Below, piece after piece: positions 1-64,000 of a stretch of DNA of 64,000 bases. The notes below the pieces were generated by a model that was given only the letters and a program-made list of their open reading frames with translations, ran no database searches and was not told where the DNA came from. Position 1 is the stretch's first letter, and each line of letters opens with the position of its first letter. The stretch is from Persicaria tinctoria (lineage: Eukaryota; Streptophyta; Magnoliopsida; Caryophyllales; Polygonaceae). Where the stretch lies: the NCBI GenBank assembly GCA_037127255.1, contig JBANSL010000016.1, positions 8,992,501 to 9,056,500 on the forward strand. Reading direction: 5' to 3'. The translations under genes and the position numbers were made by a program.

Positions 1-300
1 CCCGGCCTTTACAATAGCATAGCAATTTCCTCGTGGTGGTACACAAACCACGACATCATCATATCATATCATCTCATCGCTTGCCCGATGGTGATGGGCT
101 ATCATATCATGCTCATATAGACTCGATTGACTCAGGGTACCCGATGAGGCTGGGCTACCCTATGACCCTAGCAAAGACTCTAGGACTATCACAGATAACT
201 GCCGTTCTGTTTCAAACACCCATAGTAACCACATGCTCAGTTCAATGCAATCCTAACATTATACTACATGGCATGCTTTTATACATATGCAACACCTAAC
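1..300. repeat. truncated copy of the LTR-type repeat found at 760-4746
   Basis: This stretch resembles 1380-1620 inside the larger element. Both contain a run reading roughly TCGATTGACTCA, then CCCTAGCAAAGACTCTAG, then CAGATAAC, GCCGTTCTGTTT, and TACTACATG. It is therefore a second, partial copy of the same repeat family, cut by the window edge. The open frame here has no recognisable protein content. Confidence 0.6.
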
Positions 301-759
301 ATAAAATGCAACAACAGACATATTAATAGTAAAAGTTCAGATTATGAATTATTTAAGGTGTGGGTATACAGTGTCATAATTGTATTATTCATTAATCTTA
401 ATTTAATATTTGGTTGATTACTAATTTTAAAATGGTAAAAAATTCATCTAAAATTAGCAAAAATGATTTTGTGTGAAATATAACCTTCATAAACCATCTA
501 AAATTATTAAGAAAATAATCTCTTTTTTATTGTTCAACATTCCAAATAATTAAGTATTTATTTAAAAAAAATTGTTGAATATATAGAACTAACCAATTTT
601 TTCGGGCTAACAAAACTCTGTAAATCAATTAAACTAACAAATCTAAAAATCTAAAGTTGGATTATGTTAATTAATAAAATTATATTTATCAAATTAAAAA
701 GGGATCCACCAGTAAGTATAAACCATTGAAATTATAGAAGTTTATGGGGATGTGACATT
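301..759. other. AT-rich spacer
   Basis: I see no gene, hairpin or repeat boundary here other than the ACATT at 755-759, which is the left target duplication of the next element. Confidence 0.5.
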
Positions 760-2689
760 TGTAACGGCCCGGGATTATGATTGCCTAGTTACGTTTCGAG
801 GGATAAATCCCCTCGTTAGGATCTTACGCCCCGAGTACAGGTTGAGGGTTTGAAATTCTACTCTAACGTTTTCAAGTGGGATTTCATACCCAAAATTCAA
901 AGGGATCATTGGAATCCCCGGGGAAGTCCCCTGTACTTGTCATAAGTCTAAGCGTGGAAAACCAACAATCATGCAAATAGTATAATCAAGGTGTAATACA
1001 AGAGAGTGCCACAGCAAAGCCGGGTCAAAACCAAATCAATAAGCGTATTTATCGAAATCTAAGGTTAGACCATTTCTTTGCAATCGCCCAAGAAAGTTCC
1101 CATGTTATAGAAGCAAGGAACAATCATGCTGTAAAACAAACCTAAAAAAATGTATGCGGGGCGGTGTCAGATCGAAGCCTTACGCAATGTAATTCCAAAC
1201 AAGCAGACACATACACACGCGCTAGTCCTAATAAAGATGCTTCTAGATGCAAGGCGGAGTATTAACACACTAAGGCCTTAGCACCGAATACCAAGTGGTA
1301 TATCCCTCTCCTACCTCCACCCCCTTCCGATAGGGCGGAGACTGGCCAGCTCGTGAATGCATTCCATAATAATCGGGCGGCAGGCATGCCCAACCCGTAT
1401 CCACAATAAAGCCCGCAGACAGCTCATAATATAAGGAAGTTCCATAACTCGATTGACTCAAGACGAGACCCGATGGGACTGGGTCGTCATATAACCCTAG
1501 CAAAGACTCTAGTTACTTCACAGATAACGGCCGTTCTGTTTACAAAAGCAATGAATAAACGAATGCTCAATCATGAGTGTAATCCTAGCAGGATACTACA
1601 TGACATGCTTTATCATTAATGCAAGCACCTAGTATGCACATGGCTACAAGCAGGGAGATCTCTTTTCGAATCTGAGTGAGCTCATATAGGAACTCATCTG
1701 GCTATGCAGAACAGCATAATAGAAGATCCAGCATACATCATTCATAATCACAAAGTATCACCTAGATACACATCAGAACATATATGTATAATTCTACGTC
1801 TAATTATCCAAGCACTCAAGCACATCATTTAACGGAAATAGCAACCATATTGCAATCATCATTCCATCAAGTTCAACTATTCATCATATTTCCACATTCC
1901 ACGAGACCATATCATTCTCATTATTCCATTCAGCCACATTTATATATTCGCCATAATATATCCACAGTAATAATCCGCATATCACATATATCAAGTTCAT
2001 CATATTCATCATATCTCGAAAGCATAAATTAACAATACACAAGTCTGACACTTCATCATGCCTTTATTCAATCAATCATGTCATTAGTCCACACAAATCA
2101 TGATATTAGACAATCATTCACATCAATCATGCTGTTAGTCATCGAGCACATAATTCCCGAGTTAGTCCCGAAAATCGTTTCGAAAACCGAGTTGACTAGT
2201 TAGAAATTCTGTCATTGGGAAATGTTCGTCAAATCCTTTTTGAGTTAAATCCGATAATACCTTTTTAAATCTCCAAGTCTCATAATATTATATTTTTAAA
2301 TCACCATATCTTTAATCTCAAAATCTCATTTTATATCTTAATCTCAAAATAATACAGTATCTTACCTTTTAAATCCCAATGATATTAAATAATATTTTAA
2401 ATACCATTTTCTTTCTATTCATAAAATATTTTCAAATCCTTTAAAATACCAACCACTTTTATCTAATAAAATAATTCTTTTATTAATCTGCCAAAACCGC
2501 CCTTATTTTATAAAATTTATAAACCGATCCCTTTTATTTTATAATTTACCAAACCGAGCTCACCCTTTCTTTCTTAACTCCTAAATCGAATTCAATAAAA
2601 GCATGGACTCAAATACATTTTCTAATTAAAACCCAACCTCTAGGCCCAGAAAAATTAGGCCCAAAGGCCAACTACTCTCCCAATCTTTT

Positions 2690-3600
2690 AAATATGAAAT
2701 CCGAACAGAAGGTGGAAATAAGAGGGCCCCATGGTGACATGGCAGCTGAAGTGGAAGTGGGGCCCACATCCCATCTTCTTCCCCTTTTGAACGAAAGAAA
2801 ACAAAGCAGAGAGAGAGAGAGAGGGGGACGGGTGTTCGGCGGAAGAAGAAGAGGAGGAGCGGGGCCGGGGAGGCTCGCCAGCGGTGGCCTTGCTCCGGCT
2901 ACTCAACCCCGAAAACCCGACACCACACACACACGGACTTAAGAAAGAAAGAAAGAGAGAGGAAGAGGAGCTCACCGAGGTGAATTCGAGGCTCGCCGGA
3001 AACTCATCGGGGCCTTCACGCTTCGTCGGTGACGGAGTCGAGGGGCTCGTCGGAGTCCGGAGGAACGCAGCTTCGGCCTAGGACGGAGATGAAGGGTCAA
3101 ATATGAACTTTATAGCGTTTTCGATTCGAAAGGGGAAGGAGCTCTTACCGGACGGAAATGGAGGAAACAGGGGATCTCGGAGGGGAAATCGGGCTCGACG
3201 GCCGATCCGGTGCTTCCTGGCTGTGTCTCCAGACGTCGGAGGAGAAGAGGAGCAAGCCTCGGAGATGCTGCTGCTGCGAGGTACGACAGAGAGAAGAGGG
3301 AATGTGATGGCGGAGGGTGCGCCTCGGTTAGCTCCCAAGACAGGGCGGGGTGCTGTGTTCGGCAGCTCGGCAGTATGAACAGGGGAGTTTGGTGGCGCCG
3401 GTGGCGAACGAACGGACGTGATGGCGGTGCAGTGGTGGTGTGGGCAGGCGGCAATGGAGGAGGGAGTTGGAGGGGGAGCTCTCGGCAAAGCTCAAGGAAG
3501 AAAGGTGTGTGGATTTTGGGGTTCTTTTGAAAATGAAATGTGAAGGGAGGGTGGACTGATATTTGATGAGGAAAGGGTTGCAGCAATCCTTAGGCTGATT
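2690..3600. other. GC-rich, gene-like segment inside the LTR-type element
   Basis: The base composition changes abruptly to GC-rich, with GA-rich and CT-rich runs (for example the GA run around 2810-2825) and overlapping open frames on both strands. The minus strand of 3080-3600 looks like the pyrimidine-rich leader and low-complexity first exon of a plant gene. No conserved domain can be recognised in any frame, and the longest frames are rich in Pro, Ser and Arg, as expected by chance in such DNA. It may be the transcribed leader region of the LTR or a captured fragment. No coding function is claimed. Confidence 0.35.
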
Positions 3601-3756
3601 CAACTATAGGAATGCAGTAGTAGGGTTGTTTATTAACAATTTGGGAAACAAGTCAATGGAAGAGGGAGATTGAATGAGGGTTTGTTTAGCCAATTGAGTG
3701 TAAGAAGAGGTGGAAAGTTACATGGTGTGAAATCAGATCATAGGGAGGGTAGAGAG

Positions 3757-4398
3757 TAGACCTGGGCAGAACTGGGCTAACCCGCTCGGTCCGCCCAGTA
3801 AAATGGGCGGACTTGGGTAAAGTAGTTGGCCCAAGCGGGTCGATAGGCCCGGCCCGATTGGCCCATCGGGCCGGGCTTGGGTTGGAGTTTAGCCCAAGTG
3901 GGCCGACAGGCCCGCCCGGTATATATATATATATATAATTATAATTATATATATAATTATATATAATTATAATTATATATTTGAGAAGTGGACTTCGAAT
4001 TTAATCGAACTCCGAATTTAAGTGACCCAATTTTAGTCTTCTATATTAATATCGGCCCAATTTTAGTCTTTTATATTTTTTTGATGGAAATTTTAGTCTT
4101 TTATATTAATATCAATATATTCATTGATTTCATTCAAGCGGACTCCAGTGGGAGCAATTCAATCCCATATTTGTGTGATTTTTGTTGGGACTTTTGTTTG
4201 AGATTTGTAGAATTTGTTTGTTTGTTGGTGACTTATAACAAAAGCCCATTTGGCCCGGTGGGCAGCCCGGCCCGCCAACGTGGGCGGGCTTGGGCGAGGT
4301 CGTTGGCCCAATAACCGGGCCTAGCCCAAGCCCGGCCCGGTACAGTGGGCTGAAAAATGGTCTTAGGCCCGGCCCAAGCCCGCCCATGCTCAAGTCTA
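3757..4398. mobile_element. non-autonomous hAT element with GGCCCGGCC-rich ends
   Basis: The left end TAGACCTGGGCA and right end TGCTCAAGTCTA form a short imperfect terminal inverted repeat. An exact 8-bp duplication GTAGAGAG (3749-3756 and 4399-4406) flanks it, which is diagnostic of the hAT superfamily. Subterminal DNA on both sides is packed with GGGCCGGGC/GCCCGGCCC-type motifs, and the centre holds an AT tract at about 3921-3980. No transposase is encoded. Confidence 0.85.
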
Positions 4399-4846
4399 GT
4401 AGAGAGCTTGTGAGCACGCCAAATCAAAAGGAGGAGGTGACAAAACTGTGGTCCCAAAATACCCGAAACAATTACCCTGAAACCCGCTCTCTATCGATCT
4501 TATCCCGACTCAATCAAATAATGTTTCAAATCAAGAGGGTATCGATACCCAGAATTACTTTAGAATCTCGAGGCAGAAAGACGGAACTGTTTGTCAAAAA
4601 TTCGAATTTAGGTCGGAATCTGCTTTAAGAGTTTCGAATTCGATTTATTAAATTGAGGGCGAGTTTTTCTTGAAATATCCTATTTAAATTCATTTTAAAT
4701 TTCCTTTTTTCCGAAAAATTGGGATTTAAAAATCCGAGCCTTTACAACATTAGTCTTTGGCCGTGATGTGACGTTTTTAACGTATGACTATCATGTATTA
4801 TCTTAAGAAGCTAGTTTAGTATCCGCACGTTGGGCAGGGTATTGAC

Positions 4847-5343
4847 AAGGTTCTAAATATCGCGTATCGGGGTCGTATCGGCTATGAGTAAAAATGATAT
4901 ATCGGAGATATATCGAGATGTATTGGATTTATCATTTTTGCTAATTTTTAATTATAAATATTATATTTATATTTCAAAATGTAAAAATACACATGAAAAA
5001 ATAATATTTAAATTATAAAATTATCAAATAAACTTAATAAAATAAAAACAACTTCATTCATAATGGCTAAAGTTACTTTATCAAAGTTGGCAATTCTAAA
5101 TATCCCCGATATATCAATGATATTGACCCGATATATCGGGTCACAAAGGCTAAAATTGCCTTATAAAAGTTGGCAATTCTAAATATTCCCAATATATCAC
5201 CGATATTGACCCGATATATCGACGTTGACCCGATATATCGACGTTGACCCGATATATCACGTTGACCGATATATTCACCCGATAAGCCGATATCGTAGCG
5301 GATTCTAAATATCCCCGATATATTTGATATTTAGAACACTACC
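4847..5343. mobile_element. MITE-like element built from ATATATCGG-type repeats
   Basis: TTCTAAATATC near the left end (about 4851) is mirrored by GATATTTAGAA near the right end (about 5325-5336). The flanks GTATTGAC and GTATTGAT match at 7 of 8 positions, suggesting a hAT-type 8-bp duplication. The interior is filled with GATATATCG motifs, including a short tandem run of the unit GACCCGATATATCGACGTT at about 5205-5260. There is no coding capacity. Confidence 0.5.
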
Positions 5344-5358
5344 GTATTGATATAAAAA

Positions 5359-5782
5359 GGCAAAATTGCAGAAAACCACCCTTTAAATGGAGTGTTTTAC
5401 GGGAAATCACCCCTTAAAAATGAAATTGTAGAAAACCACCCATTAAAGCCATTTTCTTTGCAAAGTCACACTCATCACTAAATTTCCATTAATTGAATGT
5501 TAAAGTGTGTGAAAATTAAATTATATCCCTTGTTTTTATTATTATTATTATTTTACTTCATTCAATTGGTATTAATTAATTTTTACCTTTTAACATGTTT
5601 TTCAAAAGTAAAAAACCGTATAAAATATCTTTTTTTATGTATAATTTCATACCTATTAGCGGGTGATTGGTATGACTTTGCTAAGAAAATGGTTTTAACA
5701 GGTGGTTTTCTATAATTTTAGTTTTAAGGAGTGTTTTTTCGCAAAACACCATATTTAAAGGGTGGTTTTCTACAATTTTGCC
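5359..5782. mobile_element. Mutator-like MITE with about 80-bp terminal inverted repeats
   Basis: The ends read GGCAAAATTGCAGAAAACCA and its near-perfect complement, and the similarity extends about 80 bp on each side with motifs such as AAAACCACCC and TTTAAA. An exact 9-bp duplication ATATAAAAA (5350-5358 and 5783-5791) fits the Mutator superfamily. There is no transposase gene. A relative with the same CAGAAAACCACCC motif lies at 5961-6613. Confidence 0.85.
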
Positions 5783-5960
5783 ATATAAAAATTGGTTTTA
5801 TATACATGTAGGCATGTAGCACATTACTTATAATACAAAATTTGAAGTATTAATTATTTAGTTAAAATATAAGTATGAATTATATAGTAAAGAATTATAA
5901 TTTTATGTTATCTAGATCTAAATTTTAAAATATAATATAATATACATAGAAAAATATTTA

Positions 5961-6613
5961 GGGAAATTTACAGAAAACCACCCTTTAAATATGGGTACTT
6001 TCACTTAACCACCCCTTAAATTTAAAATTACATAAAATCACCCTTTAAATGGTATTGTTTACAATTCACCAGCCCTTTATCTATTTTTAATTTGTTAATT
6101 TATCATTAAATATATTATATTTTAATATTTTTAAACTCAAATTTGATTATAAATATATTCAAATTTTGAATTTAAGAGTTCGACTATATTTTAGGGATTA
6201 TTTTATTTATTTTAAAAAATAATAAAAAATATAGCCTAGAATTATTATCTTAATTTATGTTTGAAAAAGTTTGAAAATAGTAATTTATATAATGCTTTAC
6301 AAATTTATAAATATTTTCAAGCATAAATTAAGATAATATTTCTAGGCTTTGTTTATTATTATTTTTTAAAATAATTAAAATGATTCCTAAAATATAATCG
6401 AGCCCTTAAATTCAAATTTTGAATATATTTTCAATCAAATTTGAGTTTACAAATACTAAAAATATAATATATTTAATGATAAATTAACGAAAATGGATGA
6501 ATGAGTGGTGAGTTGTAAACAAATATCATTTAAAGGGTGGTTTTCTATAATTTTGAATTTAAGGGGTGGTTAAGTGAAAACATTCATATTTAAAGGGTGA
6601 TTTTCTGTAATTT
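5961..6613. mobile_element. foldback (full-length hairpin) element
   Basis: Nearly the whole stretch is one inverted repeat. The left arm (about 5961-6285) runs from ACAGAAAACCACCCTTTAAA through TCAAATTTGATTATAAATAT and TTAAGATAATA-type sequence. The right arm (about 6295-6613) returns through the complement of the same motifs and ends GGGTGATTTTCTGTAA. The terminal motif resembles the MULE-type MITE at 5359-5782. I could not find a clean 9-bp target duplication. A transcript would fold into a long imperfect hairpin. Confidence 0.65.
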
Positions 6614-6763
6614 TTATAAATAATCATTGTATTTTATAAATATTTTAAAAAATATCAAAATTTTATAAATAATAATTGTATTTTAATTTTTCCTTACTAA
6701 ATAAGTTAGATTGGAAAAAATAGATAAATATATTAATGGAAACAAAACATATCAAAATTATAA

Positions 6764-7574
6764 GGGAAAACTAATTAAAATACCCCAACCTTTGGGGGTA
6801 TGGTAAAAATATATCCTCAACTTTCAAATGTAATAAAAATATCTCGACCTTTGAGGGTGGTGGTAATATATTACCCTGTATTTCCTCACGGGTCAAAAAT
6901 GCTGACAATGTAGATTACGTGGATTATTTTTTGAAAAGACAACATACGTGGAAGCCTTTTTTTACAAATTAACACGAAAATTAGGTTTTCTTGAACGGTT
7001 TCCTTAGGGGAAACAAAAATAAAACGATAACAAATTAAATTGGAAAAACGAAATTGATTCAACCAAGCAACTAATCTAGTCAAAATTGCCTCAAATTCAT
7101 ACAACCCAACTATTTCTAACACCAAACCAGCAACAAAACTAAACCGACAACAACGAAGAGGGAAAAAAATAAAAGTTACCCAACCAAGTCCGTGAACGAA
7201 TCAGAGGTGAAGAAGATGTGAGAGAGACAACTCAAGATAATCGACCACGAGCGAGGAAGGCTGACATTGAAGAAGAACCATGAGTTACCTAGAAGCCAAT
7301 TCAAGAGGCGATCACGGAAGAAGATGTGAGGGAGGAAAAGGCGTTGGGTATTAACCCGGTCAAGCTCTTTTTTTTTCTCTAAGGACACTGTTTAAGAAAA
7401 CTCTTGTAAAAAAATCCACGTAGGTTATTTTATCAACATTTTTTACTCGTGAAAAAACTTGTGGTAATATATTACCACTATACTCAAAAGTCGGGATATT
7501 TTTATTACATTTGAAAGTTGAGGATATATTTTTACCATACCCCCAAAGGTGGGGGTATTTTAATTAGTTTTCCC
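6764..7574. mobile_element. Mutator-like element with about 170-bp terminal inverted repeats
   Basis: The element begins GGGAAAACTAATTAAAATAC and ends with the exact complement. The inverted similarity continues for roughly 170 bp with some mismatches, for example in TTTGGGGGTATGGTAAAAAT. An exact 9-bp duplication AAATTATAA (6755-6763 and 7575-7583) supports Mutator-type insertion. The unique centre (about 6950-7390) is unlike the arms and could be filler or a captured segment, but I recognise no protein in it. Confidence 0.85.
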
Positions 7575-7654
7575 AAATTATAAAGGAATGGTGCAAAAAA
7601 AAAAACACTTAACCACTTGTTATGGGATTGTTCCTCAAGTTATTAGCTAGGTTA

Positions 7655-8296
7655 GAGCATGAACAATAGAGGGACTTGAGGCCCTTAATATTCGGACTCT
7701 TAACTTACTTTTTCTCTGCCACATCAGCTTAAGGGTCCCGTTCCAACTTTTAATTATTTGCATCCATATTCGAGGGCCCGGACCCGAGCCCTTAACTTAC
7801 TTTTTCCTATTTACCTTTTTCAATTATTCAATCATTATTATTATCATTATTATAATAATTATTATTATTATTATTATTATTATTGTTGTTGTTATTATTA
7901 TTTTATTATTATTATTATTATTATTGGGGTAAATTTGTTTTTTTTTATCCAAAAATTAAATATTAAAAAATGGGTGTCAATAGATAGATAAAATTAATTC
8001 ACACTTGAATATAATTTTTTTTAATTACATAATATGACGGAAATTACATTTATAAATTTTGATTTTAATCCGGGACACGTGGCAACACGTGATCGGACCA
8101 CTTGTCATGCAATGGAGCCTTGCTTTGGGCTGTTGATTGCCGCTGCAAATATACCTCGGGCCTGCTGCATTAGGGCCTCCCTTCCCCGGTCTCCATTATA
8201 AGGGACTGAGTTCCGGGCTCCAACCTTTTCCTTTTCTTTTTTTTTTGGTGACTTGGCACACGTTAAGGGCCAAGAGGCCCTCTAATAATCATGCCC
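7655..8296. mobile_element. Tourist-like (PIF/Harbinger) MITE
   Basis: The ends are GAGCATGAACAATAGAGGG and, on the complement, GGGCATGATTATTAGAGGG. They are flanked by TTA on both sides (7652-7654 and 8297-8299), which matches PIF/Harbinger target preference. Inner ends share GGCCCTTAA-like motifs. It contains an ATT microsatellite at about 7830-7925. There is no coding capacity. Confidence 0.7.
7830..7925. repeat. ATT/ATTATT microsatellite
   Basis: Long runs of ATT/TTA trinucleotides with a short GTT interruption sit inside the Tourist-like MITE. The open frames that cross it encode only Tyr/Ile runs and are not genes. Confidence 0.9.
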
Positions 8297-8319
8297 TTAG
8301 TCATCCTCTTTCTTTCTCA

Positions 8320-9235
8320 ATATTGGCTGCCACGGTACGGTACCATAATAAATTTTTTATTACTACGTACCGTACCGATACTACTCGGTATGGAATTTTT
8401 TGTACCACGTACCAACCGTTAGTACAGGTAACCGAAATTGTTGGTACCGAAACTATCGGTACCATGGTAACAATTGACACAATTTTCATTCATCAATATA
8501 CGGTTTATGCTCTGTGGTACTGATGGTCCCGATGACATATTTTCAAGATAACGAACAGCAGTACCGACGGTACCGATGGTATCGATGACATATTCATCAA
8601 TTTACCGATGCTACTTGCTATTAGTTAAACATGTTTTATTTTATTTTTTAAAAAAATACATATATTCGGTACCAACTAGACCTGTCAAACGGGTCATTCG
8701 GGTCGGGTTCGGGTCGGGTCACTTCGGGTCTCGGGTAAAACGGGTTCCGGGTATTTCCGGGTTGACTAGAACCCGGGTTTGACCGGGTTTCGGGTCATTT
8801 CGGGTCGATTTCGGATTTGTCAATTTTTTCCTTTTTAAATTAAAAAAAACATGATTTGATAATTTTACAATAAATTTTAATTATATATAAAAAAAATTAA
8901 TTATATTTAATTAAAAATCAACCGGGTAAAATCGGGTCAAAATTACCGGGTCAATCGGGTCACCGGGTCGAAACCCAGATGACCCGAAAAATTTCCGGTT
9001 TTTCGGGTTCGGGTCGAAAAAAATTTCCGGGTCAAAATTTCCGGGTTCGGGTCCAAAATTTTCCGGGCGGTCGGGTCGGGTTGTGTTTTGACAAGTCTAG
9101 TACCAACGGTACCACGATATTTGGGTTTACCGTACCGTGTACCATACCGGCTAATATCGGTACCAAGATTTCGGTTACCGACTACTTGGTACCAAAGTCT
9201 TGTTGGTACGATTGGTAATCAATTGGTAAGTTAAT
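8320..9235. repeat. GGTACC-rich repeat split by a hAT insertion
   Basis: On both sides of the hAT element at 8677-9099, DNA is densely packed with GGTACC, GGTACG and CGGTAC motifs (8330-8600 and 9108-9220). This looks like one older repeat that the hAT element entered. Its own ends and target duplication are not clear, so I give no superfamily. Confidence 0.45.
8677..9099. mobile_element. non-autonomous hAT element with CGGGTC-rich interior
   Basis: The ends TAGACCTGTCAAA and TTTTGACAAGTCTA form a terminal inverted repeat, flanked by an exact 8-bp duplication GTACCAAC (8669-8676 and 9100-9107). Arms carry repeated TCGGGTCGGGT and CCGGGT motifs in opposite directions. The terminal sequence TAGACYTG is shared with the hAT element at 3757-4398, so the two probably respond to related transposases. 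Confidence 0.9.
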
Positions 9236-9409
9236 TTTTCTACCACCGCCCAACCTTACTCAGTATGACCATTTTGTTAGGCAAGCCATGCACCAACATC
9301 ACCACCCACCTTGTCCCTTGTTGAACTCGCCTCCACCACACTTCCTCTGAGCACCACCTCCTTCACCTTCTCTTCCTCCTTCCTTGTCGCCGAGCACCAC
9401 ACCTCCACC

Positions 9410-10758
9410 TAGGGTTGCTCAGAATGTGGCCCGGCCCGAAAACCGACCCATAACCGAATCGAAATTCTCGGTTTCGGGCCAGCCCGGTACATATCGGTTC
9501 GGGCCTCGGTTCTTAAAATACCGAATTTCGGTTTCGGGCTAATAACCAGATTCTTAAAATTTTGGTTTTGGCCCGAAAAAACCGCTTTTTATAAAAAAAA
9601 ATAGAAACCCTAGGTTCCTTCCTTACCTTTGCTTAGGGCTGTTATATGAGCTGAACAGCTCGAGCTCGGCTCGGGATCGGCTCGAAAAAGCTCGACTCGA
9701 GCTCGTTCACTTACCTAAACAAGCCGAGCTTGAACATGATTTGAAACTCGGTTGAAAGCTCGACTCGTTCGATTTAGGCTCGAATAGCTCGAATAATATG
9801 GAACTTCTAAAATTTTCTTTAAGTTAATATGTTATGACCAAGTAAAGTTACTGAAAGCTCGAAAAAAGCTCGGCTCGAGCTCGTTCATTTACTAAAACAA
9901 GCCGAGCTTGAACAAAAAAGAAAGCTCGTTTAAAAATTGGGCTCGGCTCGGCTCGAGCTCGTTTAACAAATGAACAAGCTTGAACATGTCAAGCTCGACT
10001 CGTTCGGCTCGAATAACACCCCTACCGGCTTTGCTGCTTGCCCGTGTCCAGTGCACTCCGTCTCTTTTTCATTTTTCAAACATCACGCAGCCTCCACTTC
10101 AGGTCTCCAGGCTCCCAGTCCAGAGCCGAGCTCTCTCTCTCGCGTGGCTCCTTGGCGCTCCTCTCTCGCAGTCGCAACCTCCAGTCCAGAGTCCAGCAGT
10201 CTCTCGCAGCCGAGCTCCCTCTCTCGCGTGGCTGGTGGCTTCTTTCCCGCAGCCGCTCTTCTTCTCCTTGTCACACAGGAAGCCGAAGAAAGAAGGTTTT
10301 GCCAAAATTTCAAATTTTATTGGTGTTAATCTACTTGTATTATCAATAGTTTGTTCTATTATTGTTGTAATTTCATATTTGCAAATCAATTTGTGATTGT
10401 TGTGAGACTTTTTGAAATCTAGGGTTTATTAGAAATTTAGGCTTTTATAAATCTATTTCAATTTGTAAGCTATGAGAAATTTAGGGTTCATATTTGTAGT
10501 CTTTTAGAGAATCATCAAACAAGATTAAATTGAGATTTTTGAAATTGAAGAGATTTATGGTTTTATCACTTTTGTGTTGTACTTGAGAAATTGTGGTTTC
10601 GGTTTTTTCGGGCTAAAAACCGAAATAACCGGATCCGATTTTTCGGTTTTCGGTTCAGGCCTCGGGCCACCTCCCCCAAAAAATCGGGTCGTCGGTTCTG
10701 GCCCGGCCCGAATATCTCGGTTCGGTTATGGCCCGATCTGACCCGTTGAGCCACCCTA
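9410..10758. mobile_element. hAT element with GGCCCGG-rich ends and a nested insertion
   Basis: The left end is TAGGGTTGCTCAGAATG and the right end, read on the complement, is TAGGGTGGCTCAACGGG. The exact 8-bp duplication CCTCCACC (9402-9409 and 10759-10766) marks hAT insertion. The subterminal ends carry CCGAAAACCG and CCCGGCCCGAA motifs. The middle (about 10025-10300) is CT-rich and gene-like, with low-complexity Ser/Pro/Leu frames and no recognisable domain. A second repeat is nested at 9634-10024. Confidence 0.85.
9634..10024. mobile_element. nested GAGCTCGGCTCG-rich hAT-like element
   Basis: The ends TAGGGCTGTTATATGAGC and (complement) TAGGGGTGTTATTCGAGCC form an inverted repeat, and both arms are full of GCTCGGCTCGAGCTCG motifs. 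Flanks read CCTTTGCT on the left and CCGGCTTTGCT on the right, which is close to but not an exact 8-bp duplication. The same kind of element with an exact duplication is present at 31380-31798. Confidence 0.6.
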
Positions 10759-10766
10759 CCTCCACC

Positions 10767-11530
10767 CCTCCTGTTCTGAGCTTTGCTGCTTAGAAAATCA
10801 ATATTAATAAAAAAAACTAAAATAATTAAATTAAGGGAAATCATTCCTAATTAAGCTTCTTAATCAATATCCTATGCTCTAAAGATATAGGATATATATT
10901 TTAAATTATTTTTGTTTCAACCCTAACCATTTTCTCATTTCGAAGATTTGAATAATCATTTAATTTTGAAAAATGCTGCAAATTTAGAAAAGTCTCTATT
11001 TTTTCTATCTATTGTACGTTTTCCCATTTTTTAGAATGAATTAGGGAATTTGTTGCACCAAATAAACAAGACTTCAAAATCCCAAAAATAGGAAATCTTT
11101 TATAGATGTTTTAAGAGTCTTGATTTTTGTTTAAATTAATCCTAATAATTCACATGGTCAATTTTTCACTAAGCATACAATTATGATATTGATTGGAGTC
11201 GATAGGTTTTTTGCCCTTGAAAACAGTATGTTAACATCGACTTCACAAGTTGTTAGAATGATATTTTTGTCGTGTATATACTAGTTGATTACTCCGTATA
11301 TCTTTTCAAACTTTCAGGTCTAACTTTGGTTTGAATTTTATTTTACTAGTACTCTAAAATATGTCATTTGATTTTTTAGTTTTCATCATTCATTTTAAAA
11401 AGTTAAAAACTATATAGACATTTAAAAAAAAAAATTACAACCTAATATTTATTAGTAATAAGTATTAAGTTGTAAAAAATTAAGAAAAAATATGATATTT
11501 TATACAATTTTCGACTCTTTTAAATGGATA
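10767..11530. other. AT-rich spacer
   Basis: No gene or clear repeat boundary is visible. The open frames are short and none matches a protein family I know. Confidence 0.4.
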
Positions 11531-12421
11531 CTAGTACGATTCCCGCGCCATGGCGCATTTTTTTTAAAACTAAAATATTATATATAAAAATATTATAAAA
11601 TATTAATAAATGTTAAGATAAAAATCATAAAAATACTTTAAAACAAATGTATCTTATAATTATCTCAGAAAAATTATTTTTAAAAGATCTCATGTAAAGT
11701 ATAATACATAAATATAGATATTTTAAATTACAAAGCAATAATAATATCAATATCATTATAGCATTGTTTAAATGTGATGTGTCATAATCAATAGTTTTAT
11801 TCAATATTTTGAATTAAGCCCAATAGTTAGTAAATAAATTAGATTAATCGCAATAGTTATATTAGATTGAATTCAATGTTTTGAATTAAGCCCAATAGTT
11901 AGTAAAGTTAAAGAAAAAGGAGAATTAAAGGAAAAAAGAAGAAAAAAGGAGAATTAAAAAAAATTCAAGAAAAATGGAAAAAAAAATGATTAGTTAAGAC
12001 TCCTAAAACGCCTCTAAGATTGACATGTCATCATAAACTCTTCTAAATTAAGAGTTTATATAGATATAGATAGTTAGTAAACTTAAAGAAAAAGGAGAAT
12101 TAAAGGAAAAAAGAAGAAAAAAGGAGAATTAAAAAAAAATTCAAGAAAAATGGAAAAAAAATGATTAGTTAAGACTCCTAAAACGCCTCTAAGATTGACA
12201 CGTCATCATAAACTCTTCTAAATTAAGAGTTTATATAGATATAGATATAGATAGTTAGTAAAACTAAATCAAAAAGAGAATTAAAGGAAAAAGAAGAAAA
12301 AAAATTAGAAATAAAGAAAATCAAAGAAAAATGGCAAAAAAAATTATTGGTCAAGACTCCTAAACTTACTCTAAGCTTGACACGTCATCCTAAACTCTTC
12401 TAAATTAAGAGTTTATATAGA
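11531..12421 (-). mobile_element. non-autonomous Helitron with repeated 5' ends
   Basis: On the minus strand the 3' terminus shows the Helitron pattern: a GC-rich hairpin TGCGCCATGGCGCG, then about nine bases, then CTAG at 11534-11531, followed by T in the flank. The 5' terminus on the minus strand starts TCTATATAAACTCTTAATTT at 12421, preceded by A, so the element sits between A and T as Helitrons do. The 5'-terminal module (with its small palindrome CTCTTAATTTAGAAGAG and GACACGTCATC) occurs three times, ending near 12065, 12240 and 12421. There is no Rep/helicase gene. Confidence 0.75.
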
Positions 12422-12760
12422 TTGAGAAGGCAAATGACATATATTTTGAATTGGAGAGAGTGTGATTTACTATTCAACTAGTTTACGTCCACAATAAACT
12501 TATCTCTAGATATATTCTAGGATTAAAGAAGTTAATACGAGAAAATTTTCGACTCTTTTATTTAAAGAAATTATGCACAAGGTGCTGGTTATATACTAGT
12601 TAAGTATCTAAACTAGAATGTGAAAACTCAAATTGAACTCTTAAATTTATGGGTTTGAAGTTTGAACAAGTTATTTTTGACCGGGCCGAAAATGATCTTA
12701 ATCCAACGGCCCAATACCTACAACAACGGCCCACAAGTCATTTTCTCGTATTAAAAAAAT
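12422..12760. other. spacer without recognisable features
   Basis: This is AT-rich DNA between the Helitron and the Pack-MULE-like element. The last bases before 12761 are an A run that may be part of the target duplication of the next element. Confidence 0.4.
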
Positions 12761-13099
12761 GGAAATTTGGCGAGGTGCCCTGATGTATTATAATTTTCGC
12801 GAAGTATACAATTTTTTTTTTTTGCATATTTCGCGTAATACCTCTGAGGTTTTGATTTTTTTCGCGTCGTGCCCTCGGGGTTAAATTTTAACGGATGGAT
12901 AGTTAGTCTGTCACTTTTGTAATTAAAAAAGAAAAAGAAAAAGAAAGAAAGAAGACTTGAAAGAAAGCAGAAAGAGAACGACGCGAGGAAGAAGCCCTTC
13001 CAATCCTCGCATTATCCGACCCGATTCACTGTTCCTTTCATCAATCCACTCGGTTTTCTGATCTGGGTATCAATTAGTCTTCGTTACTAAACACCAACT

Positions 13100-13280
13100 A
13101 TGGCTGCTTCTGGGACTGCGAGGAAGAGGGAGAGATAGAATCCTTGCGGGGTTTGCGGCCACTACCATAAGTACAGGGAGGGTGAGGTTTGCGGCCACCG
13201 TATGTCGGCGGCTTCCAATCGCTCCTCAATCCAAGTCAGTGTCTTTGCGACGGAGATTCTGCCAGACTTTCTCTTCCTTC
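13100..13280 (+). pseudogene. captured fragment of an IBR5-type dual-specificity phosphatase
   Basis: Reading from the ATG at 13100, the frame gives MAASGTARKRER, a stop, then NPCGVCGHYHKYREGEVCGH, then RMSAAS and later QVSVFATEILPDFLFL. In my memory of the family, plant IBR5 phosphatases begin with this Cys/His cluster and the EILPEFLYLG motif at the start of the phosphatase domain. The stop (TAG where CAG would read Gln) and the loss of the sequence after LFL show that this is a fragment, not a gene. No catalytic HC(X)5R motif is present. It lies inside a Pack-MULE-like element. Confidence 0.75.
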
Positions 13281-13469
13281 GATTGAATTGGACGACAATT
13301 TAACCAAGGAGAATGAGATGGGGAGAGAAGGGAGCCTTTGGAGTTCCGATTAAGGACAAGAGAAACCCAGAGGAACGCATCCAAAATCTACTCCCTCTCC
13401 CTAATCTCCTTCCTCCCCCAATTTTAATTCTCTGAATCCTTTCTTTTTCCCCCAATTTTAATTCTCTGA

Positions 13470-14220
13470 GGGTGTGTTTGGTAATGATATCTAGTGTTTG
13501 GTTGGGGCAAGGTATAGATATCAAGTGATATCCTGATATCACTTGATATACTAATCAGACTCAAAACTGATATCCCCCAATTTTGGGAGGTATGGAACCC
13601 TGATATCAAATATCAGATTCTCGCCTCTCGCCGTCTTCTTGCGCTCTCTCCCGGACGCTCTTCGCTTCTCGCCTCTGCTCGCCCTCTCCACTGCTGCACG
13701 CTGCTCTTCGCTTCCTCAGGTACATCTCCTCCTCCTCTCCTCTTCCTCTTCCCTTTCCCTGAGTCGGACACCGCCCTTCATTGTACGCTGCACGCTGCAT
13801 CTTTCCCTGAGTCGGACATCTCCTCTACACGCTGATGCACGCTGCATCTTTGTTTTCTTCTTGGTTTGTTGCTGAGTTTTCTTCGTTTATCCTGCCTTCG
13901 TTGTTGTTGCATCTGGGTTTTCTTCTTGGTTTGTTGCTGCATCTTTGTTTTCTTCTTCAATCGTTGTTGCTGAGTTTTTGCCTAGGGTTTCTATTTCAAT
14001 CGTTATTGCTGAGTTTTATTCAATCCAAAATGTCTGATATCTGATATCTAGCAGCTCATTACCAAACAGCATATAGATATCAAAACTGATATCTGATATC
14101 TAACAACATACCAAACAGGAATATCAAGATATCAGCTGATATCGATATACTTGATATCGATATCGATATCGATATCGATATCTGATATCTGATATCTAGA
14201 TATCATTACCAAACACACCC
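13470..14220. mobile_element. Harbinger-type MITE rich in GATATC palindromes
   Basis: Perfect inverted ends GGGTGTGTTTGGTAATGATA (continuing a few bases further) are flanked by TGA on both sides (13467-13469 and 14221-14223). GGGTGTGTTTGG resembles the ends of the 7-kb Harbinger element at 40821 (GGGCGTGTTTGG). Both inner ends carry dense GATATC/GATATCTGATATC runs, while the centre (about 13620-14030) is CT-rich and gene-like without a known domain. It interrupts the Pack-MULE-like element, so it is younger than that element. Confidence 0.8.
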
Positions 14221-14222
14221 TG

Positions 14223-14390
14223 AATCCTTTTGACTCCGCCGATGAGGTCTCCCTTGCCTATGACGCCACTGCTGTCTCGCTCCATGGTCCCAAGGTCAAG
14301 ACCAATTTCCCCCAATTTCAGCTTCAAAACCCTAGCCATTTCCAATCGCATCCACATGCCATTTTCCCTCATGATTATCATCACCACTGA
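14223..14390 (+). pseudogene. captured fragment of an AP2/ERF transcription factor
   Basis: The frame starting at 14223 reads NPFDSADEVSLAYDATAVSL followed by HGPKVKTNFP, then a Gln/His-rich tail and a TGA. The pattern AYDxxAxxLHGxKxxxNFP is the C-terminal half of the AP2 DNA-binding domain. The N-terminal half (the YRGVR region) is missing. The piece starts directly at the right edge of the inserted MITE, and the upstream part of the domain was not found on the other side of it. It is a captured, non-functional fragment. Confidence 0.75.
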
Positions 14391-14429
14391 TTCAACAATG
14401 ACAATCACGGCGGATTTCATCCTCGGCAT

Positions 14430-14765
14430 CCCCAAGTCCCAGCGGCGAGCGGCTTGAGTAGCACCGTGTCCGTGATGAGGAGGCCGCCGAGGAGGAGGAG
14501 GAGGGAGGGGAAGGCAGCGCCACCGAGGGAGTAGCGCCAACCTCCCGGCGGCGAGGAGCTTGAGTAGCACTTTGTCAGTGATGAGGAGGCTGCCGAGGAG
14601 GAGGAGGAGAGAGGGGAAGGCGGCGTCGCCGAGGGAGTAGCGCCAACCGTTGGGGTGTATGGTGGAGGCGAAGTAGTTGACCCCATTGGCGATCAGGATT
14701 CTGATCATCACCAGTAGTTGGAAGAGGATGTTCACCGCTCCTTGTACTCGATCGGCGCTATCTCT
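14430..14765 (-). pseudogene. captured fragment of a hexose (STP-type) transporter
   Basis: The minus strand reads VQGAVNILFQLLVMIRILIA, then NGVNYFASTIHPNGWRYSLG, and then a hydrophobic stretch with LLGSLLITD. STP-type sugar/proton symporters have a very similar run in transmembrane helices 5-6 (NxLFQLxxTxGIL, ANLVNYxTxKIHPxGWRxSL, FLGSLxxxxTP). The last part, around PSLLLLLG-LLITD, is present twice in tandem (about 14460-14535 and 14563-14645). There is no start, no full set of helices and no other transporter motif. Confidence 0.75.
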
Positions 14766-15023
14766 CTCCGCTTCCTTTCTGAGCCTTCTTTCTTTTTTTT
14801 TTCTTTCTTTTTTTAATTCCAAAAGTGACGGACTAACTATCCATCTGTTAAAATTTAACCCCGAGGGCGCGACCCGAAAAAAATCAAAACCTCAGGGGTA
14901 CCACGCGAAATATGCAAAAGAGTTGTATACCTCGCGAAAATTGCAATACCTTAGGAACACCTCGCGAAATTTCTGTAAAAAAAAATTGACCTGAATTTTA
15001 AAGTTGTCAATTTAAGTATTTAA

Positions 15024-15054
15024 CTAGTCCTATACTCGCACCTATGGCGCACAA
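15024..15054 (-). mobile_element. remnant Helitron 3' terminus
   Basis: On the minus strand this reads ATTGTGCGCCATAGGTGCGA, then GTATAGGA and CTAG, i.e. hairpin, short spacer and CTRR end of a Helitron. A second Helitron in the opposite direction begins at 15055, directly against it, so the older element appears to have been cut by the newer one. Confidence 0.6.
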
Positions 15055-15920
15055 TCTATTACTAATTATTAAAACAAAAGTCTTACCGATGATGTGACGC
15101 CCTCCCCTTAATCCCATGCCTTTTAACCAATCATCTTAGCCTAAATTACATTTTTAGTAGTTTAAAAAAACAATGGGATTAATTCAAAACATAAAATTAA
15201 TAATAAGGAAATATAAAATTAATATTAGTAATATGTATCTATATATATCTATATATACTACTTTAATTGCTTTTTCAACTAGTGAGTTTAATTCAAAACA
15301 TTTAATTATCTAAACGTTTACTATTATTTTATAATATTAATTTAATATATCACTAAGCTTTTATTTATAAAAAAATCACTACATGGTGTGGGGATATAAT
15401 ATCATTTCCTTTTTTATGATAATTAACATATATTTTTAGTACGTCAACTATCGCCCAAAATAGCTTAATTGATTTGATAATTATTATAATTATAATTCAT
15501 ATTCATATTCTTTTTAGGATAACATGTACGTACACACTTTCAATATTACCTAAATATATAAATATCTACTTTGATATCCAATATCTAATGTAATATATAC
15601 TTTCTTTTTTTTCACTCATCTACCCATTTTTTAATGCACGAAAATTCAAATATGGTTAGTTTAATTTGTAATGTATATCCGCTTATGAAATATTTCAATA
15701 TGATTACATCTTTATAACAAGAGTAGTTGCCTTGGCTAAACAGTTTGTAGGCGTTTACGAAATCATCCCAACCGTTTACATACTACGTATTACACACTTT
15801 ACTTTATTATTTTCTAACCGCTAATATGCATGTGTATTTTTGTCAGTAAATTTTTGGTATTATTTAATATTCACAACTTTACTATTCAATTGCGCGCCAT
15901 TGGCGCGGGTATATGACTAG
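15055..15920 (+). mobile_element. non-autonomous Helitron
   Basis: The 5' end TCTATTACTAATTATTAAAA is preceded by A. The 3' end has the hairpin CGCGCCATTGGCGCG, then GGTATATGA and CTAG, followed by T. This fits Helitron termini (5'-TC, 3' hairpin plus CTRR, insertion between A and T). The 866-bp interior is AT-rich and encodes no Rep/helicase. Its hairpin loop region CGCGCCATTGGCGCG closely resembles that of the Helitron at 11531-12421. Confidence 0.75.
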
Positions 15921-16572
15921 TTTAAGGTTTGTACTCTGTAGGCAGCAAAGCATTACGTAAGTGGGCAAGTCTCCATTGAAACTGCACACATGGTTCTTCA
16001 TGATAAGGTGCAATGTGGCTAGCTGTTGTTGGTCTCTGCTAGTAGGGTGCATATCATGAAAAGTGCTGAGAACGGCTGTATCTATCAATAGTACTCAGAT
16101 AGGGTGAAAGTGTAGATTGGGATTACAAGATTTAAGGTGTTTTAGATTAGCATGTGGTCCAAGATGGCTTCAAATGGTTATACAAAACTTAGTCTTTTGT
16201 GACAGTTGATCTTGTATGAAATTTGAATGTGCCATTTTTGGTGAACCTTGTATTTGGCTTCTTGAACATCAATTTGTTTCGTCGTTGATAAGCTTACCCG
16301 ATATCTTACTTGAGGCTACTAGTTCAAGACCAAGGGATGACCACTTGTGACTTGTGTATATAACATTATTTGCAAGGACGGATACAAACTGACACAAAAT
16401 TGAAGTGCAAAAGAAATAACTTCCACATTACGTTGAGTAAAACTCTAAAAATTCATTACATAATACTGCGTGAATTAGGAATAATAAAAACAAACTAACA
16501 CTACTACCTTGCATCGATTAAACCCTAACAATGAGAAGCAACAAGATACTATTATAAGGATTCAAATCTTTA
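15921..16572. other. 3' flank of the Pumilio gene
   Basis: This is unremarkable AT-rich DNA downstream of the Pumilio stop codon, probably including its 3' untranslated region. No other gene or repeat boundary is visible. Confidence 0.4.
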
Positions 16573-17612
16573 CTAATAATCATTCGGATGATTATGAACA
16601 CTGAATTGAACCTCCCTGTACTTCTTGTAGACATTCTTTCCAATTGGATGTTGCTTGAGATCTTCAAGGATCCGAGATAAAACCTGCCGAACCCGCCTAT
16701 CAAGGTTTTGAACATCTAGTGACTCCTGACACTGAAGAAAGACGAAAAGGATAATCATTTAGCGAGGGGTCAAGGCAGAGATGATGCATCGGTATTGAGA
16801 AACTAAGTGCTTACCCATGTTGATGAGAGCGCGCTTTGTAGGACAAAGTTACCGAATTTGTGGCAGGCGAGTTCAAGCATGCCTTGACTGCTCAATCTAA
16901 GAAGCTCCTCCATAACAATCTTCTTGGTTGATGACAAACCGAAGCACATCTCCACCAGATGCGAACCTTGTTTCTGCATCGCCAGGCTCAAGATAGCACA
17001 CCTTAGCCGCTCTACTATCTTAGGGGTGTAAACCGGATGCTTCCTTGAGATTGCATATTGCACCACATAACTCCTACAACAAATTCACGGAGATTGAGGC
17101 ATTGTTGCTGAGAGAATGAACTAATGTGAAGAGACCAAAAGTGTCCCACATACCCATAATTGTCATGAGCTAGATCTGAACAATTCATAGCGATACTCGC
17201 GAGTACTTGGTCCTTGAAGCAGCTCTCCATGAGGGGAATGCAGTCATTCAGACAAATGCAACCGTGTTCATTCGTGGCCAGCGTCACGCAATGCTCAACC
17301 ATCTTAGTACTAAGAACGGCATTTTGGGCAAAGCTCAGTTTCTTGAAGCACTCTTTGATGACACGCCTGCCTGATGCGTCGCAAGCCACTTGAGGAAACC
17401 CGCGAGCCAGCGCGCTTGTTAGTTCATCCATGGTGAGGCATGAAGACTGCATCGTCCGAATGAATTTCTGGAGTGTCAGTGACCTGTTGAAACACCAATT
17501 CGGATCAAGTTAACACAGACAACAATGGCAAGTACTAATCTTTATCGTACCCGTCTTTATCGCAGGCATAGCGCAAAAGGGACGCGGGATCCGACTTAAA
17601 AGCTTCGATCAT
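16573..17612 (-). CDS. Pumilio/PUF-family RNA-binding protein, six repeats, N-terminus doubtful
   Basis: Four exons can be read: 17551-17612, 17154-17483, 16815-17073 and 16573-16731. They join in frame (donors GG|GTACGA, GG|GTATGT, TGG|GTAAGC) and give about 269 codons. Six PUF helix signatures are visible in order: CDKDGSLTLQ, CDASGRRVIKE, TNEHGCICLND, HDNYGSYVVQ, MQKQGSHLVEM and CHKFGNFVLQ. PUF proteins bind 3'UTR motifs of mRNAs and repress or relocate them; canonical members have eight repeats, and shorter plant members exist. The start is uncertain. The similar frame continues upstream through SSDDNPSSSLTPENYARC but meets a TAA, and the nearest ATG (17689) is one base out of frame. Either translation starts at 17612 or a 1-bp loss has damaged the start. 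The C-terminal exon (LEDLKQHPIGKNVYKKYRE) is intact. Confidence 0.8.
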
Positions 17613-17780
17613 GGCAAGACATCTGGCGTAGTTCTCCGGTGTCAACGACGAAGACGGGTTGTCATCGGAGCTTTACCCTCCCGCTGCATTCTGAATCTCA
17701 ACTTTGGCTGCTTTTTTTTCTAATTGGGAAGAACAAGTAACGGTTTTCGAAATTAAGGATTGAGAGAGTTAAGTTATGAA

Positions 17781-17788
17781 TTTATATA
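17781..17788 (-). promoter_or_regulatory. TATA box of the Pumilio gene
   Basis: TATATAAA on the minus strand lies about 95-100 bases upstream of the out-of-frame ATG at 17689 and 170 bases upstream of the in-frame ATG at 17612. The spacing leaves room for a short pyrimidine-containing leader. Confidence 0.45.
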
Positions 17789-19078
17789 TTGTGGAAATAC
17801 AACACTGATTCTACTAAAACTAAGCGTAATTTTTATTTTATATTTAATCAAAATAAGATAAAATTATATCTTGAAAATATATTACAGATACTCGTATAGA
17901 TAAAATTTTCCTTCTACCCGAAATCTTACCTGATAATAATAAAAAAGGTATAGATAAATTTTTCCTTTCCCTTTCATCGACCTTTCTCGCTCCCTCCATT
18001 CATGCTCCTCCCTCGGATATTGGTGCTTGGTGTGGGCTACATGGGTCAGTTCTTTGGCAATTAGAAAAAAAAAAAAAAAAAAAAAGTCAAAGTTGAGATA
18101 GAGTGGTTTTTGACAAACAAAAACTATAAAATGTGGTTTTTTGCAAGAGGTGTAAACATTTTCTAAAATAGAAAAGAACTAAGGTAATTTAGCGGATTTC
18201 ATCTTGTCATTAGCCCTTTTGTCGTCTTGCCAATAGCCTTTCTCAATAAACTATGATTAACTTTAGTTTTCTCAATAAGCCCATTTGCACCAAAACCCCA
18301 CAATGAAAGAAGTTGAAGAGTCCAATGAAACTCAACCAAAATTTTCAGGTCGTATTTATTATTGACAAAAATCAGAAATCTCAATTTTATGTGTAGTTGA
18401 TGACCGAAAATAAAAAATACATCTAATTTACTTCCTTCCCTGAAAAACCAAGGGAATTTGCAATTTACTCTCTCATCAGCTTTGGGTTGTTAATCAAGCT
18501 CGGCTCAAGTCGAACAGGCGAGTATTGATTGCTCATGTTCGGCTGTATAAACATATAGGCAAGCCTTAGATTCAAGTTTAAAACTATATTCAGAACTAGC
18601 TTGTTTAGTTAAGTAAATGTGTTAAAATAGACTTGAAATAACACAAACCTAACATGGTTATCTAGGAGAAAATTTGTAAATTCTGCAAAATTTGAGCTAT
18701 TCGAGTTGAGCTCAAGCCGAGTTTCCATTTAAATAGCTGTTGAAGACAGCTACTTGAGCATGAAAAACAATGCACCAAGATTTGTTACATATATAGTTAG
18801 CTATTGAAGACTTCATTGCAGGTAATGTAATAGCTGAAAGAAAATATATTTTCTGTGAGCTATGTACTGTGATCTTCTAACCTATACAAACAAGAAAACA
18901 AGGGGGCCAAGCTACAACAGTCCTCAGTATCCCAAATCCAAAACGAGGCGCTCCAAACCGAAAACTGAAGTGATGGAAGCTATATAGCTGCCAAGCTGCA
19001 TTCTGAAATTGTGAAATTGCCTCTACTTGCTACAAAATATGCTTTTGTCCTTTGGCAAGGAATCATGGCAGAGGTGAC
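17789..19078. other. intergenic region with a decayed GCTCGG-rich repeat
   Basis: Around 18490-18735 the motifs AGCTCGGCTCAAGTCGAAC and GAGCTCAAGCCGAG face each other. This is the same style as the hAT elements at 9634 and 31380, but with eroded ends and no clean target duplication. A poly(A) tract lies at about 18065-18085. The rest is the shared 3' flank of the GATA gene and the upstream region of the Pumilio gene, with no other feature visible. Confidence 0.4.
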
Positions 19079-22000
19079 CTATTGGAGGTAGCTCATGGAT
19101 GGGTTTAGAGAGCTACTTTTAGAACTCGTCTGAAGTGATGCGAAACTGGAAACTGGAAGAAGCTCAGCCTGTGGGAAGAACCCATTCGACGGCACATCAA
19201 GTAGGAGATCCTGTTCACTGCTCTCATCATCAGCATACTGAAAGGTATCAACCATGAGTTGTTGACCCTCAGTGGGTGGAGCAAACTGGCTCCTGGGACT
19301 CAAGTATGAGCCATTGCTGTTCGGCGTTTCCTTGGTTGCAGACCCGGCTTTCATGAGAACCATTTTAGGGATTTTTATTGTTGTTCGGATCTCTGCCATA
19401 CAGAGATTATTTAGTGTTTATCATTAAATAATTGTTCTAAATAATTGCTCAAGAAAACAATTTTTATTGAAGTGTAAACAAGTCTAATGCTAATAACTTG
19501 AATACAAGCACCAGCTACTGCCTAAGGCCATATATGTCCTATTGCCCAAGGTTCAAGTGTGTAAGACTAAGAGCTACAAACTGAACAAGCAAATTTGGTT
19601 TCGACTCTCAGCATAAGAAACTAGAAAAATCTTATGCAATGATGGTTGTTTTTGAATAAAAGAAAAAGGAAAGAGTAGTGATAAATAACCTGTCTTGTTC
19701 TGGTTCAGTGATTTCTTGGTGCTTCCTAGATTTTCTGATAAGCTAGACTTGGCTTCTGATGCGACTAGATGCTCGCTATCATCATTAATCAATTTGCTAT
19801 CCTGTAAATGCACAAAAACACCAATGCTTTTGTGTTATTTCTGTTAAAGGAAGCACGGAAGGATTTATGGAATGCTGTAAAGAACGCAAGTTCTAAATAC
19901 AACCTTAAGTTTACTATATAGTTCCAACCATTTGGACTTGGGCAGATTGGACACTGTAAGCTTCTTCAAAGTTCTGAAGTCTTCAGCTTTAATGCTTGAA
20001 CTGAAGCTACTAACGATGCCGTCTGAAAGTAACTTCTGGAATGAAGAGATGTTCTCCTTGAACGAGGAGCTACCAAACATGCTTCTAAGACTGCACGTGC
20101 AACAATGATATGAAGTAAGAAAATAAAATGTACTCATTTGATATGGCTGTACTTTTTATACGATTGGTTGTGATGAAAGTATTCAATAGTTTAGATCAGT
20201 TTCAAGTGCATAAAAAACAAAATCTTAGCAGACTTCTTTACTTGAAACAGAAATATTTGCACACCATTGTCTCAATTGCCATGAAAAATCTTAAGAACAC
20301 ATGAATTATATAGAGCACCTTCCTGGAAGCTGGGATGTATCAGATGAAGGAAGGTATTTGAATAACTGTTGTTGCTCCTCGCTTGTCAAATGCCCCAATA
20401 GTACCTCAAAGTTAATAACATCCTGTACAAATAGAGAAGATTGCACTAAGTTTGAGGCCAAAAATTTCTTCCTGATAAAAAAGAACAGGAATAGCTCGAA
20501 TTATAGGCAAAAATGTCTCTCTGTGACAATTTAGCTATATTTGCAAGGAATTTCATGATCACAAGTTTCAACATATCACATTATTGATCATATGTCATAT
20601 AATATTTTTGTAAGTCCAAGGGACAAAGCTAAAGGTAACATCTGTACACAACTAGGCATGTCTTGATGTCAATGAATGAAGAACTTATTGTTGTAAAAAA
20701 AGAAGGGCCTTTTGAATTTCTCTGGCACAATCATGGAAGTTGAAACTCACATTCAAGTCTATATCACATAGTGGGGAGTTGCGATTCCAAAAGTGCTGCA
20801 TTTTGTCATGGATGGATCTATCCCTGCAATTTGAACAGGGTTACTATTTGCAGAAAACTCTCATTTTCAAACTTGAAGGAAACTGAAGCACTAATGGACA
20901 CAAAAGATTGCTTAAATAACTGACGGTGTGAAGGCAAAAGTCATCAAAATTTTCATTCCTACTACCAGGATTGCAGGATAGCATATGAGATCCTGATGAA
21001 ACTGGCAATTTCACGCAGAAAGAACAATGCTTTAGGAGGAATACCTCTTTGCCGGTTCCTGCTGCACTATTTGGCGGCTAGGATTCTTAAAACTCTCACT
21101 TCCATGATAATGAATGGTGTCACCCTTCAAGTCCTTACGCCCAAAGAGAGGGGCAGACTTTGAGTAGGCCTCATTTACCACATAAGATTTATTTTCAACC
21201 GAAAGAGAACTTGATTCAGATTCTTCTTCCCGAACCAAGGAACTTGGATGTTTCATTAGAACACTCCCATGGCCTATTTCAACGGACACCATAGGTGTAT
21301 CACTCTCAAAAAGCAACTCTTCCTCATAAGTCCCAGGCAAGTTAGAAGATTGTTGTTCATACAAAATAGCACACAAATCCTGGGTGAGCTTCTCAACTGA
21401 GGATGGCTTCTGACGAGATACAAGAGTCCTCTTCTTTGATGGTACTTGTGCCTCCCATACGATTGATTGAGCTGGACCTGGAGCATCAACCAACTAAAGA
21501 AGTTAGTACAAAGTAAACAGGTTTGAAAGTGTAGCAGTGCACAATTTACAGCAAATTGAACAAGTGATCCATATTGGTGATGCACAACTATCTCTATAAT
21601 CCTAAAACAAGTAACTAGTTCAGCAAGATGCCAGTTGTTAATATTGTTCTTTGTAGACATATTCCTTTGTATAAGAATTTTCTATTTATAACATAGGGGC
21701 AGTAAATGCAAACAAATTGGAAGGTGGTACAGGCCCTAGATTGAAGAGTTGCCCAAAAGATTATTCTACAGCATGAAGCATAAAATGCAAACAAAAGGGT
21801 AGTTGCAATAGCAAAGATAACTGGTTTCTACTGTATTATCCAAGGAAAGGAACAAGTGTCTTGAACTGAGTACCAATTCTTCTACTACTGCTAAAATGTT
21901 TGTTGGGGGCCTTGAGGCATGTGACTTTCTGAATCACATCCCCAAACCCCAAAAACGGCATTCATATTCTTCCACCTGACTAGAATATCCTATCCTTTTG

Positions 22001-24346
22001 GTGAGAAACAACATTGTGATCTTTCAGTGTCGTTCTTCACTCTGATAAAAAAAACATATTAGAGTGCAATGGAAAGCCGAACCTGTCAAATCACTGGCAT
22101 CTGCACTAAACTGAGCACAGCTCTCAGAGTTTGATACAGCTGAACCAGAACTTGATCTGTTGCTGGTGTCTTCATCTATGCTCTTTTGAAATCCCTGATT
22201 GTAGTCCAAAGTGCTCCTTCCGACAACAATCTTCTCATGACTTAGCTTTCTTTTGTTCAGCTTTTCGTCTCTCTTTTTCAGAGATATAGTCCTCACTTTT
22301 GAAACCCTGTGATCCTCATAATCATCCCCTTCGGCTCTGGCATGTATAGGGATATAATTAGCCAGTGTTCCCTTGGTTCTCCACCGTGATCCACATGCAT
22401 TGCAAAGTACAGGTTTTTCTGTAGGCCCGTTGCGCCAGAGTGGGGTACCTGTGACAGCACTCAATATCAGCAAGCGATCATAGGACAACAGCTTCAAACA
22501 AAAAGGTAGTGAGGATCAAAGTAAGAGCATACAAACATGGGGAACTTATCCAACATTCAAACATGCTTTGAAAAGCCCATACAGGAATAAATTGAAATAT
22601 TGGAAGTTTCTGGATCATATGCTATTCAGACCTAAGAAGATGTCTGACCTTGTATTTACGAGTAATAAGTAAACATCTGTCAAACATTACAGTGTTATAT
22701 CTACTTGTTGAGATCAACATAATCCATATTCTATGAGAAGTTAATGAGAAAGGATTACAAATTTACAATGGTATCCGGACAATCAGACACAACAACAACA
22801 ACAACAAAAATAACCTCTACTAAGCTCAGCTCAGCTCACACCTTCTAAAGCTTTTGTTATACAATTTGAGCACTTGAGTACACTACAAATTATAAAAGAC
22901 ACTGCCTTTTAGTTTATAAATTTAGTATCCAGCTTTAGAGAAAAAGGAAAGGAGAGAGACTATTAAACTTGTTTACAACCATTAACTCAAGATGCCAAAT
23001 AAGGACCTCAAAATTGACAAAGTTCCATATAAAACACAAGCCCCATCGAAAGATTGGAGATGAATGTGAGGGATTTGATGACATTGCTGACAGAAGCTTT
23101 AAAATATTATAGTACAACTACAAGGTTTTACTTCACACGTCATAATTGGAATTCAAGAAACAAGGTCAATGTAACTCTCCAAGAGTTAGTCGTTCAACAA
23201 CAGGACATCTAAGTTGTAAGCATGAAAGAGAAGATAAAAAGTAAGGGTGGGCCTGTTTATTGAATTAAACAAGAAAGTCCCAAGCAAATTCTACAGTAAG
23301 ATGCTCAATCAGATGTTAAATGAATGACTTAAGTGTCAAAGGAGCAAGTAAACAACATGTACGCCGGCAATGTAGTTCTTGCCAATGAGACAGTATACTT
23401 ATGGAAACAAGGTTTCACTGATTAGATAAGAAAATGAGGCACGGGAACTTTCAATGTGCGAGTTGTGATTGGGAAGAAAGGAAATAAAAATTAAATTTGA
23501 GCTTGGGCGCACGCCTATTATAAATGATTTGCCGCTACTCAGACTCGAACCTGCCCCTCAGGCATTTGCACATTTAGAATTAGCAACTTAATAACAAAGC
23601 TCAGGTTAGCCATCAACAATGAAACTCCTTCATTTACTGCTAATAAAGTCGATTAATATAGAATGTCATTTCAGGAGTGAAGGGTCCAGTTTATACATTC
23701 AAAGCATATTATCACTTATCAGCGCTAATAAGCAACTTACAATCGCCTTATATAAGCACGAAGCCTAAACCTGATACAACTCAGATCATCAAGATAACAC
23801 AAAGTTAACATGCATATGTTGAAGGCTATTTCCAACATTTCACAATGAGTACCACAATCCATGAATTCTCTTTAATTCTTCTTACAACAAGTAAAGGAAA
23901 ACAATCCATTAATTCTTAATGGAAGAAGAAGTGAATTTCTTAATCAGGTGCACTATCCCAGAAGAGTCAATGGTCAAGGCAATGGGGTTATTGAAAATGA
24001 TATGATTCCATAATTGTGTAAGCAAATCCTAATTTGAGATGGGGTTTGACATTTCAAGATCAAAGAATAAACAGAAAAGTTCTAAGAAACCTATCAAGAA
24101 ACCCTACTCTTCAAAACATTTCATAGAGTACAGGAAACCATTAAGGACCCCATGCTCTTGATTTCATTGGTCTGCCCAGCAAGTTCAAAATCAATCAGAA
24201 AAATTCTCAAAAGGCAGGAAGGCGAAAATTGAAATCAAAACACTTCATTTGGGTGGTCAAAATTTCTAGATGATGCAAATAAGAACTGAAGAGACCAATA
24301 ACTCACTTGTAACACCGCAGTGACAGCAAGGCCCTTGCTTTCCCAT
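19079..24346 (-). CDS. GATA transcription factor of the GATA26/27 type, with C-terminal ASXH/DEUBAD-like region
   Basis: Eight exons: 24307-24346, 22083-22448, 21045-21477, 20751-20823, 20319-20422, 19904-20090, 19690-19801 and 19079-19392. They total 1,629 bases, exactly 543 codons including the stop, so no frame damage is seen. The first two exons build the zinc finger: [13 protein letters not shown] joins to [20 protein letters not shown] and SRWRTKG, a C-X2-C-X18-C-X2-C GATA finger. A basic stretch rich in Lys/Arg ([18 protein letters not shown]) follows. The later exons carry a conserved region ([20 protein letters not shown], then [16 protein letters not shown]) and a helical part ([20 protein letters not shown]), which I take for the ASXH/DEUBAD region of GATA26/27. 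The protein is expected to be nuclear and to bind GATA sites. The exon 3 start at 21477 was chosen over 21493 because only it preserves the frame. The first intron is long (1.86 kb). Confidence 0.93.
23485..23595 (-). repeat. possible tRNA-derived SINE remnant in GATA intron 1
   Basis: On the minus strand, GGTTCGAGTCT (23551-23541) resembles a pol III B box and sits in a locally GC-richer patch within AT-rich intron DNA. No convincing A box or poly(A) tail was found, so this is a weak call. Confidence 0.25.
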
Positions 24347-25527
24347 TTTCTTCTTCTCCTTCCTCAATTAGAGATTGGAGGAAAAACTCAATTGCTATTA
24401 AATTTTTTTTGACAAAGCAAGAAGATTAAGCAACAATAATACACAAACTGCTCCTGTAAATCCAAAATTTGCAAAATATAATAGCTATGAAAAGAGGAAG
24501 AAACCCCAAAACAAATGAAAATAAAAATAGACCGTCAAAACCCCAGTTTAAGCCTTAAAAGTCCAATCAAAATAGAGAGAAAATTGACTGGAATTTGGCG
24601 AGGATTAAGATGGGTTTTGAAGCTGATAACCTATTGAATCCAATGGAAGGGGTTACAGACAAGTTGAGGAATCTTCAATAAAATGGTGGAAGGGGAAAGA
24701 TAGGTAGAAAGCCATAAAATAAGAAGAAGAAATTGAATGGGATGTGTTAATTTGTATCTCTCTCGCTTTGTCTTTGTCTCTTTTGCTGATTGTCTTTGTC
24801 TGAGTTGTATTGTATATGAAGCAAATGCTTAATGCCTCCCAACTTCTTCCCCATTAAAATTTCCTTCTTTGATTTTCTTGTTTAATTTTGATAATTATTA
24901 TTGTATATATAAATATTGTAAAACTACATCCGATCTAAAATACAAAGTGTTTAAGCATCGTAGCTGACGCCTCCAAAATTATTGCTTTTTTAATAATAAT
25001 AATAATAATAATAATAAAAGTGTGTAAGCGGAGTTAAAAATTATATAAATTATTATTTGTGACAATTAATAACTATTCATAAGTACATAGTATTAAATTG
25101 TAAAAAAAAAAATATGTTAAAAAGTCAATATAAAAGATTGACAATATTTCAAAACGATTATTGACAACATGAATTTCACTAAATTGCATCACATGTCCTT
25201 CTTATTTGTATAAAAAAATACAAATTGGACGACAAAACCTAATAAAGAGGATTAGATATTGGTTCTCCACATCTTTCACATCTCTCTCGTTCATATGTTG
25301 CGAGTCCTCATTTGGTATAGATAGAGATTTAAAAAAATCTGTCCGGTTTTGATTTAGATATATATGATTTAAATTTGAGAGTTTCAGGGTTTTCAAAATT
25401 ACAATTGAAATTGGTAGGTATTTGTGATTTTTATTTGATTGTTGTTAGTTTTTTTGTTAGGGATGTTGAATGATAAGTAAAAATAGTAATTGAAATGGAG
25501 AAAATGGCTTGATCTTTGTGATAAGGG
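24347..25527. promoter_or_regulatory. upstream region of the GATA gene
   Basis: The 5' leader and promoter of the GATA gene should lie here. A pyrimidine-rich CTCTCTCGCTTTGTCTTTG block occurs at about 24757-24780, and a weak TATA-like CATATACAATA (minus) at about 24810-24820. Further upstream there is a TAA microsatellite at about 24990-25018 and then AT-rich DNA with no gene. Confidence 0.35.
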
Positions 25528-25858
25528 TAGGCCTGTCCACAGGTCGGACCCGGCGGGTCACGGGTGAGAAACCCATGACCCGGACTTGGACCCGTGGGAA
25601 CTAGGAAGGCGGGTCGACGGGTCCAGGTGACCCGGCAGGTCACGGATTGACCCGCTAGGTCATCGGGTCGGATGATTTGTTTTAAAAAAACCATTTTAAA
25701 CCCTCCCCCAAATGGCCTTTAAAAAAAATGTCGATCCGACAGATCATTTTCTGAAAACCCTCAACTCTAATTCGAACCCATGCCCCGCTACGACTCGCGA
25801 CGTGCCTGACCCGGACCCGCCGGGTCACGGGTTGACCTGTGACCCGTGGACAGACTTA
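25528..25858. mobile_element. non-autonomous hAT element with GGGTCACGGG-type arms
   Basis: The ends TAGGCCTGTCCACAGGTC and (complement) TAAGTCTGTCCACGGGTC are flanked by an exact 8-bp duplication GATAAGGG (25520-25527 and 25859-25866). The arms hold GACCCGGCGGGTCACGGGT motifs in opposite directions. It belongs to the same style of hAT MITE as 8677-9099. Confidence 0.9.
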
Positions 25859-26597
25859 GATAAGGGTTGTTATTCGAAGCTAACTGCCGGGAATGGAGGC
25901 TTAATGTGGACTCATGAGGAGACCAAATCCAACCTAGGTGACCCTTAGTACATTTGTAATTTCCAAACCCTAGTACAATCTAATTATTTAAACTCGGCTA
26001 TATCAGCCAAACCTACATCTTAACTTCAACATCATTAGTCGAGGTTACTCATTTAGCCCATTCTATTGAGCTAAGCTTACTGATTTAGCTCAACGCAGTA
26101 ATTTGACATTAGTTTTTGATAGATCTAGCAATCAAAAATCATATTAAAGTTGTCGAAAACTATTCGAAAATATCAAAAACTACCAGAATAATAAAGTAAT
26201 CATGTCGATTTATTCTTCAATAGTAAAGTTGAACGAGTTGAGTATTTGGATAAACGTAGATAGAAAATAATCATTCTTATGTATTTTTATTGAGGTGAAC
26301 CTTATTATGTATTTGAGGTGAACCTTGGTTAAGGAAGTGGGTTTTAGTTGTTAGCCGAGCTTGGTTAGAAGTTTGTTAGAACTAGAGTTAGCAGCTTAGG
26401 TTCCTCTATAAATAGGTAGATGTATTGCTTTTTGTGTAAGTTTTGGTTAACAGAAATACAAAGAGAAAATTCCCAATTTCTTCTCTCCATTACAGATCTA
26501 GCACAGAGGTGATCGAGTACAAGGTGTACTTGATTGCTTGGTGTTGAGAACTCCAGATCTCGGAGTTCTTATAATTTTCAATAGCCTTACTCAAAGG
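25859..26597. repeat. repeat fragment with LTR-like promoter DNA
   Basis: GAAGCTAACTGCCG near 25876 recurs near 34680, showing a shared dispersed repeat. Around 26400-26420 the run CCTCTATAAATAGGTAGATG looks like a TATA box, followed by a CT-rich leader (TTCTTCTCTCCATTACAGATC). This is the kind of sequence found in the downstream half of a Copia LTR. No TG...CA pair with a target duplication could be fixed, so the element is not delimited. Confidence 0.35.
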
Positions 26598-28521
26598 CAG
26601 GGCCGGCCCATGGCCCGTGCCAAACGTGCCATCGCACGGGGCCTCAAAATTTGGTGGATCAAGTGGTAAAAGGTTGCCATTCTATCAATGTGTGCTGAGT
26701 TCAAACCTCAAAAATAGCCGCCCATTCCCTTTATTTTTTAACGGACTTTTTCCACAAAAAATTACATATAAAAAATAACGAAAACGAAACAGCAGCCCAT
26801 TTTGATATTTTCCAAAAAAAAATACAGCAACCCATCTTTTATTTTTTTGATGTCACAAACATTCAGCATCAATCATTTATGCTATTCTACCTCCAAAAAA
26901 AGAAAAAAAACTAAATGTAAGAAATCCATTCAACTTATTCAACCATTAGAATCGTCCCTTCAACCTCAAGGATTTCGATAGGTATCTAAAATACTAACTA
27001 TATTCTTTTGCAATCGTCCCTTCAGTTTTCCGATAGTAGTAGCCTAGTAAAAGTTTAGTTTTAGTTTTTTTTTTTGGTGTAAAAGTTTAGTTTTAGTTAA
27101 TGATTTTTTTTTTTGAAGCAAGATAAGAAATTCAGTTCTCTAGACAAGCCTAGAGAAACCGAGAGACCGGACAAGCCGGTGGATGGACTAACCATCATGT
27201 ACAACTGGAAGCAAATAACTGAAGAAAATGGCAGAAATGAAATTACAGAAGCAAATGACATAAATAAAACAAGGAACGTACAAGCCATCCTACATTGCAA
27301 AACACAAGCCAAAAGAAGAACGAAACGATCGGCCAAAGGGACAACGCACACAGCGAACTCTGGGGACCAGCGGACACCTCAGATTATGGACTCGAAGAGC
27401 CTTCGAATGTCAATCGCACGTCCACGACGTCATCGAACATGACACATCAATCAACGCTCACAAGAAGCTTGCATCACAACAAGAACAGCACAGTACACTA
27501 ACCCGCAAATTCAACCACAAACCACACCAATGCTCAATTAAACCCCAAGCACTCATCTCAACCCTCAAGGACGATAATAAAATCGTGGGCATGCTACCAC
27601 AAGGATAAGCCTTAATAGAGGCGATAAAAAACAAGACAAGGAAGACAAAAGAGCAATAATGAACCAGAAAGCGAATGAATGAGCGGACTACAACAATAAA
27701 AAAGGCTGGTGGCGTAGGAGGATTCCCCGAAGCACCGGCGGGTGGGCACGTCAAGAGAATAAGCCGTGGCTAACAACTAAGGACGACACCAAGCCAAGGA
27801 AGGTGCGGAGCCTGTCGGCTGGGAGAAGGCTGGAACCAAGTCGAGCTGAAGACGAAAAAGGCAACGGAACCACGGTATGTGGCGGTGGCAAGCCCCGACA
27901 TGCGGTGAGGCAAATAGGAAGGCGGTGGAGCCATGGTGGCTGCAAACCAGCGAGGAAAAGAGGGAATCAAAGAGCCAACACTCTCTAACTCCGACGGACC
28001 CAACCGTAGCAAATAGAACGGAGCAATGGCGGTGGAGCCGAGGAAGGCGGCCAGTGAGGCTGTAGGGGGCATGGTTGCGACTTACATAATCTTGTCTTAC
28101 AAGGGGAGAACATGGAGAACCGAGGAAGGTCGGTAGGGGGTGGTGGTGAGCCGAGGTCGACGACGGAACCAAGGATGAAGGTGCGCGGCGGCCGCGGCGT
28201 TGAGAAGACGAAGGCCCAAGGTTGATGACAGCGGGGGCAGGGAGGAGGCCGGGGCGGCGGTGACCGAGGCGGCGACAAACCGGGGTTCAAACGGAGGTGA
28301 TGGTGAGGAAGACTGGACGAGTGGCGGCGAAACAAAAACCTCTCAAAGAGAGCGTTTTATGGTCGGCTCATATAGTTAATGATTATTTGTAATAACCTTG
28401 CATCCATAAGAACATCTCTTTTGTTAGTGAATTTGGATTATTTTTTTCTCTTTAAATTAGTTAAAAAAAAGACCTCAACATCAAATTACACAAGGCCTCA
28501 AAGTATAACGGAACGGCCCTG
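26598..28521. mobile_element. hAT element interrupted by a LINE insertion
   Basis: The left end CAGGGCCGGCCCATGGC and the right end GGAACGGCCCTG are inverted. An exact 8-bp duplication CTCAAAGG (26590-26597 and 28522-28529) proves hAT-type insertion. Most of its length is an inserted LINE (27106-28372); without it the element is about 650 bp. Near 26660-26710 the motifs AGTGGTAAAAGG and GAGTTCAAACCTC resemble pol III A and B boxes, hinting that part of the body came from a SINE. Confidence 0.85.
27106..28372 (-). mobile_element. short LINE (L1-type) insertion with poly(A) tail
   Basis: On the minus strand the insertion ends in a poly(A) run (27106-27115 read as T on plus). It is flanked by a 12-bp duplication TAGTTAATGATT (27094-27105 and 28373-28384), as expected for target-primed reverse transcription. 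The 3' part on minus contains GGCTTGTCCGGTCTCTCGG and CTTGTCTAGAGAACTGAA. The 1.27-kb body has only proline/serine-rich open frames and no recognisable reverse transcriptase, so it is internally deleted or a non-autonomous derivative. Confidence 0.7.
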
Positions 28522-28610
28522 CTCAAAGGCAAAACAAACATCTTATGGATGAATGGAAGATTTCACATTTTGACCTATCTATGTCTTTGGTGGGAAACGA
28601 TTAATATATA

Positions 28611-28850
28611 CTCCCTCCGTTAAAAAATATAAGTCTTTTTAGGCTTAAAATTTTGTTTGAAATTATAAGTCCTTTTAGGTTTTCTAGGCATTGGGTTAAG
28701 AGAAAAATAACTTTTTGACTTGTTTAATGAAATGTTATTGGTTGTTAGTGGTTGTAGATAATTAATGAGGGGTATAAAAGTAATAAGTTTACGATTTTCT
28801 TAATTTTTGTGCAAATGTCTAAAAGGACTTATATTGTTAAAATGAGGTAG
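28611..28850. mobile_element. Stowaway-type MITE (Tc1/mariner)
   Basis: The left end CTCCCTCCGTTAAAAAATAT and the right end (complement) CTACCTCATTTTAACAATAT form an inverted repeat flanked by TA on both sides. CTCCCTCCGT is the signature start of plant Stowaway MITEs. Inner ends share ATAAGTCCTTTTAGG. It has no coding capacity. Confidence 0.85.
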
Positions 28851-28852
28851 TA

Positions 28853-29389
28853 ATTGTTAAGCCAATGGAATTAAAAGGGTATTGAGGGAATATTATTGCA
28901 TCATTCCTGTTGCATAAGGGCTTTAGGCAAGATGTCGGAATGGCTATTGACAAGTTAATTTCACCTAAATTGTCACAAGTCCTTTTCATTTTTTCCGAAC
29001 ACATTGCAAAAAGGCCCAAAACTCTCTTTTCCCGAATCGAAACCTAAATCTTTCGAACGAATTGTTTTGATCGAAAACAACCTAAAATCGATGAAATTAA
29101 TCAAAATATCAATTGATCGGCACACGAATGGGTCTATCGCTCACTTTACATGATTATCGAATTGCGATTTTTGGTCTTCGTTCGAAAAAACCGTCGAAGG
29201 AAGGAGCTCGGCAGATACAAACGAGGTTCATGAATAAGCTCGGCAGGTTTAGACGAGGTGAATAAGTAACCTCGGCGCATAAAAACGAAGTTATGATGGA
29301 GCCTCGTCTAGATTTTACGAGGTATATAATGACCATTTTGAAGATCTTGTCTGAAGCCCCATTGACATAAGCCGAGCTCAGTAAATAAC
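28853..29389. other. spacer with degenerate AGCTCGG units
   Basis: No gene is seen. From about 29190 the motifs AGCTCGGCA, CCTCGGCGCA and AACGAGGTT recur at irregular spacing, apparently decayed relatives of the 32-bp array that follows. Confidence 0.4.
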
Positions 29390-29560
29390 CTCGGCTTCTG
29401 TTGTTGAGGTTAAGGAAGAAGCTCGGCTTCTGTTGTTGAGCTTAATGAAGAAACTCGGCTTCTGTTGTTGAGTTTAATGAAGAAGCTCGGCTTCTGTTGT
29501 TGAGCTTAATGAAGAAGCTCAGCTTCTGTTGTTGAGGTTAATGAGGGAGCTCGGCTTCAT
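29390..29560. repeat. 32-bp tandem repeat array
   Basis: Five units and a partial sixth start at 29390, 29422, 29454, 29486, 29518 and 29550. The unit begins CTCGGCTTCTGTTGTTGAGC and continues TTAATGAAGAAG, with one to a few changes per copy. There is no coding or RNA structure that I recognise. Confidence 0.9.
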
Positions 29561-29633
29561 GACACGTAAAAATTCATTAAATTGTGTAGAGGTATGTGTG
29601 ATGGATCTTGTTATAATGCAAACTCATATGCTA

Positions 29634-30848
29634 ATGACTAAATCAGTTTAGAAAATGTTGTTTTCCCCACTTCTGATTGCAACTCTCAATGACTAAATCA
29701 ATATCATAACTTTATCCAAATAGTAAATTAGTTGTTCTTAAGCAGACATTAAACAAATTAATGCATATTTTAATATTTTATCTTACAGTAATTGTTTCAA
29801 GTGGCTACTTCCCACCTACTTTTATATAAATATATTGAGATTATTTATGATGAACTTTAACCGCTAAATTGTTATCAAATGTATAGTTTTCGTGCTTCAT
29901 ACTAATATTTATATTTAACACCACAAACATTATACAATTAACCTTTTTATTGCTTCTATTGATTCTGAAATTTAATTTATCGTCATTGTAATAAAGAAAG
30001 ATGATGTTTATTCAAATTAATATGATATATTATGATTTCTAATATTAATTTTAAAATGATTAAATTAAATAAATGAGTAATGTTAATCTAAAAAGGATAT
30101 TTCTAACTGATGAGAAAGCCTAAATTGACTAAATTACATCAAAATGATTACATTAATCTAAAAAGCAATGTTACATCAAAATGATTAAATTAAATAAATG
30201 AGTAATGTTAACCTAAATTGACTAAGTTGAGTTCAGACGATGGATGCAAATCATGGAAACCAATCAAAACATCAATCGGGTGAAGAAGATGTTGATGTAA
30301 GTTTTAATTTTATAGCAAGATTCAATTTTTATACCTTAATTTGTACGCCATATTGGTTGATCGGCCCTCCAATAACCAATTTTCCTTTTTAGATTAACAT
30401 TACTCATTTATTTAATTTAATCATTTTAAAATTAATATTAGAAATCATATATTATCATATTAATTTGAATAAACATCATCTTTCTTTATTACAATGACAA
30501 TAAATTAAATTTCAGAATCAATAGAAGCAAGAAAAAAGGTTAATTGTATAATGTTTGTGGTGTTAAATATAAATATTAGTATGAAGCACGAAAGACTATA
30601 CATTTGATAACAATTTAGCGGTTAAAGTTCATCATAAATAATCTCAATATATTTATACAAAAATAGGTGGGAAGTGGTCACTTGAAACAATTACTGTAAT
30701 ATAAAACATTAAAATATGCATTAATTTGTTTAATGTCTGTTTAAGAACAACTAATTTACTATTTGGATAAAGTTATGGTATTGATTTAGTCATTGAGAGT
30801 TGCAATCAGAAGTGGGGAAAATAACATTTTCTAAACTGATTTAGTCAT
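29634..30848. repeat. large inverted repeat, two arms of about 465 bp
   Basis: The left arm 29634-30097 starts ATGACTAAATCAGTTTAGAA and ends AATCTAAAAAGGA. The right arm 30383-30848 is its complement with only scattered differences. A 285-bp spacer (30098-30382) separates them and contains partial extra copies of the inner end (AATGAGTAATGTTAACCTAA). This could be a foldback transposon or a hairpin-RNA locus. There is no open frame of note. Confidence 0.85.
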
Positions 30849-30853
30849 ATGTA

Positions 30854-31125
30854 AGGGGGCTTGGTAGTTCTTTGCAAATGGAATTGTTTTAATGGACGAT
30901 TTTCAGTAATTATGAATATAAGAGGTGATTTAGGGTAATATGACATATGTAAGGGGGGTTTTATCCCATTTAACTTTAAACAAAATGGCAATTTTTGCAA
31001 TTAAACAAAAGTTTCGGCCAATTGCTGAAATATAAACAAAATAAAATGGCAATTTTTGTAATTAAACAAATGAAGGGTCAAATATTGTGAACGTAATTTA
31101 AAAGAGAGAGTGTTTGAACTTTGAA
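30854..31125. repeat. left flank of the duplicated kelch-like unit, copy A
   Basis: The run TAGTTCTTTGCAAATGGAAT, then TATAAGAGGTGATTTAGGG and GAAGGGTCAAATATTGTGAA, is repeated at 35043-35272 upstream of copy B. Together with the similar genes downstream, this marks the start of a tandem segmental duplication. Confidence 0.75.
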
Positions 31126-31169
31126 TTATGTGCGAACGTGTTAGATATATTAGAATTTAGAATTAGAAT

Positions 31170-31222
31170 GAGAGATAGATAGATAGATCGATCGATCGAT
31201 AGATAGATAGATAGATAGATGT
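31170..31222. repeat. GATA/GATC tetranucleotide microsatellite
   Basis: Runs of AGAT interrupted by a short GATC block. It is a simple repeat. Confidence 0.9.
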
Positions 31223-31379
31223 ATTAGATAGAATTGGGCCTATTTCAACTATGGGCTGGAGGCCCAATTCTAGTTATATAAATAGTTAGTAAAACTGAAT
31301 ACAAACTACAACTTTTCATTCTCAATTGGCAATCACCTTCAACCTAGAAATTTTGCTACGTGAACTTTTCATTCTCAAT

Positions 31380-31798
31380 CAGGGCTGGTATTCGAGTCGA
31401 ACGAGCCGAGTATTACTTGTTCATATTTACGAGCCGAGTATTACTTGTTCATATTTAGTTCATTTAGAATATGAACGAGCTCGAGCCGAGCCTAAATTTT
31501 GACTCGAGCTTAAAAATGTGCTCATATTCGGCTCGTTTAGGAAATGAGCGAGCTCGAGCCGAGCTTTTTTCGAGCTTTAGACAATTCTACTTGCTCATTA
31601 TACAATAACTTTAAGAAAATTTTATAAATTTCATAAAATTCGAGCTATTCGAGTTTAATTCGAACGAGCCGAGCTTTGGAACGAGCTTAAAAATGTGCTC
31701 ATACTCGGTTTGTTTAGAAAATGAACGAGCTCAAGTCGAGTTTTATACGAGCCGAACTCGAGCCGATCACGAGTAGCTTGTCTCACATAACACCGCTA
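31380..31798. mobile_element. non-autonomous hAT element with CGAGCCGAG-rich arms
   Basis: The ends CAGGGCTGGTATTCGAG and (complement) TAGCGGTGTTATGTGAG are flanked by an exact 8-bp duplication TTCTCAAT (31372-31379 and 31799-31806). Arms carry AACGAGCTCGAGCCGAG and its complement. It is the same family as the nested copy at 9634-10024. Confidence 0.85.
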
Positions 31799-32446
31799 TT
31801 CTCAATTGGTAAAACTGAATACAAACTACAACTTTTCATTCTCAATTACAGTTATTGTAACTGCTTCAAGTTCAAATATTGATTTTCAGAACGGAACAGG
31901 TGCTGGCGGAGATACGGTGGGGCTGCGACGACGACTTGTGGCCGAGACAACGACGGCGAGACAAGGCGGATCGACGGCGGTGCTGTGGAGGTTTTGCAGT
32001 GACGGATTCGACGACGGCGAGGCCTGGAAATTGGAATCGAGAGATTGAAAGGGCGACACCATGCTTATGAGTGTGGCAACGGTGCTTGCGATTCTTTAAG
32101 GTCTACATCATCGTCGATCGTTATATCGCCGCCGACGGCAAGGACTGCTGGAGTTTCGACATCGACGAGGCGCTTCTCTAAAATCTTCTCCGCTACGATA
32201 TACGGTCCATAGCTTCGGGTGCGCCTTCCCCTTTCCTTCCTCTCTAACCCTAACCTTTGAATTTCGCCTTTGAAGGCTTACATTGGACGATTGATTCGGT
32301 GATGAGAAATTGTTCAATTTGGTTGATATGATCATTGTTATAAATTCGTGAGTGTGGACATCTGATCTGAGTTGATTTGCAGTAATTTCGAATCCTCCGC
32401 AGATACTGCCAAATCCATCACACTCATCATTGCACCACCTTCAGCC

Positions 32447-34392
32447 ATGGCAAATGTCCCAATCAGCACCACCACAAACAACGATCTACTCAACCGCATC
32501 ATTGATTTTATCTGGGATCTGGACTACGAGCAGAATCTCATTCGCCAAGCTGAGGAAGCTCTGTCTTCCGGTAAATTCCTGAACAAGAAACAAAAAGAGG
32601 CCCTCCGCTCCAAGGCTGTTGTTGCACATCACATGAACTTGCTTGAGAACCTCTACTACCAGTTGTTCAATGCGAATCCGAGGACTGCTAATCTATCCAT
32701 CAAGGAGGCGGATGAGACTGATCCATCTGCCAACCCCACAGATCGACCAAGTGTACAACCAAGCGAATACGTTGGGCAGTCCAAGGCCAAGGTATTGCCT
32801 TGGACTCGTGACTCTTTTCTATTATACTTTGCTCTAACCTCTTGACTCCAATCTTCTTGAATTGTGCAGTTAGAAGAAAGAGTTTGTCATCTGTAGGTAG
32901 CTACTAGCTAGTGTAGTTGAAATGTCTTATATACCATTAACATCTACAAGAAAATGATCAGAATTTTTGCATCAGTTTAGTTTTATACCTATTTTAGTTA
33001 TCAACTTGTTGGCAAAGTTTGATTTTGACTATGTATTTTAATACTTTAGGAATTCAGGTCAAACATGGATGAACATGAGACTAGGGAGGTTGCAAGCCTG
33101 GATGAGCCACACTCACTTGACAAGCCAAAGTTTCCGTGTGTTTCAGATGGCCTTGTCATCTGTTGCTTGGAACTCAAACACAGCAACCACCAGTTGAGCC
33201 ACACTCACTTGACAAGCCTGGATGCTGCTTGCGTACCGGCCCTTTCTAAAGCCTCTACCCTCAAGATGGTGGAGGGGGGACGTCTTATCTCAGCAGGCTT
33301 GTTCAGATTGGGTTCTGATGCATACCTCATTGGTGGACAGGTCCTTCCAAAGCAACCAAATCCTTCGGATGTTAGGGCAGCCCGCTATCCCTGGGGCTTG
33401 GGTCATTACGAGTTCCTCTTGAAAAAACACGGTCTCGACTCTCGATGGCATATCCCGTTCCATCCAGGGCTTGTCTGTGGATGGCAATTGGCAACGATAT
33501 TCTCTCTGTGCGTGGGTGCAATATTCCCAATCTGCAGGATCCCAAAGTCTGGCCTATAGTCGAGAAGATTGCTGGCATAATACATGTGATCTCTTCCTTT
33601 CCTCGCGCGATTCTTCACTGCTATAGTGGTGAGGAAAGTTCCCATGAGTTTCTCAACTTGGATGACAGTAAGGGTTGGACCAAAATTCCATCTATCACCC
33701 ATGGAAGAATGACAGGCATATACTCTCACTTGGTGGTGGGCAGCCGCATCTATGCACTGGGTTCCAGAGGTATTATGATGTTTGACTCCAAGACAGAGCA
33801 ATGGCAAGAAATCGAACACAATATTAAGCGTAAGCATCCCTCCTTGATCAGAAGAGTGTGGCAACTTCTTCATGATGGAAAAGGAAGGTGTGCAGGAGAA
33901 TTTCCGATTCCACCCGGAGAATCAAGTGATGACTCCCTGTTTGTGGTAATTGCAGTAGTGTGTAATGTTGGGACTGTAGATACTATAGCTACTACCTCAT
34001 GGATGGTAGCCTACCTTGTCACCTCGACGGGGGTGGTTCTTTGCTATCAGCGTTTGCGTGACTTCTTTTTGGGAGAGCTGCAGCCTACGCTGATCAGGGT
34101 GAGTACGGTGATTAATGTTGATGAGCAGGGAAAGACGATGTGTGTTGTGGTTAATGGAAAATCATTTACCAAATTCGGCGAAATGAATCACCTTTTCATT
34201 ACTACGTTTAGTGTGGAGGTGATTCCTGAGGCCTACGCCAAGGTGCGAGGAATCTGGAAAAAAATAAAGATGGGTGGAGACCCTCCTATTGAGCTGGAGT
34301 TTGTGAGGGTCCATGTGGATGACAGGTATGTATACAAGATGGAGACAAGTGATTTAGTCGAGATTAAATTTATGCAAGCTTGCTTCCCGTAG
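32447..34392 (+). pseudogene. kelch-like gene, copy A, frameshifted by two 7-bp tandem duplications
   Basis: Exon 1 (32447-32791) starts at a well-placed ATG (GCCATGG) and reads MANVPISTTTNNDLLNRIID, a helical N-terminal part. After an intron with GT/AG borders, exon 2 (33050-34392) follows in frame (EFRSNMDEHETREV...). Two segments look like kelch blades of a beta-propeller: SAGLFRLGSDAYLIGGQ and LVVGSRIYALGSRGIMMFDS with KTEQWQEIE. The exon 2 frame breaks between 33433 and 33495. There, two tandem 7-bp doublets occur (TCTCGAC/TCTCGAT and TGGCAAT/TGGCAAC) where copy B has single units, and together they shift the frame by 14. The 3' part is open to the TAG at 34392. No F-box was recognised; the function is unknown. 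Confidence 0.7.
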
Positions 34393-35278
34393 TATGTTGC
34401 AAACTGTTGTTTAACTTGCAGGTTGGTGTTTAGTTTACTTTTGTTGAATTGATGAATTTCTAAAAATATATGGTTTTTTGATGAACCAAAAAAAATATAT
34501 GGTTGTGTTAGAGAGAAGCATACATTATATATGTTGATTTGATGGAATACTCTTGTGCATTGTGCTTCAGACTCACAAGTTGAAGTAACATTACTAAGAG
34601 TTTATGCTCTATATAATGATGAAACATTTCTGTATGCGATTTTTACAGTTTTTGTCTTTGCGATAAGGGTTGTTTTTTGAAGCTAACTGCCGAGAAGGGG
34701 GCTCAGTGTGGATATATTGATGGGGAGAGGAAGTGACTTCATAACCAAATCTGGTCGAGGTGAAAATTTAGCCTTACCAAATCTAATCCAGGTACATGGA
34801 TGTAGCCTCATCGGATCTATCGAGGTGATCACGAATTAGCCTTACCAAATCTAATCGAAGGTAGCCTCATCGATTCTAATCAAGATGACTAATTGACTAT
34901 ATAATCTTCTCGAATCTGGTTGAGGTGATGATGGAACCCTGGTACATTTGTAATTTCAAAACCTTGGTTGAGGTGATGATGGAAACAAGGAAAAATGGTC
35001 TTTTTGGCTATTTTTAATGGAACCCAAACGAAATAGTTGGGTAGGTAGTTCTTTGCAAACGCAATTGTTTTAATGGATGGTTTCTGGTAATCATGAATAT
35101 AAGAGGTGATTTAGGGCAATATGAAATATATAAGGGGTGGTTTTACGGATTTACATTTAAACAAAATGCCAAATTTTGCAATTAAACAAAATTTTCGGTC
35201 AAATGCTGAAATATAAACAAAATGGAAATTTTTGTAATTAAACAAAATGAAGGGTCAAATATTGTGAACATAATTAAA
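34393..35278. other. spacer between kelch-like copies
   Basis: It contains a repeat shared with 25862-25950 (GAAGCTAACTGCCG near 34680) and, from 35043 to 35272, the second copy of the duplication flank at 30860. TAATTAAA at 35271-35278 is the left target duplication of the MULE that follows. No gene is seen. Confidence 0.6.
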
Positions 35279-35332
35279 CACGGTTTCTGTTTAGCGCAAA
35301 GCAAATTACCGTTTAACGCATGGACATGGTCG

Positions 35333-35497
35333 CAACGACCATATGCCAAATGGTCATTGTGACCAGAGCTGAGATTGGTCATTGCGACCAGGTCTGGGTT
35401 TGGTCATTGCGACCAGAGCTGGGTTAGGTCATTGACTCATTGCGACCAAAGCTGGGTTTGGTCATTGCGACTAGATCTTGTTTTGGTCATTGCGATC
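35333..35497. repeat. left subterminal array of GGTCATTGCGACCA units
   Basis: About seven imperfect copies of GGTCATTGCGACCA, itself an interrupted palindrome (GGTC...GACC), alternate with the linker GAGCTGGGTTT. The same word in the opposite orientation forms the array at 37203-37372, so the arrays mirror each other inside the MULE ends. Confidence 0.85.
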
Positions 35498-35853
35498 GAG
35501 CCTGTGCAGGTAACCAATATGGAATGACTTTGTCTGTCCCATCATCAACGGAAATGCAGATAGCTAGATCGGAATGAATCAAAGCGCATTGATCGAAGTG
35601 CCCACGAAGCCTGTGTAGGTATGGTCGACATATTACACCGAAGAGTTTACTACTAAGGATACGTTTAAGAGTAGGGAGAAAGCTATAGAATGGGTAAAGA
35701 ATAAAGGCAAAGACAATCAAATGTGCATTGTGATCAGACGTGTTGTCAAGAGTACTGCGATTACACTTGGGCGGACATGGATGTATTGCGAAAGAGAGGT
35801 GGCGTACACACCTTTGAAAGATGACGTCCATAAACGCGTGAAGACGGAAAAAC

Positions 35854-36537
35854 GTGGATATATGTCCATTCGAGTTAAAAGTTTTAGAGAGTGAAAGGGG
35901 GTATTGGAAGGTGCAGATGATAGTCAGAATTCACAACCACGAGATAGGCAAAAGTTTGCATGTGCATGCGTTCGCCGAAAGGCCTACAACAGCAGAGCAT
36001 GAGTTGGTTAAAGCCTTGACCAAAAACCATGTGAAGTCGAAGAACATTTTCTTAGTCCTTCATAAGAATCCCGGGAATGTGACAAAACTAAAGCAAGTAT
36101 ACAACTTAAGAGGTAGCCTCCGAAAGCAGGGTCTGCAGAGGAGAACCGTTCCCCAACAATTTTTTGTCAAGGCTATGGAGTTGAAGTATTTTGTGCGACA
36201 CAGAACAGGGCCAGGCTCATCGGTTTTAAGTGACATTGTTTGGGCACATCCTGATTCTATAACATGTGTGTTTATGAGCGGGGAAAAAGTCGAAAATTAC
36301 TCGTGGGTTATGGGTGTCATAGGTGAACTTCTCAACTTGGTCAGAAGGTATCCTGCTGCCATAGCCACCAACAGAGAGCTCGCTTTGATTAATTCCATTA
36401 AAGTTGTCTTTCCACATAGCAAAGAAACTTACAAAACACGTGAACCTTGTAAATATGTTTGCGAGGGAGTGCATGTCTTTACTCTGGTCACAGACCGAAG
36501 GGCAGTATGTCAACGGATTGACTCGACTACATACTAA
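35854..36537 (+). pseudogene. MULE transposase remnant
   Basis: The 227-residue frame begins MDICPFELKVLESERGYWKV, followed by HNHEIG, and includes the block EKVENYSWVMGVIGELLNL and then AIATNRELALINSIKVVFPH. The CPF...W...HNH pattern is typical of the FAR1-like N-terminus of MULE transposases. NRELALINSI...VFP matches the end of the DDE core (usually D-R-E-L-A-L). The DDE core between them is mostly missing, because the frame passes directly from the N-terminal region to the ENYSW region. Upstream, 35640-35850 continues the same protein in other frames. It cannot be active. Confidence 0.75.
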
Positions 36538-37202
36538 CTGGAGAAATAGACCAGGGTTGGTTAACTACTTTGAGCGGCAATGGTTGCCAGACCATAAAGA
36601 AAATCTTGTATCTGCTTGGATGGATACGATGTTCCATCTGGAAACGGAAATACTAACAAGTATGATTGATTTGTATAGTTCAAAAACATTCTATATCTAA
36701 CATGCTATTTTACACGGACTTCCGTTGTGCCAATGCTCAACAAAGGTGGATACAAGACTTCCGTTGTGCCTGTTATACATGGACATCTGGAGATATGGCA
36801 ATCAACTACTTGACACTAGATATGCCCATGTGTGATCCTCGGCCTGATCCGTCTCGCGTACAGACCGAGCAGCGACACGCTGACGCCGTACATATGCGTA
36901 TAGTGCCGATCTTCTATCCATCTGTAACGAAAACAAGTTATCAGCATACATGTTATTATTATTTTAGCAGTCAAATATGATGCATTTAAACTAATCAGGA
37001 TGCACTGAGATTCAACAAACAAGATATCAACATACATATTATTATTTCACACATTATAATTTTATACCAAATCTATTCAGAAACAAATCACAAAAATCCG
37101 ATAGAAATTCCAATAAGGAGATTAGGATTCAGCAAACAAACATCATCAATAGCACTTCCAAATTAAACCAAAACAAAGCAAGAATATAGAGGCAAAAACA
37201 AG

Positions 37203-37372
37203 TAGCGGGGTGGTTGCAATGACCAAAGCATCATATGGTCGCAATGACCATTGTTGCAATTGGTCGCAGTGACCACCCTGCAACTGGTCGCAATGACCAC
37301 CCTGCAACTGGTCGAGCGACCACATGTGTTTTGGTCGCAACGACCATACGTGTTTTGGTCGCAACGACCTGT
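37203..37372. repeat. right subterminal array of TGGTCGCAATGACC units
   Basis: About seven imperfect copies of TGGTCGCAATGACC, the reverse complement of the left-array unit, are separated by linkers such as ACCCTGCAAC and ATGTGTTT. The unit order and spacing differ from the left array. Confidence 0.85.
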
Positions 37373-37852
37373 CATCGTCTTCTACCTTTGACAGCGAGAA
37401 ACTCATTCGAATAAATCCGAGCCAAAACAAGAATTTTAACCTTGACAATCATAGATCTGTATATTAGATACCTATATACTTCTATTTTCACCCCAAATAC
37501 ACAAAATCACACTATATTTCGCACCATATTTCAAATTCAAACATCAAACTCCCTAAAAACTACTTCAATAACTCAAAACTCACAAGAAAATGTGAAAAAC
37601 GTACCTTAAGTATGATAGATCTTCGCTTTGAAAGCATTTAATTGAACAAAACCGGAAGAAAATTGCACTTGTGAAATTTGGGTTTGTGGGATGCCAAAAT
37701 CGCCGGATGGGAGCTCTTTCAAACGACTGATGAGAGAGATTGGGGTGGGGTAGGGTGGGGTAGAGGTGTAATTTGTTTTAGTTGTAAGGATATTTTTGTC
37801 ATGCTCTAAACGGGGTTTTTAACCTGCTCTAAAAAGTAGAGGCCTAATTAAA

Positions 37853-39047
37853 TTGAGGGAGTGTTTGAATAATGTGCAAACACCACGCCACACGGTGCTT
37901 CGGGTGCGCCTTCCTCTCTAACGACAGTTGCTTTTGTTTAGCGTATTCGACACTACTAACTCCGCCCGTTTTTTGATTCCCAACCCCAATTTTGCTTTTA
38001 GCATGAACCCTAATCCGTTTTTGCATTTTTGCGTTTAGCTTGAACCCTAACCCGTTGAAAAAAAGAGTCGAAGAATCGAGGAGGCAAGCAAGATTTATAC
38101 CACCTCTGCTGGAAATAGGTAATTCTTCATCGCTCTTCTATTTTCTTCTTCCGTTTGATGCTTCTGTCGGTGTTATTTGCTTGCTTCTTCTCTGTTTTGC
38201 TGTTGGAATTTCGATTGTTTTGCTGTTTGCTTCTTCTTCTGTTGGAATTTCGATTGTTTTGCTGTTATTTGTTTGCTTCTTTATGCTTCTTGGCCTGATC
38301 GATGCTTTTGAATGGAGTGGCAAAATGGGGTTTATGCTTATGTTGGTTTATGCTTCTTGGCCTGAATGGGGTTTATGCTTCTGTGATCTGTCGCTACTCG
38401 GTTTCTGTAGCCTGTTGTCAGTTTTTGTCAATTAAGGTGGATGGGGACATGGGGTTTATGCTTCTGCTGCTGTCGGTTTTTGCTATTGCACCCGAAATCT
38501 TGGCGTGATGTTGAGTTTTTTGTATCTTCTGCTGTTGTATCTTCTTCTGGTGTTGAGGTTTTGTGAGTTTTGTGAATGTTGAGGTTTTGTGAATCTTGGC
38601 CTAATGTTGAGGTTTTGAATGAAATTGAGCTTATTCTTTTATGTTATTGAAATTGAGCATTTTCGACAATGAAACATGTGAAGACCGACATTCGCAACAA
38701 AATGGCCGATGACTTTCTTGTAGATGCTTTGATCATTTATATTGAAAGAGAGCTTGCTAGTAAAATTGATATAAATTCTGTTATAGATGACTTTGCTAAG
38801 TCAAAAGGTTGTCATGTTCGTTTTATTAATTAGTTGATATAAATTCTGTTATAGATGCTTTGATCATTTCTTGTTGATGCTTTGACCATATGAACACTTT
38901 TTGCAATGATTTTGGTGTTGGAAAATTTGTAGATCAATTTATGCGTTCATGTGTGTGGACATCAGATCTGAGATGATTTGCAATTGTTTCGAATCCTCCG
39001 TAGATACTGCCAAATCCATCACACTCGTCATTGCATCACCTTCAGCC
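37853..39047. other. upstream region of kelch-like copy B
   Basis: GCTTCGGGTGCGCCTTCC at about 37895 is shared with 32212 upstream of copy A, so this is the duplicated 5' region. It includes a T-rich leader (38100-38500) and, at 38949-39047, DNA matching 32350-32446 of copy A with a splice-acceptor-like TTGCAATTG/TTTGCAGTA difference just before it. Open frames here are low-complexity and not convincing. Confidence 0.5.
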
Positions 39048-42000
39048 ATGGCAAATGTCCCAACCACCTTCATCGATCACATCCGTAGTCTACAATACTA
39101 TCAGAATCTCATTCGCCAAGCCGAGGAAACTCTCTCTTCAGGTAAATCCCTGGACAAGGAGCAACAAGAGGCCCTCCGCTTCAAGCCTATTGTTGAACAT
39201 CAAATGGACTTGATTGAGAACCTCTACAACCAGTTGCTCAATGCTGATCTATCCATCAAGGAGGCGGATGAGACTGATCCATCTGCCAGCCCCGCTGATC
39301 AACCAAGTGTACAACCAAGCAAATCCGTTGGGCTGTCCAAGGCCGAGGTATATTTGCCTTGGACTTGTGAATCTTTTCTATTATACTTTGCTCTAACCTC
39401 TTCTCTTTCAAGTCTTGATATGAATTTGACTCCAATCTTCTTGAATTGTGCAATTAGAAGAAAGAGTTTGTCATATGTAGGTAGCTAGTGTAGTTAAAAT
39501 GTCATATATACCAGAAAATGAGGCTTGTGATTGCGAGTTTCAGAATTTTTGCATCATTTATCTTTTGTGGATGACATCATTTGTTTAGTTTTATACCTAT
39601 TTTAGTTATGAACTTGTTGACAAAGTTTGATTTTGACTATGCATTTTAATACTTCAGGAATTCAGGTCAAGCATGGATGAAAATGAGACTAGGGAGGTTG
39701 CAAACCTGGATGAGCCACACTCACTTGACAAGCCAAAGTTTCTGTGTGTTTCAGATGGCCTTGTCATCTGTTGCTTGGAATTCAAACAGAGCAACCACCA
39801 GTACGAGGATGCTGTTAGCGTACCGGCCCTTCCTAAAGCTTCTTCCCTCAGGAGTCAAGATGGTGGGGGAAGGTCGTCCTATCTCAGCAGGCTTGTTCAA
39901 ATTGGGTTCTGATGCATACCTCATTGGTGGACAGGTCATTCTAGAGCACCCAAATCCCGCAGATGTCAGGGCGGCCAAGCACTATCCATGGGGATTGGGT
40001 CTTTACGAGTTCCTCTTGGAAAAAAATGGTCTCCGTGGCTTATCCCGTTCCATCTGGCGCTTGTCTGTGGATGACGACGGTATTCTCTCCGTGTGTGAGT
40101 GCAGTATTCCCAATATGGAGGATCCCAAAATCTGGCCTATAGTCGAGAATATTGATGGCATAATACATGTGATCTCTTCCTTTCCTCGCAGGATTCCTCG
40201 TGTCTATTTTGGTGAGGAAAGTTCCCATGAGTTTCTCAACTTGGATGACAGTAAGGGTTGGACCAAAATTCCATCTATCACCCATGAAAGAATGGAAGGC
40301 ATACACTCTCACTTGGTGGTGGGCAGCCGCATCTATGCACTGGGTTCGGGAGTTTATATGATGTTTGACTCCAAGACAGAGGAATGGGAAGAAATTAGAC
40401 AGCATATTAAGTATAAGCATCCTTTCTTGATCAGAATAGTGTGGCAACTTCTTTCTTTTGGAACAGGAAGGTGTAAAGGAGAATTTCCAATTCCAGCCGG
40501 AGATTCCACCAAAAAAAAAAGAAAAAAATTCGACCCGGAAAATCAAGTGATGACCGTCTCTTTGTGGTAGTTACAATGGCGCATGATGTTGAGGATTGGG
40601 ATTTCAATACTCCCACATGGATTGTAGCCTGCCTTGTCACCTCGACGGGGTTGGTTATTTGCTATCAGCATCTGCGTGACTTCTTTCCGGGAGAGCTGCA
40701 TCCTGTGATTACCATGTCGGGTACAGTGATTAATGTTGATGAGGAGGGAAAGACGATGTGTGTTGTGATTAACGGAACATCAATTGCCAAATCTGGCGAA
40801 TGGAATCATCTTTTCATTAAGGGCGTGTTTGGCTGGGGTGGAAAGGGTGGGGGAGATACCAAAATTCGCCTAGGGAAGCGAGCCGGAGTGTTTGGCGGGA
40901 GGTGGCGGGGGTGGCGGAAATGGAGGTGGAAGGGATGGCGAGGGTGGATTTTGCCCAGATTTTGGTACCTTCGATTTTGGAGTGGGCGGGGGTGGAAGAA
41001 TTTTGGTACCCCGTAACGCCCATTTTTGCCCTTGGATCCGACGCTTCGGCTTCTCATAGAAGACTGGATATATATCATCATTCTTCATCGCCTCTCTCAC
41101 TTCTCCATTTTCACTCTCGAAGGAACTCGCCAGGTAACCCTCTTCGCTCTTCCTTCCTCCCTTTGTCCTCCATTGCAGTCCTCCATCGACGACAACGCCC
41201 TAATTATTTATCTCTTCTTGTTCTTTGGAATCACAGGTTGTCGGAATCGCAGGTGTTCATCTTTCTCTCGAACAAGGTCGAGCCTTTCATCCACCACTCA
41301 ATGTAAGTACTTCTCTCTGCTCTTCTCCTTCTTTTGACTCAAAAACCCCGCCAATGTAACCCTAATCCCCAATATTTGAGAGCTCCCTCTTCCCCTAAAA
41401 CCCCAAAATCGGAGACTCCATGTTCAAATTCAATAATGAAAATGTCGTATGTTGGTTGTCTATTGCTATGCACATGTCAGAGATGAGATGGTGTGAGTTT
41501 TGTCTTCAATGGTTTGCAACTGTCATACCGGATCTGTAAGGTTTTTTCATTGTCGATTGTGTGTGCTTTTTTGTTTGCAGGGTTGTCCTTTTATCACATG
41601 TTTTTGTTTATGTGTCTGTATGCAAGGGTTTGTCTTCTTGTGCTTTTGTTTATTAATGGTTGTTTATGGTTTGTCTTCTTATGAAATTTTTTTGTTCATG
41701 CTTTTTTGTCAATGGTTTCTGTTGTTCTGATGAGGGGGGTTAGCTTAGGAGTTTCTTCTCGTCAGTTTGGTTGAGGGTTGGGTTACTGCATTGTCTTCCT
41801 CCTAGGTTCAGTTCATGGTTGTTGTGCTGCACAAAACCCATCAAATTTCACACCTCATTTGCCATTACACAACCATTATGCTGTCATTTGTTGTTCCAGT
41901 TTCTCAATCTGTCTTGCAGGTTGCTTATAATCCTATGCTTTCATCCATGATTTGTTTCACTGGATTGAAAAATATTTGATAAGGATGTGAGGGTGGGAAG

Positions 42001-42294
42001 TGAAAACGCCCTAAAATCTGGATAGCACATACATATTTGATTGAATGAACATCTCACATAAGCATACATATTTGATTGTAGGCACCACGTATATGTTCAT
42101 GCCTCCCCACTTGTCTTTGCTTTCATGCTCTTCAGTGGAAATTGATTTGTTCATGTTCACCTTCTCATCCTTTTCAATTGTTATCAACTTTGTAATGTCC
42201 TTGGTCTTCCTCGGATATGGTGGGAATATGTTGTTGTTTGCCTCATCCTTTCCATATTAATATTGTCTCTAACACGTTTGTTCTCCCTCAAAGC

Positions 42295-42885
42295 ATGTAC
42301 CCTTACTCCGACACGGACGAGGACTCTAATGCCAGCTATCAGTCAGGCGACCCCGACAAATATTGGTGGATAAGGGGGGATTACCCTTATGGAGACCCGT
42401 GGGTCGAACACGAGGCGGAAGTCACTGACGAGGATGAGGTGCAGTCTCAGCCCCCAGTAGTACCTGATCTCAACGAAGAGTTGGATGAGTACCGCGAGCT
42501 TGTCAACGATCTCAAAGCTGATATCGTGGAGCTCCGCGCACAGGTTGCCACACTCCGGGAGCGTGACATTGCCCGAGAGGCTATTCTCCATATCAACCAA
42601 CAGGATCTCCACAGGGTTGATGAGGAGTTAGCCATCACCGAGGCATCCAAGCTCGAGCTTGCTGAGAAGCTGACCAAGGCTGAGGCCGAGTTGGCCATCT
42701 CTGAGACGCCCAAGAAGGACCTTGCTCAGAGGGTGTCAGAACTTGCTACCTTCCTGTGCGGGACGTGGGCTGATCATGCTGCCGACACCGTTCGCATCAA
42801 GCAGCTGCTACGCAAGAGAGGCATCAATCGTTGGATCCTCGTCCTCCTCATGGGTGTCATTGTCAGGCTCGCTGGAGGTAAGTAG
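42295..42885 (+). CDS. coiled-coil protein encoded inside the Harbinger element
   Basis: The ATG at 42295 opens a 196-codon frame. The first 60 residues are acidic and aromatic (MYPYSDTDEDSNASYQSGDP, then KYWWIRGDYPYGDPW). Residues about 60-150 form a strong heptad-type coiled coil (ELDEYRELVNDLKADIVELR, then AQVATLRERD, LAEKLTKAEAELAI). The end is a short hydrophobic stretch (WILVLLMGVIVRLAGGK) that could anchor it in a membrane or simply be buried. No family is recognised. It is not one of the two usual Harbinger proteins, and codon use looks constrained, so a captured host gene or a third element gene are both possible. A splice acceptor-like CTCCCTCAAAG just precedes the ATG. Confidence 0.65.
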   Translation: MYPYSDTDEDSNASYQSGDPDKYWWIRGDYPYGDPWVEHEAEVTDEDEVQSQPPVVPDLNEELDEYRELVNDLKADIVELRAQVATLRERDIAREAILHINQQDLHRVDEELAITEASKLELAEKLTKAEAELAISETPKKDLAQRVSELATFLCGTWADHAADTVRIKQLLRKRGINRWILVLLMGVIVRLAGGK

Positions 42886-44007
42886 GCACGTGTGGTTGTA
42901 ACCCTTGTTCTTCTAGACTTGTTGTTTGGTTGACGAAATTGTTATCGTGCGCCCCATTTTGTATTTTGTGTGGTATGGTGACACGACTATATATATGACT
43001 GCATTATGATACCCATCGAGCACCTGGGCAGTATAGGTTGTTTTTTGGGTCGTCAGGTGCTCCGTTGAACCATGTTTATATTATCGTTGTTGGACCCTGA
43101 CAATGGTGCTATCAAGCACCCCTTGTATGTAGCATCCACTATTCGGGTGCAGGTAGAAGACTCTAAGCTCGTATTGCATCTATCAAATTGAGTCGATGAA
43201 CAAATGACAAAACAGAAATGAGTCATACGAGTGTGTTGGATTGCTCGAACGAAAGCATAATATGTTACAAACTACTTCCAAAAATAAGGAAACGCCACAA
43301 CCTTTCCTACCACAACCATGTTGTCTGAACAATGGAGGATCACACACACACAATTCACAATGATCAACACACTCTACGAAGGCAAACACTTTCGTCTTCT
43401 GTAATGACAGAAAACAGCCAAACACACAGCACAATCAACCTTGCTAACAGCCTTACTTCATTACTGAATTGAACCACACTGACGTACTCAAAACACATGA
43501 GCAACTTCTCGACACAACTGTCGTCCACTCTCCCACTGAAAACAGTCCAGCAACATGTGCTGAATACAACCAACTTAACTAACATTTAACTTAGACTTTA
43601 AACTTAAACAAAAGCTTGATCACACAATACATTTAACAAACCATAAGAGTCACATCTGCTAAGCACCCATCATGTACAAAACCAAATTGCATCCTACTAG
43701 TTTCGTGCAATCGCCGAACACATAAGGCATATGTCCCTACCTTAACGGAGATAAATTCCATGCCTGCACCCATCATGTACAAAAAAAGGTTGCATCCTAA
43801 TAGTTTCGCGCAATCGTCGAACACATAAGGTCACATGTCCCTAGCTTAACTTGTCACAGCATCATGCCTGCACCCGTCATGTACAAAATGTGGTTGCATC
43901 CTACTACGTAACTGCAATCACAAACCACTTGCCGTAGGTCCCTAGGACATAGAGTCACACCATCAACCACAAAAAGAAGTTGCACCCTACTACGATGCCC
44001 ACCGGCA

Positions 44008-45399
44008 TCATCTCCGGGGTCGTTGGTCATTCCATATCTGCTGAGCAATAGTGTCACGAAGAGCCTTGATTCCAATGGCTGGTGGCTCCTCTTCTGGCTC
44101 GAACAGGCCGTCCACCTCCATCTCATCTGCACCTTCTGGGTGGTCATACGCATCATCCTCGTCTTTGTCCATTGCATCATCCGGCTCTTGAAACCTGGAC
44201 TCGTCCTCGTCATTCACATCGTCTCTCCAAAGACGTAGAAGGTTGTGAAGGGCGAAGCAGCAGTTTATGAGCGACACTTGTCGTGCGACTGAGTACTTGG
44301 GCATCCACCGGAGGATCTTCCACTGACCCTTAAGAACACCGAATGCTCGCTCAATAGCTCCGCGAAGTGACGAATGCACCTTGTTGAATGCTTCCTTGAG
44401 GTTTTTAGGTTGTGCCGCTTGGAAGGTTGGCCGGTGGTACTTTGTCCGCGAGTATGGCACCATGTACCCATCTCGGTCCGGGTAGCCCTTGTCACATAGG
44501 TAGTAGCGACCAGCAGGGGGTGGGGGAAGTTAAACCCTGGTGTCCGATGGGCGTGGTCAAACACACGTGCATCGTGTGCACTCCCCTCCCATCCGTTTGA
44601 GATGAAGGTGAAGATGAGGTCGAAGTCGCAAACAGACATGACGTTGAAGGTGCAAATCCCTTTCCGGCGTCGGAATGGAATCTACTCGTCGATAGGGATG
44701 GTGGCTTGGATATGGGTTCCATCGATGGCACCTATTGCACCCTGCATGGGAGAAGTAAGGTGTTACGACCATAAGTCATCCATACATGTAGGAAACGGTC
44801 CCATGTAAAATTGTTACCTTGAAGTACGGCCAATAACGGTTGTCGTTAACGATTTGCTCGGGTACCCGGCGGAACTCGGGGTCTCGTGGTTTGATCAGCT
44901 CCCTGGCGAGGCCAGTGAAGCCGTTGGCCGGGCCCCCGTCGATTGCATCACAAACGTCCCGTATCGCCTCTGAGATGGTGTAAGTGGAACGTTGGAAGCG
45001 TTCACAAGCGTTTCGCTGGCTTTGGCCCCAAGCCATTGTGTTCACAAATATTGCGACCTTCTCCATCACCGAAATCTGATTGGATCCTCGAAGTCCGTAT
45101 TTATGTTCTAGGACCCCACATAGCTTAAGATACACACGCTTCTCCATTCGAAAGGCGTTAATACTACGGACCTCCCCATCGTTATTCAGTATGTCATGCA
45201 CCCATCGTCGGCCTGTGTACTCGAAGATATAGCAAAGGATCTTGTACACTCGGGTGAAGTAGTGATGGACCACCGGGATAGACCTCTGTAATATATGGAT
45301 CATGGCAATGACGAGTATGATACCCCGTCGACGCATCATCATCGTGTCCCCATTGGAAGTGGCCCTGTGGAGGATCCCCATGATAGGAATTAACCACAA
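44008..45399 (-). pseudogene. PIF/Harbinger transposase (HARBI1-type DDE nuclease), damaged
   Basis: Exons 44819-45399 and 44008-44741 join across a 77-bp intron (AAG|GTAACA, CATGCAG|GGT) to read YFK|GAIGAIDGTH. The helix region MEKRVYLKLCGVLEHKYGLR, the first catalytic Asp (AIDGTH), the second Asp (YYLCDKGYP) and the Glu (RGAIERAFGVLKGQWKIL) are all present. Two lesions exist. A TAG at 44682-44684 falls in DE*IPFRRRKG, where Gln would be expected. A one-base shift lies in the C-run at about 44518-44531, between FNFPHP and PAGRYYLCDKG. The protein cuts and joins element DNA together with the Myb/SANT partner; this copy should not be able to do so without readthrough and frameshifting. Confidence 0.85.
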
Positions 45400-45785
45400 G
45401 TACCAAGTTTATGTTATCGTGCAAATATAAGAATGCACACCCACAAGCATACTCAACCATAACAATGCACAACCATAAGCAACACAACCATTAGCATCAA
45501 CCATAACAATGCACGACCATAAGCCAGCCAACCAAAGGAATGCACAAACAACGTTACCAATTACAAACATATAGCAACAAGTAGCATACACAACCAAGCA
45601 TAAGTTTGAAGTATGTATTCGAAAATAAGTACCATAAGGTTCATGCCTCCATTTGTCACATACAGTTGGAAATAGAAAGTAGACAACAACGCATACGCAC
45701 TAATGCACTTATGAGGACGGGAAAATGAAATGCAAATGTAGGCTACGACGTAGTTCGAAATCCTCCACCAGGGAGCGGAATGGGC

Positions 45786-47062
45786 CTAAGGACGGCCGCC
45801 ATTGAGATCATACAACCACTGCAACCACCTCACTCTCCTGTCGTTGTGCTTGATACCGACGAACAGGTCTCTGCGCTCAGGGTCCCGCATCAGCTCGACA
45901 GTGAAGCACCAGAGAGGGTCAGCGACATCAATCAAACCTTGTTGGACGGGCTCCTCAACAATGTCCAGAGCTTGGTTGGTTATGTTCACTGGCTTGCTAG
46001 TGCAGACCTCCTCCCGGGCGAGATAAGCCTTCAGCGCACCGCTTGTCTCCTTCACCGCGTCAACGTGTTCATGGTACAGCCGTGACGCCTCTGACTTCCT
46101 GGAGGACCTCTTCGCTGGTGGTTGTCCCAATGCAGAAGCGGAGTTAGCCATTGTTCGCTTGTTAATGTCGACAGGGGGTGATGACAAACCTGTTGCTGCA
46201 GCCCCATTGGTGCTGGGAACATCCCCGCAAATCCCATGGAGAACCTCCTGCATGGAAGGAGGCTGGCCAGATTGTAGTTGGCTCGCGAACAGCTCGTCTA
46301 GCTCCGTGTCGAGTGTCCCGTATTCGGTCTCTTGTGTCTGCACACCACCTCGACCATCGTCGTTGCCTCCATCGAGGTTGATATAGTCCATCCCATTATG
46401 ATCGTAGCCTTCAGCTACAGCCACCTGGGGAGCTGTTTCCCGTTGGCTGGGATCCATCGAGGGGGCAACACAGTACTTCCCGGTTGCCACAGTTCCCCCA
46501 TACAGTTGATCCCAAAGGTCCTCCAACTCGGGCTGAATACCTTTTTTTCTATACTTCCTGAAGTCGGAGTTCTCCTAAAGATATGATCCCAAGTTATGTA
46601 AAATTCAAGACGGGAAAAATTGTCAAAAACCAACAGGTAGAGGAGGGCACTAACCGCGATCTTCTTCTCCCACCACTCATCGGATGCCTTGATCGTGCCC
46701 TTCTCGGCATCCCATCCCAATCCGGTCTCAGAATTCTTTAACGATTTCCACTCGTTGTAGTATTTCTTCATGTCACGATTGCGGTTCTTCAATGTGTACA
46801 TGTTCGGCTTCTTCCCCGACAACTCCTGGAATTCTAGGGTGAGCACACCCCAGGGGAAAGGCTGGTCTCTCCCGACAACCCGCTGGTGGCGAAGGAGAAC
46901 CTCAACAAACAATTTCGTATGCTCATATGACCAGTAAAAGGGAGGGGGCGTTGGCTCATCATCGCCTCCTTGCGTCTGCTTCCCCTTCCCCTTCCCCTTA
47001 GCCTTACCACTACCCTTACCCCTTCCATTTTCGTTTGCGTTGCCGTTTCCGTTCGAAGCCAT
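45786..47062 (-). CDS. Harbinger Myb/SANT-like DNA-binding protein
   Basis: Two exons (46655-47062 and 45786-46574, donor GCG|GTTAGT, acceptor TTTAG|GAG) give about 399 codons without a stop. After a low-complexity Asn/Gly/Lys leader, the region FYWSYEHTKLFVEVLLRHQR through TLKNRNRDMKKYYNEWKSLK matches the plant Myb/SANT-like domain with its trihelix, W residues and WWEKKI end. The long acidic middle and the C-terminus (CFTVELMRDPERRDLFVGI, then WLQWLYDLNGGRP) are typical of this class of element proteins. In PIF/Harbinger elements this protein recognises the ends and helps bring the transposase to the nucleus. The start at 47062 (MASNGNGN) is the first ATG in frame. Confidence 0.85.
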
Positions 47063-48301
47063 ACGCACTTGTGGGCTAACAACGACGACACGAATGCATT
47101 GTCATCCCACACACCCGGGAAAAACAAATTCAGTCACAAATTAGAAGTTCAACTAGAGAGTAATTGTCAAAATGTTCAAAAATTTGGTCCCAATAGAAGC
47201 TGACGGGAGGAAGGCAAAACCCTAGTCGTGTGAACAACAAGTTTGGGCAACAAACATACGAATGAAAGACTGAATTCAGGCATCGGAGAACCGGAATTAG
47301 GAATCCGTTCAACAAACAATTGGAATAAAGTAAGCAATTTCAACCACACGAAGACCGACCACATAAAGGAGATACAAGTACGGGAACTCACATGGTGAGA
47401 AGACGATGTGGGTTTGCGGCCTCCGGGGGGAGCTGGCTTGCTTGTGGATGATCTTCCCTTTCAAACGCCGGCGGATACCACGGTCGTCTTCACCGACAAT
47501 TGGAGTCCCGGTCGACCCTCTTCTTCCTCCTCTCGAAACTGGGATGGATGTTGGGGCCGCTTCTGGTTTTTAGGTCGAAGTAAAACGAAGGCCAAGGGTA
47601 ATTTGAGGGGCAAAATGGTCTTTTACCATCGAACAGTAAGGTCATTCTTGTAATTTGCAATATGCCCATTTCCCCGCCCATCCCCAACCTACCAAATACG
47701 CAGGAACCTTTTTTTTCAAAAAGTATCTCCATCTCATCCACCCCCAAAAAGTATTTCTATCCCCTCCACCCTCAAAAAGTATCTCCACCCCCTAAAAAAT
47801 TTCCCCCAGCCAAACACGCCCTAATACGTTTAGTGTGGAGGGGATTCCTGAGGCCTACGCTAAGGTGAGAGGAATCTGGAAAGAAGTAAAGAAGGGTAGT
47901 TCCCCTAGTGAGCTGGAGTTTGTACGGGTCCATGTGAAGGACAGGTACATATACAAAATGGATGAAGCGTTGGCGACAAGTGATTTAGTCGATATTCAGT
48001 TTATGCAAGCTTGGTTCCCGTAGTTGCAAACTGTTAAACTTGGTTAAGGCCTAAACTCTTAAGGGAGGGATTGGTGTATTAGAGTCTGAACTGAACACTT
48101 TATGGAAGGTTGATTTTGTTTTCAGGTAGAGTAGCTTTGCATTTAGGTAAGAAGGTGAATCTAATTCATTGATGGATTATCTCTGCACACTGAAAGAAAT
48201 TCAAGATTTCAAATAGCACAGTACACTGAAAGAACTCTCCATTCCTCGAGTAATGCCTAAACCATCCCATCCTTGAACGTCGGACTTACCATTTACCAAC
48301 C

Positions 48302-48760
48302 TCACACGTACCTATCACAATCAATGAGCTCGGACACACACATATCCTCAGCAGCCCCTGTATCGTTTGCGATTGGCCTGAATTGGATCGATCTCGGGAG
48401 CCATCTGTCCTTCCCTACACAAATATCCGCTCCATTCCCCACAACGCACCTCACCCCGGCCTCCAACATCTCCCTTCCCCTTACGAGACTTCTCCAAGCA
48501 TAGCTCGGTTTATATCCCAATCGTGCCTCCATAAAATTACTCGATGGAAAGTATCGAGCTCAAAGCAAGCAGCCCAACAAAGACTCAGGCTCCTAAATAA
48601 GCCTCCATCCCTGTCGTGCTAGTAGCGCCAAATTGAATACCTCCAGATCCTTGAATCCAAGCCCTCCTTTTATACTCTTAGGTTTGCATATTCTTTTAAT
48701 TTTCAACTCATCAAATGTACATGTCTTCTCCCGTTGATGGAGAAGGCCTACGAGCTCTCT
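48302..48760 (-). pseudogene. LINE reverse-transcriptase C-terminal fragment
   Basis: Minus-strand frames read [20 protein letters not shown] and, further on, MEARLGYKPSYAWRSLVRGR then GADICVGKDRWLP. The pattern GGLGFxDLxxFNxALLAKQGWRL ... GxxPSYxWRSI ... IGxGxxIxxxxDxWLP is the region after the reverse transcriptase in plant L1-type LINEs. Stop codons (for example between WR and EPESL) and missing flanks show it is dead. It lies just downstream of kelch-like copy B. Confidence 0.8.
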
Positions 48761-49065
48761 CAACTTGGGAAAATATTAGTAACTATAAAATTGTTTAAAT
48801 TTTTTTATAAAAAAATAAATATTTTATGTAGTTTTTAAAATTCAAAGAAAAATGTGCGTAAATAGTAAATAATAAGTATTCTTTTTGTCAAAATAAATAC
48901 CTAAAACGTGGATTGCACATATATACTTGAAGAAATAGAAATACTGGAAACCTACCAAATTAAATGCTGGGGCCACCAGTTGTATGTTTCCCCCATTATA
49001 TAATGTTGATATCTTTACCAAATATCGTAACCCTAAAAAGAAAAAAGGGGATTCTGATTCCAAAA

Positions 49066-49071
49066 TATAAA
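49066..49071 (+). promoter_or_regulatory. TATA box of the LEA_2 gene
   Basis: TATAAA lies 62 bases upstream of the ATG at 49133, implying a leader of about 30 bases. Confidence 0.5.
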
Positions 49072-49132
49072 GAGGGGATTCGTCTGTTTCCGGTGGATCG
49101 ATTTTGGTGTCTTTACCGAATATCAGTCGTCA

Positions 49133-49729
49133 ATGGAGATCGAGGATCCCACGAAAGCCAGGCTCCGTAGAAGACGAAGAAATACTTGCGCTTTGGTAAC
49201 GGCCGCCTCCTTGATTGCGATCTTGCTCCTGATCGTCATCCTCGCCCTCACCGTCTTCAAGGCCCGCCGCCCTGTCACCACCGTCAACTCCGTCTCCCTC
49301 TCCGACCTCGACGTCTCCCTCCGCGGCCTCTCCCTCCACCTGAACGTCAGCCTGGACGTCGATGTGTCCATCCGAAACCCTAACAAGGTCGGATTCAAGT
49401 ACGGCGGCAGCTCCCTCTTGCTGGACTACAGAGGCGATGATGTCGGCGAGGCTCCAATCCCCGCCGGCGACATCTCCCCCGGCGAGACTATGCCTCTGAA
49501 TCTCAATCTCACCGTCATGGCCGACCGATTCCTCTCCAACTCCAACGCTTTCTCCGACGTCGTCTCTGGTACGCTGCCCCTCTCCGCCCACACCTCCCTC
49601 TCCGGCAAGGTCTCCATCCTAGGGTTCATTCACATCCGCGTCGTTTCTCACACCACCTGCAATTTCTCTGTTAGCATCACCAATCGGAACGTCTCCGAGT
49701 CAGACTGTACCTACAAGACTAAATTATAG
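49133..49729 (+). CDS. LEA_2 / NDR1-HIN1-like (NHL) membrane protein
   Basis: A single-exon gene of 198 codons. A basic cytosolic start (ARLRRRRRN, residues 9-17) is followed by one membrane segment (about residues 19-42, LVTAASLIAILLLIVILALT). The rest, about residues 50-198, is the LEA_2/WHy fold: LHLNVSLDVDVSIRNPNKVG contains the NPN motif characteristic of NHL proteins, followed by GSSLLLDYRG and GETMPLNLNLTVMADRF. Several Asn-X-Ser/Thr sites in the C-terminal part suggest an extracytosolic, glycosylated domain. Family members sit in the plasma membrane or ER and act in pathogen or dehydration responses; the exact role here is not known. The ATG at 49133 is the only one that keeps the basic-plus-membrane start. 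Confidence 0.9.
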   Translation: MEIEDPTKARLRRRRRNTCALVTAASLIAILLLIVILALTVFKARRPVTTVNSVSLSDLDVSLRGLSLHLNVSLDVDVSIRNPNKVGFKYGGSSLLLDYRGDDVGEAPIPAGDISPGETMPLNLNLTVMADRFLSNSNAFSDVVSGTLPLSAHTSLSGKVSILGFIHIRVVSHTTCNFSVSITNRNVSESDCTYKTKL

Positions 49730-51367
49730 CATCTCTTTCTTCAATTCCTAGTCCTCTTACTTACAGATTCCCACTCAATGTACATGAATTTGAGATCCAG
49801 TTTACTCGCGGATTACGACTATGATATCATATCTGTTGCAAATCTATAGATCCAATTTCTTGATTGATTGATTGTTCTGAATTCAAATTGGGGATCCAAG
49901 ATGGAAGAAAAGCCCTTTGATTGCTACAGAAATACCAATAGTTGGAGTGTGGAATGAAGCAAGATTTCAATTTTGAGTGAGCTTCACTTCAAATCGGAGT
50001 GGAAAGGTGTCTCTCTCGTGGATCTCTCATTTAAACAAGTTAGTTTTTTGTCTCTTTCAATCCGTGTGTTGTTTGAAATTTGCGTACTTTGGGGAAAAAT
50101 TGAAGGTTCCTACATCCTACCTGCCCTGAGAGTCAAAGATTACACTTAAAAATTAATACCCGGAGATTGGTTAGATGGAGGTTAGTCATTTAATTTAAGT
50201 CGAATCGTGTGAACCCAATAAAGAAATTTGGTGTATAGGTAGCAGTTATAACTCACAACAAACACCATTCATTTATTTTGGGTTGCTCTGTCCTGTTTTT
50301 GCGTTTTCCGTATTGTACCAAACCTTTTGAAAAAGTCTGTGATAGCCGAGGTTTTGACAAATACTCCGCAACAAAACTTAGTTTTCATTTGGCACTAGCA
50401 TCTTTTTGTTGTAAGATAGTATGTACACCGTAAATTAGTATTAAGTAAATGCACGTCCTTATTCGATGTGGTGTTCTAAACCCTAATTTGTGGTGTATTT
50501 AGTTTCTGTGTTTTTTAGAAGATCAACCGGTCTTTGGATCTTTAAGTTTTTAACCTTTGATATTATATACTACGTATAGTTTTTAATGAAATTTATATAA
50601 GACTTTAGTTCGATTAGTCTTTGAAATAAAAAAATTTCAACTGTTATTCACTAAAACATTATAGAGCTTTGATTGTCTATTCACAATTTTACATCAACTA
50701 TCCCATCAATTTCACATGTCGAATCAATTGCCATTTTACCAAACAAAGATTTAGCATCCTTTGGTCCATTATGCAGCTTTTATAGGTGTAATCAAGCCTA
50801 CTAAAGATAATACGGAGTAGATACATACATATTCTAAAACCAATTTCATATACATTTCAAAAGGAGTATATTGTCGAATCAATCTCTTTGGAATGAAAGG
50901 ATAATAGATTTGTCCTATACTTCTATCGATTGATTGAAACTAGTCCATACCAATGAAGAAATTATTGCAGTGCTAATTGATACCCATAAATTTTATTTGA
51001 AATTGGTAAATGAAGCTACCATTGTAGAGAAGACAATCAATCACTTCATCATCCATAATCTATGTTCAATAGAAATTCAGAAATAGGTCATTTTCAACGC
51101 ATCAAGTTAGCCACATATATGTATATACCACGTAAAACACAGTTTTTAACAAGCTTGAATGCAAACACCACGGAAAACGGACGTGCAGTTGCGAGTGTTT
51201 AAGTCGAACCACAGCCTCAAACAACCATGTAAACACAACAAGCACACCAATGGTCTTATCAAACTACATCTTTATGATTATCCTGTTAGGTTTGCGAATG
51301 AAGGTACTTGACATTGTCTCTGGTGTGAACTAAAAGGCTACTGGTTTGCTTTGCACAAGTGTCAAGC
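49730..51367. other. AT-rich intergenic region
   Basis: It holds the 3' flanks of the LEA_2 gene (left) and the BI-1 gene (right). No gene, RNA or bounded repeat is recognised. Confidence 0.5.
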
Positions 51368-53557
51368 TTAGTTCCTCTTCTTTCTCTTCTTCTCCTCCTT
51401 TCCAGCTGAGTTCTTCAACTGCACAAACCAAAAGCGTACCCCAATCAGTCACACACATTTACGGTTGAGATGTCAAGATTTGGTTAACAACATTCACAGG
51501 GTCACTTTGTGAAGAGTAGTTTTGTTTTTATTGTAAGATTGATGTGCAAAGTGAATTAAAGAATACTACCAAGTTAACTAGACTAGACTTGAACAATGAA
51601 ACAGAAAGAAGTTTAACGCCACATACCATAATAATGAGGATCCTCACAAACACAGCAACAAAGTCGGTGAAAAGAGTCAGGGCATGCTTGACATAGTCGA
51701 AGTCTCCTGCGTGCACTCTCTCAATGATATCTTGGGTGTCAAAGACAATGTATCCCACAAAGACCAGGAGACCAAAGTACAACTGCAAAAATAAAGATGC
51801 AAAAGTAGAATGTTAAATCTATGACTGCAGACTCAAAAGCCAAAGAAGCGGCATCACACTAGCTGGAACATACCTCAAACATAAAGACAGTGGAGGAGCC
51901 TCCAAAGAGAGTGGAAGCAATGTTCAGCCAGATGAGGATAGAGATGCCAGACGACAACAGAGCACCCAAGTAAAGGAACTCCCTCCGCCTTGCGTAGAGA
52001 GCAGCTGCTGAGAAACAGCCAAATGCTATGGCACATCCCACAAATGCGCTCACCAGAATACTGCATTAACCAAATGGTCAATAAATAAATTGGTTTATAT
52101 CCAATCCGAAAGAAAACGGCAGAGAAACCTACTCTCAAACCAAATATGCATTATGGCACTGTACCAATCATGAAACAAAGATTTTATCATCCACCTACCA
52201 ATTATCATTATAAGTTCTCTTCAACCCCAGGCTACATGTAGGTTGAAGGCCTTACATCCATCTCCAAAAGGGTTCAAATGGGTCAGAAATAAGAAAAGAA
52301 GTTCGTCCCTTATGTGCCATTTTTTAGGGATAAATTCCATTTTTTATCCTTAACCGTTTACCTTCGTTGCATTTTGATCCCTAACATTTTAATTGTTTCG
52401 AGATAGTTCACTTCAAAACATTTTTCTCCTGTTTCCACTTAGTACTAACATTTAACATGTTTCATTTATTCTATTGTTGAAGAAGTCCAATGAACAACGG
52501 AAAAAAAAGGGTTATGGAGTACTATGAAACAATTCAAAGAAGAGCATTTCTTTTCTTGGCCATTTCCCAAGGGAAGAAATTTCACAACGAAGAGCACTAC
52601 ACTACTCCCTTTTCTTGGCCCCACTAAACTCCTTACCAAGCAATATCACCCTTTGGATCAACAAATATAACAAAGACCTCATATGAACTATCAATGAAGC
52701 AGTGAAAATCCTAGTGCCTTCTCAATTAAGAGAGCAAGCACAAGCATAAAGCATAAAATATTTATAAGGTTTCTCCAAACAGAGTGAAAATACTAATGCC
52801 TTCTAACCCAAAGCATCAATTATGAGAGCAGGCAGAAGCATAAAGCATAAAATATTTACAAGGTTTCTCCAAACAGGATGATAAGCATAACACATCTCAA
52901 AACTGCATACCTTGAGTCAATTTGAATAGCCAAATCTATCACAGGACCAATGGAAGCTCCTTGGAGTACAGCAGAACCCATCAAAATTCCAAGCCTCTTG
53001 CGCTGCAAAGAGATTCACAACATCAGAATCAAAATACAGGAAAATTCACAATCCATAATATATGTGCGCAATGGAGACGGCGAGACATCTTTTTATATTA
53101 CCTCTTCATAAGATGGCGTTGAGAGAACCCAAAAAACGCATCCAACGCTCGCAAGGGTAGTCAGCATACCGCCAATGTTCAAAAGGAGGTGCAGATATGC
53201 TCCCACAGCCGACGCGGCCAGAGCACAGCATAGCGTCAAATAAACCTTTCAAGTTTCAATAGCAAAACAACAGGTCAACGGAAAAATCAACGATCAAGAT
53301 GAAAAACGGTTCAATTAGGGAAACATTTTGTCGGAGAAATTGAACCTCGCTAACAGAAATTCACTCGAATTGTAATATCTTCCGATCCAATTCGAAGAGT
53401 GATTAAACCTAGAAAGCAAGAAACGGCGACTCGATAGGAGAGAGAAGAGGCGAACCTGTTTCAGATGCGATTGAACGGTAGGGGAGATCTGCGAGAGGTT
53501 CTTGAAATCAAAGCCGGGGCGGGGTTGTCCGGGGCGGGATTGGAAGTAGGAATCCAT
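51368..53557 (-). CDS. BI-1: Bax inhibitor 1 (BI-1, TMBIM family)
   Basis: Six exons: 53456-53557, 53102-53245, 52911-53002, 51874-52060, 51627-51782 and 51368-51418. They sum to 732 bases, 243 codons plus stop, against about 247 residues for plant BI-1. It starts [20 protein letters not shown], then [14 protein letters not shown]. It continues with six or seven hydrophobic helices (for example [36 protein letters not shown] and [20 protein letters not shown]), the conserved [19 protein letters not shown], and a very basic tail ([10 protein letters not shown]). BI-1 is an ER membrane protein that suppresses programmed cell death and affects ER calcium and the unfolded-protein response. All key family motifs are intact and no frame damage is seen. 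Confidence 0.96.
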
Positions 53558-53701
53558 TGTTCGTTCAGCTTCTTCCGAGAGAAAGAAATTGAGAGATCGT
53601 AGAGAAATTGTGCTTAGGGTTCTTCGATTGAAAATGCAACAGCAAGCGATCGACGAAGATTGTGAACGTGAAATTTGGAGCAATTTGGGGGAGATTTTTG
53701 C

Positions 53702-53709
53702 TTTAAATA
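53702..53709 (-). promoter_or_regulatory. TATA-like element of the BI-1 gene
   Basis: TATTTAAA on the minus strand lies about 145 bases upstream of the start codon. Confidence 0.35.
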
Positions 53710-53863
53710 GCGAAGGCTTTTTTCTCCTTCCGCGAAACTTCTGGGCATTTATTTTTCTTGGTGAGAAATACTAAAAATTGTCTAGCGAGTTCTAGAATGA
53801 CCGATTTGCCCCCACAATAATCTTATCCACTTTAATGTTTTCTTATCCTTTTTATTACTTATA

Positions 53864-54081
53864 CATCCGTTCCAAAATACATGGTTTTTGTTTTTTAATA
53901 CGTTTTTTAATGAGCGGAAAACTCTGTAAAATATTATTTTTTTATATAATTTTATACTTATTAGTAATAAGTATCAAATTATATAAAAAAATATTAACTA
54001 AAAATTAATATTTTATAGAATTTTTCGCTCCTTAAAAAACATGTCGAAAACCAAAAGCCCATATATTTTGGAACGAGGGAG
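53864..54081. mobile_element. Stowaway-type MITE
   Basis: The left end CATCCGTTCCAAAATACATG and the right end (complement) CTCCCTCGTTCCAAAATATA are inverted and flanked by TA. The arms also share ATTTTTTTATATAATTT. It lies in the upstream region of BI-1. Confidence 0.7.
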
Positions 54082-54083
54082 TA

Positions 54084-54825
54084 TATTTCTGCGAAAATAA
54101 AATGTGTTTTTTTTTTGTATCTCTAAAGTTATTTAAAGAATTTTTTTTATACCAAGGAATATTTAAAAGAATTTTCTTTTACCAAAATAATAAAAATGTA
54201 AGGTTTAGGTTTAGAGGATGAAATTAAAATTGTCAACTATATGGAAGCCTCGATCATTATAGAGAATAAACAATTAAATTAGTTTAAGTTTCTGTTTTCT
54301 ATGATAAAATGTTATATATGCTTTGAAAAATACTACACGATTTAATTTTAAAATTCGATAAATTAATCATTATATCATATTATTATAAAATATTGATAAA
54401 TTACTCTGAATAAAATAAATAAATTTGATTAATTATCATCTTAAATTGTTAGCAAACTTACTTTAAAAATCTATTCCATCTCATAAAATGAAATAGATAT
54501 AAATAATATATTCATATTTAACAAAATCAGATAAAATATTGTGAAAATTAATCAAGCTGCGGATATTAACAAAAATTCCCTTGAAATTGTTTTAAACTAT
54601 TGATATAGTCCAAAATTCGTCCATTGAAACACAACTATGCCAAACTTTGTCAGTTGTAGAAGTCGGTGTCGATTGGACATTTTTCGACATCGAAAGTTAG
54701 AGAATGTGCCATGTATTTGATTATTATTTCGATAGCAATTCAGTTATAAAATTTTAAACAATGAAAATGTGGGTATTTATATTAAAAATTACCAATTTGG
54801 TATTTGATAAACGCGTAATTTTCTA
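54084..54825. other. AT-rich spacer
   Basis: No gene or bounded repeat is recognised. Confidence 0.4.
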
Positions 54826-55147
54826 GAATACTCCGTATATGTGTGTTAGAAATCGGCATATGAAAATTAATACTCCACCGTATTTCGTTTTTGACATAAT
54901 CTGGAATGTTCATCATATGAGGAAGGGGCATTACTGTAATTGCAGAAACAACCATAAATAAGTTAATTAATTAAGGAATTTGTTCCAAAAACCAATTGGA
55001 GAAGACTCAAAGTCTCAAACGAAGCAAGGAATTTCGCATTAATTAATGTTGAAATGGGCCAACCCACCTGACTAAGCAAGCACATGCCCCCGTAGCCACG
55101 TCAGCAACTGTTACGCGAAACACATCACTGGAACCACTTAAATCTCG

Positions 55148-55164
55148 CCACGTGGCTTATAAAT
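55148..55164 (+). promoter_or_regulatory. G box plus TATA box (core promoter in the duplicated block)
   Basis: CCACGTGG is followed immediately by CTTATAAATC; TATAAAT is at 55158-55164. CCACGTCAG lies upstream at about 55098. An ATG at 55223 opens a 47-codon ORF (MKGNCEEARRERPKAKAPTS...) that matches no family I know. The same arrangement is repeated at 62117-62133. Confidence 0.5.
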
Positions 55165-56078
55165 CTGCTCACTTGAATAAAAATTAAAATCACGAAAAAC
55201 TTTACCCCAAGTCTCCGGCCGTATGAAAGGAAATTGCGAAGAAGCAAGACGAGAGAGGCCAAAAGCTAAAGCTCCAACATCAGGTGAAGGCCGCACATGG
55301 TGGAGTCGAAAAGTAAGATGCACCGAGGGTGTAACCATACACGAGCACGAGTCCTCACCAGCTTGAAACGCCAAAACAAACCTGCAACAAGTGAAATAAA
55401 CCACCGGTTTCGACGCTTCCGCCCTGTTTTCAGCTTCACCGGCTCCGACCTGGTTCTGTCGATGACTTCGTCTACTGGGGCTTGGTTTACCATGTTAGCG
55501 AACCAATCTCAATTCGTTTTTCCGTCTTGATGTTTTTTTTATTGTTGTTCATTTTGTCTGCTTTGGCCCGTTTTCATTCGCCTCTGTTTTGACTATCTAG
55601 TAGTCGTTTGCGATCTTGTTATCGTCCTTGAGGGTTTGGGATGAGTTTGAGTGTTTTCAGGGGCAATGGTTTGGCTTGGAGTCGGGTTTGTGGGTTGATG
55701 TGCAGTGCTATTTTTGTTGTGTTGCAGGCTTCTTTGAGTAGTGTTTGATTTGTCATGTTCGATGACATCGTGGATGTGCGTTGACATCTGATGACTCTTT
55801 TGAGTCCATAGTCTAAGGTGTCGCGCCTCTTGAGTCACACCCCTACTCCTCTTGGGTCACAGACATGACTCAAGATGGGTAGGGTCTATTTTTTTTAAAA
55901 AAAAAATGGGATGTGTGGTGTAGATAGTAAAATTTAGGGTGTATAAATCACTCCCTTATATGGTATAGTATAAGATATGGTATAGTATAAGATGGGTAGG
56001 GTCTATCTTTAAAAAAAAATAAAAAAAATGGAATGTGTGGTGTAGATTAAAATTTTAGGTGTATAAATCACTCCCTTA

Positions 56079-56435
56079 GACTAACTCCAATGGAATTGTG
56101 TAAATGCTTAAATATGCACATTTTGATGCAAATTGTGCTCCAATGATTACTTTTGAGTGTTTAAAATGTGCACATTTGCACACAAAGTGCTCAAATATAA
56201 GCACATCCCCTCCCCCATGTGCAAAAACTTTTTATCACTTTTCAATAAAGTAAAGTCATTTCTATTAGTTGTTTTTAAGTTTTTTCTTTTCCTTTTTAAT
56301 TTAATCACAATTACTTAGAGATAGGTGTATAAAATGCACATATAACCAATGGAGTAAAACATCAAAAAGTGATGTGCATTTTTAAATATCTTGTGCAAAT
56401 ATGTACATTTGCACAATTAACCATTGGAGTTAGTC
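56079..56435. mobile_element. Tourist-like MITE (copy 1)
   Basis: The ends GACTAACTCCAATGG and its complement are flanked by TTA on each side (56076-56078 and 56436-56438). The arms share TGTGCAAAT and ATGCACATT motifs. The duplicate lies at 63048-63404. Confidence 0.8.
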
Positions 56436-56529
56436 TTATATGGTATAGTATAATTATTTTACCGAGTGTTTAATTTCACAACAACAACAAAATCATTAAA
56501 AAATCAAGATAAAATAATAGTGTAAATCA

Positions 56530-56790
56530 AACAATCATAAACACTTGGTGTCAACCTTGCTATAGAGAATGTCCGTCGTGGTAGGGGACGACCTAAAAAG
56601 AAGTGGATAGAGGTGATCAAACAAGACGTGTCCTCCTTAAACTTTGAGGAAAGTAGGGTATGCGATAGGACACTATGGAGGAGGGCTTTCGGTGTCATCT
56701 CAAAAGAGTCGGGAAAAGAATGTGTATATCTCGACCCCTCAAACCCCACTCGAAGCGGGATATCCTGAGATGTTGTTGTACATAAACTTC
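56530..56790 (+). pseudogene. retroelement C-terminal fragment
   Basis: The frame reads NVRRGRGRPKKKWIEVIKQD, then VCDRTLWRRAFGV and KECVYLDPSNPTRSGIS. The pattern RGRPKxxWxxVIxxD...DRxxWRRxxxV is common at the ends of plant non-LTR retrotransposon proteins. A part of its tail (CATCTCAAAAGAGT through GATGTTGTTGTAC) is repeated at 57048-57138. There is no upstream reverse transcriptase. Confidence 0.5.
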
Positions 56791-57031
56791 GGGTTAGTTA
56801 GAGCAAGGAGAGGCATGGAGGCATAGCCTTTTTTACCTTTTTTTTTTGTATCTTTCTTGCTCTACCCACTATTCTGTCCTTGCCCCTCCATTTCTGTTCT
56901 GGAACCCACTATTCTGTCTTTGCCCCTCCATTGCTGTTCTGGAATTTGCTTTGCACCTGGTTGCGTTGTCAATTTTTCAATCTACTCCATCTATTATATT
57001 ATACTGATTCGCTACTTATTAGTCTAAACCT

Positions 57032-57268
57032 AAGTCATTCAAAAACATCATCTCAAAAGAGTTAGGAAAAGAATGTGTACATCTCGACCCCTCAAACCCC
57101 ACTCGAAGCGGGATATCCTGAGATGTTGTTGTACATTAACTTCGACATATGAACTTCCTGAGCACCAGGGGGAAAAAAACATTGTTACACACGCAGCGTC
57201 CGTATCAAAACACATCAGGAGCAACGAAGCAATTTTACTTAAATGAACTTCCCTGACACTGAAAACAG
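57032..57268. other. 3' flank of RRP4 with a duplicated repeat tail
   Basis: The sequence at about 57048-57138 repeats the end of the retroelement fragment at 56694-56787 (ATCTCGACCCCTCAAACCCC). The rest is the probable 3' untranslated region of the RRP4 gene. Confidence 0.6.
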
Positions 57269-59285
57269 TCAAACTTTCTTGCTCTTGTGTCGTCTCTCAG
57301 CCTCCGCCTCAGCAGCCAGAACTAAGAACTCAGGTGCAAGCATGTCATGCACTTCAATACTGCGATCAGTGCTCAAACCAACAAGGTTCATTATCACTTC
57401 ATTTGTGATACTGAAGCCCAGCTTGGACAACACCCGAATGGCATTTGCTATCCTGCATATGGTCAGTCTAGTTTCCAAGAGGGTTTGGGCGCCTTCTTCG
57501 TGACCCAGAGAATTAGTTGGGTTAGAGACTTCGTCTCCCTCCGTCATCATGGTGTCAATGGCTCCAATGCGTTCCCCAACCCAGATGAATCCATTACACC
57601 CAAGTACTAGGGTAACTGCGTGTTCCTCAAGGTTGTAGAAATGATGCTTGCGTCTTCTTACCAAATAAGAGGGTACTTTAAGCAGTTGGCCCCTTTCAAG
57701 CTTCAAGATGAGAATTACAGAAGCTGGTAAATTAATTGTGATCTTAGAGGTTACAGTGTAATTTTAGACAACTATAAGAACATACCTTGCCATACTTCTC
57801 ACTTCTCGCTTGAAGCTGGATCGTGCCATCATGCTGCAGATTACGAACTTCAGCCTGAGAGGAACACACTGATGTTAAAAATGAGGCTATATGTAAATGG
57901 AATAATGGACCCTTCGAATTATAGGTACAAATAAGAGACAAGCATGCATGACATGAAGGAATACAGACACGATATTTTGACTTACACAGATCACATCATT
58001 CTCGACAAAAATGTTTCGCATGTTTAGCTCATCTAAAGCCGTTCTCCTCCTCTAGCAACCACAAAGGTTCCAAAGTTAGTCTTTGTCAGCTTAGTTGAAA
58101 ACAAGCTAATGGAGATATGAACTTGAAAGAAGTTGCAAGTAAGAAGCCTGCGCTTACAGATCTTCAATTATGCAATTATAATTACAACCCAGATAAATAA
58201 GCAATATACATCAGAATACAACAAGCTGAAATCAATAACATAGAACCACTAGAAAGTGCTCATGGATTGATTCTTGGCAGGATCAGGTGGAAATTGAATA
58301 ATCCGCTTTAATCGGAAAAATATATCAGCAAAAACAAAGAAAAAAAGGTACCTGGATCCCATCAGGCATGTTGATTGAAGAAAGCAGCAAAACAGCATCT
58401 TGGTTTGCAATGATCTCAATTCTCCAACTCTTCTGAGTGACCTGAATATAAGATAAAAACTTAGCTATTTAAGCAGCACAAAGAGTGAAGACCCCCCTAG
58501 CAGCAAATGTTGGCAACTAGACCAATCTTCACAGATCCTTGATTGAAGCTCAAAGTATCAACAATTCCCAAGTCCTTTTGCTCTAGCCTAATTCCTATTT
58601 TATCTTTAAAGAGTCTCGGATTTCAAACACCAATAATCTTCAAATGGGGTTGCCACAGTCCTCAGTCCTCATTTGTTCAGTTGGAAAAAAAAAGGCATAA
58701 TAAGATCTTCTCAAGTGAAAATCAACAAGTTCTGCCGAAAACAAGGTCAATCCAAGGATACAAAACACAGAAACCAGCAAACGAACTCCAGCCTCTTAAT
58801 CACGAGAAGATATTACCTCAATGACACGCCCTACCACGATATCTCCGGTCTCTGGCTTGTATCTGCAATCAATTATCTAGGCTCAACAATTTATAGTGAG
58901 TGGAACAAATCGTTTAAAAACTGAATAACAATGTGATATGTACCTGGACCTCAACGATCGAACATATACGAGCTTGTTAACGCGTTCTATAACTCCACAA
59001 GTCGTGGCCACCAGTTGGCCGTCGAGCTCGGAGGTCCCATGGCCCCTACACAATTGCAGAAAAGAAAAGCCACCGATAAGGAAAAGTTAGGGTTTCGGAA
59101 GGTGGGAGAAAAGGGGTTAAAAAGCAGTACTTGAGAATGGCGTCTTCGAGATTGACGGGGATGTCATCGCCGACGGCGACAACAGCGTTGGGATTGGCTT
59201 TGGTGGAAAGTGAATCGAGCTTATCGAGAGCTCTTTGCAGCCGAAGCTTCTGCGTTTGGTTCAATGGCAGCTTGATTTCTCTCAT
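57269..59285 (-). CDS. RRP4: exosome complex component RRP4
   Basis: Seven exons: 59131-59285, 58944-59045, 58817-58862, 58352-58441, 57986-58051, 57786-57854 and 57269-57700. They sum to 960 bases, 319 codons plus stop, close to plant RRP4. An N-terminal domain (MREIKLPLNQTQKLRLQRAL...) leads to GHGTSELDGQLVATTCGVIE. An S1-type RNA-binding domain follows (YKPETGDIVVGRVIEV, then SWRIEIIANQDAVLLLSSIN), with RRTALDELNMRNIF and EVRNLQHDGTIQLQARSEKY. A KH-type domain around LGCNGFIWVGE completes the cap subunit. RRP4 is one of three RNA-binding caps on the nine-subunit ring of the RNA exosome, which degrades and trims RNA in nucleus and cytoplasm. No frame damage is seen. Confidence 0.96.
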
Positions 59286-59324
59286 TTCTCTACCAGGTTC
59301 AGTCGATTCGATTCCTCCGGATAA

Positions 59325-59340
59325 AAACCCTAAACCCTAG
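59325..59340 (-). promoter_or_regulatory. telo-box in the RRP4 5' region
   Basis: On plus, AAACCCTAAACCCTAG (telo-box AAACCCTAA plus a second half) lies 40-55 bases upstream of the RRP4 start codon. A GCCCA/TGGGC site II-like motif is nearby (CAGCCCAAAC at about 59398-59407). Telo-box plus site II is a known arrangement in plant genes for translation and RNA-processing factors. Confidence 0.55.
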
Positions 59341-59407
59341 GCTGTTGCTTCAAAGTTCAAACCGTGGCGGCAACTTCTGACCAAACCAAAATTTTACAGC
59401 CCAAACT

Positions 59408-60097
59408 TTGCCCTAAAACGCTCGTCGTTAATTATTTACAATTTGAGTACGGACTAAAATTTAACCCATAAATTAAGGTCAAGCTTTTTTAATTTGCATA
59501 AACCTACCCGCATCAGATTTGCACGTAGAAACTAAATATATCGTAAATCAGAGTTTAAGGGTGCACATCCATATAAATGTGGTGTCTTAAACTTTGATTT
59601 GACTTCAATTTCCAGTGTATATGTGCATGTTAATTCGGACGTAGCACCACGTTTTGCTTAATCAGGATTTGTGATGTATCTAACAACCGTCTTTGCAGTG
59701 CCCGCTTTTGCCTTCAACGTCGTGTCTCGTGTCATGCCCACACTTATACAAGCTTTTGGAACTATGCAACATCACCTTGTTTGACAATTGGATTTTTTTA
59801 GGGAAAGGAAGAGGTGATAAATTAAAAAATGAAAGTGAAGGGAAGAGAAAATTAATTTATTATTATTATTATTATTATTATTATCAAATTTCACCATTTT
59901 GATGGGTTATTAAATCATATCAGATTGAACAACAACAAAAAAAACTTAAAAAAAATTCATACAATGATCAATAATTCGGGCGACACCTGAGAAATACTTT
60001 CACTCGAAGTCGATCCGACTCGCCCACTCACCAATCACCTATTCAATATCCAAATTATATCGGATTTTCCATAAAATGCAAGTGTCAAGTGAGGTTA
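59408..60097. other. upstream flank of RRP4 with microsatellite
   Basis: An ATT microsatellite lies at about 59858-59884. No gene or other bounded repeat is recognised. Confidence 0.5.
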
Positions 60098-60428
60098 GAG
60101 CATCCGCATCTCTCGAACCCATTTGGGTTTCTTAACTCCACTTTTTATCTTTCTCTCTCTTTACTATTCTTTAAACAACACATTATACATTTTCACTCAC
60201 GTCCCTAGAACACATAAGAGTTTCTTAACTCCCTTTTATCTTTTATCTCTTCACTCTTCTTTCAACTATTTTTTTGATGTAGTCCCCAATTTCTCTCTTT
60301 TGTAGGGTGTTTAAGAGTTCCTTAGGAGAGAACATGTCAAATCATTCCTTAACCCATTTTTACAATCTAAAATAAAATAATATTAAATTTCTTAAATTTG
60401 GGTTAAATAACCCCCATTGCCCATACTC
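60098..60428. mobile_element. Tourist-like MITE
   Basis: The ends GAGCATCCGCATCTCTCGAA and (complement) GAGTATGGGCAATGGGGGTT are flanked by TTA (60095-60097 and 60429-60431). Ends of the GAGCATC/GAGTATG type are frequent in plant Tourist MITEs. Confidence 0.65.
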
Positions 60429-60584
60429 TTAGCGTCCCTAAAAGTCCATAAACAAAAACCAATAAAAATATCTAATCCTTTTTCATTTTCATAATACGGC
60501 AAACAAACATGTATTTAACCAATCAATTTAGTGAATTTGTAAGTTCAATTTAACACAAGACACACAATGCAATCAATTATTTAG

Positions 60585-60657
60585 GATAAAATTGCACAAA
60601 ACCACCCCTTGGCCGCTGTGAAAAATGGCTTAAATAAGTGGCGTTTTTTTTTTGCAA
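60585..60657. repeat. fragment of the AAAACCACCCCTT-type MULE repeat
   Basis: AAATTGCACAAAACCACCCC resembles the ends of the MULE-type MITEs at 5359 and 5961. It is cut at 60658 by the start of the Helitron array. Confidence 0.5.
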
Positions 60658-61794
60658 TCTATATAAACTCTTAATTTAGAAGAGTTTAGGATGACGTGTC
60701 AAACTTAGATGAATTTTAGGAGTCTCGACCAACCATTTTTTTGCCATTATTTTTTATTTTCTTTAATTCTATTTTTTTTCTTCTTTTTCCTTTAATTCAT
60801 TTTTTTCTCTAATTTTACTAACTATCTATATAAACTCTTAATTTAGAAGAGTTTAGGATGCCGTGTCAAACTTAGATGAATTTTAGGAGTCTCGACCAAC
60901 CATTTTTTTTGCCATTTTTCTTTGATTTTCTTTAATTCTATTTTTTTTCTTCTTTTTCCTTTAATTCATTTTTTTCTCTAATTTTACTAACTATCTATAT
61001 CTATATAAACTCTTAATTTAGAAGAGTTTAGGATGACGTGTCAAACTTAGATGAATTTTAGGAGTCTCGACCAACCATTTTTTTTTTCTTTAATTCTATT
61101 TTTTTTTCCTTCTTTTTCCTTTAATTCATTTTTTTCTCTAATTTTACTAACTATCTATATAAACTCTTAATTTAGAAGAGTTTAGGACAACGTGTCAAAC
61201 TTAGATGAATTTTAGGAGTCTCGACCAACCTTTTTTTTTTGCCATTTTTCTTTGATTTTCTTTAATTCTATTTTTTTTTTCTTTTTTTTCCTTTATTTCA
61301 TTTTTTTCTCTAATTTTACTAACTATCTATATCTATATAAACTCTTAATTTAGAAGAATTTAGGATGACGTGTCAAGCTTAGATGAATTTTAGGAGTCTT
61401 GACCAACCATTTATTTTACCATTTTTCTTTGATTCTCTTTAATTCTATTTTTTTCTTCTTTTTCCTTTAATTCTTTTTTTTCTCTAATTTTACTAACTAT
61501 TGGGCTTAATTCAACACATTAATCTTAGCCTAAATTATAATTTTAGTAGTTTTTTCTCTCTAAAAAAAAATCTATATAAACTCTTAATTTAGAAGAGTTT
61601 AGGATGACGTGTCAAGCTTAGATGAATTTTAGGAGTCTCGACCAACCATTTTTTTTGCTATTTTTCTTTGATTTTCTTTAATTCTATTTTTTTTTCTTCT
61701 TTTTCCTTTAATTATTTTTTTCCCCTCTAATTTTACTAACTATTATATAAACTCTTAATTTAGAAGAGTTTAGGATGACGTGTCAAGCTTAGAT
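60658..61794 (+). mobile_element. tandem array of Helitron 5' ends
   Basis: Seven copies of a unit start at 60658, 60825, 61000, 61154, 61332, 61571 and about 61743. Each begins TCTATATAAACTCTTAATTT (the last lacks the first bases), continues with the palindrome partner AGAAGAGTTTAGGATGACGT, then CTTAGATGAATTTTAGGAGT and a T-rich tail. The first is preceded by A. It is the same 5' terminus as in the Helitron at 11531-12421, here on plus. No hairpin/CTRR 3' end is present before the window edge. The last unit stops at GCTTAGAT and switches directly into the duplicated block at 61795. Confidence 0.8.
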
Positions 61795-64000
61795 GAATAC
61801 TCCGTATATGTGTGTTAGAAATCGGCATATGAAAATTAATACTCCACCGTATTTCGTTTTTGACATAATCTGGAATGTTCATCATATGAGGAAGGGGCAT
61901 TACTGTAATTGCAGAAACAACCATAAATAAGTTAATTAATTAAGGAATTTGTTCCAAAAACCAATTGGAGAAGACTCAAAGTCTCAAACGAAGCAAGGAA
62001 TTTCGCATTAATTAATGTTGAAATGGGCCAACCCACCTGACTAAGCAAGCACATGCCCCCGTAGCCACGTCAGCAACTGTTACGCGAAACACATCACTGG
62101 AACCACTTAAATCTCGCCACGTGGCTTATAAATCTGCTCACTTGAATAAAAATTAAAATCACGAAAAACTTTACCCCAAGTCTCCGGCCGTATGAAAGGA
62201 AATTGCGAAGAAGCAAGACGAGAGAGGCCAAAAGCTAAAGCTCCAACATCAGGTGAAGGCCGCACATGGTGGAGTCGAAAAGTAAGATGCACCGAGGGTG
62301 TAACCATACACGAGCACGAGTCCTCACCAGCTTGAAACGCCAAAACAAACCTGCAACAAGTGAAATAAACCACCGGTTTCGACGCTTCCGCCCTGTTTTC
62401 AGCTTCACCGGCTCCGACCTGGTTCTGTCGATGACTTCGTCTACTGGGGCTTGGTTTACCATGTTAGCGAACCAATCTCAATTCGTTTTTCCGTCTTGAT
62501 GTTTTTTTTATTGTTGTTCATTTTGTCTGCTTTGGCCCGTTTTCATTCGCCTCTGTTTTGACTATCTAGTAGTCGTTTGCGATCTTGTTATCGTCCTTGA
62601 GGGTTTGGGATGAGTTTGAGTGTTTTCAGGGGCAATGGTTTGGCTTGGAGTCGGGTTTGTGGGTTGATGTGCAGTGCTATTTTTGTTGTGTTGCAGGCTT
62701 CTTTGAGTAGTGTTTGATTTGTCATGTTCGATGACATCGTGGATGTGCGTTGACATCTGATGACTCTTTTGAGTCCATAGTCTAAGGTGTCGCGCCTCTT
62801 GAGTCACACCCCTACTCCTCTTGGGTCACAGACATGACTCAAGATGGGTAGGGTCTATTTTTTTTAAAAAAAAAATGGGATGTGTGGTGTAGATAGTAAA
62901 ATTTAGGGTGTATAAATCACTCCCTTATATGGTATAGTATAAGATATGGTATAGTATAAGATGGGTAGGGTCTATCTTTAAAAAAAAATAAAAAAAATGG
63001 AATGTGTGGTGTAGATTAAAATTTTAGGTGTATAAATCACTCCCTTAGACTAACTCCAATGGAATTGTGTAAATGCTTAAATATGCACATTTTGATGCAA
63101 ATTGTGCTCCAATGATTACTTTTGAGTGTTTAAAATGTGCACATTTGCACACAAAGTGCTCAAATATAAGCACATCCCCTCCCCCATGTGCAAAAACTTT
63201 TTATCACTTTTCAATAAAGTAAAGTCATTTCTATTAGTTGTTTTTAAGTTTTTTCTTTTCCTTTTTAATTTAATCACAATTACTTAGAGATAGGTGTATA
63301 AAATGCACATATAACCAATGGAGTAAAACATCAAAAAGTGATGTGCATTTTTAAATATCTTGTGCAAATATGTACATTTGCACAATTAACCATTGGAGTT
63401 AGTCTTATATGGTATAGTATAATTATTTTACCGAGTGTTTAATTTCACAACAACAACAAAATCATTAAAAAATCAAGATAAAATAATAGTGTAAATCAAA
63501 CAATCATAAACACTTGGTGTCAACCTTGCTATAGAGAATGTCCGTCGTGGTAGGGGACGACCTAAAAAGAAGTGGATAGAGGTGATCAAACAAGACGTGT
63601 CCTCCTTAAACTTTGAGGAAAGTAGGGTATGCGATAGGACACTATGGAGGAGGGCTTTCGGTGTCATCTCAAAAGAGTCGGGAAAAGAATGTGTATATCT
63701 CGACCCCTCAAACCCCACTCGAAGCGGGATATCCTGAGATGTTGTTGTACATAAACTTCGGGTTAGTTAGAGCAAGGAGAGGCATGGAGGCATAGCCTTT
63801 TTTACCTTTTTTTTTTGTATCTTTCTTGCTCTACCCACTATTCTGTCCTTGCCCCTCCATTTCTGTTCTGGAACCCACTATTCTGTCTTTGCCCCTCCAT
63901 TGCTGTTCTGGAATTTGCTTTGCACCTGGTTGCGTTGTCAATTTTTCAATCTACTCCATCTATTATATTATACTGATTCGCTACTTATTAGTCTAAACCT
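61795..64000. repeat. 2.2-kb duplicated block, copy 2 (continues past the window)
   Basis: This matches 54826-57031 base for base as far as I can see, including low-complexity tracts, the G-box/TATA core promoter (62117-62133), the 47-codon ORF (62192-62335), the Tourist-like MITE (63048-63404) and the retroelement tail (about 63500-63760). The junction carries a short shared word GAATACTCCG. Everything right of 64000 is unknown. Confidence 0.92.
63048..63404. mobile_element. Tourist-like MITE (copy 2)
   Basis: The second copy of the element at 56079-56435, with the same GACTAACTCCAATGG ends and TTA flanks. It was duplicated as part of the block rather than inserted separately. Confidence 0.8.

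Follow-up and report, generated by a model that had tools for sequence, protein, structure and literature searches.

Jiang et al. are said to have reported on the Pack-MULEs of rice in 2004. Pack-MULEs, multi-copy families with distinct duplications, multi-locus cargo and MITEs within MULEs are described in the passages cited from PMC3310237, PMC8277862, PMC8903248, PMC13317346 and PMC3903597, and pieces from more than one locus in a Pack-MULE are reported in the part of PMC8903248 that deals with them. As portrayed in the relevant parts of PMC13317346, PMC8903248 and PMC8277862, the Pack-MULEs of rice and other plants resemble the element described here in being non-autonomous and present in several copies, in the captured gene fragments that they carry, and in their long inverted ends and 9-bp duplications. 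This element lies in a window of 64,000 nucleotides, the whole stretch of DNA that was analyzed (C16:8992501-9056500 of a 1.68-Gb plant genome).

RESULTS

Boundaries of the element

The whole element spans 12760..14975 (2216 bp), as deduced from the alignment of its terminal inverted repeats and from the comparison of its termini and flanks with those of 14 relatives. The original prediction had correctly placed an element here, with limits at 12761 and 14974, each one base short of the true end. Excluding the MITE nested within it and a single copy of the MITE's 3-bp duplication, the length is 1462 bp. The left (12760..12957, plus strand) and right (14766..14975, minus strand) terminal inverted repeats, both of which are also found in genome copies, are approximately 200 bp long and 84 to 85% identical. 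The long inverted ends that had been predicted were borne out by blastn, which paired 12762-12977 with 14761-14973 in inverted orientation (84.4% identity, E = 1.6e-61). A length of 100 to 500 bp is given as typical of Pack-MULE inverted repeats in the cited part of PMC3310237, which also reports, for rice and maize, a higher GC content in captured pieces than in the ends or flanks. The GC content of the three named cargo pieces here was 0.50 to 0.70, compared to 0.34 to 0.41 for the ends and 0.27 for the flanks. No Pfam match to a transposase was found in the four interior frames searched, all of them outside the MITE. An AT-rich tandem repeat with a unit of approximately 170 to 180 bp is present at 11875-12424 and, in the opposite orientation, at 60655-61798; one of these arrays finishes approximately 340 bp to the left of the element.

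The termini, CGGAAATTT...AAATTTCCG, were picked by eye from the family comparison before the target site duplications were tested. Pack-MULE target duplications measure 9 to 11 bp. Flank comparison assigned the duplication of the window copy to 12751..12759 (TTAAAAAAA) on the left and 14976..14984 (TAAAAAAAA) on the right. It is AT-rich and imperfect, matching at 8/9 positions with slack and at 7/9 without, and a score of at least 8/9 was also reached by 12 of 210 mismatched pairs given the same slack as the real copies. Taken alone in such AT-rich DNA, this duplication would be weak evidence, while across the family the evidence is strong. The family test covered the 15 copies with two readable ends among 19 loci, leaving out C4, C1b, C16b and C16c. 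With at most 2 bases of slack, 7 of the 15 matched at 9/9 and the remaining 8 at 8/9, compared to 2 and 10, respectively, of 210 mismatched-flank pairs. With zero slack, 7 of the 15 again matched at 9/9 and 6 at 8/9, with 7/9 for the window copy and 5/9 for C19; the corresponding control gave 9/9 in 1 and 8/9 in 4 of 210 pairs.

Family of related copies

When the genome was searched at the DNA level for 12761-14974, at least 148 matches were obtained; 40 of 1971 candidates were scored, making all copy counts lower bounds. Eighteen loci with element pieces, together with two IBR5 loci, were taken for comparison. Sixteen of the 18 hold AP2/STP or IBR5 sequence, and the search for copies with the same ends proposed in the original prediction yielded at least 16 other copies with related cargo (C4, C14, C19, C1a, C1b, C2, C9, C17, C5a, C20a, C3a, C20b, C5b, C16b, C3b, and C16c). 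Loci L025 and L026 have the common ends and different cargo. The copies are dispersed and have distinct flanks with common ends and interior. Some are not insertions of their own, since the flanks of C19 and C2, and those of L025 and L026, are related and C1a and C1b are near-duplicates (26 kb apart, 97% alike).

Of the 16 other copies, 15 contain STP sequence, and the same 15 contain AP2 sequence, some of them only partially (73% in C3b); AP2 plus STP is the core common to the family. A leader-like segment (13366..13469, plus strand), whole or partial in most copies and with the MITE at its end, also belongs to the old core. IBR5 sequence was present in only 2 of the 16 (C4 and C16c), and another left-hand cargo is common to C14, C5a, C2, C19, C9, C20a, and C5b. 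In an unrooted tree built from an alignment of the right-hand part, which had 15 rows without C3b and C16c and in which the window copy was represented minus the MITE and STP unit a, the window copy and C4 were sisters (support 0.93) within a group with C14, C5a, C17, and C16b (0.96). Because copies both inside and outside this group share the other left-hand cargo, IBR5 is most simply a replacement and probably displaced that older cargo. The left-hand cargo of other copies includes an open minus-strand frame at L010:1966-2163 (SDYDSSHHTLIPENLFHQLQIIRATISHLTRLKQQQQ), which resembles an additional captured coding piece.

Captured gene pieces

The three gene families named in the original prediction, IBR5, AP2/ERF and STP, all matched in protein searches, AP2/ERF weakly. 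The IBR5 piece (12992..13279, plus strand) was deduced from protein and genome comparison to consist of the 5' leader and approximately 60 codons of exon 1, with the start codon at 13100, a TAG at 13136-13138 and a 9-bp deletion. With the TAG read as Q, 13100-13300 matched IBR5 phosphatases with a best E value of 5.8e-20; of the 131 candidates, 129 reached E ≤ 10, and the best 120 of these were listed. The parent gene, which had been sought on the advice of the original prediction, was represented by IBR5 genes on C1 (L027) and C11 (L028), judged from exons, in both of which the first exon is intact and open. The downstream frames of L027 contain HCMTGKNR, which we take to be the phosphatase motif, and RSPAIVIAYLM. 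The window piece differed from the C1 gene at 17 of 288 positions (approximately 94% alike, substitutions only), the C4 piece differed from it at 12 of 295, and the two pieces differed from each other at 25 of 286. The TAG, which had been predicted to replace Gln, stands at a donor GAG (Glu) codon, and the Cys/His cluster, which had been predicted to be kept, has lost one Cys to the 9-bp deletion (EVCGICGHRM to EVCGHRM). C4 has a 2-bp deletion of its own. From few changes, dN/dS was 0.33 over 58 codons for the window and 1.15 over 62 for C4.

The window copy and C4 have the same junction between the end and IBR5 and the same piece behind IBR5. Three columns were changed in both, two of which were gap coincidences and one a true substitution, common to the window, C4 and C16c. 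A single IBR5 capture before the split of the window copy and C4 fits these data because of the shared junction, the shared piece and the one shared substitution, and independent captures in the two copies are disfavored for the same reasons. C16c (L020) also has the same junction and then departs from IBR5 after codon 12 into other sequence; the base at which it departs equals the T of the window TAG, which may be chance. A short piece at 13280..13365 is also present in C4; a 69-bp stretch spanning its start recurs in L025 and L026 at 88%.

The AP2/ERF piece (14221..14436, plus strand), assigned from structure and protein matches, holds the C-terminal part of the AP2 domain, covering only its last 30 residues or so, and downstream sequence. 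In the window copy, it weakly matched ERF structures (E = 0.02 to 0.07) and gave no Pfam AP2 match. The piece of copy L019 matched WRI1 (2.9e-5) and ERF096 (4e-4), with a Pfam AP2 value of 0.15, which is below the cut-off, and zero matches in the protein database.

The STP piece is antisense and consists of unit a, a tandem duplicate that is out of frame with unit b (14437..14542, minus strand), and of unit b with the remainder of the captured exon (14543..14765, minus strand), assigned from protein and genome matches. Read in antisense, 14543-14765 matched Sugar transport protein 6 (E = 4.6e-16), and the piece gave a Pfam Sugar_tr value of 4.8e-5, just above the cut-off. In the protein database, 1 of 1799 candidates matched, a Rumex transporter (E = 1.3e-13), under length limits that shut out full-length transporters. 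The transporter parents that the original prediction had advised seeking in the genome were found, as judged from exons, in a group of eight STP genes that are 87 to 91% identical to the piece over 193 bp (best, 90.7%). The internal duplication of the piece, also predicted, proved to be a 106-bp tandem duplication (14437-14542 and 14543-14648) of 89.6% identity. The 106-bp unit is single in all 15 other STP-bearing copies, and in each of the 15 comparisons with these, unit a resembled the other copy more than unit b did. Since the units are approximately 10% apart and unit a is nearer to the other copies, the duplication either is not very recent or arose from unlike copies.

The dN to STP gene L036 was 0.048 for window unit b+c and 0.052 to 0.116 for the 15 copies; between STP genes, dN was 0.007 to 0.029, and their dS overlapped with that of the copies. 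The dN/dS of the copies to L036 was 0.18 to 0.56, over a path that includes the constrained gene. Taken at face value, these ratios, the lack of nonsynonymous changes in window unit a and the window IBR5 ratio of 0.33 depart from neutrality and speak against simple decay, all of them on the basis of few changes. The candidate IBR5 and STP donors both lie on C1, at 14.28 and 14.79 Mb, and both families are also on C11. Contig pairs of the form n/n+10, namely C1/C11, C9/C19, C8/C18, C10/C20, C5/C15, and C6/C16, have STP genes in common (C1/C11 also IBR5), and this recurrence within C1-C20 looks like two subgenomes.

Nested MITE

The original prediction had overlooked a nested MITE of 751 bp at 13470..14220, probably of the PIF/Harbinger type, which makes up a third of the element. 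Its inverted ends are 25 bp long and perfect (GGGTGTGTTTGGTAATGATATCTAG), and flank comparison assigned it a TGA target duplication at 13467..13469 on the left and 14221..14223 on the right. It was found whole or in part at no fewer than 19 other places in the genome. Six of these loci were compared, five with both ends and the sixth with one end only; the 3-bp flanks were identical in four of the five (TCT, TTA, TTA, and TAA), and in L007 they were TCA and ACA. TGA and TCT differ from the usual TWA type of PIF/Harbinger target duplication. The MITE sequence gave zero matches in the 18 other element loci, and its ends were found in none of the 16 extracted copies, two of which (C16c and C3b) are without the site itself. 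Because of the inverted ends, the other places in the genome, the 3-bp duplications and the absence from the other copies, 13470-14220 is a later MITE insertion rather than captured cargo.

A 7-kb PIF/Harbinger element was also observed in the window at 40821-47821, with ends GGGCGTGTTTGGCTGGGG flanked by TAA on each side; one frame matches DDE (PF13359, E = 2.7e-13) and another Myb/SANT (PF12776, E = 1.9e-12). It interrupts a gene that is present twice, the first copy at 32330-34408 and the second, which holds the element, at 38932-40819 plus 47822-48035. The end of the MITE, GGGTGTGTTTGG, and that of this element, GGGCGTGTTTGG, differ past approximately 12 bases. Other features of the window were a direct repeat of 2206 bp (54826-57031 and 61795-64000; 100% identity, 7 kb apart), which reaches the window's end and represents a recent duplication, a young LTR pair or an assembly effect, and a 466-bp inverted repeat (29634-30097 and 30383-30848; 96.6% identical) with a short spacer between. 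Rfam at gathering thresholds gave zero matches in the window.

DISCUSSION

It is very probable that the locus is a non-autonomous Mutator-like element, a Pack-MULE, which was amplified and is now decaying, with the full history proposed below. The original prediction had already read the locus as Pack-MULE-like, and this reading gained from what was directly observed: the anatomy with its long inverted ends, the family of dispersed copies with different flanks, the 9-bp duplications of that family, and donor genes for the IBR5 and STP pieces. The presence of the nested MITE was likewise observed directly. A MULE transposase provided in trans would have mobilized the element. No autonomous partner was found within the window, where a MULE-like fragment at 35842-36534 (weak MULE transposase match to PF10551, E = 5.6e-5, below the cut-off) is without Pack-MULE ends.

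The sequence in which cargo was gained and replaced is one that we infer by parsimony on the unrooted tree. Between its inverted ends, an ancestor would have taken up the AP2/ERF piece and, in antisense, a piece of an STP exon, and it would then have been amplified to many places. Within a single sub-lineage, the IBR5 5' leader and part of the first exon would have been joined just inside the left end, displacing the older left-hand cargo. Such captures may be due to gap repair or to a switch of template while the element was transposing or being replicated. The window copy also carries the 106-bp tandem duplication, the nonsense change, the 9-bp deletion and the MITE, none of which is present in its nearest relative, C4. 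It would now be a decaying fossil, in which nothing clearly indicates that a protein has been retained. That cargo was exchanged in steps, an already amplified AP2+STP Pack-MULE swapping its older left cargo for IBR5 with L020 departing after codon 12, is offered tentatively, as a reading slightly more apt to be wrong than right.

Capture of one continuous locus was rejected, as the pieces derive from different genes and do not all have the same orientation. A single capture spanning IBR5 and STP on C1 was not favored; the two lie near each other, yet are 0.5 Mb apart and the pieces are small. The difference of approximately 15% between the two ends would also be expected if unrelated debris had come to lie by chance between two independent MULE ends. 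However, all but one of the 16 other copies had the same joined AP2/STP interior, at least partly, and target duplications were found in the copies with two readable ends, so that we give this explanation almost no chance and regard it as refuted by the family.

Two further proposals concern a product of the Pack-MULE. The original prediction had hinted that a minus-strand fusion frame might give a chimeric transcript, and a chimeric gene might be in the making if transcription from the ends gave a useful fusion protein from that frame or from the IBR5 start region. The frame (14196..14891, minus strand) is open for 231 residues from stop to stop, spanning the end of the MITE, AP2 and STP in antisense and part of the terminal repeat, and exceeded the longest frame of every one of 500 shuffles (on average, 123 residues); moreover, STP unit a of the window has zero nonsynonymous changes in 25 codons. 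Against this, the frame runs across the duplication and terminates within the MITE, two features observed in no other copy, and it was absent among the two longest frames of each of the 16 other copies. The minus frames of C17 and C5a have the same beginning and then depart from the STP frame, and C9 has its own, separate 254-residue minus frame. Frame-breaking gaps occur in the STP frame of 9 of the 15 other copies and a 1-base gap in that of the window, and the IBR5 frame is broken by the stop in the window and the 2-bp deletion in C4. A long frame is also unsurprising in captured high-GC coding DNA. The minus-strand fusion gene was thus rejected as the product on the absence of the frame among the two longest frames of each other copy and on the substitutions and gaps, no clear selection for a protein appears in these comparisons, and the chimeric gene is considered highly improbable. 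Alternatively, the captured IBR5 and STP pieces could yield siRNAs acting on the donor genes. The pieces resemble those genes at 94% (IBR5, substitutions only) and approximately 90% (STP), and such action of captured sequences is reported for maize in the cited part of PMC13317346, but the copies have diverged and a small-RNA source is deemed improbable.

The preferred reading therefore remains the decaying Pack-MULE, and its family is a known kind of system, an ordinary plant Pack-MULE that leaves existing knowledge of the system unchanged. What it adds is a multi-gene family with donors for two pieces, MITE-free relatives and copies differing in the cargo of one end. Such a series of copies is useful for the question of how MULEs gain and swap sequence, called unresolved in the cited parts of PMC8277862 and PMC3310237. 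The tomato PM-ZIBP, as described in the section of PMC3310237 devoted to it, is likewise a multi-copy Pack-MULE, of approximately 1 to 1.4 kb with AT-rich 9- to 10-bp duplications, and differs in having mostly tandem ends and one captured gene. The rice MULEs with the nested Tourist-like MITE Os0548 (PMC3903597, in the part concerned) similarly show a Tourist-type MITE within a MULE; that composite was amplified and codes for a transposase, whereas here the MITE was found in a single Pack-MULE copy. Compared to known Pack-MULEs, the present family is set apart by its IBR5, AP2/ERF and STP cargo and by left-end cargo that varies among its copies.
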